Shown here piece after piece: positions 1-41,204 of a DNA stretch of 41,204 bases. Position 1 is the stretch's first letter. Each line of letters begins with the position of its first letter. The translations under genes and the position numbers were made by a program. The notes beneath the pieces were generated by a model that was given only the letters and a program-made list of their open reading frames with translations, was not told the origin of the DNA and did not search any database. The stretch comes from a virus: the IMG/VR virus record IMGVR_UViG_3300031227_000130, positions 1 through 41,204 of that record; one strand, given 5' to 3'.

Positions 1-47
1 TTCCTTCATGTCTTGCGCGTCATCCTTCCCCCTTGACACAAAGCAAA

Positions 48-78
48 CCCCTAGCGCGGCCGAAGGCCATGCTAGGGG
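48..78 (-). terminator. Hairpin, likely rho-independent terminator
   Basis: CCCCTAGC (48-55) pairs with GCTAGGGG (71-78). An inner GGCC (58-61) pairs with GGCC (65-68) around a GAA loop, giving a nearly continuous stem of about 13 pairs. On the minus strand the stem is followed by a T-rich tract (TTTGCTTTG). It lies downstream of the last leftward gene (224-583) and so could end that transcript. The same position, in front of the terminase genes on the circle, also allows a role in the packaging site. Confidence 0.5.
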
Positions 79-90
79 AGTATGGGAATC

Positions 91-123
91 GGGTCCCGAG
101 GCGTGGGTTAAACCTCGGGACCC
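91..123. other. Perfect 11-bp inverted repeat hairpin
   Basis: GGGTCCCGAGG (91-101) pairs exactly with CCTCGGGACCC (113-123) around an 11-base loop. No T tract follows on either strand, so it is not a classical terminator. Sitting next to the first hairpin in the terminal repeat, it is a candidate cos/pac or terminase-binding element, or an RNA end-protecting stem. The repeat copy is at 41120-41152. Confidence 0.6.
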
Positions 124-156
124 ATCGGGCATGACGCGGCGAAACGCATCACCTAC

Positions 157-185
157 AGCTTACAGCATCCCACCCGTGCCGTCAA
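157..185 (-). promoter_or_regulatory. Weak candidate late promoter
   Basis: On the minus strand TTGACG (185-180) is followed after exactly 17 bases by TAAGCT (162-157). The -35 box matches consensus at 5 of 6 positions; the -10 box is poor (3 of 6). It would transcribe leftward through both terminal-repeat hairpins and, on the circular genome, into the terminase genes. Stretch 1-223 holds no other gene I can support. Confidence 0.25.
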
Positions 186-223
186 GCCCTCCCCTCTTTC
201 GCTAACCCAGAATAGTTTACAAC

Positions 224-583
224 TCAGCCCGGCACATCGGCCGGGTCTTCGGTCTCTCCCGCTTGCACCTCCTCAGAGGTTTCCTGTAGGCCCTCCACCG
301 ACTCAACACCTGCCCTATAGCCCAGGGTCCACGCAGCGCCCATGAATGACAGGACGCCCTTCTTGCCATAGTCCTGGCCCGAGATCTCAGCCATCGCCTC
401 TGCCATACTCCACTCTGCGAACAGGCTCACAAAGTCTGCGTGGTCCAGGAGGCCCTCTACAGATTGCAGGTATACCAGCGCCTCATTGAATGTCGGCAGC
501 CGGTCCGTTATCGCCGCTGCTATCTCCGGCATCTTGACCTTCAGCTTCTCAGCTCTTCGCCGTTCCGCCCGCGTACCCATCAT
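224..583 (-). CDS. Hypothetical protein, last gene of the early block
   Basis: 119 residues, not recognised. The basic N-terminus (GTRAERRRAEKLKVK) precedes mostly helical, acidic sequence and a Glu-rich tail. An ATG at 595 is in frame, but its codons are themselves the ribosome site (GGAGGAGG), so the start is placed at the ATG at 583; the adjacent ATG at 580 is equally possible. The gene follows the small membrane protein genes and is the last before the terminal-repeat hairpins. Confidence 0.65.
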   Translation of the reverse strand: MMGTRAERRRAEKLKVKMPEIAAAITDRLPTFNEALVYLQSVEGLLDHADFVSLFAEWSMAEAMAEISGQDYGKKGVLSFMGAAWTLGYRAGVESVEGLQETSEEVQAGETEDPADVPG

Positions 584-604
584 GCCCTCCTCCATTCGCT
601 AATT

Positions 605-781
605 TCACCCCCCGCAGGCCATCCGCATCCCGACCCCGATCCCCATCAACAGCCCGCCCACCCACATTCCCACCAACAGCCCCAGAAGGACCGGCCACGG
701 TATCGCCCCCGAGCTGGCAGGTCCCGCCTCCAGCTTCTCCATTTGCCAACGCTCCAGCTCCTCCATCTCCGCATTGCCCAT
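605..781 (-). CDS. Small single-span membrane protein A
   Basis: 58 residues. A charged amphipathic N-terminus (EMEELERWQMEKLE) is followed by one long hydrophobic segment rich in Gly and Met (about residues 28-52) and ends MACGG. The start ATG at 781 follows AAGGAGGGCGTG, a good ribosome site. It is the third of three consecutive tiny membrane proteins (963-1052, 796-966, 605-781), an arrangement that recalls phage lysis cassettes. No holin family can be assigned by eye, and other envelope functions are possible. Confidence 0.6.
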   Translation of the reverse strand: MGNAEMEELERWQMEKLEAGPASSGAIPWPVLLGLLVGMWVGGLLMGIGVGMRMACGG

Positions 782-795
782 CACGCCCTCCTTCG

Positions 796-966
796 TTATT
801 GAATGAGACAGCCCAGGAGGATCAGAGCCCCCAGGACCAGCACCGCCAACAGAACCCACGCTCCAACCTCGAGAACCCACCACCGCCGTTTGGCCCTGCG
901 TTGCCCCTCCCCCTTGCGAGGCACCCACCGCGGGTCCCAGCTATCGCCGTTGCTCCACCACCTCAT
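796..966 (-). CDS. Small single-span membrane protein B
   Basis: 56 residues. The Trp- and Arg-rich N-terminal half (MRWWSNGDSWDP, then KRRWW) is followed by one strongly hydrophobic helix (about residues 33-55) ending GCLIQ. The ATG overlaps the stop of the upstream 29-residue gene as ATGA, indicating translational coupling. Positive charge before the helix suggests an N-in orientation. Function unknown; candidate holin or pinholin component. The case for it being real rests on the coupling and the tight packing between its neighbours. Confidence 0.5.
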   Translation of the reverse strand: MRWWSNGDSWDPRWVPRKGEGQRRAKRRWWVLEVGAWVLLAVLVLGALILLGCLIQ

Positions 967-1052
967 AGCATCTTCAGTTTGACTATGAGCATAGCCGCAC
1001 CAAACGCCAGGAGCAGAATCAAACCCATTCTCAGCATCTCACCGGTGAGCAT
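963..1052 (-). CDS. 29-residue membrane peptide
   Basis: Encodes MLTGEMLRMG followed by a hydrophobic helix (residues 10-25) and KLKML. The ribosome site GGGGGAGGG lies 3-8 bases before the ATG. It overlaps the next gene by ATGA at 963-966. It is too short for family assignment; it could be a coupled leader peptide or a small toxin- or holin-like peptide. Confidence 0.4.
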   Translation of the reverse strand: MLTGEMLRMGLILLLAFGAAMLIVKLKML

Positions 1053-1093
1053 AATCCCTCCCCCGTGCCGTTGTTCTTTCTAGACATGTGTTT

Positions 1094-1471
1094 TCAGACT
1101 CCAAACAGGTCTGCCCAGAAGCGACCCACTCGTGAGAGTCGCTTGTACTTCACGAGATCGAAGACCGGCTGGTGTATGGTCAGAACGAGCCCCTTGTGAT
1201 CCCTGGGCGACTGGCACTCACACGATATGTAGCCTTCCAGCGACGAGCGCTCATAGTAGAGTGGCGCACCAGGCACATCCCGGAGGCGCCAGGACTCCAT
1301 GTCGCCTCCGTCCTCTGGGTGCGGCTCTGGATCCAGGTAGCCCTTTCGTGGGCGCGTTGAATCGTCGATCCTGAGTAGCCAGGCGACAGCAGGCTTTTTC
1401 TCCGCATGTTCGCCCAGTCGAAACAGGAACTCCCGGTCACGCTCCTCAATGTCGCTGAAACGGCTCATCAT
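1094..1471 (-). CDS. Hypothetical protein
   Basis: 125 residues, no family recognised. It begins MMSRFSDIEERDREF and contains a mixed charged core with three Trp and a CEC pair in the C-terminal half (ISCECQSPRDHKG). The start at 1471 (or 1468) follows GGGGGATGAC; a longer in-frame start at 1612 would overlap the upstream gene by 110 bases and lacks support. It lies between the PAPS-reductase-like gene and the small membrane genes. Confidence 0.6.
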   Translation of the reverse strand: MMSRFSDIEERDREFLFRLGEHAEKKPAVAWLLRIDDSTRPRKGYLDPEPHPEDGGDMESWRLRDVPGAPLYYERSSLEGYISCECQSPRDHKGLVLTIHQPVFDLVKYKRLSRVGRFWADLFGV

Positions 1472-1502
1472 GTCATCCCCCGTGCCGCGCCCATTGTGCC
1501 GG

Positions 1503-2276
1503 TCATTCGAATAACACCATCTGGCCCTCAGGCGCGCCATGCTTGCCATAGATCCACCAGTCCATAACCCCTTGGGCGTTCTGCCATGTCGTCGTCTTGC
1601 CCATCTCCTCACGCCTCTTGAGCATAAGATCGAATGTCCGCAGCCAAATTACATAGAATCGCGGCCAGCGGGCGGCGTCGCGTTCCATGCCTCGCTTGTT
1701 GCCCATCGGGCACATGACACAGCCCAGGCGCTTGAATCCCTCGTCGTACAACGAACAGTATGGCAGCTCGCGGTCTCGAATGAACTCCCACACGTCGTCG
1801 TCCGACCAGTCAATGATCGGGTTCACCAACGAGCGATGCGTCGAGTAGCATGGCTCGACAAGTTTCCGCGTGTTCTTGCGCCTGGGTGACTCTGCCCAGC
1901 GGATGCCCGTGAGAACCTTGCGCCCCTCGCCGCCCCGCTCCTTGAGAGCACGACAGCAATAGCGTATGAGTCGGGTCGGTGGGCCGCCATCATGCACCAC
2001 GAGTTGGATCATCGTTTTCGGCGGTCTGTCCCAGGCCACGTCATTGTGGTGCTCTCGCATGAACCGCAACAGCTCCGGCGGGTCGACGGTCGTGACTGAG
2101 TAGTGCGCGTCGTACTTGACGCCCGCCTCGTCTGCCAGCGCCTTGAGCGTGATCGAGTCCTTGCCGCCGCTGAAGGCCAGATAGTAGCCCTCCTCCGGCT
2201 CGAATGAGCGCAACCGCTCGACAGCGATGGCTACGCGATCATAGATTCCGTCAAGGCGTGGCTCGATCAGCGCCAT
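1503..2276 (-). CDS. PAPS-reductase-family PP-loop protein
   Basis: 257 residues. It has the PP-loop SGGKDS at residues 36-41, which binds the adenylyl phosphate in ATP-pyrophosphatase/PAPS reductase folds. A central YCCRALKE...GIRWAESPRR block and a later CVMCPMGNKR pair (about residue 180) are typical of phage members and of the DndC-type relatives. Whether it reduces sulfate, thiolates a nucleic acid or does something else cannot be told from sequence. Family membership is strong; function is inferred. An APS-kinase-like domain is encoded at 26299-27348 in the same genome. Confidence 0.85.
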   Translation of the reverse strand: MALIEPRLDGIYDRVAIAVERLRSFEPEEGYYLAFSGGKDSITLKALADEAGVKYDAHYSVTTVDPPELLRFMREHHNDVAWDRPPKTMIQLVVHDGGPPTRLIRYCCRALKERGGEGRKVLTGIRWAESPRRKNTRKLVEPCYSTHRSLVNPIIDWSDDDVWEFIRDRELPYCSLYDEGFKRLGCVMCPMGNKRGMERDAARWPRFYVIWLRTFDLMLKRREEMGKTTTWQNAQGVMDWWIYGKHGAPEGQMVLFE

Positions 2277-2292
2277 GCTGCCCCTTCCCCGC

Positions 2293-3411
2293 TCACTCTA
2301 CCAACACCCGCACCCTTCCCGGAACCTCCATAACCGCGCCCACAGCTTTGGCAATCCGCCCGCTGAATCGTTGGTCGAGCATGGCCGCACATCGCCCATT
2401 CTTAGCCTTCACGCGGAGCGTCCCATGATCCCACGCTATAGGATAAGCCCCCTCTAGCCAGACTGGTTGGATCTCATCCCCAATATGCTCCAGCACCGCC
2501 GGCCAGGGGAACCCTTCCAGCTCCTTGGTCTTGAGATTGGTCCTGGGCTCGGGAGGTGGCTCGGGCTCGCGTTGCTCGTCTTGAATCCGTTCGCTGATAG
2601 CCCGCACATAGGCCCAGGACGTGGCCCCGGCAGCTCCGGCAGCCCTTAACGCATCGTAGGCCCCCTCATGCCCGAGGTCACCGATCAGTTCTTGTAGTTC
2701 TTGAGCGTTGATCGGCCCTTTGTTCGGGAATATAGATTCTGTTAGAGACCCCAATACTGGCAGCCAGTCCTCAGGACCCGCAGGGTCGGCCGGTTTACTC
2801 AGATCCGCAGCAGTAGCCAGCAATACCGGAATTCGGGCGGATCTGTCGGCCAGCACCAGCAGCGGCTCGCGGGCGGGCGACTGGATCTGCTGCTGCATCT
2901 GGTTCTCTTCTGCATCTGCATCTGCATCTGCATCTGCATCTGACCCGGACCTACTCCCGACTAACTCTGGACCTACTCCTGACCTACTCTGGACTAGCTC
3001 CTGACCTACTCTGGACTCACTCTCGACTAACTCTAGACCTGCTTTGGCCTCTGTCGGGACCTCCTCTTGCCCTGGCGGGGTTGGGTAGAGGCTTTCAGCC
3101 TCTTTGGAGGTGTCGCCCTGGTATTGGCTGAATGACGGGAGCCAGAAATACCGCCGGCCTTCCACTTCGTAGCGTTCGATCATTCCCCGACTATCGAACC
3201 ACCCCAGCGCCTCCTGAACCTGCGCCAGGGTCACATCCTCCCGCAGTGGCATAGCCCGCGCCTTGACCCAGCCAGAATTGTCGAGCCCCCGGCCTTCGCA
3301 GTCCATTGCCAGGGGCAGCAGCAGCCACAAGACTCGTGTGAAATCGTCCGGCATCTCATTGATGTCTAGTGACTCGGTCGCCTTGACGTGTAGCTTGCGC
3401 CATCTGGGCAT
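2293..3411 (-). CDS. Replication initiator (DnaD-type N-terminus)
   Basis: 372 residues. Residues 1-95 look like the winged-helix start of phage replication organisers: an FTRVLWLLLPLAMDCEGRG region, then a wing ending RRYFWLPSFSQYQG. A low-complexity middle carries ELVxSRSGVG repeats and a (DA)5 run, both produced by nucleotide repeats. The last 75 residues (FPWPAVLEHIG ... GTLRVKAKNG ...) resemble domain I of DnaA, a helicase-contact domain; that match is tentative. It probably melts the origin and recruits host helicase, since no helicase gene is present. The internal 11-bp array suggests the origin lies in this gene, as in lambda O. Confidence 0.7.
   Translation of the reverse strand: MPRWRKLHVKATESLDINEMPDDFTRVLWLLLPLAMDCEGRGLDNSGWVKARAMPLREDVTLAQVQEALGWFDSRGMIERYEVEGRRYFWLPSFSQYQGDTSKEAESLYPTPPGQEEVPTEAKAGLELVESESRVGQELVQSRSGVGPELVGSRSGSDADADADADAEENQMQQQIQSPAREPLLVLADRSARIPVLLATAADLSKPADPAGPEDWLPVLGSLTESIFPNKGPINAQELQELIGDLGHEGAYDALRAAGAAGATSWAYVRAISERIQDEQREPEPPPEPRTNLKTKELEGFPWPAVLEHIGDEIQPVWLEGAYPIAWDHGTLRVKAKNGRCAAMLDQRFSGRIAKAVGAVMEVPGRVRVLVE
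2911..2942. repeat. Hexanucleotide repeat (TGCATC)5
   Basis: Five perfect tandem copies of TGCATC plus TG, encoding an Asp-Ala run on the minus strand within the initiator gene. The six-base unit keeps the reading frame when copy number changes, so length variation is tolerated. It directly adjoins the 11-bp array. Confidence 0.95.
2947..3045. repeat. Nine 11-bp iteron-like direct repeats, candidate origin
   Basis: The 99 bases divide into nine contiguous 11-base units without gaps. Examples are GGACCTACTCC (2947, 2969), CGACTAACTCT (2958, 3024) and TGACCTACTCT (2980, 3002). All units share GAC at positions 2-4, and seven share an ACTC core. Three units make 33 bases, so the encoded protein repeats every 11 residues. 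One unit per helical turn would place initiator sites on one face of the DNA. I infer an origin of replication inside the initiator gene; a purely protein-level repeat is the alternative. Confidence 0.65.
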
Positions 3412-3460
3412 TAGGTTACCCCCAGTGCGCCCTGATTATCTGTCAACATGTCGCCCCTTT

Positions 3461-3596
3461 GCTTTGGTTCGCTTCGCTATGCTGCGCTCTGCTCTGCTCC
3501 GCTGGGCTAAGCTGCGCTTCGTCCATGCCCGCGCTCAGGACTCGAACCTGACGGACCATTCGCGGGCCTTTGCTTTGCTTCGCTCGGCTTAGCTTC
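3461..3596. repeat. GCTNN pentanucleotide array in two blocks
   Basis: From 3461 to 3520, twelve consecutive 5-base units start with GCT, with one exception (GGTTC at 3466). From 3572 to 3596 five more follow (GCTTT, GCTTC, GCTCG, GCTTA, GCTTC). The two blocks bracket the hairpin at 3527-3567. The array fills the 200-base gap between the initiator gene and its upstream neighbour. No open frame explains the five-base period. It could be a protein-binding scaffold, part of the origin, or an RNA spacer. Confidence 0.8.
3527..3567 (-). ncRNA. tRNA acceptor/T-arm-like minihelix
   Basis: Read on the minus strand: a 7-base arm GCCCGCG, nine linker bases, T-stem TCAGG, loop TTCGAGT, stem CCTGA, one base, then CGCGGGC pairing perfectly with the first arm. 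The 5-bp stem with a seven-base TTCGAGT loop is a canonical tRNA T-arm, and the 7-bp outer stem has acceptor length. D and anticodon arms are absent, so this is not a functional tRNA. It may be a tRNA relic, an attachment-site remnant, or a minimal RNase P/tRNA-enzyme substrate in the transcript. Confidence 0.5.
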
Positions 3597-3612
3597 GGCT
3601 GCGTACACCGTC

Positions 3613-4119
3613 TCAGGCCGCCACCCTCTCCAGTTTCGTGATGGCGTCCTGTAGCGGACCCTCTGTCACTTGCTCCACTTCAGCGATGTGCCTATACTGA
3701 CGCAACCGCCGTTGACAACCAATCAACTCCTGGCGCTCGCGTTCTATGATCTGGGCCATCCACTCAGCCTCTCGTGCTGCCATGTCGATGGTCACGTATT
3801 GCGCCGTGGACTCCTCGCCCTCTTCCGGCTCGATGACTATGCGGTGAATGGCCTTGATAGGCTCCTCACCCTCAACGAACTGGACGCGGATATTGCGCAT
3901 GTAGTAGAGCGCCTGCCCTCGCCGGTAGAGATTCGCCGCTTCTGCGTCGCCCCACTCGAAAAACCGATGTAGCGGCGACGTGTCCCTCTGTGCCTCTTTC
4001 AGCACGGCCTCCGGTGACAATTCCTGGTTCTCAGCCAAGGCCACAAAGCACTCACCCAACACCTGCGCATCGTTCCCCGTGAACCGAGCCCCCGGTGCTA
4101 CAAAGTATGTCGTGCCCAT
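3613..4119 (-). CDS. Conserved-type phage protein of unknown function
   Basis: 168 residues. The central segment SPLHRFFEWGDAEAANLYRR with the following QALYYMRNIRVQF resembles a motif seen in many phage early proteins (His-x2-Phe-x-Trp-Asp, then Arg/Gln-Ala helices); no activity is known to me. The C-terminal half is helical and charged with an ERERQELIGCQRRLRQ coil. The ATG is 6 bases after GGAGG and lies inside the end of the upstream gene (22-base overlap), so the two are co-translated. Confidence 0.7.
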   Translation of the reverse strand: MGTTYFVAPGARFTGNDAQVLGECFVALAENQELSPEAVLKEAQRDTSPLHRFFEWGDAEAANLYRRGQALYYMRNIRVQFVEGEEPIKAIHRIVIEPEEGEESTAQYVTIDMAAREAEWMAQIIERERQELIGCQRRLRQYRHIAEVEQVTEGPLQDAITKLERVAA

Positions 4120-4706
4120 GCGTCCTCCTTGATCGTGAATGTACCAAACGGGCCACTACACTCTGGCCGCCACGCGCCTACGCCCGGATAGCTGCCCGCT
4201 TTTTGCAGCAGATTCAAAACCTGCTCAGTGGTAGTAAACTCGGGGTCGAACTCGATGCTCAGCGTTATCTCCCATCCTCGAAACATGGGCCGATAGAATA
4301 CCGTCCCAGTGCGGCCCTGTAGTTTCCCAAAGTCTCGCCGCATCGTCGGCTCACTTCCCCGAATCTCCAGCATCCCCTCCCCATCCCCTATGACCTGGAA
4401 TGCTGCACGCGCATCCGTCATGGCCATGTCGGTACTCTTGGCTGCTCGCACCATAGCCTTCTTGAACGCTATGGCCGGGAACCCATGACCGCCCGAAGCG
4501 GTCTTGTGCAGATGTCCTAGCCATTCCGATTCCGGATCTCGTGGCTCTTTGCCCCCGACTTTTCGCCCTTGCTGCTTGGCCTCCATCTGATCCAAGTCTT
4601 TGTCCAAGATCTTGTTGACCAGTAAGGGCGTCTTGCCCTTCACGGTTATCGCGAATACGCCGCTCTTGGTTGCGTAGACCTTTGGGTTCTCATTTGCCTG
4701 TGCCAC
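4098..4706 (-). CDS. RAMP-like phage protein, possible nucleic-acid binder
   Basis: 202 residues from a GTG start at 4706, chosen because GGGGAGGA lies 5 bases upstream; the in-frame ATG at 4853 lies upstream of the predicted transcription start. It has an N-terminal beta strand with TPLLVNK, a middle PAIAFKKAMVRAAK helix, and a C-terminal glycine-rich block PGVGAWRPECSGPFGTF. This order resembles phage early proteins that carry a RAMP (Cas-repeat-type) G-rich loop and is often near RecT. I infer a single-strand DNA or RNA binding role, with low certainty. It is first in its transcript and preceded by a structured leader. Confidence 0.6.
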   Translation of the reverse strand: MAQANENPKVYATKSGVFAITVKGKTPLLVNKILDKDLDQMEAKQQGRKVGGKEPRDPESEWLGHLHKTASGGHGFPAIAFKKAMVRAAKSTDMAMTDARAAFQVIGDGEGMLEIRGSEPTMRRDFGKLQGRTGTVFYRPMFRGWEITLSIEFDPEFTTTEQVLNLLQKAGSYPGVGAWRPECSGPFGTFTIKEDAWARHTL

Positions 4707-4836
4707 GTCATTCCTCCCCGCTACAATGAGAAAACCAGAGCGACAACTGAAAGGAGGTTGCTGCGAGGCTGCCCCCGTGTCGCTCTGGTTTGACTCCAAA
4801 AAAACTACCTCCGTCAGATCGGATAACAGCCTCGCA
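4707..4836 (-). promoter_or_regulatory. Structured 5' leader with alternative pairings
   Basis: Four arms alternate along the leader. CAGCCTCGCA (4827-4836, the predicted 5' end) is complementary to TGCGAGGCTG (4762-4771). TGTCGCTCTGGTTT (4778-4791) is complementary to AAACCAGAGCGACA (4732-4745). The arms interleave, so both helices together would be a pseudoknot. In RNA sense, ACCTCC (4758-4753) can pair with GGAGGT (4812-4807) or with the ribosome site GGGGAGGA (4719-4712). Translation of the 4098-4706 gene could therefore be switched. No known riboswitch class is recognised. Confidence 0.6.
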
Positions 4837-4841
4837 CTCCC

Positions 4842-4870
4842 ATCATAACACACAATCCAGATTCTGTAAA
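4842..4870 (-). promoter_or_regulatory. Sigma70-type promoter for the 4098-4706 gene
   Basis: On the minus strand TTTACA (4870-4865), exactly 17 bases, then TATGAT (4847-4842). Each box matches the consensus at 5 of 6 positions. Transcription should begin near 4835, at the first arm of the structured leader. It lies between the stop of the upstream gene (4894) and the leader. Confidence 0.75.
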
Positions 4871-4893
4871 GGGTTTATTCATCCCGCTTCGCC

Positions 4894-5172
4894 TCAGATG
4901 TCAAGCACCGCGTCGATCTGGGCGACCAGGACATCTAGATGGACATACTCTCCGTCCTGGCCACGCTCGCCCATCACCCACATTCGCATCTTTCGCAGCA
5001 GGGCCAGCGCCGCGTCGCGCTCTGTCCGCAGTTCCCGAATGTCGCGATTGTGCAACTCGACCAAGTTGTCTGCCCAGCCTTCGTCTGAGTCCTCAGACAG
5101 CTCGCCGACCGTTGCGCCCGTGTCCACGTCAAGCATCAGCGGACCATTCTCCTCTAGCATCCACTCAGCCAT
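4894..5172 (-). CDS. Small acidic helical protein
   Basis: 92 residues, not recognised. An acidic N-terminal half (MAEWMLEENG, then SEDSDEG) leads into a coiled-coil-like helix with heptad spacing (NRDIRELRTERDAALALLRKM). The start ATG at 5172 follows GAAGGGGTGACGGG; longer in-frame starts would run through the membrane protein gene upstream. It is last in its transcript before the promoter at 4842. Confidence 0.65.
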   Translation of the reverse strand: MAEWMLEENGPLMLDVDTGATVGELSEDSDEGWADNLVELHNRDIRELRTERDAALALLRKMRMWVMGERGQDGEYVHLDVLVAQIDAVLDI

Positions 5173-5192
5173 CCCGTCACCCCTTCTCAGCT

Positions 5193-5489
5193 TCACCACC
5201 AATCCCAACACCAATCGTAGCGGTTCGTGAGTCGTTCGATGATCTTGAGCCAGCCAATAAGTAAAAGGACAATCACAATCACAGGAACCAGCAAAGTAAT
5301 TGCTATACGGCCGATGGTGATAGCGCCTGGCAACAACGCCAGAACCACCCCCCAAGCGCCCAACCCCAGCATCCCCAGCACCAACCCTCCCCCGTATGCC
5401 AAACACATGAGCGGAGAGGATAGCCCTTGCTTGCGCTTGTCAAATGTACCCCATAACGGCCCGAGCCGTTTCTCGCCCTGCGCCACCAT
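5193..5489 (-). CDS. Two-span membrane protein
   Basis: 98 residues. Two hydrophobic segments (about 28-52 and 57-80) flank a short PGAITIGR turn. The N-terminus is basic (VAQGEKRLG) and the tail is aromatic (YDWCWDWW). The start at 5489 follows AAGGAG at good spacing. Topology suits a class II holin, but there is no lysis neighbour. A membrane anchor for early phage functions is equally possible. Confidence 0.6.
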   Translation of the reverse strand: MVAQGEKRLGPLWGTFDKRKQGLSSPLMCLAYGGGLVLGMLGLGAWGVVLALLPGAITIGRIAITLLVPVIVIVLLLIGWLKIIERLTNRYDWCWDWW

Positions 5490-5503
5490 CCGGTTACTCC
5501 TTC

Positions 5504-5842
5504 TCAGCTCCGCCGCGAATGCGGCCGCCATCCCGAATTGTTGTGCGCAGCCGTCCGGCTCGCCAGCAGGTCCCGAGCGTCTGTCACCGATTCGATGCGA
5601 TAGCAGTAGCCTGGCACCGCGTCAAAGATGCGCTGCTCGGCCGTGGTCAGCTTGGCCCCCCGCCGCTTGACCTCCCAGAACATAGGCTCCCCGTACATGA
5701 ACACCCAGACGTCCAGGATCCCCGGATAGGTCGAGGTGACCACCCAGGAGACTGGCATCCCGTCCCGCCTGGCGTCCCGCAGGAACTCAACGATCGGCCC
5801 TTGATTGTCGTCAGCTTTTCCGGTCCCGTATCCGTGCGGCAT
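5504..5842 (-). CDS. VRR-NUC-like PD-(D/E)xK nuclease
   Basis: 112 residues. The core GILDVWVFMYGEPMFWEVK, then a Lys-Leu-Thr-x2-Glu-Gln segment, fits the Asp ... Glu-x-Lys active site and following helix of small VRR-NUC/Holliday-junction-type nucleases. It probably acts in recombination or replication, with RecT as the partner annealing protein. The start is the ATG at 5842 after GGGGGCGGGGGTGATC. A diverged paralogue lies at 6331-6729. Confidence 0.6.
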   Translation of the reverse strand: MPHGYGTGKADDNQGPIVEFLRDARRDGMPVSWVVTSTYPGILDVWVFMYGEPMFWEVKRRGAKLTTAEQRIFDAVPGYCYRIESVTDARDLLASRTAAHNNSGWRPHSRRS

Positions 5843-5875
5843 GATCACCCCCGCCCCCACAGCATACCATAATCC

Positions 5876-6310
5876 TCAGTCGTCCGCAACCACCTCGGCG
5901 GGCTCCGCGATGAACTGCAGGTTCTCCAGGAGGTCGAACCCGTTAGGGCTTTCTCCTTCCCACGTCTGAGTGTGCCAGCCACAATTATAACGCCGCTTGT
6001 ATACCCGAGACCCCAGCTTCATCCGTCGCACCAGTGCACCTACCTTGGCGTCGGTCAGCATAGCCGTGGCCCTGCCCTCCCAATAGCCCTCGCCGTTGCC
6101 CGCATACGAGATTTGCCTACGTTGTTCCTCGTTCTCCTCTCGCAGCCGCTCGTTCTCCTCTCGCAGCGTCGCCAGCTCGTCTTGCGGCGGGCTGCTATTC
6201 ATGCCATCGACCATACCCGCTGCGAATTGCAAACTTTCTGCTAGGATCCGAAACCACTGCGCTCCTTGAGTGTGTCCCGTCTCATATGCCGGACTCTTCT
6301 CGCCCATCAT
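5876..6310 (-). CDS. Coiled-coil protein of unknown function
   Basis: 144 residues. The first 55 include TGHTQGAQWFRILAESL; residues about 57-80 form a charged coil (LREENERLREENEEQRRQ); the C-terminal part is rich in Tyr, Trp and Gly. The start at 6310 follows GGAGG; a longer in-frame ATG at 6388 would overlap the upstream gene. It sits between two nuclease-like paralogues, which is the only hint of role. I do not recognise a family. Confidence 0.6.
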   Translation of the reverse strand: MMGEKSPAYETGHTQGAQWFRILAESLQFAAGMVDGMNSSPPQDELATLREENERLREENEEQRRQISYAGNGEGYWEGRATAMLTDAKVGALVRRMKLGSRVYKRRYNCGWHTQTWEGESPNGFDLLENLQFIAEPAEVVADD

Positions 6311-6330
6311 GCCTCCGTTATTCCGCAACC

Positions 6331-6729
6331 CTATGTCGTCGGCCATCCATCCACCAGCCTCAGGTAGCGCGGCGGTGGGTCGAGCCACTTCACATGGAAA
6401 TGCAGGAGATTGCGGACGTGGCTAATGTGATGAACCATCACGCAATACTGCGACGCTCGCTGAATCCCCGCATACTCTGCCGGGGTCAGTTGCGCCTCCT
6501 TGGTCTTGACCTTCCAAAACAGAGGCTGCCCGTTGGCGATCACAACGTAGTCCATGAACCCGAGCGACTCCGGCAGCCGGATATAGACCATGCTCTCGTC
6601 CTCGGCCGCGTACTCAGCCAGCACCCCCTCGATCTCCTCGAGGAGCTCGTCCCTTGTAGGCGCTGGCGTGTCGTCATATTCGTATATTGTCCACTTCCCG
6701 TCCTCGTCTTGCTTCCTAACCTTTGGCAT
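6331..6729 (-). CDS. Degenerate nuclease-like paralogue
   Basis: 132 residues. The segment FMDYVVIANGQPLFWKVK with a Gln-Leu-Thr-x2-Glu motif aligns residue for residue with FWEVK...KLTTAEQ of the 5504-5842 protein, but the expected catalytic Glu is Lys. It also has a longer acidic N-terminus (about 55 residues). It may be an inactive regulator or DNA-binding partner of its paralogue. The ATG overlaps the upstream stop as TAATG. Confidence 0.55.
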   Translation of the reverse strand: MPKVRKQDEDGKWTIYEYDDTPAPTRDELLEEIEGVLAEYAAEDESMVYIRLPESLGFMDYVVIANGQPLFWKVKTKEAQLTPAEYAGIQRASQYCVMVHHISHVRNLLHFHVKWLDPPPRYLRLVDGWPTT

Positions 6730-7022
6730 TACTCCCCTTGTCCCGGCCGGACCGACATCACACAAAACAGCAACGTCCCGGACTCCTCATGCCAGCCCAC
6801 CCGCATCTCCACCGCCTCTCTAGGGCCACCCCAACTAAACGGCTCCAGGTGGACCTGCCCGACGGTTTGCTCCCCCTCGCCCCTGGGGCCCCAGCGTATG
6901 AACATCGTCTTGCAGGCTTTGACCCTCTCCACCGCGTTGACCCGGTGGGGCTTGACGCCCCACCGGCCAGCCGCAAAGATTCCCAGCCGCACCAGCCAGG
7001 TCCCGCGCGCTTTAGAGCTCAT
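6729..7022 (-). CDS. Hypothetical beta-rich protein
   Basis: 97 residues, no family recognised. Alternating hydrophobic strands (TWLVRLGIFAAGRW, TMFIRWGP, VHLEPFSWGG, GTLLFCVMSVRPG) suggest a small beta sandwich or barrel. The ATG at 7022 overlaps the stop of the upstream membrane protein gene as ATGA, so it is translationally coupled to it. Confidence 0.6.
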   Translation of the reverse strand: MSSKARGTWLVRLGIFAAGRWGVKPHRVNAVERVKACKTMFIRWGPRGEGEQTVGQVHLEPFSWGGPREAVEMRVGWHEESGTLLFCVMSVRPGQGE

Positions 7023-7366
7023 GGGCTCCAGGTCCCCCCAGCTCGCACCTTGCGGAGCCGGTTGGCCCTCTGCCTCAGGGCGATTAGCCCGTGCGCAGCC
7101 TCGCCGGCCAGAATGGCCGTGGTGATCACCCGGAACGCTTCCTTGGCCCACTCATACCATGGGCCCGGCGGAATCTCGATTGCTCGCAGCACCAGCGCCA
7201 GGCCCCAGATCACTGCCGCGATACCTCCGGAGATGCCCCAGGCTGTGAATCGCTTCCAGTCTGGCATGATCTTTCGCAGCTTCTTGACTCGCTCCATGAG
7301 CAGGAAACACAGGACCCCCGAACCGGGCCCCTCTAGCGCCCACACTACAAACGCTGCAAATGTCAT
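7019..7366 (-). CDS. Holin-like membrane protein
   Basis: 115 residues with two or three hydrophobic segments: residues 2-24, 43-66 (TAWGISGGIAAVIWGLALVL) and a weaker third near 82-97. A basic loop (RVKKLRKIMPDWKR) and a basic C-terminus (RQRANRLRKVRAG) separate and follow them. Size and topology fit phage holins, but it lies in the early region and no endolysin is adjacent. The ribosome site AAGGAGGA precedes the ATG. The 72-base gap upstream (7367-7438) holds no clear promoter. Confidence 0.5.
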   Translation of the reverse strand: MTFAAFVVWALEGPGSGVLCFLLMERVKKLRKIMPDWKRFTAWGISGGIAAVIWGLALVLRAIEIPPGPWYEWAKEAFRVITTAILAGEAAHGLIALRQRANRLRKVRAGGTWSP

Positions 7367-7438
7367 CGAATCCTCCTTAAAATCAATCCTAGTGGCACCT
7401 TTTGGGCCTCTTTTGTCAGCTTTCGCCCCCTTTCTCTG

Positions 7439-7714
7439 TCACCACATTGCAACCAAGGTTCGCGACTTAGGCCCATAGCCTGCACGATATGCATCATGCA
7501 GCGCGTCATAGCGATGGCTCAACCGTATGGTTTCTGTCTTTGCCATAACGGGAGCAGGGTCGCTAAACACGCCGGGGATATTGTCCGGCTCGATGAACAC
7601 GTCTATGGTTGGCTCGGGCCAGTTCACGAACCAGACGGTTGTCTCCCATGGCAGACGGTGTGCGATTAGTAATCGCCATGCCAATTGATGTTGGTCCTCA
7701 CTGGATAGAATCAT
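7439..7714 (-). CDS. Hypothetical protein
   Basis: 91 residues, no family recognised. A helical N-terminus (SSEDQHQLAWRLLIAHRLPW) is followed by TTVWFVNWPEPTIDVFIEPDN, probably strands, and a Tyr-rich C-terminus. AGAGGAGGGAGC precedes the ATG. It overlaps the upstream zinc-ribbon gene by ATGA. Confidence 0.55.
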   Translation of the reverse strand: MILSSEDQHQLAWRLLIAHRLPWETTVWFVNWPEPTIDVFIEPDNIPGVFSDPAPVMAKTETIRLSHRYDALHDAYRAGYGPKSRTLVAMW

Positions 7715-7911
7715 GCTCCCTCCTCTCTCTTGCGCCAGCCGCCGCAGGTGTAATTGGCCGCCCTGGCTGGCAGCATCGGGAGCCGCGGGGGCCTGATACA
7801 GACTCCGTTACCAAGCCATGTCCTCTCTTGAAAATACTCGCACATCATGCATCGTCTCTTTTTGCCGGACGTCTGTCGGTATCGCTTCCGAGGTCCCAGC
7901 GGCCTACCCAT
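7711..7911 (-). CDS. Small four-cysteine (zinc-ribbon-like) protein
   Basis: 66 residues. A basic N-terminus (RKRYRQTSGKKRR) is followed by CMMC and, after 13 and 16 residues, two more Cys that could complete a metal site. Such proteins often bind DNA or RNA, or act as adaptor subunits in phage early operons. It overlaps both neighbours (stop/start ATGA downstream, 8 bases upstream). Confidence 0.55.
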   Translation of the reverse strand: MGRPLGPRKRYRQTSGKKRRCMMCEYFQERTWLGNGVCIRPPRLPMLPARAANYTCGGWRKREEGA

Positions 7912-8356
7912 CCTCGGGCACCTCGGGGAGGTTCCTTGCTACGAATGCCTGGCCGTGGCTGACCAGGCGCCCAGGCCCTCCGAGGACCTCCGCGACTTTG
8001 ACGTACCTATCGTAACTCAGGATTAGAGCCCCTGGGCATCGGAGGTGGGCCCACTTCGTCGCGTCCTCCTCGTCATAATCCCAGCGGGACCTGACCCGAA
8101 CGGTCACCCCTGGAGCAGGTTTCTTGTCGCCGTCGATCGCAAAGGCTGTCACTGCCCACTGCGTTAGCGCCGAATAGGCTGCGGTCTCTGCGTCTCTGGC
8201 CTTCTCGTACTGGTCAGCCAGGGCCCTATACGCCAGCCCCTCCGGCGTGGCCTTCTGTGCCTCAAACGCTAGCACCTCGGCCTCCTTCACTTCCTTGGCC
8301 CTCTCCCGCGCCGCCGCCAACTCTCGAACCAACTGCTTGCCTTCGTCCCTCATCAT
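7904..8356 (-). CDS. Conserved-type phage early protein
   Basis: 150 residues. The N-terminal half is a long helix (GKQLVRELAAARERAKEVKE...). The C-terminal half has PAPGVTVRVRSRWDYDEEDATKWA, a beta/helix block I recognise from uncharacterised phage proteins near recombination genes (Lys-x-Pro-Gly-Val ... Tyr-Asp ... Ala-x2-Trp-Ala). Possibly a nuclease-inhibitor or recombination accessory, but no activity is established. The ATG at 8356 overlaps the stop of the 34-residue membrane peptide. Confidence 0.65.
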   Translation of the reverse strand: MMRDEGKQLVRELAAARERAKEVKEAEVLAFEAQKATPEGLAYRALADQYEKARDAETAAYSALTQWAVTAFAIDGDKKPAPGVTVRVRSRWDYDEEDATKWAHLRCPGALILSYDRYVKVAEVLGGPGRLVSHGQAFVARNLPEVPEDG

Positions 8357-8457
8357 GCCCTCCGCATTCCCCAGCGCACAAAACCCGCTAGAATCCCGAA
8401 CAGGACCCCTCCCACATAGGCCCCAAGGATCGCCAGTCGAATGGCTGTGTCAGTCAT
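8353..8457 (-). CDS. 34-residue single-span membrane peptide
   Basis: MTDTAIR is followed by a Gly-rich hydrophobic helix (about residues 8-27) and a basic end (RWGMRRA). The ATG lies inside the end of the upstream gene and its stop overlaps the downstream start as ATGA. The unbroken overlap chain is the main evidence that it is translated. Function unknown. Confidence 0.45.
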   Translation of the reverse strand: MTDTAIRLAILGAYVGGVLFGILAGFVRWGMRRA

Positions 8458-8632
8458 CGTCGTCCGGGTTCTCCTCGGACTTGACCTCAGGCGACACCTT
8501 TAGTTCCAGGGATGGCGTCCCTATGGAAACCGTACACCCCAGGGCCCGCAGCTCTTTAGCCATCTCGTCCAGACTGCTCAGAACCTCCCCTAGGGTTTTC
8601 CCCTGCTTCACGCGCCTACTTGTAGAAATCAC
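8450..8632 (-). CDS. Small acidic-tailed protein
   Basis: 60 residues from a GTG at 8632, preceded by GGGGGAG at 5-base spacing. A helical segment (KTLGEVLSSLDEMAKELRALG) is followed by strands and an Asp-rich end (ENPDDDD). The start lies 17 bases inside the end of the upstream gene. Not recognised; an acidic DNA-mimic or a partner of RecT are conceivable but unsupported. Confidence 0.45.
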   Translation of the reverse strand: MISTSRRVKQGKTLGEVLSSLDEMAKELRALGCTVSIGTPSLELKVSPEVKSEENPDDDD

Positions 8633-8870
8633 CGATTCTCCCCCTTCTCTGTTCGTCCGCCGGCCGTGCGTCTTTGCGGATGCGCTCCTGGAGGTGGGCC
8701 GTGATCCGGCCCACCTCGGGCCCTGTTGCCAGGGCCCCGAACATCTCCTGAACTGCGAACCGAATCTGGTCGTAGCTCATGCTCCGCAGGCTCTCACCGT
8801 ACCGCGCCCAGACATCCCGCGCCCATGCCCCGTAGCTGTCGACCTGATCCGAATCCAGCCGTTTGACCAT
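8616..8870 (-). CDS. Small helical protein downstream of recT
   Basis: 84 residues. The acidic/aromatic start (VDSYGAWARDVWARYGESL) is followed by YDQIRFAVQEMFGAL and a basic C-terminus (QERIRKDARPADEQRRGR). The ATG overlaps the recT stop as TGATG, so the two are translationally coupled, suggesting an accessory role in recombination. Family not recognised. Confidence 0.6.
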   Translation of the reverse strand: MVKRLDSDQVDSYGAWARDVWARYGESLRSMSYDQIRFAVQEMFGALATGPEVGRITAHLQERIRKDARPADEQRRGRIGDFYK

Positions 8871-9892
8871 CAGAACCCCATCTGGCCTGTGGGGATGCCC
8901 GCTACTTCCGGCTGCGCCTCTGAGAGCTCGTTCAGGATGAACTGGACCTCGGCCTTGGCACCCTCGCCACCCTCGCCATTAGAACCCAGCAACCACTGCT
9001 CCAGCGCCCAAATCATGGCCGCGCTCAGCTCGCTCGCGCTGGTCACACCGCACAGGTATTCCATGATCCCGTGGCGCATTTTGCTGATCTGCGCCGCGGT
9101 CCCCTTAGGTAGAGTCCCCCGGAGGAGGATTGTCAGATTCCGCTGGGCCGCCTGCAGAGCTTTACCGCTGGTCTTGGGCCCGTCATAGCCATCGACCAGC
9201 TCGGTGATGCGCGCCTTGACCGCGGCCGCCGGATACGGCCTGCCGCCGTTGGTGGGCTCGCCCTCCTGCCCCTCGCCCTCCTGATCCCCTGCCCCAGGCT
9301 CGGAGCCTGTGACGTCCCGCGCCGTAGAATTGATCACCTCCTCCGGGTCGTCCTCAGTGACTTCGTCGCCCAGCTCATCAGTTGTCCGGAACCCCTGCAG
9401 GACCTCGGCCGCGTATAGCCGGATACCTACTGACAGGCACCGATAACTGAGCATGACTGCGGGCATCGTCCTCCATGCCGGTTTCTCTTTGCGGTTCCCC
9501 GCTGTTCCCGTCGTTGTCCAGCCGGCCGCGTCGCACTCCTCGCGCGTCACCGTTAGCTCCTGGGTTACGCCCCCCTTCGGCTTGAATAGAATTGTGCACA
9601 CCTTCGCGGTTCTGGTCTGTACCGTGTAGCTGTGGCCGTAGGACCTGTAGAGCGCCCCCATCAGCTTGGCCGTCATTCCGACTTGGCCATGGACCACGTA
9701 CAACTCCCTCAGGCTTTGCATGGCCCCCAGGCCTAGCTCGCGCCCGGCCACCATGATGATTACCGCCTTCTGCGGCGTGTCCAATGATACCGGGAGCAGC
9801 CCTTGATCGAACACTATCTCCGCCAGATCCCGCATCTCTGCCAGGCTGAACACTGCCGGAACGTCCCGCCGTACCGTCACCTGATTACCCAT
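8870..9892 (-). CDS. recT: RecT-family single-strand annealing protein
   Basis: 340 residues. The core VAGRELGLGAMQSLRELYVVHG, then TAKLMGALYRSYGHSYTVQ and the later WRTMPAVMLSYRCLSVGIRLY, matches phage RecT/Bet-type annealases. These coat single-stranded DNA and anneal it to complementary strands during recombination or replication. A glycine/glutamate-rich linker (about residues 190-215) separates a helical C-terminal region. No RecE/YqaJ exonuclease is adjacent; the small nuclease at 5504-5842 is the nearest candidate. The start overlaps the XRE gene by 8 bases. Confidence 0.8.
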   Translation of the reverse strand: MGNQVTVRRDVPAVFSLAEMRDLAEIVFDQGLLPVSLDTPQKAVIIMVAGRELGLGAMQSLRELYVVHGQVGMTAKLMGALYRSYGHSYTVQTRTAKVCTILFKPKGGVTQELTVTREECDAAGWTTTGTAGNRKEKPAWRTMPAVMLSYRCLSVGIRLYAAEVLQGFRTTDELGDEVTEDDPEEVINSTARDVTGSEPGAGDQEGEGQEGEPTNGGRPYPAAAVKARITELVDGYDGPKTSGKALQAAQRNLTILLRGTLPKGTAAQISKMRHGIMEYLCGVTSASELSAAMIWALEQWLLGSNGEGGEGAKAEVQFILNELSEAQPEVAGIPTGQMGF

Positions 9893-10148
9893 TCCCGAGC
9901 AGCTCCTTTCCAGTTGCCTCAGTCTCTTCCAACACCCGCTCCATGTGAAACATCGCGGCCGGGGTGAATCCCAGCGCCTCGATGATTCTCAGTCGCATCT
10001 CCTCACTGACTTCGATTCTCCCGCTCTCCCACTGCGAAATCAAAGATGCCGAGACTCCCAGCATTGCCGCCAGCTCTTTGTTTGATACCTCCCGGATCTT
10101 ACGCATTGCTCGCTGCTTCGCAATCCATACCTTGTCAATTATGATCAT
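9885..10148 (-). CDS. XRE-family helix-turn-helix regulator
   Basis: 87 residues. The segment about 20-55 (VSNKELAAMLGVSASLISQWE with SGRIEVSEEMRLRII) is a standard XRE/Cro-CI helix-turn-helix, likely DNA-binding. With only a short helical tail it resembles a Cro-size regulator more than a full CI repressor. It is the first gene after the promoter at 10184-10212, whose spacer contains a perfect palindrome, so autoregulation is likely. It probably also acts on the promoter at 11083-11111. Confidence 0.8.
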   Translation of the reverse strand: MIIIDKVWIAKQRAMRKIREVSNKELAAMLGVSASLISQWESGRIEVSEEMRLRIIEALGFTPAAMFHMERVLEETEATGKELLGNG

Positions 10149-10183
10149 CCTCCTGCCCCTCCCTTGTTTGCTGGCTCACTCTT

Positions 10184-10212
10184 AATATATCATACGGGTA
10201 TACCCCTGTCAA
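10184..10212 (-). promoter_or_regulatory. Strong promoter with palindromic operator
   Basis: Minus-strand TTGACA (10212-10207), 17 bases, then TATATT (10189-10184). The spacer contains the perfect palindrome GGGTATACCC (10196-10205) followed by CCGTATGATAT. A bound regulator would block polymerase directly. CCGTATGRTAT recurs at the same place in the promoter at 11083-11111. The -35 box begins just downstream of the 10216-10563 gene's stop. Confidence 0.85.
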
Positions 10213-10215
10213 GGG

Positions 10216-10563
10216 TTAAGCGAATCTGGCCCGCTCAATCGCTGACAGGTCGCTCCGCCTGACCACCCCTGCCCGCATCTCAGCCCTGCACCAGTCGCAG
10301 ATCCCGAGCTCCCGAACGATCAAGAACCCGCACCGTGGGCATCGCATCATCTCGGGAGGTATTACGATCGTGCTGCGTCTAGCAACCTGGCGCTCTGGTG
10401 TCCAACTGCTCCAGTGGTAGATCGTTGACCTCGCCATCCCCAGCAGCGAGCCCAACCGCCGATCTGAAACCAGACTCTTGAGGTAGACTATCTCCTCGTG
10501 CAAAGCCTGTCGCTGTTCCTGCGTGTAGTTCTTGCGCCGCCGTGTCCGCGGTGTCTTAGCCAT
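10216..10563 (-). CDS. HTH plus zinc-ribbon protein, putative regulator
   Basis: 115 residues. A very basic N-terminus (KTPRTRRRKNYTQEQRQ) leads to a helix-turn-helix-like RRLGSLLGMARSTIYHW (about 36-55). A CPRC ... CDWC four-cysteine ribbon lies near residues 80-98. It likely binds DNA as an early regulator. The ATG at 10563 follows AGG at 6 bases; an in-frame GTG at 10575 is less well supported. It overlaps the upstream gene by 8 bases. Confidence 0.6.
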   Translation of the reverse strand: MAKTPRTRRRKNYTQEQRQALHEEIVYLKSLVSDRRLGSLLGMARSTIYHWSSWTPERQVARRSTIVIPPEMMRCPRCGFLIVRELGICDWCRAEMRAGVVRRSDLSAIERARFA

Positions 10564-10741
10564 CGGGAGCCTCACTTACCCGCGTCGCCCTAGTCGCCGC
10601 GCTCAATGGGCTCACATTCGTCTCGTACCATTTCTCATAGGGGCGATCTGGCAACCCCCGTCCCTGTGTCTGTGGCATCTGCTCCAGCCATTCCCCCACC
10701 TGCGTGAGCCACTGGCTGAAACTCATCTGTCTGTAGATCAT
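10556..10741 (-). CDS. Small hypothetical protein
   Basis: 61 residues. An aromatic helical start (MIYRQMSFSQWLTQVGEWLEQ) is followed by a polar tail. The start is taken at 10741, just after AGGGGGGCGGA; a start at 10765 would put the inverted repeat inside the coding region. No family recognised. Confidence 0.5.
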   Translation of the reverse strand: MIYRQMSFSQWLTQVGEWLEQMPQTQGRGLPDRPYEKWYETNVSPLSAATRATRVSEAPDG

Positions 10742-10755
10742 TCCGCCCCCCTTGA

Positions 10756-10854
10756 GGCGGGGCACACTTCCCGCCCTGGCTGTGTGTCTTATCGCAGAAA
10801 ATCATCGAATGAGTTGACGAGCCCGCCTAGAGCGGCCGGGAAGTGTGCCCCGCC
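10756..10854. repeat. Perfect 18-bp inverted repeat
   Basis: GGCGGGGCACACTTCCCG (10756-10773) is exactly complementary in reverse to 10837-10854, with a 63-base spacer. The right arm codes for part of the upstream protein's C-terminus; the left arm lies just before the ribosome site of the 10556-10741 gene. In RNA it would form a long hairpin between the two genes and could limit downstream translation. No T tract follows, so it is not a simple terminator. Confidence 0.8.
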
Positions 10855-11043
10855 AGAGGCCGCGCGAGGGGCTGGGTTGGCGTCGAATCGGCTATCAAAG
10901 CAGCAGCGTCCATTCTCTGAGACGAACATGCCGAGATCATTGCAGCAAACGTGTGCCCAACTCGACTCACTCTGGATTATATCGAGAGTGACGATCTCGA
11001 TTTCTTCGCCTTCTAGAATCGCCCTGATCTTGGACTCGTTCAT
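10789..11043 (-). CDS. First gene of an early transcript, hypothetical
   Basis: 84 residues. Strand-helix N-terminus (KIRAILEGEEIEIVTLDII), then Cys-rich SSWAHVCCNDLG ... GRCCFDSRF, then a low-complexity PAPRAASGGAHF and an acidic end. The two CC pairs might bind metal. It is the first gene behind the near-consensus promoter at 11083-11111, so it is probably made early and strongly. Function not recognised; an antirepressor or host-takeover protein is a guess from position only. Confidence 0.6.
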   Translation of the reverse strand: MNESKIRAILEGEEIEIVTLDIIQSESSWAHVCCNDLGMFVSENGRCCFDSRFDANPAPRAASGGAHFPAALGGLVNSFDDFLR

Positions 11044-11082
11044 CTCTGCCCTCCCTGTCCCCTCATCCCTTACTATACTATC

Positions 11083-11111
11083 ATTATACCATACGGTTAT
11101 AATATTGTCAA
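11083..11111 (-). promoter_or_regulatory. Consensus early promoter
   Basis: Minus-strand TTGACA (11111-11106), exactly 17 bases, and TATAAT (11088-11083), a full match to the sigma70 consensus. The spacer ends AACCGTATGG, closely matching the spacer of the 10184-10212 promoter (CCCGTATGA), so a shared regulator is likely. It drives 10789-11043 and probably the genes below. Confidence 0.9.
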
Positions 11112-11150
11112 GGGGTTGGGGGAGTCTATCCGTAAATACCCAGAACGCAA

Positions 11151-11176
11151 AGAGCCCGCCCCGGTGGGCAGGCTCT
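11151..11176 (-). terminator. Rho-independent terminator of the tail block
   Basis: On the minus strand AGAGCCTGCCC pairs with GGGCGGGCTCT (one G-T wobble) around the four-base loop ACCG and is followed by TTTGCGTT. It lies just after the stop at 11197 of the last late gene, and before the early promoter at 11083-11111. It separates late from early transcription. Confidence 0.75.
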
Positions 11177-11196
11177 GCGGACTTGGTGATTTCGCG

Positions 11197-11496
11197 CTAT
11201 GGTGCGGGTTGGCTGTCTAGCAGCCGCTCGATCCTCTCCAGCGTCGTGACGATGTGTACCGAAGTGGCCACCAGCCCAGCCATGTCGGCCTTCAGGTCTG
11301 TAACGCATTCGCGTAACACAATTAGCTCCGCGTCCTGTCGAGCGTTGATTGATTCCTGCGCCTGGACCCGAGCCTGCAACCCCCCGACCATGACGAAATA
11401 GGTGATCAGGACAATCAGCACGGGGACCACCACGGACAGAATCACTCTGGCCTGTGCCCAGGTCAGCACCCCATTTGTAGCCTTTCGGCTCGTCAT
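11197..11496 (-). CDS. Holin-like protein with one span and coiled coil
   Basis: 99 residues. One hydrophobic helix near 17-38 (ARVILSVVVPVLIVLITYFV) is followed by a long coil (ARVQAQESINARQDAELI, then LKADMAGLVATSVHIV...). Order is the reverse of XhlA (coil then span), but size and position after tail genes fit a holin or lysis accessory. The ATG at 11496 overlaps the lipoprotein stop as ATGA; an in-frame start at 11730 would lie wholly inside the lipoprotein gene and is rejected. Confidence 0.55.
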   Translation of the reverse strand: MTSRKATNGVLTWAQARVILSVVVPVLIVLITYFVMVGGLQARVQAQESINARQDAELIVLRECVTDLKADMAGLVATSVHIVTTLERIERLLDSQPAP

Positions 11497-12296
11497 CTGT
11501 TGCTCCTCCCCAGCGGGCTCAGCTCGGCCATTCGCCAGGGCTGCCCCTCCGGGTACGCTAGGACGGTCCCCCCACCGTCGAACACTTGGTAGTACAGGCT
11601 GACTATCGTCGTAGAATAGGTGACGGTCAGCGAAAACGGCGCGGTCACTGGGAGCCCTAGCCCCTCCTCTCTGGCATAGTCCCAGAACGGTCCCTCGATC
11701 TCGTCTAGCACATCCCCGACGAGCGAGCACTGGATGTCAAAGGCAACCGCGTCAGACACCCACCCTTCGGGCAGCCATTCGGTGACCGTCGGCGTCGGTG
11801 TAGCGGTGGGCATCGGCGTGGCGCTGCTCCACGGTGTAGGTTCTGCCCTGGTCACGTCGAGGTCCAGCCAGCAGTCAGCAATGGCCCAGTTGTCCCAGGG
11901 CACACAGAACGGATACGGGAGCGGCACCGCTATTCGCGATGGTGGCAGATACTCTAGCACGTAGCACCCCTCGCCCAGGCACAGCCGCAGATCGTAGGTG
12001 CTGGTAATGTTCTGGGTCTGGATCTCTACGATTCCGGTCCGGGCTCGCGGCTGATCTCCCTGCTCCGTAGAGTAGACCACCACCGACCCCCCGTACACCT
12101 CGGCCCCGTAATCGTCCCAGACCCGGCCGTGTATCCACACGGGAGCACATGGCCCCGCCGGTGTCGAGGTCGGCGCGGGGTTCTCATCATAGGCAACCCC
12201 CGCCTTGGTCTGGCACCCCTCAGGGCTGATCAGCGCCAGAAGCAGGAGCAGCACAACCCAGCTTGCCAGGTATCGCAGCCCCTTCCATGCTTTCAT
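11493..12296 (-). CDS. Putative exported lipoprotein
   Basis: 267 residues. The signal segment KAWKGLRYLASWVVLLLLLALI runs into SPEGC at residue 28, a loose lipobox (Pro-Glu-Gly-Cys), so lipidation is possible but not certain. The mature part has a Pro/Thr stretch (TPMPTATPTPT, near residue 165) and beta-rich Cys-containing segments. Such linkers are common in Chloroflexota surface proteins. It may act at the envelope in lysis or superinfection exclusion, or remain in the virion. Coupled to the holin-like gene. Confidence 0.65.
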   Translation of the reverse strand: MKAWKGLRYLASWVVLLLLLALISPEGCQTKAGVAYDENPAPTSTPAGPCAPVWIHGRVWDDYGAEVYGGSVVVYSTEQGDQPRARTGIVEIQTQNITSTYDLRLCLGEGCYVLEYLPPSRIAVPLPYPFCVPWDNWAIADCWLDLDVTRAEPTPWSSATPMPTATPTPTVTEWLPEGWVSDAVAFDIQCSLVGDVLDEIEGPFWDYAREEGLGLPVTAPFSLTVTYSTTIVSLYYQVFDGGGTVLAYPEGQPWRMAELSPLGRSNR

Positions 12297-12306
12297 GTCA
12301 GGTTGC

Positions 12307-12540
12307 TCACGTTGACCCCGGGACCACCTCGAACGGCGCCCCTATCACAGGACGCGGAGCGATGATCTCCATCCCCTCACGGCACATACTCCGCGCCAGT
12401 GCTCCCGGCTCCAGCTCCCGGATGGTGGCAAGTGAGCCCTCGACCACAGAATTCAGCTCGTGAGGATTGCTCCACCCCGCCCCGGCTTCGTTCTCCTCGA
12501 TCCGCACTGTCACACTCACCCGATAGCGCGTGTTGCCCAT
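12307..12540 (-). CDS. Small hypothetical tail-region protein
   Basis: 77 residues: beta-hairpin-like start (TRYRVSVTVRIEEN), a central helix (VEGSLATIRELEPGALARSM) and a Pro-rich end. The ATG at 12540 overlaps the upstream stop as TGATG and follows AGGAGGA. Not recognised; probably a minor tail or tail-associated protein by position. Confidence 0.55.
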   Translation of the reverse strand: MGNTRYRVSVTVRIEENEAGAGWSNPHELNSVVEGSLATIRELEPGALARSMCREGMEIIAPRPVIGAPFEVVPGST

Positions 12541-12890
12541 CACGCATCCTCCTCATGCCCAAACGCGGCCAGCAGCTCCCGGTATATCGGCAGAATGGAC
12601 CGCGTCCAAGGCACGGTCGCGGGCGGGCTTTGGATAACCCGTGCGAGCTGGTCCGCGTCTGCCTGGCTGACCTCCCGCTCTAGTGTCAGATCGGCTCGGA
12701 ACAGGGTCCGACCCTGCCCCGCGGTAGTCGTCTCCTCACGATAGTCCAACTCTGCCTTCTCGTCATCGGTCAGGTCGAAGAGGGACCCCAGCCGGTCAAT
12801 CAGCTTGATCGTCCCTCTGGTCTCGCATGGATAGAAATTCAGCAGTTGGATCATGCGAATGTGCGCGGCCGAGCTGAGCGTAATCTCCAT
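12540..12890 (-). CDS. Hypothetical tail-region protein
   Basis: 116 residues, mainly helical: MEITLSSAAHIRMIQLLNFY, then GTIKLIDRLGSLFDLTDDEKAEL, then a C-terminal LPIYRELLAAFGHEE. The DLTDDEKAEL segment resembles small helical phage proteins but I cannot assign a family. It follows the large tail protein gene by 18 bases, so it may be a tail-tip accessory or chaperone. Confidence 0.55.
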   Translation of the reverse strand: MEITLSSAAHIRMIQLLNFYPCETRGTIKLIDRLGSLFDLTDDEKAELDYREETTTAGQGRTLFRADLTLEREVSQADADQLARVIQSPPATVPWTRSILPIYRELLAAFGHEEDA

Positions 12891-12908
12891 TGTCTTCCCT
12901 CGCTTGCG

Positions 12909-15176
12909 TTAGGTGGGCCCACCGACGGCCCCGGTCGCTGCTACTCCGTAAGTTCCAGCTCCTGAGAATATCTTGTGGACGTGCGCATTACGGGAGCGGA
13001 TCAGTGTCTCCGCAGTGGCGTTGATATCATTTGCGGCGTTCACGGCAGTAGCAAATGTGCGGAAATAGATGTTACCGCCCGCCCCCTTGACTGTTCCAAT
13101 CCAGCTACTGCCAGCCGCCGTGACGTGGTCACTCGTGTTCCCGGACCCTGAGTGGTGGTGATTGGCGATGTCGACCCCATCCACGGTACCCCAGCAGGTA
13201 ATGTTACATTCGAACGTCGCGACGGTCGTAATGTATACGTGGGTGCCAACAAACGCGGAACTCCACGCGACATCGGTGGCCGTACATGCCAGCATTTTAT
13301 ACTGTGCCCCGATTACCAGCTCGGCCCACTTGGGCGTTGCGTTCCCGTAAATGATACTCCCCCGTGTCACTGCGGATGCCAGGGTGTCTGTATGCGTGGC
13401 GCTCAGGATGTCGTGAGCCCCGCCCGCCCCTGGCGCAACCCAGGCCGCGTCGGTCCCGTCGGAGGTCAATACGAACGTGTTAGCCCCGATGACCAGCTCG
13501 GACCACTTCGGCGTGGCGTTCCCGACAATAATACTGCCCTGGCTCACTCCCGCCGCCAGGGTGTCGCCGTGCTGGGCGCTCAGAATGTCGTGAGCCGCTG
13601 GCGCAGCAGGAGCGGCCCAGGCCGCGTCGGTCCCGTCCGACGTTAGAATGTGCCCTGCAACCGCCGAAATCACGAGCTCGCTCCATTTCGGCGTGGCGTT
13701 CCCTACAATGAGGCTGCCCCGCGATACTGCGGCTGCTAGAGTGTCACCGTGCTGAGCACTGAGCACATCGTGAGCCACTGGCGCACCTGGCGCGACCCAG
13801 CCCGCGGTGGTACCGTCTGAGGTCAGGAGCTCCCCGGCCCCACCAATGACCAGCTCTCCCCACTCCGGAGTCTTATCCCCGAGGATCAGACTGCCCTCGC
13901 TGACCCCCGCCGGATTGCTGTCGTCGTGCATACTCGAGAGAATGTGGTGTTTGGTCCCCTCGGGAGTAGAGCCCCCGCCACCACCGCCACTCTCGGACCT
14001 GGCGGACGTGTTCCTGTTGACCGCCTCGATCAGCGCGTCCAGGATTCGGTTCCCCGTATGCTCCTTGACTGGTGGCCATCCGGTCTCTAGCGTCAGCGTT
14101 CGGTCATCTGCGGTCCAAGTGTAGGTGTATCCCCGCAGATGGGTCTCCCCGGTGTACTCCAGGAACTCCGCTGTGACTTTGTCGCCCAGGAAATAGTCGC
14201 GGTCCAGGCACATCCCTGGCGTCTGGATGGGCTCGAACCTCAGCTCATACCGCGGACGCATCTCGTCCAGTCTGGTGTCCCCGAGGGTTTCCAGCCCCGT
14301 CAGCTCCTCCTCGCTCCTGGCGTCAACGAAATCCTCACAGCGGTTTAGCGGGCTCTCAGCTATGGCCGCCGGGTCGGTGCGCCAGGACCACATTCGGGCA
14401 TTATCCTCTCCCTCGCCACCGACCAGGACCGCGTTAATCTCATTCTGGTGCATATCCTCTAGCAGCGGCATCCTCACGTTGGCCCGATCGGTAGAGAATA
14501 CCACCGTTGCGGTCCGGTCCGCGCCCATCTGCCCATCGTACCAACGGAACTCGAACGTGGCCGCCCCGGTCATCACCACGTCGAAATCTCCGGCCATCGC
14601 CAACGCGATGTCCTGGACTACTGTCAGGAGATTCTTGTAGGCGACTGACCAGGTCTGGGCAGGTCCCGTCGCTGCGTCAGCTTGGACGGTCAGCCCAGGA
14701 ATTGCTCGCGCCCCTGCTCCTGGGCCGGCTTGCTCCTCCACCAGCTCCTTCGCGATTGTCTCCGCAACCCCGGTCTTTTCGGCTGCTACGGAGCCCACAA
14801 AGGCCGCGATCCTGCGACGGCCCAGGAGGTCGATCAGCCCCCTCCCCATCAGCTCGAACGAATACTCCCCATCCACTGACAGATAGTCAGACCAGGACCG
14901 GATCAGGAATACGCCGTCAACGTGCCAATCGATGTCCATCTCCGGCCAACACCACGAGAATTCAGCGATACCGTCGAGGATGGCCAGCACCGCCACCCGA
15001 GCCCGGAACGCGGTCATGCCCTCGTCGGCACGCTTCACGATTCCCAGGGTGAATGTGCCCAGCGTCCCGATCCGCCGGGTGTAGCTGAATCTGGTGTAGC
15101 CATCCTCGCCGCCGGTCAGGATTGCCGCGGGAGCTCCGGTTGTGTCGAGGATCCGCACCATGAAATCCTGTGGCAT
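12909..15176 (-). CDS. Tail protein: ReqiPepy6-Gp37-like with fibre repeats
   Basis: 755 residues. Residues 1-380 (FMVRILDTTGAPAAIL ..., a D-G-x-F-L-I-RSWS motif, LMGRGLIDLLGRR) fit the siphovirus ReqiPepy6 Gp37-like tail-tip family, comparable in position to tail hub proteins. A Gly hinge (SGGGGGGS, about 400) leads to four repeats of about 59 residues (about 409-646) with the pattern HDILSAQHGDTLA ... GNATPKWSELVI ... LTSDGT. A beta-rich C-terminus follows (VYITTVATFECN ...). The repeats look like a fibre shaft and the end like a receptor-binding domain. The start overlaps the upstream stop as TAATG. Confidence 0.75.
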   Translation of the reverse strand: MPQDFMVRILDTTGAPAAILTGGEDGYTRFSYTRRIGTLGTFTLGIVKRADEGMTAFRARVAVLAILDGIAEFSWCWPEMDIDWHVDGVFLIRSWSDYLSVDGEYSFELMGRGLIDLLGRRRIAAFVGSVAAEKTGVAETIAKELVEEQAGPGAGARAIPGLTVQADAATGPAQTWSVAYKNLLTVVQDIALAMAGDFDVVMTGAATFEFRWYDGQMGADRTATVVFSTDRANVRMPLLEDMHQNEINAVLVGGEGEDNARMWSWRTDPAAIAESPLNRCEDFVDARSEEELTGLETLGDTRLDEMRPRYELRFEPIQTPGMCLDRDYFLGDKVTAEFLEYTGETHLRGYTYTWTADDRTLTLETGWPPVKEHTGNRILDALIEAVNRNTSARSESGGGGGGSTPEGTKHHILSSMHDDSNPAGVSEGSLILGDKTPEWGELVIGGAGELLTSDGTTAGWVAPGAPVAHDVLSAQHGDTLAAAVSRGSLIVGNATPKWSELVISAVAGHILTSDGTDAAWAAPAAPAAHDILSAQHGDTLAAGVSQGSIIVGNATPKWSELVIGANTFVLTSDGTDAAWVAPGAGGAHDILSATHTDTLASAVTRGSIIYGNATPKWAELVIGAQYKMLACTATDVAWSSAFVGTHVYITTVATFECNITCWGTVDGVDIANHHHSGSGNTSDHVTAAGSSWIGTVKGAGGNIYFRTFATAVNAANDINATAETLIRSRNAHVHKIFSGAGTYGVAATGAVGGPT

Positions 15177-16030
15177 TAGACGCCTCTCCAGCGCACTTGG
15201 TAGCGGATGGTGGTATAGCTATTCCCGTTGCACCCCGAGCCCGACGCCCTCAGTCTGTTGAGCCCTCCGGGAGCCTCTGGCGAAACGTCCACCGCAAAGG
15301 TCGCCAGGTCTGTCGGGTTTGCTAGATACTCGAGAACACTCACCCCGTCACCGTCGCGAGCGGTCTTATTCCCATAGCGGAGGTCCACTTCCCAGTATTC
15401 TCCAGCCGGCACACTGGCCCCCGGTAGGAACGCCAGCTCATCCCCGGTCGTGAGGTTCTGGCAGGCGGGTCCCGTCATCGGCCCGTAAAAGCAGAGGATC
15501 GGGACGGCCGCCCAGGTTCCTGGGTAGTAGACTTCGTGAGTCTCGGCAAGGTCCGCGCCCGCAGGCGGACCGTATCGCTCCTCTGCCCATTCTGCCGTAT
15601 AGGGGAACACGGAGCTACACGTTAGCTGGACCGTGTCCTCTTGGATGTAATACAGTCCGTTCGCTCGCCTCATCCCGCTCAGCCCGTCGCTGAACAGGAC
15701 ATCCAACCGTCGCACATCCCCACTGGCCCGGCGAGAGTCTAGGTAGAATGTGGTCGACGGGTTCATTATGTCATAGAGCTCATCGCGCAGGGCCTCCAGC
15801 TCTGGTTCCGAGGTCGCCTGGAAGCGGAGGTTCATGGTGATTACCCGCCCCTGCCATAGCGCCGCGGTCAGGGTTTCACCGTGCTGCTGGGGGCCCGACT
15901 TGGTGATTCTCCGCAGCCGCGAGAGCCCCAGACCATCGTATCGGCGTACCCAGAGAGGCCCCAGGCATTCGATCTCGGCTCCCTCGTCGTTAGAGAATAC
16001 AAAGGTCATCTGGTCTTGAGAGGTTGGCAT
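15176..16030 (-). CDS. Distal tail protein (Dit-like)
   Basis: 284 residues. The N-terminal beta domain (TFVFSNDEGAEIECLGPLWV) and the core RVITMNLRFQATSEPELEALRDEL match the siphovirus tail-component/Dit family. That family forms the ring joining tail tube and tip. The C-terminal half is a galectin-like beta sandwich by pattern (strands around ATFAVDVSPEAPGG). Located directly after the tape measure, the usual place. Ends with TAATG coupling to the tip protein. Confidence 0.75.
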   Translation of the reverse strand: MPTSQDQMTFVFSNDEGAEIECLGPLWVRRYDGLGLSRLRRITKSGPQQHGETLTAALWQGRVITMNLRFQATSEPELEALRDELYDIMNPSTTFYLDSRRASGDVRRLDVLFSDGLSGMRRANGLYYIQEDTVQLTCSSVFPYTAEWAEERYGPPAGADLAETHEVYYPGTWAAVPILCFYGPMTGPACQNLTTGDELAFLPGASVPAGEYWEVDLRYGNKTARDGDGVSVLEYLANPTDLATFAVDVSPEAPGGLNRLRASGSGCNGNSYTTIRYQVRWRGV

Positions 16031-16031
16031 C

Positions 16032-19000
16032 CTATAACCCCATGCTCATCATTACGAGCGCACTCTGCAATGAGTCTATCTCGGACGCGCCCACGTTGCC
16101 CTCGATGGTGACGTTGAACGTGTTCCCTCCGGAGCTGCGAGACGTAGGTTCTCCTTCGGAATCCCGCCCCCCTGGAGGAGGAGGCACCGACGGCCCCCCA
16201 GAAGGCTCCGCGGCGCCGCCCCCACCCTGCAGCGCCTCATCCAATCCACGGACGAACGCATCCCCAATCCGCCAGCCCGCGTCGTAGGCCGCCCCGATCG
16301 GTGGCATGTTAATCAGTGCCGTCTCCATCTGGTCTAACGCGGACCGCAGAGCCGCCACTCCGGAAGCCATCCCAGCAGTCACGGCCGCACCGAACGTCCG
16401 CAGAGCCCCTAGAACCAGCGACACATCAGCGCCAGGCTCCGCCATAGTCATTATGAGGTTGATCCCACCAATAATCGCGGTCCGGATCTCCTCTGAGACT
16501 TCTAGGAAATCCCCCGCGTTGCTCAGGCCGGCCGTTTGCATCGCCCTGGTGACGGTTCCCAGACCAGTGATTACGTCGGCCATCTGGCCACCGAAATTAG
16601 CCATGGCTGCCGGTATATCCTCATCCTCCAGTTTGATCATCTCCCCCAGGGCCTCGGCGGAGGTCTTGAGCGCCTTAGTTATGATTTCCACCGACTTAGC
16701 AAACGCCACGGTGTCAGTCAGTCCACCCTCATACTCCCCGGCCAGCTCCTCGATTACGTCGATCACAATGATTAGTTGGCCCTTGAGCACTGCCATTTGA
16801 CCGGGGAGGTTCGCCACGGCGACATAGTCAGCCAGCTCGGTCATGGCGTCCACCGCGGGTTTGATCATTCCCACCGCGTCTGAGATTGACTTTAGGATAA
16901 TCTGCCCCGCCTCCGGGATATAGAGACTGGTGTCCTCAGATATTGTCTTGAGCTCAGTAATGACCGAGGTCAGCGCCTCGCCGAACAGAATCATCCGTTG
17001 CGGGATTGCATCTAGATTCGGGAGGTCGAGCAGGCCCAGAATCAGCTCTATGCCCCCGCCGGCCGCGTCGAGAATACTCCCAGCGGCCGTATAGAAATTA
17101 GCCGCGGCAGGTATCCCCTCATCTACAAAGAAATCGGCGACATCGTCCAGCTCCCCGATCACATCCTCTAGAGCCTCTGCGAGGTCTTGAGAATTGGCCG
17201 TCAGATCCCCGACCTCTTCCCATTCGACCAGATCCTTGATCAGGTCAATCCCCCCGCCAGCCGCATCGAAGATGGTTCCAGCCGCCGTGAAGATTAGCGC
17301 CGCGGTTTGGGTCCCTTCCACATCAAACCCTCTCGCAATCAGCTCTAGTTGCCCCAGGACAGTCTTCATCGCGTCACCAAGATCGATTGCTTGGGTGACG
17401 ATGTCCCCCACCGGCTCATACTCGACCAGCGCCTTGACGATGTCGATCCCTGAGGAGACTGAGCCAAAGATCGTTCCGGCCGCTGTAAAGAACTTCGCCG
17501 CGTTTTGCATCCCCTCCAGCTCAAAGAAAGTAGACAGGCCCCCCAAGTATTTTATGACTTCCCACAGCCGATCAGCAAGGTTCATCGCTTGGGTGTCGAT
17601 ATTCTCGGCCGGCTCATACTCGACCAGCGCCTTGACAACGTCGATCCCCGAGGATACCTGACCCCAAATCTTTCCGGCTGCTTCGTAGAACGCGGCCGCG
17701 TTCTGGACGCCTTCCAGCTCGAACTCTTTCGCCAGGTCGAGCAGTACCGGCATCACTTCCAGGAGCCGCGCGTGCATGTTCTTCACCTGGGCTTGGAGGT
17801 TCCCCAGCGGTTCATAGGTCGCCATTGTCGCCAGCATGTCGATAGCAGGCTCGACGAGCCCCGTAATCTTTTTGATAGAATCAGACCACAGCGCCGCGTC
17901 TTTGATTCCATCGTAGGTAAACCGCTCCTGCAGAGTACCAATCACGTCCACGACGGCCGTCATCACCCGATACACGTCGTCAGCCCAGACCTCCATATCG
18001 GGGAGGTCCAGCTCCTTGATGTCAGAGAAATCCCTCACCACTGCGTCGAACATGACTGACAGCCGCTTGGCTGTATTCTGTAGTTTCTTGATCACATCGT
18101 ACGAGAATAGATTCTGGATGTGCTGTATCACGTCGACGGCTTGGATGGCCAATTGCTCGAATTGCTCAAAGTAGTCGCCCAGCTCGGGCATCCCGCCCAT
18201 GCTGTTAATCGATTGCGCCAGGGTGAGCATATCGGAGAATACGGCGATGACCTCCTGCACGGCCTCGCCTACCGCCTCGATCACCTTGGCCTCGCCGTGG
18301 TCGATACCGGCCGCCCAGCCAGTCATCATTTGTAGACCCATTTCCGCGAATATCGTAGAGGGAGACCGTATACCTAGCGCAGACTTGGCCGCGTTAATAG
18401 CTGAGTTGACGACGTTTTTAACCGCGTTTTTGAGGATGTCAGGCACGGACTTAATTCCATCGGCGATCCCAGCGACCAGATCCTTGCCAACCTGTTTTAT
18501 TTCTTCTAGCTGTCGATTAAACTCCTCCACGATCTCACCTGTAAAGGCGTCCCACCAATCAGCGATGCCTTGCTGCCAATTCTCTTTGCCGGTGAGCCCC
18601 CGCATGAGACCATCGAGAATTTGCATACCAAACACTTTGAAGGCGCTTGTTTGCTCCTCCTCCTTATCCTTCCCTATCGCGAAATCGAAGATACCCTTGA
18701 TGGCTGCCCAGAGCAGCCCCCCGATAGTGGCAGCCAGGCCCACGATGATAGCGATTGCGCCCTTAATGATCTTACCCAAGACTTCGCCGAACTTGACCCC
18801 CCATTCATCGGCTATTGCCTTGTCCTCTAGCTTTTCCAACCACTTGAGCATTTTCGTCACAAACTCAGGCCCCTTGGTATAGAGGGATTTGATCCCCCCT
18901 ATGACCACATCAGTCAGGACAGGCCCAAGCTTGGTAATCCAGCCACCGACCGCCGTGCTGAGGGAATCCCAGGCCGAACCGATAGCCTCCACCATTTTCT

Positions 19001-21158
19001 CGCCCCATGGTTCCGCGTTCTCGCGTACCGTATCGAACACAGAACCAGTGACCTCCTTCACTGTCTCGGTCCAGGTTTCCACATTGTCCTGCAGATAATC
19101 GAATGCCCCGAGCGCCGCGTCCTTTACCTTCCCGCCCCACTCTACAGCCTTTTCCTTCAGTGTGTCCCATGCCTCACCTACGAACTCCCAGATCTTCTCG
19201 CCCCAGATGGGTACGTTTTCACTCAGATAGTCCCAGATATTGAGAGCCGCGTCCTTTACCTTCCCGCCCCACTCCTCCGCCTTCTCAGTGAGGGTATCCC
19301 ATGCCTCGCCGACGAACTCCCAGATCTTCTCACCCCACTCAGGCACGTTCTCGCTCAGATAGTCCCAGATGTTGAGCGCCGTGTCGCGGACCACCTCGCC
19401 CCATTCTCCGGCCTTCTCCGTTAATGTCGCCCACGCCTCGGACACGAACTCCCAGATCTTCTCGCCCCAGATGGGTACGTTTTCGCTCAGATAGTCAAAG
19501 GCTGTGACGGCCGCATCTCGCAGCTTGCCAGCCCATTCGACAGCCTTCCCAGATACAAAGTCCCATGCGGATCCAATGGCCGTGGTCAGCACCTCCTTCA
19601 GCGGCGCAACCACCTCGCTCAGATCACCCACCGCCTCGAATGCTGCCTGGATTGCGGCACTCAGCCCGCCCTCTTGAAAGGCTGCGGTAATATCGCCCCA
19701 AGCCTCCTTGGCCCAGTCGACAATGGGGAGGAGGTAATCACCCAGGACATAGCCCAGCTCCTGCAGGCGTTCCATAGTGGACGTGATCCCGCCCTGGCTG
19801 GCCACGAAGGCAGCCCCCAGAGCCACGATCCCCGCAACAATGAGACCAATCGGTGAAATAAGCACCCCGATAGCAGTGGCCATGAATCCGAGCACCATCA
19901 GCACAGGCCCGGCGGCAGCCAACACCACCCCGAAGGCAATGCCGATGGCCAGTGTGGAGGTGTCCAGGGTCATCAGCCAGTCAATGGCGATCCCTACCTT
20001 GTCGATCAGTGGTATGAGAAACTCATCAATAAGCGGCTGCCCGGCCTTGATCATAAACGTCTCAAAGGCGCCCTGGAGCTGTTCCATCGCCGCGTTGAAT
20101 CCCTTGGTCCGGGCAGCGCCGACCTCCTCCGCTGAGGCGGCATTCTCGATGGCCCCTGTCATGCGGTCCCAACCTATCGTGCCCTCCTCCAGCAGGGTGT
20201 TCATGGCCGTCTGCCCGTAGGTCCCTGCCAGGGCGATCACGTACTGGTTGCGCATCTCCTCGGTGAGCCCGTGCATAGAATCTTCGCCCACCTCCAAGGC
20301 AATGCCAAATTCATCTATGATGCGCGGCATCCCTTTGAATCGCCCCTCGGAATCGTACAGGCTCACATTCAGTTCCGCCATGGCTTCCTTGACGGCCTTG
20401 GTGGGTCGCTGGAGATTGGTGAGCATCGAACGTAGCCCCGTCCCAGCTTCTGAGCCCACAATACCTCGTTCTGAGAGAATAGCTACAGCTGTGGACAACT
20501 CCGTAATCGGGATCCCCATAGCTGCAGCCACAGGGCCGATAATCCTCAGCGTATCGGTGAGATCAGAGACCTCCAACACGGCCGCGTCCGCGGTCTTGAC
20601 AAAGACATCTGCGAAACTTGTCCCGATAGCCGTGTCCTCTGAAAACGTTTTCATCCCGATAGCGACAGCTTCCGATGCCTGGGCCAAATCGAGGTCACTT
20701 GCCGCAGCTAGGTCGACAGCTTGGCGGAAGACACCCGTGAGGTCGGTTCCCTCTGCGATGTATTGATTCAGGCCGTCATCCCCCCCGAATATGTCCGCCG
20801 TCGTCAACCCCGCCTTGTAAAACGTGGTCAGCGCGTCCGCAGCCTGGGCCGCATCAATACCGATCAGTTGAGTATCGGCTCCTATGCCTATGGCAGCCTC
20901 TCGCAGCGAATCCTCCATGGCCCCGCCAGCGTCCCCGACGGCCACGCCCAGGATGTTCATCTGTTCCTCGAAATCGCCAGCAATCGTCACCGCGACCTTG
21001 CCGATCTTGAGCAGCGGCCCGGTGAGCGTCGACGTCATCTTGAAACCTACGTCCATCATATCGCGGCCTACGTCGCGGAACTTCTGGCCGATGCTGGCCA
21101 TGACCTTGGAGGCTTCGTCTTTGCCTTTTACAACTACGGTGACTTCTTTTTCTGGCAT
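16032..21158 (-). CDS. Tape measure protein
   Basis: 1708 residues. The N-terminal part (about 60-400) has the PhageMin_Tail-type region (SERGIVGSEAGTGLRSML ...). Hydrophobic segments at about 400-455 may enter the membrane. Residues about 530-720 hold Trp-rich repeats of about 45 residues (SENVPIWGEKIWEFVGEAWD). A GIRSPSTIFAEMG motif, common near the end of tape measures, is at about 927 and is followed by nearly 780 more residues with repeats of about 65 (ENIDTQAMNLADRLWEVIKY, GMQNAAKFFTAAGTI). At roughly 0.15 nm per residue the tail would be about 250 nm if the whole protein spans it. Confidence 0.9.
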   Translation of the reverse strand: MPEKEVTVVVKGKDEASKVMASIGQKFRDVGRDMMDVGFKMTSTLTGPLLKIGKVAVTIAGDFEEQMNILGVAVGDAGGAMEDSLREAAIGIGADTQLIGIDAAQAADALTTFYKAGLTTADIFGGDDGLNQYIAEGTDLTGVFRQAVDLAAASDLDLAQASEAVAIGMKTFSEDTAIGTSFADVFVKTADAAVLEVSDLTDTLRIIGPVAAAMGIPITELSTAVAILSERGIVGSEAGTGLRSMLTNLQRPTKAVKEAMAELNVSLYDSEGRFKGMPRIIDEFGIALEVGEDSMHGLTEEMRNQYVIALAGTYGQTAMNTLLEEGTIGWDRMTGAIENAASAEEVGAARTKGFNAAMEQLQGAFETFMIKAGQPLIDEFLIPLIDKVGIAIDWLMTLDTSTLAIGIAFGVVLAAAGPVLMVLGFMATAIGVLISPIGLIVAGIVALGAAFVASQGGITSTMERLQELGYVLGDYLLPIVDWAKEAWGDITAAFQEGGLSAAIQAAFEAVGDLSEVVAPLKEVLTTAIGSAWDFVSGKAVEWAGKLRDAAVTAFDYLSENVPIWGEKIWEFVSEAWATLTEKAGEWGEVVRDTALNIWDYLSENVPEWGEKIWEFVGEAWDTLTEKAEEWGGKVKDAALNIWDYLSENVPIWGEKIWEFVGEAWDTLKEKAVEWGGKVKDAALGAFDYLQDNVETWTETVKEVTGSVFDTVRENAEPWGEKMVEAIGSAWDSLSTAVGGWITKLGPVLTDVVIGGIKSLYTKGPEFVTKMLKWLEKLEDKAIADEWGVKFGEVLGKIIKGAIAIIVGLAATIGGLLWAAIKGIFDFAIGKDKEEEQTSAFKVFGMQILDGLMRGLTGKENWQQGIADWWDAFTGEIVEEFNRQLEEIKQVGKDLVAGIADGIKSVPDILKNAVKNVVNSAINAAKSALGIRSPSTIFAEMGLQMMTGWAAGIDHGEAKVIEAVGEAVQEVIAVFSDMLTLAQSINSMGGMPELGDYFEQFEQLAIQAVDVIQHIQNLFSYDVIKKLQNTAKRLSVMFDAVVRDFSDIKELDLPDMEVWADDVYRVMTAVVDVIGTLQERFTYDGIKDAALWSDSIKKITGLVEPAIDMLATMATYEPLGNLQAQVKNMHARLLEVMPVLLDLAKEFELEGVQNAAAFYEAAGKIWGQVSSGIDVVKALVEYEPAENIDTQAMNLADRLWEVIKYLGGLSTFFELEGMQNAAKFFTAAGTIFGSVSSGIDIVKALVEYEPVGDIVTQAIDLGDAMKTVLGQLELIARGFDVEGTQTAALIFTAAGTIFDAAGGGIDLIKDLVEWEEVGDLTANSQDLAEALEDVIGELDDVADFFVDEGIPAAANFYTAAGSILDAAGGGIELILGLLDLPNLDAIPQRMILFGEALTSVITELKTISEDTSLYIPEAGQIILKSISDAVGMIKPAVDAMTELADYVAVANLPGQMAVLKGQLIIVIDVIEELAGEYEGGLTDTVAFAKSVEIITKALKTSAEALGEMIKLEDEDIPAAMANFGGQMADVITGLGTVTRAMQTAGLSNAGDFLEVSEEIRTAIIGGINLIMTMAEPGADVSLVLGALRTFGAAVTAGMASGVAALRSALDQMETALINMPPIGAAYDAGWRIGDAFVRGLDEALQGGGGAAEPSGGPSVPPPPGGRDSEGEPTSRSSGGNTFNVTIEGNVGASEIDSLQSALVMMSMGL

Positions 21159-21160
21159 CT

Positions 21161-21606
21161 TTACTGCTTATTGTGTTGCGCCAACACGTCCCGGATGATC
21201 AGGGCCCGCCTCAGGTCCACCCATGACTCGCGCCGGGCTTCACTGGGAGTGATCCCCCAGAGCTGCGTCGCCTGATAGATCAGCACGTCCGGCGGTGGCG
21301 TGGCCTCCTCCGAGCCGAACTCTAGCCAGACGTGCAGGCGCGACCTCAGTTTCCCTCCGTCAGCACTTTCATCTCATCACCCAGCGCGGAGGCGACAGCC
21401 GACATCTCTCTTACTTTGAGCTTCGGGACGTCAAGCCTCGAAGTGAGGCGGGCCAGCAGATCGATCAGGTCCCAAGGCGACTTGGGCTCTTGCAGGGTGG
21501 CCCACTCCTCCAGCGTCAGATCCCGTAGCGCGTCCGTGTCAACCGTGAACGCCAGGGTAGACTCCTCGGTGGTCTCCTCGGCCACGTCTTGCTTCTTCTC
21601 AGGCAC
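21161..21606 (-). CDS. Tail assembly chaperone, -1 frameshift product (gpGT-like)
   Basis: Reading shifts -1 at GGGAAAC (21355-21349), immediately before the TGA at 21348-21346. The extension of 62 residues begins LRSRLHVWLEFGSEE, contains PPPDVLIYQATQLWGITPSEA and ends VLAQHNKQ at the TAA 21163-21161, two bases before the tape measure ATG. This is the classic arrangement of lambda G/GT. The fused protein should recruit tape measure and tail tube subunits. No other gene fits in 21159-21345. Confidence 0.8.
21346..21606 (-). CDS. Tail assembly chaperone, unshifted product (gpG-like)
   Basis: 86 residues from a GTG at 21606, which lies 6 bases after AAAGGAG; the ATG at 21612 abuts the ribosome site and is less likely. 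It has an acidic N-terminus, then LEEWATLQEPKSPWDLIDLLARL and a C-terminal helix ending VLTEGN. It sits between tail tube and tape measure genes, and its stop follows the slippery site. Confidence 0.75.
   Translation of the reverse strand: MPEKKQDVAEETTEESTLAFTVDTDALRDLTLEEWATLQEPKSPWDLIDLLARLTSRLDVPKLKVREMSAVASALGDEMKVLTEGN
21349..21355 (-). promoter_or_regulatory. Slippery heptamer GGGAAAC
   Basis: Minus-strand GGGAAAC, read in the zero frame as G GGA AAC with TGA next, fits X XXY YYZ. It lies in the expected tail chaperone gene and joins two open frames, so programmed -1 frameshifting is strongly indicated. Confidence 0.8.
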
Positions 21607-21668
21607 GATCATCTCCTTTACTTGGGGCCCCCAGGCTCCCCCAGGGGCCCCTGTTGCATTCGTCAATA

Positions 21669-22127
21669 CTAGGTCGTGGCCTGGTCACCTCGCGCCAGCT
21701 CGACACCGAACCACGTTGCTTCGTTCGACACGATGTCGGCCGTGGTGGCATCTGTGGCTGGCGTGACTGGCGTGGTCCAGTACCCCGCCCCCGTAAACTC
21801 CCAGCCGTCAGCCTGGGAGCCCCGCGGCCGGTAGCGCAGATAGCAAAGATCCTGATTCTCAAAGTAGCCGTCGATCAGGTCCGCCATCTCAGCGTCGACC
21901 TCAGTATACGGATACCGAATCACGTAGGTCACCGGGTTTTTCTTGCCAATGCCGATGATCGGAATGTGGGCCCCAAAGACGTGGGAGCTCCCGGTCATGC
22001 TCTCCCCACCGCCTGGCGTCACCGCGGTAACACTTCCACTCACATCAGCCGACCAGTCAATCCCATCTGCGCTCAAAGCGAGCGTGACGTGCTTGCTGGT
22101 GATATGGCCTACTGTCTGCGGACTCAT
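21669..22127 (-). CDS. Major tail (tube) protein
   Basis: 152 residues. The beta-rich sequence with HVTLALSADGIDWSADVSGS, GAHIPIIGIGKKNPVTYVIRY and a C-terminal FGVELARGD fits siphovirus tail tube proteins in size, pattern and position before the chaperone genes. AGGAGG precedes the ATG. The tube polymer surrounds the tape measure. Confidence 0.7.
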   Translation of the reverse strand: MSPQTVGHITSKHVTLALSADGIDWSADVSGSVTAVTPGGGESMTGSSHVFGAHIPIIGIGKKNPVTYVIRYPYTEVDAEMADLIDGYFENQDLCYLRYRPRGSQADGWEFTGAGYWTTPVTPATDATTADIVSNEATWFGVELARGDQATT

Positions 22128-22143
22128 AGTATAGCCTCCTTTG

Positions 22144-22581
22144 TTATCCTCTAGCTGTCACTTCCGCGATCACCGCATGATACGCGATCCCTGCCTCCTC
22201 GATGATGGCGCAACGGACCTTGAGAAACAGCTTGGACAGAGCCGCCCCCGTATCCGCAGCCAGCGTCTGGAGCACCGCGTCAGCCATGTCGAGCGTCGCT
22301 AGTCGGTTGGTTCTCTCTATGCCTTGCGCGATAGGCGACACCGCCACGATGAGCTCGGTGGTCATCATCGGCGAGGTCGCCCCTCCCTCAAACGTCCAGG
22401 GCCCCCCTTCGGCCTTGGGATACACCACAAATGACACCGGCAGGATGGCCCCAGGGATTGAGGCTGGGACATTGATCCCGTTGTTGGTTCGCACTCCGGG
22501 AATGATCTTTGCTGCTATGTTCTCCATGAACTCGCGGATGCCGTACCGGGGATTGGAGCCCGTCGCGTGAGGGTCAAACAT
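22144..22581 (-). CDS. Tail completion/terminator protein
   Basis: 145 residues. Helical N-terminus (YGIREFMENIAAKII), then strands (LPVSFVVYPKAE), MTTELIVAVSPIAQGIERTN and a C-terminal HAVIAEVTARG strand. It resembles tail completion (gpU-like) proteins by pattern and position between connector and tube genes. The ATG at 22581 overlaps the connector stop as TGATG; longer starts upstream are out-of-frame shadows of that gene. Confidence 0.6.
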   Translation of the reverse strand: MFDPHATGSNPRYGIREFMENIAAKIIPGVRTNNGINVPASIPGAILPVSFVVYPKAEGGPWTFEGGATSPMMTTELIVAVSPIAQGIERTNRLATLDMADAVLQTLAADTGAALSKLFLKVRCAIIEEAGIAYHAVIAEVTARG

Positions 22582-23201
22582 CAGATCTTCCTCGCCAGCG
22601 ACTTGATAATGTCCAGCGCTCCCACCGGGAACCCTGGCGGAATAATCATTGCGCCCTCCCCGAAATAGCCGGTGACCTCGAACACCTGGCTGTCCTTCTC
22701 TTTGTAGAAGAAACCGGCCATCCTCATCAGAGCCTGGGAGATTGACGCCGGGGTGATGTAGGTTAACTTGCCGCCCACGTTCCGCCGCTCCACCCAGCCC
22801 CACCAGCCGGTGACCGATATGCTATGAAAAGATCGGGTGGTGTAGGTCCAGGAGCCCTCCAGGAACCGAATCCCATGATGGACCCACGCCTCCGGGCTGG
22901 GGCTGTCTGGCGTCAGGATCACGTCTGTGAGGTCCACCGCGGAGCCGTCTCCGTTCTGAATGGCCGTCACCCAGATCAGGTCATCATCCGTCGTGTGGAG
23001 GATCTTGTGATCATAGCTGGTGTCCTCCACCGCGTCGTACCATCGGGTCATGGCCGCGGGCTCGAACCGCCGGCCGCCTGAGAATAGGTGAATGACCGAT
23101 GTCGCCCGGTCGAGACACTCCTCCAGGATCAGGTCATCCGATGTCTCCGCAACCACGATCCCGAGGTATCGTTTGAGCTGCGCTATTGTTCCGTAGGCCA
23201 T
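22581..23201 (-). CDS. Head-tail connector (gp6-like)
   Basis: 206 residues. The start YGTIAQLKRYLGIV, then LILEECLDRATSVIHLFSGGR, and the late ASISQALMRMAGFFYKEKD fit the head-tail adaptor family of HK97 gp6/SPP1 gp15 type. A central beta insert (about 85-150) is larger than usual. The protein joins portal to neck. Its gene is separated from the capsid genes by the accessory island, an unusual break in synteny. Confidence 0.7.
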   Translation of the reverse strand: MAYGTIAQLKRYLGIVVAETSDDLILEECLDRATSVIHLFSGGRRFEPAAMTRWYDAVEDTSYDHKILHTTDDDLIWVTAIQNGDGSAVDLTDVILTPDSPSPEAWVHHGIRFLEGSWTYTTRSFHSISVTGWWGWVERRNVGGKLTYITPASISQALMRMAGFFYKEKDSQVFEVTGYFGEGAMIIPPGFPVGALDIIKSLARKI

Positions 23202-24310
23202 ACCTCACACCTCCACAACGGATGGCGTCCGTTGTCGGTCACGTAGCCCAACCAGGTGACTTGGTCGTAATCCTGCTGCAGGTCCTTCTCGTACTTGGCC
23301 CGGTCCTCATTCCCCTGGCCGCTGAAAAACATAGTCTTGCCCACCAGCCGCTTGAGGTACTTCCGCGCTGCGGGATAGCCCCCACCGTGCCCGATGACTG
23401 ACAAGCACAGGACAATATCCCATCGCTCGAGACCTGTCTGTCTGGCCAGCCCCCGCCAGCCGTCGGGCAGACTCGCCTTGTGGTAATCCACAGTCCAGTC
23501 TCCCAGCCAATTGGCCAGCATCCGGTTCCCGCTGATGTACTTGTGATCTATACCTGCGGCTCGGGAGCAGCCCAGCCTGGAGACCTGGCGAGTCATCTCG
23601 CCGTGATTGCAGCCGATGTCGAGCAACGTTTTGCCCAGCACGAGGTCGCGATTGATCCCCATCATCTTCAGCCGCTCCGGGATCTGCCGCCGACCGCCCA
23701 CCCCGAGGTCTGGGCAGGGCTGATAGCCGATCTGCTCCTTGTGCGGCTTCTTGTGGTACCGATAGATGTGCTTGCGCAGCCGGTTCTCGATCAGCTTCGG
23801 ATCCGCGAAATAGAACCGGCCGAAATCCACGATCTGGCTCCCGCGCCAGCGGTGGGACTCCTCTAGCTGCTTCCGTAGCTCAGTCTGGGCATCGATCATG
23901 GTAATCCCGGAGGCTACGGCCACCTTGAGCGCCCGGTCCGCCTGCACTTGGGGCCTGGCCTCGGGGACGTAATCGGTGACTTGGGCGATTCGGGTCCCGT
24001 TCAGCCCCACTACCGCGTAGACCCTCGGCGCTAGACCGTGAAGAGCATAGGTGTTCTGGACCGCCGTTGCTTCACAGATCAGGCTCCGGCCCCACCGGAA
24101 CAGGTGCAATGAATCGCCGTCTCGGAGCTCCACCGGGAGCTCATCGAACACCTTGAGACACAGCCCCGGCCTCGCGTACATCTGCCCTAGCATCTCCGTC
24201 AGCCTGGGGCTGTAGGCAATGAAAGCCTCTTTCCCGATGTGCCCCTCCAGCGGACGGATCAGCCCCTCGTCAATCTCCAACCCCTCGGTGACCATGCTCC
24301 ACTGCCTCAT
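23183..24310 (-). CDS. Kinase-like/SAM methyltransferase fusion (short paralogue)
   Basis: 375 residues. Residues 40-170 have kinase-fold features: GLCLKVF with Lys53, Glu80, GLAPRVYAV and a hinge-like strand (92-114), and VDFGRF with DFG at 162-164; a clear HRD loop is not visible. Residues 225-375 form a class I SAM methyltransferase (LLDIGCNHGEM at 229-239, then AGIDHK). It is collinear with the next gene upstream, so a duplication is evident. Similar fusions exist in carbohydrate-modifying systems, but the substrate is unknown. It overlaps the connector gene by 19 bases. Confidence 0.7.
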   Translation of the reverse strand: MRQWSMVTEGLEIDEGLIRPLEGHIGKEAFIAYSPRLTEMLGQMYARPGLCLKVFDELPVELRDGDSLHLFRWGRSLICEATAVQNTYALHGLAPRVYAVVGLNGTRIAQVTDYVPEARPQVQADRALKVAVASGITMIDAQTELRKQLEESHRWRGSQIVDFGRFYFADPKLIENRLRKHIYRYHKKPHKEQIGYQPCPDLGVGGRRQIPERLKMMGINRDLVLGKTLLDIGCNHGEMTRQVSRLGCSRAAGIDHKYISGNRMLANWLGDWTVDYHKASLPDGWRGLARQTGLERWDIVLCLSVIGHGGGYPAARKYLKRLVGKTMFFSGQGNEDRAKYEKDLQQDYDQVTWLGYVTDNGRHPLWRCEVWPTEQ

Positions 24311-26148
24311 TCCTGTTCCTCCTCCCGAGCCAGTAGCTTGAGCGTTTCGACCCCGGCCCCGAGGTCTGAGCCTGGCTTCAGCTCCCCGACCTCGGGCTCC
24401 GCCCCCGAGGTGTCGAGGTCAGGCTTGGGCTCTGGGACCAGTGGCCCCCCTTCGCGGGCGAACACGGCCACCAACCCCACCCGAGCCCTCAGCGCCCAGT
24501 CGGAACTTCGAGCCCATTCAGACACCACTTGGTGAACCGCGTACCCTTTGCCCTTCTTGCTTTCGTCCGGGTCGAAATCGTGAAACGCCAGGAACCCGCC
24601 AGCGCGAACCTTCCCCGCCCAGGCTGCCAGGTCCCTACGAATCCCCCGCTCCGTATGGTCCGCGTCAATGAACAGGAACGCCAGTGAATCCTTCGCTATC
24701 CCCTTCGCGGCCTTCACAGAATCCGCGGTGATCACCCGGACCTTGTTGCTCAGCTCGGACCTGCGAATGTTCTCCCGCAGCTCGTAGCTATCCGCTTGGT
24801 CTACAGCCCAGACCCAACCCCGGATGCCAGCCCGCGCTCCTGCCCAGCAGATCAGCGAAGAGCCGTGCGCGACCCCGACCTCGGCGCATGGGCCCGCAGG
24901 AGCAGCCAGGGCCCAATCGTAGAGACAGCCCAGCTCCTCAGCCGTCAGCAATCGCCGGCCTACAGGCTGGTACCCCCGGTGAATACTCATCTCTCGCACC
25001 GTGCCCGGAATCATCTCCATCCGCGGCCGTTCCGCTTTGTAGGCTCGGAACAGACACCGCTTATCCTCATCCCGAATGTAACCGGTCAGCTCGTGCCAAG
25101 CGAACCAGGAATCTAGCTCGTCGTCGTAGTCCTGGCGCGGAACCTTGACATCGCCCTCCAGAATCAGCACATCCGCAGTGAGGTCAGCAATCCACTGTTG
25201 TAGCCCCCCAGCCATGTGCTGGAGGATGCCAAGACAGAATACAATGTCAAACCGGCTCGAGTCCTCCAGCACTGAGAACAATTCGCTCTCCTCAGGGAGC
25301 TGGAGCTGGTAGATGTCGTGATTGTAGTACCCGAGGAGGTCCATGGTGCGCTGCCACAGATGGGCCCGCTTGTAATCCACACCTACGACTCGCTTGGCCC
25401 CTCGCCGCAGCGCCTCGCGCATGAACTCGCCCGTATTGCAGCCGATGTCCAGCACTGTCTTGCCGCGGAAATCCAAGTCATCGAGCCTCATATGCTTGAG
25501 CCGGTGACGAATGTTCCGCTGCCCTGGCACCCCCAGCTCCGGCACCGCCTGATAGCTCCAGGGCTTGCCGGTCTTAGGGTTACTTCGGTGCATGAGTGCT
25601 TTCTTGGTGGCGGCCCTGTACTGCTTCGGGTACCGCATAAAAAACCGCCCGAAATCTACGAACAGCCCGCCAACCCACTTGAACGGAAACTGAGTATACC
25701 GAACCGCCGCGTCGGTGGGGTCCTCGGTGTAATCGTCGCCCTTGCGGATACCAATGCGGAACCGCCGCACCAGCTTCTCCGCGGCCTTCATGTCCGGCTT
25801 GCCCTCGCCGCTGGCATACTGCACCACCTGAGCCAACTCGCCGGTGTCGAGAATCACCACGTCGTACACTCTGGGAGCCAGGCCGTAGGTTGCGAACAGG
25901 TTCTGCACCAAGATCGTCCGGTCCAGTCTCGCGCCCCCCCAGTGAAACAGCCGCAGCGGGTCCTCGACTTCATCCGAGGTCAGCTTACGGAACACCTTGA
26001 GGCAGAGCCCGTCCCGAGCATAGCGACTCTGGAGCAGGGCCAGCACCTCGGGAGTCCGGCAGATATAGGAATCCTTCCCATGATTCTTATGCCCTGGCGT
26101 CGTGGGCTCCTGCCTCAGCGCCCCGGTCGGTATAGTGATTCTTTGCAC
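24307..26148 (-). CDS. Kinase-like/double methyltransferase fusion
   Basis: 613 residues from a GTG with GGGAG 7 bases upstream. Residues 40-175 are the same kinase-like region (GLCLKVF, Lys51; GLAPRVYDV; VDFGRF, DFG at 165-167). Residues 228-372 are a SAM methyltransferase (VLDIGCNTGEF, 232-242; VVGVDYK). Residues 395-560 are a second one of Methyltransf_24 type (AEVGVAHGSSL; FLFIDADH at 491-498; GGFLAFHDFD). It resembles enzymes that phosphorylate and O-methylate glycans. Coupled to the short paralogue by ATGA. Confidence 0.75.
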   Translation of the reverse strand: MQRITIPTGALRQEPTTPGHKNHGKDSYICRTPEVLALLQSRYARDGLCLKVFRKLTSDEVEDPLRLFHWGGARLDRTILVQNLFATYGLAPRVYDVVILDTGELAQVVQYASGEGKPDMKAAEKLVRRFRIGIRKGDDYTEDPTDAAVRYTQFPFKWVGGLFVDFGRFFMRYPKQYRAATKKALMHRSNPKTGKPWSYQAVPELGVPGQRNIRHRLKHMRLDDLDFRGKTVLDIGCNTGEFMREALRRGAKRVVGVDYKRAHLWQRTMDLLGYYNHDIYQLQLPEESELFSVLEDSSRFDIVFCLGILQHMAGGLQQWIADLTADVLILEGDVKVPRQDYDDELDSWFAWHELTGYIRDEDKRCLFRAYKAERPRMEMIPGTVREMSIHRGYQPVGRRLLTAEELGCLYDWALAAPAGPCAEVGVAHGSSLICWAGARAGIRGWVWAVDQADSYELRENIRRSELSNKVRVITADSVKAAKGIAKDSLAFLFIDADHTERGIRRDLAAWAGKVRAGGFLAFHDFDPDESKKGKGYAVHQVVSEWARSSDWALRARVGLVAVFAREGGPLVPEPKPDLDTSGAEPEVGELKPGSDLGAGVETLKLLAREEEQE

Positions 26149-26287
26149 TGTCCATCTCCCTTTCCTTGTCAGCCAATAGCCCGCACCGGACGCACATCCA
26201 CCCCGCAGAGGTTAGCCGCTGCTTCGTGGTCTCATGGCACTCCCAGCACACCCCCCATCGCCGCCGGGTCCGCACGTGAGGATGCAC
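26087..26287 (-). CDS. Small zinc-ribbon protein
   Basis: 66 residues from a GTG at 26287 with GGGAG 7 bases upstream. CWEC and CVRC pairs, 16 residues apart, make a standard four-cysteine ribbon in a basic protein (HVRTRRRWG). Its end overlaps the following fusion gene by 62 bases in another frame. It may be an accessory factor for the adjoining enzymes. The longer overlap lowers confidence slightly. Confidence 0.55.
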   Translation of the reverse strand: MHPHVRTRRRWGVCWECHETTKQRLTSAGWMCVRCGLLADKEREMDSAKNHYTDRGAEAGAHDARA

Positions 26288-26298
26288 AGCCCACTCCC

Positions 26299-27348
26299 TT
26301 ACTTACCGCGTCGCACCTTTTCGATGAACTGGGCCACGCTCTCGATGCTCTGCTTCTTGGTCAGGACTGCGTGATCGGTGGTCCAGTCCGCGTCAGTCAT
26401 TCGGTCGAACAGCGGGAGCTTTGTCTCGCCCTCCTCGCGCTTCACGTAGACCCAGAACAGCGGGCTCCCCAGGTCCCGACAGATCCGCTTGATCTTGGCC
26501 CGCCGCTCCACAGGGGAGGCGATCATATCCACCAGGACCATGTGCCCCTGCTTAGCCAGCACACAAGCGACCCTTGCGCACTCATAAGCGAAACTGGCGT
26601 GCGGGTCCGCAGGCTCCTCGTCAGTGAACACGTCCTCAGGCCGGGCCCCCTGCGCTTTGCGGTAGGTGCGGCCCCAGACTTCGGACCATAGGTGCTCATC
26701 ATCCACGATCACCGCATGAGGGAATAGCCGGGCCAGACCTCGCGTTACCGTCGACTTGCCCGCCTGGGACCGCCCGTTCACCCACACAACGAACCCCCCC
26801 GGAGGCTCCACGTCTAGCGTCATGCTCCATTGCTCCTCATCTAACCGCTTATACATTGTCGCGTAGAACGCATGATGGTCTTTGTCCGTCCAGCCCTTCG
26901 ACTCGATGCGCCACTTCCGGGCTGACACCGCATCGTAGCCTCTCCCGTACTTGGTGCGCGGGTCGAAATAGTCAAAGACCCCCGGCTCCCATCCGTGCCA
27001 GCGATGATCAGGAGCCTTGTGTGCCCGGTATGACTTCCAATACGGGACCTTGACATGTAGCTTCCCGTTGGGTGTCAAGATCCGCCAGCACTCGTCCAGC
27101 GCCTCCACGAGGTCCAGCTTCAGGTGCTCGAACACCGCCCAGGCTTCTATGCGGTTGAATCGGTTGTCAGGCCAGGGCCAGGGCAGATCGTTGAGGTCCC
27201 ACAGAACGTCAGCCTCGGGACCATCCGGGATCTGGCGCTTTTCGTGTTGCAGGAAAGCGCTGGTCAGAAACCACTCGTCCGCATAATACTGGAGCAGCCG
27301 ATTACCGCACCCAAGGTTGAGCCGCTTGATCATAGCTTGGTGATCCAC
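26299..27348 (-). CDS. Methyltransferase/APS-kinase-like fusion
   Basis: 349 residues. Residues 5-160 are a SAM methyltransferase (LNLGCGN at 10-16, DLNDLPWPWPDNRFNRIEAW, HLKLDLVEALDECWRILTPNG). Residues 183-349 are a P-loop kinase with Walker A GRSQAGKST (192-200) and an order of motifs like adenylylsulfate kinase, although the usual LDGD is VDDE. The kinase may phosphorylate a sugar or nucleotide instead of APS. It sits among glycosyltransferases and the kinase-methyltransferase pair and is probably part of one pathway. Confidence 0.75.
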   Translation of the reverse strand: MDHQAMIKRLNLGCGNRLLQYYADEWFLTSAFLQHEKRQIPDGPEADVLWDLNDLPWPWPDNRFNRIEAWAVFEHLKLDLVEALDECWRILTPNGKLHVKVPYWKSYRAHKAPDHRWHGWEPGVFDYFDPRTKYGRGYDAVSARKWRIESKGWTDKDHHAFYATMYKRLDEEQWSMTLDVEPPGGFVVWVNGRSQAGKSTVTRGLARLFPHAVIVDDEHLWSEVWGRTYRKAQGARPEDVFTDEEPADPHASFAYECARVACVLAKQGHMVLVDMIASPVERRAKIKRICRDLGSPLFWVYVKREEGETKLPLFDRMTDADWTTDHAVLTKKQSIESVAQFIEKVRRGK

Positions 27349-29075
27349 TCGCGCCAGAGCTTGCGGCCGTCATGCTTGACCACCCAGGCCCTCGCCGCTG
27401 TCGCAAAGTGTAGCACGCCCGCGGTCCGCTTGGCTTCTCCGTGGTGAACAAACGTATTCCACTCAGTGCCCAGAATCCAGGCCCTGACCGGCCACTTCCA
27501 CAGGGCCCTCATCATTGCTTGCTGATCCGTGTGCTGGTACCGCTCCCATTCCTTGTGAAAGCCCCGCATGAACGTCGCGGTCGCCTCACACCTCCGGAAC
27601 GCCCACACCCCGCCCGCAATCTGGAGCAGGTCCCTGGAGCCCAGGACGCCAGTGGTGTAGTGGTTCTCCTCTTTATACTTGGCCCGCTGGGCATCGGACA
27701 CCAGCGGCCCCTTTGGTGGGCTGTTGGTGAGAACCATCTCCCAGCCGTCAGCCAGCACGTCAAAGAACAGCTCCAACCGCCCACTCACCAGTATGTCAGC
27801 GTCTAAATAAAGAACATACTCCCATTCTGCAGGAGCCAGATCATAGATAGCGGTCTTCTGCGCCCGCGCGCGCCTGTCAGAGATAGCCGAGGCAACCACA
27901 ATGTCGATCGGCCGCAGAACCTTCTTGAAGATCTCGGGGAGCGGGACCACCTCGGCTCCCTTGGCGTGTCGGAGCCTCTTACTGACCGCAGACCAGCCCT
28001 CGCACACCAGACACACCGGAATCGTCGGATGTCTCTTGGCGAATGTCCGGATCAGATGATAGGCGCAATCGTGCGCCATCTTGCCATAGGCGACGATGTA
28101 GAGACCAGACTTCCCGTGCCACTTCCGAGCCCTGCCCTTTCGGAGTGGAATGACCGCCCCATCCTCCATTGGCGACCGTACCGCTTCCCTTGGCGTGATG
28201 GGCCGTATCTTCATATCGTCTGCACTCTCCTCGGTAATCATCTCCACAGCCGCCCGCCAATCTGCGCAGTACCGCGACACTGAGTGATCCTCGACTAGGC
28301 TCCGCAGCTCCTCCGGATCGGTGTCCTCCTGCAGAGCCCGCCTGAGAGCCGCCAGCATCGAATCATAGTCCCCCGCCTTGTACCGCCAGATCCCGTCAAC
28401 CTGGGGCAGCTCATCGATCAGCCCCACTCCCTCGGGAACCACTACCGGCCGGCCGGATGCGAGAGCCTCCAGCACTGTGATCGGCCCCCCCTCGATCAGC
28501 GAGGTGCAGAGGAACACGTCGAGCTTGTGGTAGAACCTGCACATATCGGACCACTGGTAACTTTTGGTCCTGCATGGCCAGCCTACCCCGGAGGCCGTGA
28601 GCTGAAACCCTCGGTCCTGGGCCAGCCTCTTGACCAGCCCCTCTCCCTTGCGGCCGTACTTGTAGACCCTGCCCCCGACGCCTATCACGGGTGGCGTGCG
28701 CCGCTTGACCGGCCTGGACCGGAACAGGTCCAGCTCCACCGGCGGGGGGATATTGAGCGTGCGCCCGCGTGGCTCGAGTTGTCGCGCATACCGCTCCGCC
28801 ATGGTCACCCGGAGCGCCACTTTCTTGCTAATGTAGTCCCAGTGCTTCCGCTTCATCGCGTTGCCCAACTCGTCGTGAGTGAAGAACGCCGCGCTGGTCC
28901 GCTTCCACTTCGAGAACCTCCACTCTAGGTAAGGGAAGAACAGGTTGACGTCAGCTCTCGGGTCTGGCTGGCGGCCCACCCGCCAGCGGTTCCCCTTGAC
29001 CAGATAGCGAGCAAACCGCGCAATCACCCAGGAGGATGACCACTCCGCAACCACGATATGAACCCTGGACGGCAT
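27330..29075 (-). CDS. GT4-type/GT-A-type double glycosyltransferase
   Basis: 581 residues. Residues 1-285 look like a GT-B retaining enzyme of GT4 type, with CTSLIEGGPITVLEALASGR (190-209) holding the E-x7-E motif. Residues 322-581 look like a GT-A enzyme, with YLDADIL (DxD at 425-427) and a distal block WAFRRCEATATFMRGFHKEW ... MMRALWKWPVRAW shared with the 32109-32726 protein. It could add two sugars in succession. It overlaps the methyltransferase-kinase gene by 19 bases. Confidence 0.8.
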   Translation of the reverse strand: MPSRVHIVVAEWSSSWVIARFARYLVKGNRWRVGRQPDPRADVNLFFPYLEWRFSKWKRTSAAFFTHDELGNAMKRKHWDYISKKVALRVTMAERYARQLEPRGRTLNIPPPVELDLFRSRPVKRRTPPVIGVGGRVYKYGRKGEGLVKRLAQDRGFQLTASGVGWPCRTKSYQWSDMCRFYHKLDVFLCTSLIEGGPITVLEALASGRPVVVPEGVGLIDELPQVDGIWRYKAGDYDSMLAALRRALQEDTDPEELRSLVEDHSVSRYCADWRAAVEMITEESADDMKIRPITPREAVRSPMEDGAVIPLRKGRARKWHGKSGLYIVAYGKMAHDCAYHLIRTFAKRHPTIPVCLVCEGWSAVSKRLRHAKGAEVVPLPEIFKKVLRPIDIVVASAISDRRARAQKTAIYDLAPAEWEYVLYLDADILVSGRLELFFDVLADGWEMVLTNSPPKGPLVSDAQRAKYKEENHYTTGVLGSRDLLQIAGGVWAFRRCEATATFMRGFHKEWERYQHTDQQAMMRALWKWPVRAWILGTEWNTFVHHGEAKRTAGVLHFATAARAWVVKHDGRKLWREWITKL

Positions 29076-29081
29076 GGGGTC

Positions 29082-29384
29082 CTACAGCTCCACCGTCTGC
29101 GGGAAGTTCACGTCTGCCTGCATCTTGGCGACCGCCTCTTCTGCGGTCACAATGCCTGCAATCCTTCGGTCGGCAGAGAACAGGGCGAGATACTGAGCGG
29201 TGCGTTCCGCCTTGGTGCCCGTGATCGCGTTCACCGCGTTAGCGTCTAGCTCCACGGCAAAGTGGCCCACCTCGACATCCATCGTCCCGCCCTCGCCGTC
29301 GTCGGCCTCGACGTAGACCTTCGTGCGGCACGAAATCTTGGCATCAGGCCTCGGCTCTAGATTGTCTACTCTGAACTTTGCCAT
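29082..29384 (-). CDS. Hypothetical small virion-region protein
   Basis: 100 residues. Beta-rich N-terminus (FRVDNLEPRPDAKISCRTKVYV), then a helical C-terminal half (SADRRIAGIVTAEEAVAKM). The ATG overlaps the adhesin stop as TAATG, so it is coupled to it and may be a chaperone or partner of that protein. Not recognised. Confidence 0.55.
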   Translation of the reverse strand: MAKFRVDNLEPRPDAKISCRTKVYVEADDGEGGTMDVEVGHFAVELDANAVNAITGTKAERTAQYLALFSADRRIAGIVTAEEAVAKMQADVNFPQTVEL

Positions 29385-31603
29385 TATGGCTCCTTGTATA
29401 CTGCGTCGATTTCACGACCACCTGCTTGCAAGAGGCCCCAATAGATTATGGTGGGCACGACCGCGAAATCGACCGCGTTGGCCACCGTCGCCACAGGAAC
29501 CCCGTCTACTCGGAACTGCATGAACGCGCCGGTGTATTCCAGCTCACAGAATAGCTCTTGGTCCTCGACCCAGGCGCCCGCGCAGGCCCAGTTAGCGTTC
29601 CAAGGCCCGCCGCCGGCTGCGTCGAACTGGACCTGTAGCGTGTTCGCCGCTATCGCCCAGACAGTAAAGTAATTGGTGGCGTCGCCCCAGGCATAGACGT
29701 TGATCGGGTTGGCCACGCCGTCGTCGAAGGCGACCAGGTTGGCCGGATTGTGTCGCGGCCTCCAGCGCCAGGTGAGCAGGCCGCTGCGTGCCCTGAGCCG
29801 GTTGTTCACCGGCTGCGTCAATAGGTCGTAACCATCCACCCGCAGGCCGCCGCTCTCCGCGCTGTTCGCCTCGCTGGCGGGCGTGACGGTCAGGGCGACG
29901 GGGTCAAGGGCGATCATGTACGCGTCATCGAAATACCCCACAGCTATGACATTGCTCCCGCGGCACCCCAGACGCGAAGCAACATTAAGAACTCGCAACA
30001 CAGTCGCATAATGAGACCAAGCAGCCCCCGTAACATTCTGATTCCATACAGCGTCGACGCTTTGCCTATATGCTAGAGAACTCTCAATATTGGGAATGCC
30101 TGCGGAGAAATAGGACCAGACACCAGCGGCATAGAAATTGCCTACAGTTGCCGGCCAATCGTATCTGATACCTCCAGGCGTTGGAGGCGTATCGACCTTG
30201 AATGAACTGGCGCCCGAATGAATGATTGCCCCTTCCTGTACCCCATCGCCAGCCGCCAAGCCGTTATTCGCCCACCCGTCCGGTATCCACGGGTTGCCCG
30301 CGCCGGTCTCCATCGACGGGTTGTCCACGAGGTTGTCATAGATCTCTGCCTGATGGACGTAGACAGTCGTGCCCGCACCGCCGCCTGTGATCTCTAGGAT
30401 CTGTATCTGGAAACTCGTGCAGTCAGCAACGGCACCGCTGCGGGCAATGGTCGCCAGCTCGAAGGCAAATGTCTCCGACCATGGCGCCGTGCGCGTGTGC
30501 CCTCCCGCGCTATCGAAATCGACCGTATTGAGCATCTGCTGCGCGTTGGTCACGTCCCAGATCCGTATTCGTGCCTGCGCCCCGCCGCCCTCGTGCAGGG
30601 TTACTCTAACCACGTAATTGGAACCCGCCGCTAGCCCCGCCCGCTGGTAATAGTAGCCCTCGTTGGCCGCGTCCGCGTCAAACTTGTAGCCCCATTCGAA
30701 GATCTTCTCCGCATTGGCCAGCACCGCGCTATTGATCGGTGTGCCCACCATTACCCAGTTAGCCCAGGCGGCTGCGGTCATGAATCCGTCAGCAGCAGGG
30801 ATTACGTTGCTGGCGTGCCGCATACTCCACGCCTCGCCAGCGCCGGTGACCAGCGGGCCGACGGCGGAGTCGGTGGGCAGTGAGAAAGTGCTATCCCACG
30901 CACCTATGGTCTCAGCGATGTCAGCGCCCGCAGCGTGTATCGCTACTATATCGCCCAGGCCCAGATCCACGCCGAAGGCCCCCGTCCATGGAACGATCCG
31001 CACGAACAGAAGGCCCGCGATAATGGCGTTGGCAGGAAAGAAACCTCCTCCGCCAATGGATGTTACCGCGGCAGGAGCACTGACAGTCGGCTGTACGTTG
31101 ATCCCAAATGTCTGCGCATCGTTGCGAGAGATGTAGGCATAGAAGGTCCCGTCCAGCGTGTTCTTGGTGTCGTAGCCCCAGGCCAGGTATTCGACGGTAC
31201 CAGCTACAATCGCCTGGGCCAGCGTCATGGTCTGCGTGCCGATGGTCAGCGAGTAGCGCTCGTTGGTGTAATCATAGGCCAGATTATAGGCGACAGAGAC
31301 GTACCATATGTAAGCCAGGCCCGCACGATCTCCGCTGGATTGCTCAGGCAGGAAGTTGACAAACCCGCCGCCCTGGTATGGGTCAAAATTCCCATACCAG
31401 TGGCCCGCTATGTTCGCGCCTCGCGGGAACGATAGTACGTCTGAGCCACCCACGCCGTCCCAATCGCCCTGCGCGATGGGCGCAGCGGCCCACGGCCCAG
31501 GCCCGTCACGCTTGGCCATGCTGGGCGTGAACGTCGTTTCGTTGAGGTCCAGAGGAATGCCCTGCTTCCACGGCGCCAGCCTCTGGTGACGAATATTCCT
31601 CAT
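29384..31603 (-). CDS. Large virion surface adhesin with lectin-like domains
   Basis: 739 residues, no transmembrane helix. The N-terminal third is aromatic beta-rich sequence (AYIWYVSVAYNLAYDYTNERY). Residues about 430-560 carry the carbohydrate-binding-module pattern NLVDNPSMETGAGNPWIPDGW ... HSGASSFKV. The last 170 residues have a concanavalin/LamG-like series of strands (LLTWRWRPRHN, MQFRVDGVPVATV). It is probably a head or tail fibre-like protein that binds glycans, and a candidate target of the neighbouring glycosylating enzymes. Confidence 0.6.
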   Translation of the reverse strand: MRNIRHQRLAPWKQGIPLDLNETTFTPSMAKRDGPGPWAAAPIAQGDWDGVGGSDVLSFPRGANIAGHWYGNFDPYQGGGFVNFLPEQSSGDRAGLAYIWYVSVAYNLAYDYTNERYSLTIGTQTMTLAQAIVAGTVEYLAWGYDTKNTLDGTFYAYISRNDAQTFGINVQPTVSAPAAVTSIGGGGFFPANAIIAGLLFVRIVPWTGAFGVDLGLGDIVAIHAAGADIAETIGAWDSTFSLPTDSAVGPLVTGAGEAWSMRHASNVIPAADGFMTAAAWANWVMVGTPINSAVLANAEKIFEWGYKFDADAANEGYYYQRAGLAAGSNYVVRVTLHEGGGAQARIRIWDVTNAQQMLNTVDFDSAGGHTRTAPWSETFAFELATIARSGAVADCTSFQIQILEITGGGAGTTVYVHQAEIYDNLVDNPSMETGAGNPWIPDGWANNGLAAGDGVQEGAIIHSGASSFKVDTPPTPGGIRYDWPATVGNFYAAGVWSYFSAGIPNIESSLAYRQSVDAVWNQNVTGAAWSHYATVLRVLNVASRLGCRGSNVIAVGYFDDAYMIALDPVALTVTPASEANSAESGGLRVDGYDLLTQPVNNRLRARSGLLTWRWRPRHNPANLVAFDDGVANPINVYAWGDATNYFTVWAIAANTLQVQFDAAGGGPWNANWACAGAWVEDQELFCELEYTGAFMQFRVDGVPVATVANAVDFAVVPTIIYWGLLQAGGREIDAVYKEP

Positions 31604-31607
31604 TGCT

Positions 31608-32105
31608 TCAGCTCTTCAGCTCGTACAATAGCGCCCGCTCGCCGCCCTGAGCCGCATTCACTCCCGCGTTCTGACTCCAGAGTTGAATGAACTGGCAAGC
31701 GAATACCTCCGGCGGGAAGCTGTGCGCCTGATTGGTCACAGCCCCAGCCACGATCTGGACCAGATTGCCGTTGTGATCATACAACGGGAGGAAAGCACCG
31801 CCACTCACAGGCGCCACGTAGAACCCTATGCTGGCTGCGGTCCATACCGCAGGGATGTAGAGATTCCCCGATGCCATCCGCGCCATGTCAATCTCATCAG
31901 ACAGATTGGCGCCGTTCAGGATCTCCGCTGTCCCTGTCACAAATGACCGCATGAACGGAATAGGATTGGCGTTGCTCGCGTCAACGTCGCCCACCTGGAG
32001 GTTAACGTGCATGTCAGGACTGATAGATCCGTCCGCGTTCTCCCAAAACGAGAGCAGCCTATCAGGGGACCATACTCGTCTAAACCGTCGTGTGATTCGT
32101 GGCAT
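31608..32105 (-). CDS. Virion structural protein (decoration-like)
   Basis: 165 residues. The segment NLSDEIDMARMASGNLYIPAVWTAASIGFYVAP with YDHNGNLVQI fits a family of structural proteins in many phages that carry LSDAIDL ... WTAA ... LYDDAGN (my recollection, unverified). The basic start (PRITRRFRRV) could hold it to nucleoprotein or capsid. It lies next to the adhesin and may be its base. Confidence 0.55.
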   Translation of the reverse strand: MPRITRRFRRVWSPDRLLSFWENADGSISPDMHVNLQVGDVDASNANPIPFMRSFVTGTAEILNGANLSDEIDMARMASGNLYIPAVWTAASIGFYVAPVSGGAFLPLYDHNGNLVQIVAGAVTNQAHSFPPEVFACQFIQLWSQNAGVNAAQGGERALLYELKS

Positions 32106-32108
32106 CTG

Positions 32109-32726
32109 TTACCTCCTCTTGGCCTTTCCCCATCGGTGTTGGACTACCGCGCCCCCATTGAATGGTTTGCCCAGGAACCACGTCCGGACCGGAGCCCGGA
32201 ACATCGCCCGCATCAGGGCCCCCATGTCAGCGCCCCGGTACCGCAGCCACTCCTCGCGCCATAGAGCCCACAGCCGGGAGGTGTCAGGGTTTCGCTTCCA
32301 GAACAGAACCCCCCCGCCGTACATAGTGAACTGGGCCCCTGTCTCTTGCTGCGTGGCCTGTCGCTCCTCCTCGCTGACCCACCAGAGCCAGCGCGGGCCC
32401 AGGAGCCAGGAGCCGACCAGCGTCAGGTCCCAGCCGTTATCCAAGATCCGAAACCCCTCCGCTAGACCCTTCGCCCGAATCCTCGTGTCGGCGTCGAGGT
32501 ATAGCGTATCGTCCCAGGGGCTCAGCCGGTCCAGGTTGCACTTTGCCCAGCGCCCCACGTCATCCTTGCCCTTGAATGGGATCTGAATATTAGCTCCCTT
32601 GACCGGCTCCCCGATAACGCACACCGGCCAGCGCTGGAACTGCCTCAGACTCCGGATCGACGCCTCGGCCTCTCGCCTGGCATTGTCACCGTAGGCCACG
32701 TAACAGACCCCGCGCCGCGCCGTCAT
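32109..32726 (-). CDS. GT-A-type glycosyltransferase
   Basis: 205 residues from the ATG at 32726, which overlaps the upstream stop as ATGA. CYVAYGDNARREAEASIRSL starts a Rossmann-like fold; TLYLDAD at 74-80 supplies the DxD metal site. A C-terminal block (FWKRNPDTSRLWALWREEW, MGALMRAMFRAPVRTWFL) recurs in the proteins at 27330-29075 and 32723-33367. Donor and acceptor unknown. Small size is near the minimum for the fold. Confidence 0.75.
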   Translation of the reverse strand: MTARRGVCYVAYGDNARREAEASIRSLRQFQRWPVCVIGEPVKGANIQIPFKGKDDVGRWAKCNLDRLSPWDDTLYLDADTRIRAKGLAEGFRILDNGWDLTLVGSWLLGPRWLWWVSEEERQATQQETGAQFTMYGGGVLFWKRNPDTSRLWALWREEWLRYRGADMGALMRAMFRAPVRTWFLGKPFNGGAVVQHRWGKAKRR

Positions 32727-33367
32727 CTGTGCATCCACGTAACAGGTAGCGGCAGTAGCCGCGGCTTGACTTTGTAAACGGCCCGCATGAACGCCAGAGC
32801 GACGTTGCTCCGGCCCTCTCGCTCCCGAGCCCACTGCTTCATCAGCGCCTCGGTGGTATCGTTCCGCTTCCAGAACATGAGCCGCGTTTCATAGGTCGGG
32901 ACCCGCAGATCGTGAATGACCCGCTTGGTTGCTGTTGCCTCAGCCGTGGGCTTGTGATAGTTGGCCAACTTCTCATAGCTCCAGAACGGGACCGCCAGAT
33001 CGAACGCGGTCCTCTGCAGAACCCCCAGCGTAACCCCCACGAGGTGCCCACGAGGGGTCGCTTTGATCCCATCCCAGAACACGGTCAAGCTGTACGGTAT
33101 CGATGTCCACGGCTCCCGCACTGTGACGTCTAGCCGCAGAGCTGCGACCCAAGGCGGCCAGCGGAGCAGCTTGTGCGCCGCCATGAGCCCGCACCCCTCC
33201 GGAAGCGGGTCGGTCACATCGTCAACGAACATCGCGGAGCCGGTCTTGACGATCTTCTGCGCCTCCGCCTTGTTCTTGACGAACACCAGATCCCCCGGAT
33301 AGTGGAGGATGGCCCGCCCGGTGACGTCTCGAATCCGCCGGTGAAACAGTAACTGAATCCAAGGCAC
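32723..33367 (-). CDS. Glycosyltransferase-related protein
   Basis: 214 residues from GTG with AAAGGAG 6 bases upstream. The N-terminus (YPGDLVFVKNKAEAQKIVKTGSA) is a small beta-alpha unit seen in other phage structural-region proteins. The C-terminal half has FWKRNDTTEALMKQWARERE and LAFMRAVYKVKPRLLPL, homologous to the GT-A signature block of the next gene. No clear DxD is present, so it may be an acceptor-binding or inactive paralogue. Coupled to the glycosyltransferase by ATGA. Confidence 0.55.
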   Translation of the reverse strand: MPWIQLLFHRRIRDVTGRAILHYPGDLVFVKNKAEAQKIVKTGSAMFVDDVTDPLPEGCGLMAAHKLLRWPPWVAALRLDVTVREPWTSIPYSLTVFWDGIKATPRGHLVGVTLGVLQRTAFDLAVPFWSYEKLANYHKPTAEATATKRVIHDLRVPTYETRLMFWKRNDTTEALMKQWAREREGRSNVALAFMRAVYKVKPRLLPLPVTWMHR

Positions 33368-33417
33368 GCGCGGCTCCTTTCTCAGTCGGGGAGCGGGTCG
33401 CCCCGCCCCCCGTTCGC

Positions 33418-33858
33418 CTACTGGATCTCTTCGGTGATCAGGGTCAGCGGCACCGGCACGTAGGTCGGCGACTCGCCCAGCAGATAGAATTGTGCATTCG
33501 CGCTCGCGACCAGCACATCCAAGCGGGCACGGACATAGCAGAACCGGTTGTCTGCGTCCATCTCTTCGCCTCGGAGGTTGATCTCACAAACGTCCTCACC
33601 ATCCCCTCCGGCTTGGGTGAGCTGCGTGATGGTCTTCGTCGCTATCGCGATTGCGCCGGTCCCGGCCGAATCCTGAGCCTCTTGGAGCTCCAGATCGACC
33701 GTTCCTGTTGCGGTGATGTCGCCCACGTCCAAGAGAGCCAGCGCTCGCTGGTACCCCGCCATGTTAATCCATGGCGTGAAGTAAGTCCCGAGGTGAAGGT
33801 CGGGGTGAATCACAGCCAACACAGTCAGCCTCTCGCTCATCAGTTCGCCGTATGGCAT
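33418..33858 (-). CDS. Virion structural protein downstream of capsid
   Basis: 146 residues. YFTPWINMAGYQRALALLDVG, then ATGTVDLELQEAQDSAG and TKTITQLTQAGGDGED followed by INLRGEEMDADNRFCYVRARL fit a common phage protein located just after major capsid genes. Role not established to my knowledge; decoration or head completion is likely. AAAGGAG precedes the ATG. Confidence 0.65.
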   Translation of the reverse strand: MPYGELMSERLTVLAVIHPDLHLGTYFTPWINMAGYQRALALLDVGDITATGTVDLELQEAQDSAGTGAIAIATKTITQLTQAGGDGEDVCEINLRGEEMDADNRFCYVRARLDVLVASANAQFYLLGESPTYVPVPLTLITEEIQ

Positions 33859-33898
33859 GTCGTTCTCCTTTCGTTTATTTCACTCAGACTCGGGAGGT

Positions 33899-33925
33899 GA
33901 GATCGGGCGTATGTGCCCCGATCTC
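33899..33925. other. Intercistronic 9-bp hairpin after the capsid gene
   Basis: GAGATCGGG (33899-33907) pairs perfectly with CCCGATCTC (33917-33925) around nine bases, between the capsid stop (33940) and the next start (33858). No T tract follows, so it is more likely a 3' stabilising or attenuating stem that sets the capsid mRNA level than a terminator. The remaining 80-base gap shows nothing else. Confidence 0.6.
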
Positions 33926-33939
33926 TACCATCCCCACGT

Positions 33940-35379
33940 TTAGGTTGTGGCAGCTCCGTCATCGAGCTCGACAAACGGGCTGACTTGATTGACCCCATCC
34001 TTGAGGTAGATCGGGGCCTCGATGGCCTCACGCCCGCCGACCCGGAGACTTGCCCGGAACGCCATGCGGTTAGATCGGAACCGGAAATGCTCCGAAGACC
34101 CGAGCATGACGTCCTGCTTGTCGCCGCCGTAGTAGTACCGCGGGTCCACCAGCATGATGTCCCCCTTGGTACCTAGCACGGGCGTTTTCTCGGTCCACAC
34201 AATCGGCCGCCCCAGCAGCGGGTGGTTGATCCCCTCCCGCGCGTTAGGCTGCCAGATGTAGTTACCGGCCGGGTCCTGGATCTTGGTCAGCTCCTCCCAG
34301 AGGAGAACATTGCAGACCCAGAAGCTGAATCCGTAGGATCTGGGCAGCAGGTGCGCCATCAGGTGGACCAGGTCCTCATACAAAACGTGGTTCGCAGTGT
34401 CTCGCGTCAGGACCAGCGTCCCAGGGCTGTCGATGATACCGAATGGCATCCCGACCCCGGTACCGTCCAAGCACGCCTCGTCTCGCTCGAACCTCAGCGC
34501 CTCGCCGAACAGCGTCTGGATGATAGCCGTCACAGACAGCGGAGAGCCCTGGATCAGCGCGTTCTTGACTTCGGTATAGACGCTCAGCTCGTGAGCCACG
34601 ATCTCCAACTGCCCGAACTCGGGCTCATCTTCATGCTTGGTCGTGCCCGTCTCGGTCCAGTGGGCATGGACGCCGCCAGTGGTGTTAGTCTGGCCAGGCG
34701 TCGAGCCTGCCATCGAAAGCGACGGCCAGGTGACGCTGTTAGTCTGCATTGGCCAACGTCGGCACCTGGGCCAGATCACCTCAGACTCGGGGTCAATCCG
34801 GATCAGGTCCGGTATGAACGAGGCCGGGACAAGGAACCCTCCCTCGATTCCGGTCTGGTCGCCCAGAACCTTGGTGTCTTTGGTGACTTGTCCCGAGCCA
34901 GGGTCCATGACAGATCCCGCCTTGGGGTCGTCAAAATCTTTCCGGCCAGCGCCCATCTTGAACAGCGCGCTCTCGTCGTGTCTAGCAACCGCCATGACGA
35001 AATCATGGAGCGAATACTCGCCCCCGAGCCGCTTCTCAGTCAGCGCTTGCCAGGGTTCGGCCTGATACGCCTGCCGCGTGACCGGATCGATCACCTGCGC
35101 CGCGGCGGTGTGCTGTGGAGCCCTCAGGGTGTCGACCATTGGCCGCTGCCCTGCGCCCCCACTCACACCCTCCAGAATCTTGACCAGCCGCTGGTCCGCG
35201 GCCTCCTGGAACTGCTTCATGGCCTTCAGCCAGTCCGGAGTGGCTTCGTCAGCGATGAACGCTTGCGCATCCTCCGCCTTATCGAACGCCTCCAGAGGAT
35301 CAGCGGCCCTCTCGCCTTCGGCGTCGACCAGGTATACATAGAACTTGCCCCCGATGGGGAACATAACCAGCTTGCTCAT
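33940..35379 (-). CDS. Free major capsid protein from internal start
   Basis: The in-frame ATG at 35379 (residue 208, MSKLVMFPIGG) follows GGAGGT with 7 bases between, a better ribosome site than most in the genome. It should yield a 479-residue capsid protein with an N-terminal scaffold (delta-type) domain, in excess of the fused form. It resembles nested genes such as lambda C/Nu3, though here the nested product is the capsid itself. Inferred, not proven. Confidence 0.6.
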   Translation of the reverse strand: MSKLVMFPIGGKFYVYLVDAEGERAADPLEAFDKAEDAQAFIADEATPDWLKAMKQFQEAADQRLVKILEGVSGGAGQRPMVDTLRAPQHTAAAQVIDPVTRQAYQAEPWQALTEKRLGGEYSLHDFVMAVARHDESALFKMGAGRKDFDDPKAGSVMDPGSGQVTKDTKVLGDQTGIEGGFLVPASFIPDLIRIDPESEVIWPRCRRWPMQTNSVTWPSLSMAGSTPGQTNTTGGVHAHWTETGTTKHEDEPEFGQLEIVAHELSVYTEVKNALIQGSPLSVTAIIQTLFGEALRFERDEACLDGTGVGMPFGIIDSPGTLVLTRDTANHVLYEDLVHLMAHLLPRSYGFSFWVCNVLLWEELTKIQDPAGNYIWQPNAREGINHPLLGRPIVWTEKTPVLGTKGDIMLVDPRYYYGGDKQDVMLGSSEHFRFRSNRMAFRASLRVGGREAIEAPIYLKDGVNQVSPFVELDDGAATT

Positions 35380-36000
35380 TCTAACACCTCCAGTTGTGTG
35401 CTTCTTGGTTGCTTTCTTGGGTTTATCGTCCTCGTGGTCCGGGTCGCCTTTCTCCCCGTCGGTCTTGTCCTGGGAGTCTGCGCCCCCTGCCCACAGATCA
35501 CGCATTGATTTCAGGGTGGCAATCATGTTCTTGGGTTCCGCTGGTGTGGGCGTCAGTGAGCCCTCAATGATGGGCCAGCGGGTAATCTCCCCATCGTTTG
35601 TCACCTTCACTAGATGGCCCGCGGTACCGCTGGACCAACCCAGCTTGCCGGCCTTCACGAGATCGAACAGCATGCTCTCGTACTCGTCGGCCAGGTCCAG
35701 AATCGTCTCGGCCGCAATGCCCACGTCCAACCGGCTTGTGTGGAGAGGTGCCAGCCAATGATCCGCCAGATCCTCAGCCTCTTGTCCCTTACCCAGTGGC
35801 ATCCCATGATGAACGGTACACTCGGCCCCCTGTCCATCTTTGGCCCCGAGGTAGGTCTTGTCGGTGAAATACTCGCCGTCAAGATCCCGATGCTTGGCGT
35901 CAGTGAACCTCACCAGGACGCCACCGATCTTGCCCTTATCGTCAAGCGCCTTGACCGCACCTCCCATACTCAGGATCAGGTCCTCATAGATTTTTGGCAT
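33940..36000 (-). CDS. Prohead protease - major capsid protein fusion
   Basis: 686 residues. Residues 1-165 are an S78/U35-type prohead protease (TVHHGMPLG with the likely His; LGWSSGTAGHLV with the likely Ser; IIEGSLTPTPAEP end). A charged linker (TDGEKGDPDHEDDKPKKATKK, about 178-200) leads to a scaffold-like helical region (208-290), and then the HK97-fold capsid (GVGMPFGIIDSPGTLVL, LLGRPIVWTE, MLVDPRYY...). In most phages protease and capsid are separate genes; here one open frame spans both. AGGAGG precedes the ATG. Confidence 0.85.
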   Translation of the reverse strand: MPKIYEDLILSMGGAVKALDDKGKIGGVLVRFTDAKHRDLDGEYFTDKTYLGAKDGQGAECTVHHGMPLGKGQEAEDLADHWLAPLHTSRLDVGIAAETILDLADEYESMLFDLVKAGKLGWSSGTAGHLVKVTNDGEITRWPIIEGSLTPTPAEPKNMIATLKSMRDLWAGGADSQDKTDGEKGDPDHEDDKPKKATKKHTTGGVRMSKLVMFPIGGKFYVYLVDAEGERAADPLEAFDKAEDAQAFIADEATPDWLKAMKQFQEAADQRLVKILEGVSGGAGQRPMVDTLRAPQHTAAAQVIDPVTRQAYQAEPWQALTEKRLGGEYSLHDFVMAVARHDESALFKMGAGRKDFDDPKAGSVMDPGSGQVTKDTKVLGDQTGIEGGFLVPASFIPDLIRIDPESEVIWPRCRRWPMQTNSVTWPSLSMAGSTPGQTNTTGGVHAHWTETGTTKHEDEPEFGQLEIVAHELSVYTEVKNALIQGSPLSVTAIIQTLFGEALRFERDEACLDGTGVGMPFGIIDSPGTLVLTRDTANHVLYEDLVHLMAHLLPRSYGFSFWVCNVLLWEELTKIQDPAGNYIWQPNAREGINHPLLGRPIVWTEKTPVLGTKGDIMLVDPRYYYGGDKQDVMLGSSEHFRFRSNRMAFRASLRVGGREAIEAPIYLKDGVNQVSPFVELDDGAATT

Positions 36001-36011
36001 TCGTCCTCCTC

Positions 36012-36545
36012 TCAGGCCCAGGCCCTGTCAACCTCATTATACACCTCATTCTCGAACAGCGGGCCCATCTCCCGCTCCACAACTTCGCCCACCGTGCGCG
36101 TGATGAACCGCGGCCGTAGCCCCGGATGGGTGACTTTCTGTCTGAATACCATAGCCCCCACCGGCCCCCCGCCGATAGCTGGCAGGGCTCCCGGTGTCCG
36201 GGTCTTGGCATTGTAGCCGGATCGGAACGCCAGTGCCTTCGCTCGCTTGGCTACGATTGGATACGGGCCCCGCGTCCCTTGATCGACCCAGAGGTACGGG
36301 ATACCTCGCGGGGTCAGGCTTACATACATCAGCCATTGCCCACCCGCGAGCCCCGCCCCGACCTCAGAATAAATCTGCACATCCGGCTTTGACTCCCACG
36401 TCTTGGTGGCCACGTCAAAGGCGGCCTGCCCGATGTCGCTGACCTGGCGGGCCACGGTCTTGTAGACCTTCCTGGGCATCTCGATCAGTTCCTCGAGAGC
36501 TTGCTGGAGGTCCTCATCATCGATTGTCACCGTCAGCCTCATCAT
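36012..36545 (-). CDS. HK97-gp10-like head-tail protein
   Basis: 177 residues. The start RLTVTIDDEDLQQALEELI and KVYKTVARQVSDIGQAAF is the usual first helix-strand unit of HK97 gp10-like proteins; HPGLRPRFI (about 145) is their typical late motif. These proteins sit at the head-tail neck. Here it is coded before the capsid, not after the connector as is common. The ATG overlaps the minor head stop as ATGA. Confidence 0.65.
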   Translation of the reverse strand: MMRLTVTIDDEDLQQALEELIEMPRKVYKTVARQVSDIGQAAFDVATKTWESKPDVQIYSEVGAGLAGGQWLMYVSLTPRGIPYLWVDQGTRGPYPIVAKRAKALAFRSGYNAKTRTPGALPAIGGGPVGAMVFRQKVTHPGLRPRFITRTVGEVVEREMGPLFENEVYNEVDRAWA

Positions 36546-37186
36546 GCGGACACCGTCCTCATCACCCTGGGCACCACGAACGGCGCCCAGGTTTCACTCA
36601 GCCTCACGCAATCCTCACAATGCTCCGCCTCTCCCAGAACCCAGAACACGTCCCACTGCTCATCCCGCGTCGTGATGTCGAGGTGACACCTGCAATTCGT
36701 GAGACAAATAGTCTGCCCATCGGCCGGATATTGGGGCAGCGGAGGCATCCCCATCGCCTCGGTGCGTCCCTTCTCGAACATAGCCACCGCAGAGTTGGCG
36801 TACATCTGCGCCCGCGCGAGCGCCTGGCGCTCAGTCAACCGGCCCTCCGCCAGATCGTTAGTGAACCCCCGGAGGTAGTGATACTGGTCCCTGAGCCTGC
36901 GACCCAGCAGCCCGTAATCCCTCTGGGTCATATTATTCTTGCCACCCTTGCCGAGCATGTATTCCGCGATGTGGCCGTCTTTGAGGTTGTCGCGCATCCC
37001 CTGTTCCCAGGCGTTCAACGTGATTGTTCCCGCGTTAATCCTGCGGGTCAGTCGGTCGACCTCCAGCGCCTTGATGTCTGCGAACTCGTCCCGCGCTGCC
37101 AGGATCTCAGACTGGGCGACGAATCGCCCGGTGGACCTACGCCGGTATCGAGCGCTTGGGACGTTAAAGACGAATGGGCTAGGCAT
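36542..37186 (-). CDS. Minor head protein, MuF-like
   Basis: 214 residues. A helical N-terminal region with TGRFVAQSEILAARDEFADI; a middle DLAEGRLTERQALARAQMYANSAVAMFEKGR; and a Cys-rich end (CLTNCRCHLDI, later HCEDCVRL) characteristic of SPP1 gp7/MuF-like proteins next to portal genes. It may join portal and capsid in the procapsid. Overlaps the portal gene by 8 bases. Confidence 0.65.
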   Translation of the reverse strand: MPSPFVFNVPSARYRRRSTGRFVAQSEILAARDEFADIKALEVDRLTRRINAGTITLNAWEQGMRDNLKDGHIAEYMLGKGGKNNMTQRDYGLLGRRLRDQYHYLRGFTNDLAEGRLTERQALARAQMYANSAVAMFEKGRTEAMGMPPLPQYPADGQTICLTNCRCHLDITTRDEQWDVFWVLGEAEHCEDCVRLSETWAPFVVPRVMRTVSA

Positions 37187-38834
37187 CGCCGTCGTAATCC
37201 GTTCTGCCTACCACGTCGGCCTCCATTATGCCAGCCAGGTTGGGTATCGCCAGGTCCCAGGCTCGAATCGCCCTGTCCATATCGTCCGCGGTGATGTCCT
37301 CCTCCACTGCGGGCAGAGGTAGCCGCGGCTCATCGGATCCCGGCCGCGGCGGCATCGGTTCCTTGCCTTCTATCAGGTCATCTAGGAACGCGACAGATCC
37401 AGCATCCCCCAACCGGCCAACCTCCGCCATGATCAGCGACACCTGCGCCGGTGGAATGACTCCGCTCCGGAATCCGTTGGCCACTGTCTTGTCGGCCCCC
37501 TTCTTTTTGACCAGCTTTCTCAGGAGCCGCAGCTCTTGTCTTACCGCCTGCGACGCCATCCCCTTCGCCAGCTCCTCACCCGCCGCTCCTTCCGAAGCCC
37601 CTTCTCCGCCCTCTCCAGTCTCGTCATCCGCCCCGGTGTCATCCTCCGGAGTAGGCTCCGGATCTTCCTCGGGCTCCTCATCCTTTAGCTCCTTAGGGAA
37701 CTCTAAGCCGATACTTGACCACAGCTTCTCGACTGCCCACACCGCCCGGTCACGGGTCAGGACCCCGGACTCGAACTGAAAAACTGCCTGATCCATGAGC
37801 CCCACGTAGCCGGTCGCTTTCTCCGCTTCGTTGCGCTGGATGGCCTCCAGATCCTCGGGCTTGTACGCCCAGCGTAGGCCCATCGGCTCCCAGAGCTGAA
37901 GATTCATTGACGACTCAAGCAGCTCCGAGGTGGGAATCACCGTGTTGGTGTAAAACTTGAGTGTCTCCTCCTCATCGGTGGCCCGGTTCGTGGCCTCTCC
38001 GACAAGGTAGGCGCGGGTCATCTCGAACGCGGCCGCGACCTGGAGCTGGACCTCCTTGGACAGATCCGGCATGGCCAGATCGTTGATCTTCTGCCCAACC
38101 AACGTAGGCTTGAGCCCATAGTTCAGCACGACTGTCCGCCAGGCATTCCGGAGTCCCGAATATAGCCGGTTCCAGACGGTGCGCACTCTCTCAATCTCGG
38201 GCGCAGGGATTATCTGATCCGAGCTCAGAATGACGGACGTAATCGCCCCGTGTGCAAAGAACCGCGCCGCATACTCATTCATTCCGGCCCCGAGGTTGGC
38301 GGGCTCCATGGCCACGGCCGCAGGGGCTGGCCCTGGCTGTATGTCATCGGTCGGGTTCCAATAGGGCAGGTAGACAATGTCATCTGGCAAGTAGACAATC
38401 TCCTGCCCTGAGGTGGTGTAGCGGAACGCACCGGGTCCGAATGGGCCCGGCATGACTTTGACGCTCCGAGGGTTCAGCCAGATCAGCTCTCCCGTTTCTA
38501 GCCGCTTATACCAAAACGCCGCGCCGTATAGACAGCGCGCCGCCTCGGTCCGCCACAGGAGGGTTCGCATATCGGTCTGGGTGAACGGGTTAGTGGCGTC
38601 TCTCTCGCTGGAGCCCCTATGTAGACCGTATGGCATTCCGGCCATAGCATTCGACCGGATCCGTGTCGCTCGGTAGACCCAGGCCACGAGAGAATAGGCC
38701 GCCGGGGTCGAGGTGATCAGCTCAGAGCCTGACTCCCCTCCGCCCTGCCCCCAGAACCGGCTGAGGTCATCCAGCGTCATCTGCTTGCCCGCCGGTAGGG
38801 CCCCCCCAGCCAGGTGCACAGGCTGCTTAGCCAC
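37179..38834 (-). CDS. Portal protein
   Basis: 551 residues from GTG (AGGAG 9 bases upstream). TSTPAAYSLVAWVYRATRIRSNAMAG is the usual N-terminal region of HK97-type portals; LIWLNPRSVKVMPG, VVYLPYWNP-like strand and the EETLKFYTNTVIPTSELLE helix follow. The C-terminal 150 residues are acidic (EPEEDPEPTPEDDTGADDE), then helical. It forms the dodecameric DNA gate. Confidence 0.85.
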   Translation of the reverse strand: MAKQPVHLAGGALPAGKQMTLDDLSRFWGQGGGESGSELITSTPAAYSLVAWVYRATRIRSNAMAGMPYGLHRGSSERDATNPFTQTDMRTLLWRTEAARCLYGAAFWYKRLETGELIWLNPRSVKVMPGPFGPGAFRYTTSGQEIVYLPDDIVYLPYWNPTDDIQPGPAPAAVAMEPANLGAGMNEYAARFFAHGAITSVILSSDQIIPAPEIERVRTVWNRLYSGLRNAWRTVVLNYGLKPTLVGQKINDLAMPDLSKEVQLQVAAAFEMTRAYLVGEATNRATDEEETLKFYTNTVIPTSELLESSMNLQLWEPMGLRWAYKPEDLEAIQRNEAEKATGYVGLMDQAVFQFESGVLTRDRAVWAVEKLWSSIGLEFPKELKDEEPEEDPEPTPEDDTGADDETGEGGEGASEGAAGEELAKGMASQAVRQELRLLRKLVKKKGADKTVANGFRSGVIPPAQVSLIMAEVGRLGDAGSVAFLDDLIEGKEPMPPRPGSDEPRLPLPAVEEDITADDMDRAIRAWDLAIPNLAGIMEADVVGRTDYDGDA

Positions 38835-38862
38835 TGCGCTTATCTCCTAGCATGGGCACCTC

Positions 38863-40371
38863 CTAGATAATGATGGCAGACGGCCCTCGGTCGAACAGGG
38901 CCAGCACCACAGCGTCGGCGCAGTCAGGGCTACGCATGATTCGCGTCTTGATGTCCTCTTTTTTCTCAATCGAAACTCCACTGGTAGACATCTTCCAGCG
39001 TGTGGCCCTGAGATCGTTCAGCAACTCCCGGTCGTCTGGCAGTGCCAACTTGCGAGTAGCCGACGGGCTCAAAGCCTCGCGGAGCCGCCAGTAGCCTTCG
39101 GCCCGCACGTTTGTAAACTTGAGCCGCCCGCTTTTGTCGGTCTGTCTCGAGCCCTCAGCGACGTTGACCCCGTAGGCTGACAGCTTGGCCCCCAGCGCCA
39201 GATCGTAGACAGAGGCGCCAATCCCGATCACGTCAATATTCGTCGGTGTCCCTGCAGGAGCGGCCGCCAGGATCAGCGTCAGAACACTTTGGCCGTTCGG
39301 CGTGGCCCGCCCTGGAATCTTGATCAGCGGCCCTATGATGTCCCCGTCCGGCCCGCTGTACCTCTGCGCGATTACGGTCTGGTCATCCCCGCCCCTGGCC
39401 ACGTCCACCCCCAGCGTTGTCGGGTACCCCTGAATGGCCATCTTCCGCCCTCGCTCAATCGCTGCGGTGATCCACGCGGTGGGCACGATCTGGTACGCAT
39501 CATCAGTCAGCCCGGCTTGCCAATCGCCCTCCGCGAGCTGTGACCGATAGGGCTCCGGCAGTGATTGCAGTCTCCCCGGATAATCGGGATCTGCCTCGAC
39601 TAGCTGGGGATTATCCTCCAACTCCGCCGGTATGAACGTGCGGGAGGTCGGCCGCAGCAGCTTCCCCTCGTGTTGAAACGGCTCCCCGTCAGGCCAGGCC
39701 CGATCGCGCCGCTCGCTCGGAAACTGGACATACCACCTCAGCTCCCCATGCTGGGCCGGCCCGATTCGGTCCCCCTCTCCGCACACCGCATTGTAGCCGG
39801 GGTCGAGCCAGGCTGCCCAGCGCTCCATGACCCAATCATTGCCCTCGCCGCCGGGGTTGGTGCACCCAACCACTTGGACCCTCTGCCCCTTGATCGTGGT
39901 CCTGGCCCGGCTCAGCATATACATGTAGGCTGCCCTTGGGAATCCGGTCAGCTCATCAAACCCGATCAGGTCAAAGGCCGCGGACTGGTATCGATGGACG
40001 GTCGAGACTTGCTCCATATGCCCGAACCGGACCCGTCGCCCTGGCCAGCTCCAGTCATGCCGGGAGCCATTGTAGAATCGCCGCTCTCCGTAAAACTCGA
40101 ACGCTCGGAGGATCAGCGAGTCCTCTAGCTCCGGATACGTGCGCCGCAGGAGCAGCGAATACTTGTGTTCCTGGCGTGCCAGCCCGAGCAGCAGGTCGCT
40201 CTTGCCCCCGCCAGCCTGCCCCCCGTATAGCGTCTCAAATGCTTCGCTATAATAGGCCCTAGTCTGGGGGCCCCTCTGGGGAACCCACATCGGCCGCCCG
40301 TCCAGGAGTTTCGCTAGTTTCTGTTGCCAAGTCTCGGGCCATCTGGTATAGCCGTTTGGCCCGCTCATCAT
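38863..40371 (-). CDS. terL: Terminase large subunit
   Basis: 502 residues. Walker A GGQAGGGKS at about 50-58; Walker B FDLIGFDEL; coupling region GFPRAAYMYMLSR. C-terminal RNase-H-like nuclease has LGVDVARGGDDQTV and VIGIGASVYD. It powers packaging and cuts the concatemer. The start is the ATG at 40371, with GGAGG 8 bases upstream; an in-frame GTG at 40398 has a weaker site. It overlaps the small-subunit gene by 113 bases, unusually long. Confidence 0.9.
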   Translation of the reverse strand: MMSGPNGYTRWPETWQQKLAKLLDGRPMWVPQRGPQTRAYYSEAFETLYGGQAGGGKSDLLLGLARQEHKYSLLLRRTYPELEDSLILRAFEFYGERRFYNGSRHDWSWPGRRVRFGHMEQVSTVHRYQSAAFDLIGFDELTGFPRAAYMYMLSRARTTIKGQRVQVVGCTNPGGEGNDWVMERWAAWLDPGYNAVCGEGDRIGPAQHGELRWYVQFPSERRDRAWPDGEPFQHEGKLLRPTSRTFIPAELEDNPQLVEADPDYPGRLQSLPEPYRSQLAEGDWQAGLTDDAYQIVPTAWITAAIERGRKMAIQGYPTTLGVDVARGGDDQTVIAQRYSGPDGDIIGPLIKIPGRATPNGQSVLTLILAAAPAGTPTNIDVIGIGASVYDLALGAKLSAYGVNVAEGSRQTDKSGRLKFTNVRAEGYWRLREALSPSATRKLALPDDRELLNDLRATRWKMSTSGVSIEKKEDIKTRIMRSPDCADAVVLALFDRGPSAIII

Positions 40372-40834
40372 CTCCAACACCTCCGCCGCTGTACTCACTC
40401 TTGCCCTCCGGGTCTGTAGGCGCCACCTTCACCGGGGCATCAAGCCCCAGGAGTTTCGCCCTGCGCTCTCCAATGCGAATAGCCCGATCGATCGCGCCCA
40501 AGCTAGGGATAGGAGGAAGATCCCCCTCTTTACCACCGATGCCCAGCGCAAAGGGCCAGATAGCCTCTTCCATCCTGTCTAGCCGCAAGAGCTCCAGCTC
40601 TCGGAACTCCGCAGCCATTCCCTGAGTGAGCTTTTCTAGCTTGCCCAGCTCAGTCATTACATCGTTGCAAGCATAACGGTAACCGTAGCCCTTCGGCAGC
40701 GCCTCCACACCGAACCTCTCAATTGCGGCCGCAGCAATATCACGATAGGTCGCGCCAGAACGGCGCAGGCCCAGAACATAAAGACGCCGCTCGGTTGCCT
40801 TGATCATCTGAGGCCTAGTTGTGTGCTGAGCCAT
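40259..40834 (-). CDS. terS: Terminase small subunit
   Basis: 191 residues. The N-terminal winged-helix-like region (KATERRLYVLGLRRSGATYRDIAAA) should bind the packaging site; the middle has ELLRLDRMEEAIWP and AIDRAIRIGERRAKLLGL, a pattern common to terminase small subunits before an oligomerising C-terminus. ATGGAGG lies before the ATG. First full gene of the packaging operon. Confidence 0.8.
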   Translation of the reverse strand: MAQHTTRPQMIKATERRLYVLGLRRSGATYRDIAAAAIERFGVEALPKGYGYRYACNDVMTELGKLEKLTQGMAAEFRELELLRLDRMEEAIWPFALGIGGKEGDLPPIPSLGAIDRAIRIGERRAKLLGLDAPVKVAPTDPEGKSEYSGGGVGDDERAKRLYQMARDLATETSETPGRAADVGSPEGPPD

Positions 40835-40855
40835 GTAAGGCCTCCATCGTATGAG

Positions 40856-40954
40856 TCACAAAGCGACTGAGTCGGGATTCGGGATCAGATCCCCCGCCCT
40901 GACTCGAACCAGCTCCACGATGCGGTCCCGAATGCTTCCGCTTCCGTCACTCAT
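40856..40954 (-). pseudogene. ParB-like N-terminal fragment
   Basis: 32 residues: IRDRIVELVRVRAGDLIPNP followed by DSVAL and stop. The RVRAGDLIPNP segment is the hallmark first strand of phage ParB/Srx-like nuclease domains, which normally continue for 150 or more residues. The start has a good GGAGGAGG site. It appears to be a truncated remnant, or a tiny expressed relic upstream of the terminase genes. No continuation is visible in other frames before 40834. Confidence 0.5.
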
Positions 40955-41029
40955 GCCTTGGCCTCCTCCGCCTTGCTCGCATCGCTCATATTACCGAAAT
41001 CAGCGCCATCGATACCTGCGGGAAATTCC
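40955..41029. other. Short intergenic stretch before the terminal repeat
   Basis: Contains tiny open frames joined by ATGA overlaps (for example MALISVI, then a 12-codon frame ending at the ParB-like ATG), but no coding signature that I trust. It may hold part of the packaging site. Together with 1-223 it forms the single large noncoding region on the circular map. Confidence 0.4.
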
Positions 41030-41204
41030 TTCCTTCATGTCTTGCGCGTCATCCTTCCCCCTTGACACAAAGCAAACCCCTAGCGCGGCCGAAGGCCATG
41101 CTAGGGGAGTATGGGAATCGGGTCCCGAGGCGTGGGTTAAACCTCGGGACCCATCGAGCATGACGCGGCGAAACGCATCACCTACAGCTTACAGCATCCC
41201 ACCC
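41030..41204. repeat. Right copy of terminal direct repeat
   Basis: Repeats 1-175 with one mismatch (41157 A for G at 128). Contains the second copies of the two hairpins. See the left copy for interpretation. Confidence 0.9.

Follow-up and report, generated by a model that had tools for sequence, protein, structure and literature searches.

The Viral Interference Programmable Repeat (VIPR) system is a recently described CRISPR-like, RNA-guided phage weapon, known from SUSP1 and P. fulva and proposed as a forerunner of CRISPR (preprint PMC13142463). As defined in that preprint, the system combines the RAMP protein Vipr with a vap gene and with vrRNAs of alternating GGY and NN units, and VIPR arrays interspersed with hammerheads are also mentioned there (PMC13142463). 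The window, i.e., the whole 41,204-nt stretch analyzed here (positions 1 to 41,204 of IMG/VR virus record IMGVR_UViG_3300031227_000130), harbors a minus-strand locus that resembles the VIPR of SUSP1/P. fulva in its Vipr RAMP protein, its adjacent vap-like gene, its location in a phage genome, its same-strand period-5 array of a fixed triplet plus NN, and the long intergenic stretch before vipr. The locus differs in its triplet, which is AGC instead of the GGY of SUSP1, although the preprint allows for a related consensus (PMC13142463), and in the separation of its arrays by a tRNA-like minihelix. Moreover, the upstream stretch is a vrRNA in SUSP1, whereas it is a repeat-free, pseudoknot-capable leader here.

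Identity and genomic context of the VIPR locus

The gene vipr (4098..4706, minus strand) starts with GTG and encodes a RAMP-family Vipr protein of 202 aa. This Vipr homologue (P0001) had no match in Pfam or NCBIfam and matches phrog_4652. The SUSP1 Vipr (PDB 36pp) was matched at E 4.8e-9 by phmmer and at E 3.3e-59 with a profile, the latter having been built with a SUSP-type member included. The AlphaFold model of P0001 (pLDDT 91.5) has CRISPR RAMP subunits as its best PDB matches, e.g., Csm3 with E ~4e-6. The vap-like gene (3613..4119, minus strand; phrog_15946) adjoins vipr in relatives too, and its homologues were found in four of the five other VIPR records searched and also in actinophages. 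A VIPR array was defined as a fixed GGY-like triplet plus a variable NN in 9-16 units, near vipr and on the same strand. With AGC as the triplet, this pattern is seen on the minus strand in a candidate vrRNA of 12 AGC/NN units, one of them ACC (array 2, 3459..3518), which is the best pentanucleotide array of the window. A short and partly irregular AGCNN tract (array 1, 3570..3600) lies on the same strand. No exact 10-NN target of the array was found in the IMG/VR viral_contigs, and there was no clear self-target.

A scan of IMG/VR for AGCNN arrays led to many loci with Vipr homologues, and a separate scan by the Vipr protein led to 29 loci, in nearly all of which RGYNN arrays lie on the same strand. 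Two independent routes, by protein and by DNA pattern, therefore identify the locus, as judged from sequence, as a VIPR system. A single-sequence search of IMG/VR and GTDB found no close relatives of the Vipr protein. In the locus L132, guide-type arrays (1128-1526; vipr ORF start 208) and vipr lie on opposite strands, which sets this locus apart from almost all others.

Judged by terminase and replication gene, the closest phage relative is G001 (57-60%); beside its replication gene a different gene takes the place of VIPR, and the VIPR module is therefore a variable cassette. A 127-bp direct repeat occurs near both ends of the window (1-127 and 41030-41156), although the classification of the record is linear with no end repeats, and the contig may be close to a complete genome.

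Promoter and leader architecture

A sigma-70-type promoter matching 10 of 12 consensus positions precedes vipr at 4870-4842 (minus strand), with TTTACA (4870-4865) and TATGAT (4847-4842) separated by a 17-nt spacer and a TG before the -10 element. It is one of only three sites at 10/12 or better in positions 1-12500. The three minus-strand promoters (11111-11083, 10212-10184, and 4870-4842) share an ACCCTT(G/T)ACA (ACCCTTKACA) context and a TG-extended -10, and are likely an early promoter set. No other promoter-like site at 9/12 or better occurs on the minus strand between the promoter at 4870 and the arrays, and this promoter therefore probably drives the entire VIPR operon. The predicted transcription start is at 4836-4834, which corresponds to the first bases of a 10-nt arm, TGCGAGGCTG (arm a, 4836-4827).

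The transcript from this start would begin with a leader of ~128 nt, all on the minus strand, in which four segments are interleaved. Arm a is the perfect complement of CAGCCTCGCA (a', 4771-4762), and this segment is held in the 32-nt loop of a perfect 14-bp hairpin formed by AAACCAGAGCGACA (arm c, 4791-4778) and TGTCGCTCTGGTTT (arm c', 4745-4732). Segments arranged as a-c-a'-c' correspond to an H-type pseudoknot, and the helix energies are -18.7 kcal/mol for a/a' (10 bp) and -23.4 kcal/mol for c/c'. The 5' arm and the hairpin loop can thus form an H-type pseudoknot, and we infer its formation from this complementarity. Arm c' runs into a short U-rich stretch, UUUUCUC, in a terminator-like arrangement (feature span 4731..4745), and the hairpin ends 25 nt before the vipr start codon. 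The Shine-Dalgarno sequence of vipr, GGGGAGGA (4719-4712), precedes the GTG at 4706. Since the distance between the hairpin and the start codon leaves no room for a further promoter, the hairpin lies within vipr's own 5' UTR, and the leader is the 5' UTR of vipr.

The combination of both helices exceeds what is expected by chance. The interleaved score of a/a' plus c/c' is 62; when the intergenic region was shuffled 3000 times with dinucleotides preserved, the highest score was 44, and a 14-bp stem arose in 0/3000 shuffles. No other site in the 41-kb window has a better interleaved score. A count over 11416 stretches of 300 nt, taken from the window together with every locus fetched by that point, gave 12 (~0.1%) that scored 62 or higher, many of them of low complexity. 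Exact copies of arm a number just two in the window, namely arm a itself and the sequence complementary to a'. Among perfect inverted repeats whose arms lie no more than 90 nt apart, the leader hairpin ranks second in length across the window; the longest has 18 bp and a 63-nt gap and is located at 10756-10854, where the first gene downstream of the strongest promoter (11111) ends. The pseudoknot-free folding energy of the leader is ordinary (z = -1.6), and the corresponding fold has the hairpin without arm a.

These results bear out two claims of a preliminary description of this DNA made from sequence alone, namely a well-spaced promoter and, after it, a 14-bp hairpin whose loop can pair with a 10-base arm. 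Both helices are perfect, and 0/3000 shuffles equaled the pair. The description had also proposed that an ACCTCC segment pairs either with an upstream GGAGGT or with the ribosome site. These pairings are present but do not rise above chance. The segment b' (ACCTCC, 4758-4753) can pair with GGAGGT (b, 4812-4807) over 6 bp, with GGGGG (4776-4772), or, as CCTCC, with the GGAGG of the Shine-Dalgarno sequence (4717-4713) over 5 bp, and inverted repeats of at least 6 bp number three in such a stretch compared to 2.3 expected by chance.

Leaders of other VIPR loci were compared across ~60 distinct regions upstream of vipr. A high interleaved score that no shuffle reached was found in the window (62) and in the loci L060 (59) and L201 (52). 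In L060, a distant VIPR locus, the arm CTATGAGA pairs with the loop segment TCTCATAG of a hairpin of at least 16 bp, followed by TTTTTT and, ~20 nt on, by the ATG of vipr; the layout is that of the window leader, and the sequence is unrelated. L201 has a promoter-like site and interleaved perfect arms in a looser interleaved fold, then an array before vipr. Compared to the background frequencies, the recurrence in L060 and L201 is at most suggestive of a shared leader layout. Searches for relatives of these two leaders each gave back the same contig only, and no DNA homologues of the window leader were found in phages, plasmids, or the records of relatives. A structured leader is not a VIPR-wide feature, as most VIPR loci lack one. 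Hairpins ahead of vipr are mildly enriched (11/80 vs. 5.7% of controls, p = 0.013), and upstream of vipr the closer homologues (35-40% identity) carry at most a simple hairpin. In the locus L216 (~1590-1640), a guide array before vipr is followed by a compact H-type pseudoknot (GGCGA-TTGGC-TCGCC-GCCAA), which stands directly ahead of vipr and resembles the tail described for SUSP-clade vrRNAs.

Putative control of the VIPR operon by the leader

With moderate confidence, we regard the feature as a promoter with its structured 5' leader, serving a phage VIPR operon and acting in cis as an attenuator and/or a 5' clamp. Transcription from the promoter at 4870 would begin at or near arm a, which would then pair with the hairpin loop (a') to form the H-type pseudoknot. 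RNA polymerase would have to pass the hairpin and the U-rich stretch to make Vipr, and the leader may thereby throttle or condition readthrough into the operon; both termination and any trigger for it are putative. The paired 5' end may also shield the RNA from 5'-dependent decay. A regulatory role is plausible from the leader's place before the VIPR operon, and conditioned readthrough is favored because vipr can be made only from transcripts that pass the hairpin. Autoregulatory pseudoknot leaders occur in the 5' UTRs of genes for nucleic-acid-binding proteins, e.g., gene 32 of phage T4. The window leader resembles the gene 32 leader as a pseudoknot in a phage 5' UTR ahead of a gene for a nucleic-acid-binding protein, whereas the sequences are unrelated and the terminator-like hairpin is particular to the window.

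The position and pairing order of the leader could instead reflect a self-standing, trans-acting small RNA of ~105 nt (4836 to ~4728), located where SUSP1 has its upstream vrRNA and serving Vipr as a decoy or as a non-canonical RNA partner. Both its size and its position fit the upstream vrRNA of SUSP1 (PMC13142463) and the layout seen in SUSP2, and the hairpin with its U-rich end could set the 3' end. By our own reading, the guide tail of SUSP2 has the same a-c-a'-c' order (GTAG/CTAC and AGTCTCA/TGAGACT), as does the pseudoknot tail of SUSP-clade vrRNAs. However, the helices of these tails are 4-7 bp and follow repeats, whereas the leader has helices of 10 and 14 bp, lacks repeats, and directly follows a promoter. 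The region 4870-4707 contains no RGY/NN repeat tract, which rules out the leader as a vrRNA or guide RNA. The complementarity of the leader to the guide region is not unusual either; a leader-guide duplex pairs less well than most shuffles do. We therefore consider a small RNA unlikely. As a self-target of the array, the leader was likewise rejected, with no match above background at skips of 0-3.

It also seems doubtful that the structure is a plain stabilizing hairpin or an ordinary weak terminator in the 5' UTR, with a functionless match between arm and loop. Large hairpins do exist elsewhere in the genome, such as the inverted repeat at 10756-10854, and several actinophage relatives have GC-rich hairpins ahead of vipr, but a perfect 10-nt match linking the start site to the 32-nt loop is improbable by chance given that the combination was found in 0/3000 shuffles. 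Much less probable is a pair of DNA operators, in which a phage repressor would bind both TGCGAGGCTG, located at the start site, and the inverted copy of this sequence at ~+65. Arm a spans the transcription start and an HTH regulator gene is present at 10148-9885, whereas the two sister promoters and the rest of the window have no further exact copy of arm a, and operators would leave the 14-bp hairpin and its orientation toward the U-rich stretch unexplained. Least credible of all is a partly coding leader in which translation from TTG 4799, in an open frame leading into vipr with the SD-like GGAGGT 7 nt upstream, opens the hairpin, because an open 31-codon frame appears in 53% of shuffles, Vipr homologues begin near the GTG, the GC3 of the extension is lower than that of the gene (0.58 vs. 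0.65), and GTG 4706 has a strong SD of its own.

The leader is thus most likely an idiosyncratic, cis-acting control element. The preliminary description recognized no class for it, and indeed no Rfam family fits at either gathering or lax thresholds; among riboswitch and cis-regulatory classes there was no match at the gathering score, the best weak one being ncr1175 with 20 bits against a cut-off of 60. Its pseudoknot-capable, promoter-proximal leader stands, with pairing beyond chance, its putative regulated RNA switch is plausible only, and its ACCTCC alternatives fall away. That reading was made without the VIPR context, which makes the leader the control region of a VIPR operon.

tRNA-like minihelices and implications for VIPR expression

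Between the two repeat tracts lies a tRNA-like minihelix of 41 nt (3567-3527, minus strand) plus a 3' A (3526). It comprises a 7-bp acceptor-like stem (GCCCGCG/CGCGGGC), the linker AATGGTC, and the T-arm GGTTCGAGTCC, then the A. ARAGORN predicted no tRNA gene. Further copies were located by a motif and stem search, in which sequence within 130 nt of arrays made up ~3% of the bases searched. In Gordonia phage Trine (L048), three copies (1201-1242, 1322-1363, and 1431-1472) alternate with arrays, and others occur in L226 and L227 (4008-4048) and in L217 (Microbacterium ginsengisoli; 3825-3865), so that three lineages besides that of the window carry the element beside or between guide arrays. 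The linker is conserved and close to GAUGGUC. In a condensed alignment of six sequences, all pairs are kept in 6/6 and double changes occur in 7 of the 10 pairs, giving a covariation score of 0.74 compared to 0.24 in shuffles (0/500 as high); the alignment was built on the structure, and the covariation result therefore leans toward that structure. The minihelices look like guide-processing signals and are candidate substrates of RNase P and RNase Z. Guide arrays that alternate with structured RNA are also described in the preprint (PMC13142463), with the difference that the interspersed element is a hammerhead there and a tRNA-like minihelix in the window, Trine, L226/L227, and L217. The preprint's main text makes no mention of tRNA-like elements, and the minihelix finding may be more novel than the leader.

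A wider scheme, which we offer tentatively and rate as rather unlikely in its entirety, would have one promoter produce one VIPR transcript with two RNA devices, i.e., a 5' pseudoknot attenuator metering Vipr, perhaps under feedback control by the Vipr-guide complex, and minihelices directing guide excision by RNase P and RNase Z. The preprint's main text says little about how phages set the level of the Vipr-guide complex or how guides are excised from longer transcripts (PMC13142463). The locus provides a candidate for each, namely the promoter-proximal knot before vipr and the tRNA-like separators around the guide arrays, and the latter are also present in Gordonia phage Trine, a phage available in culture.
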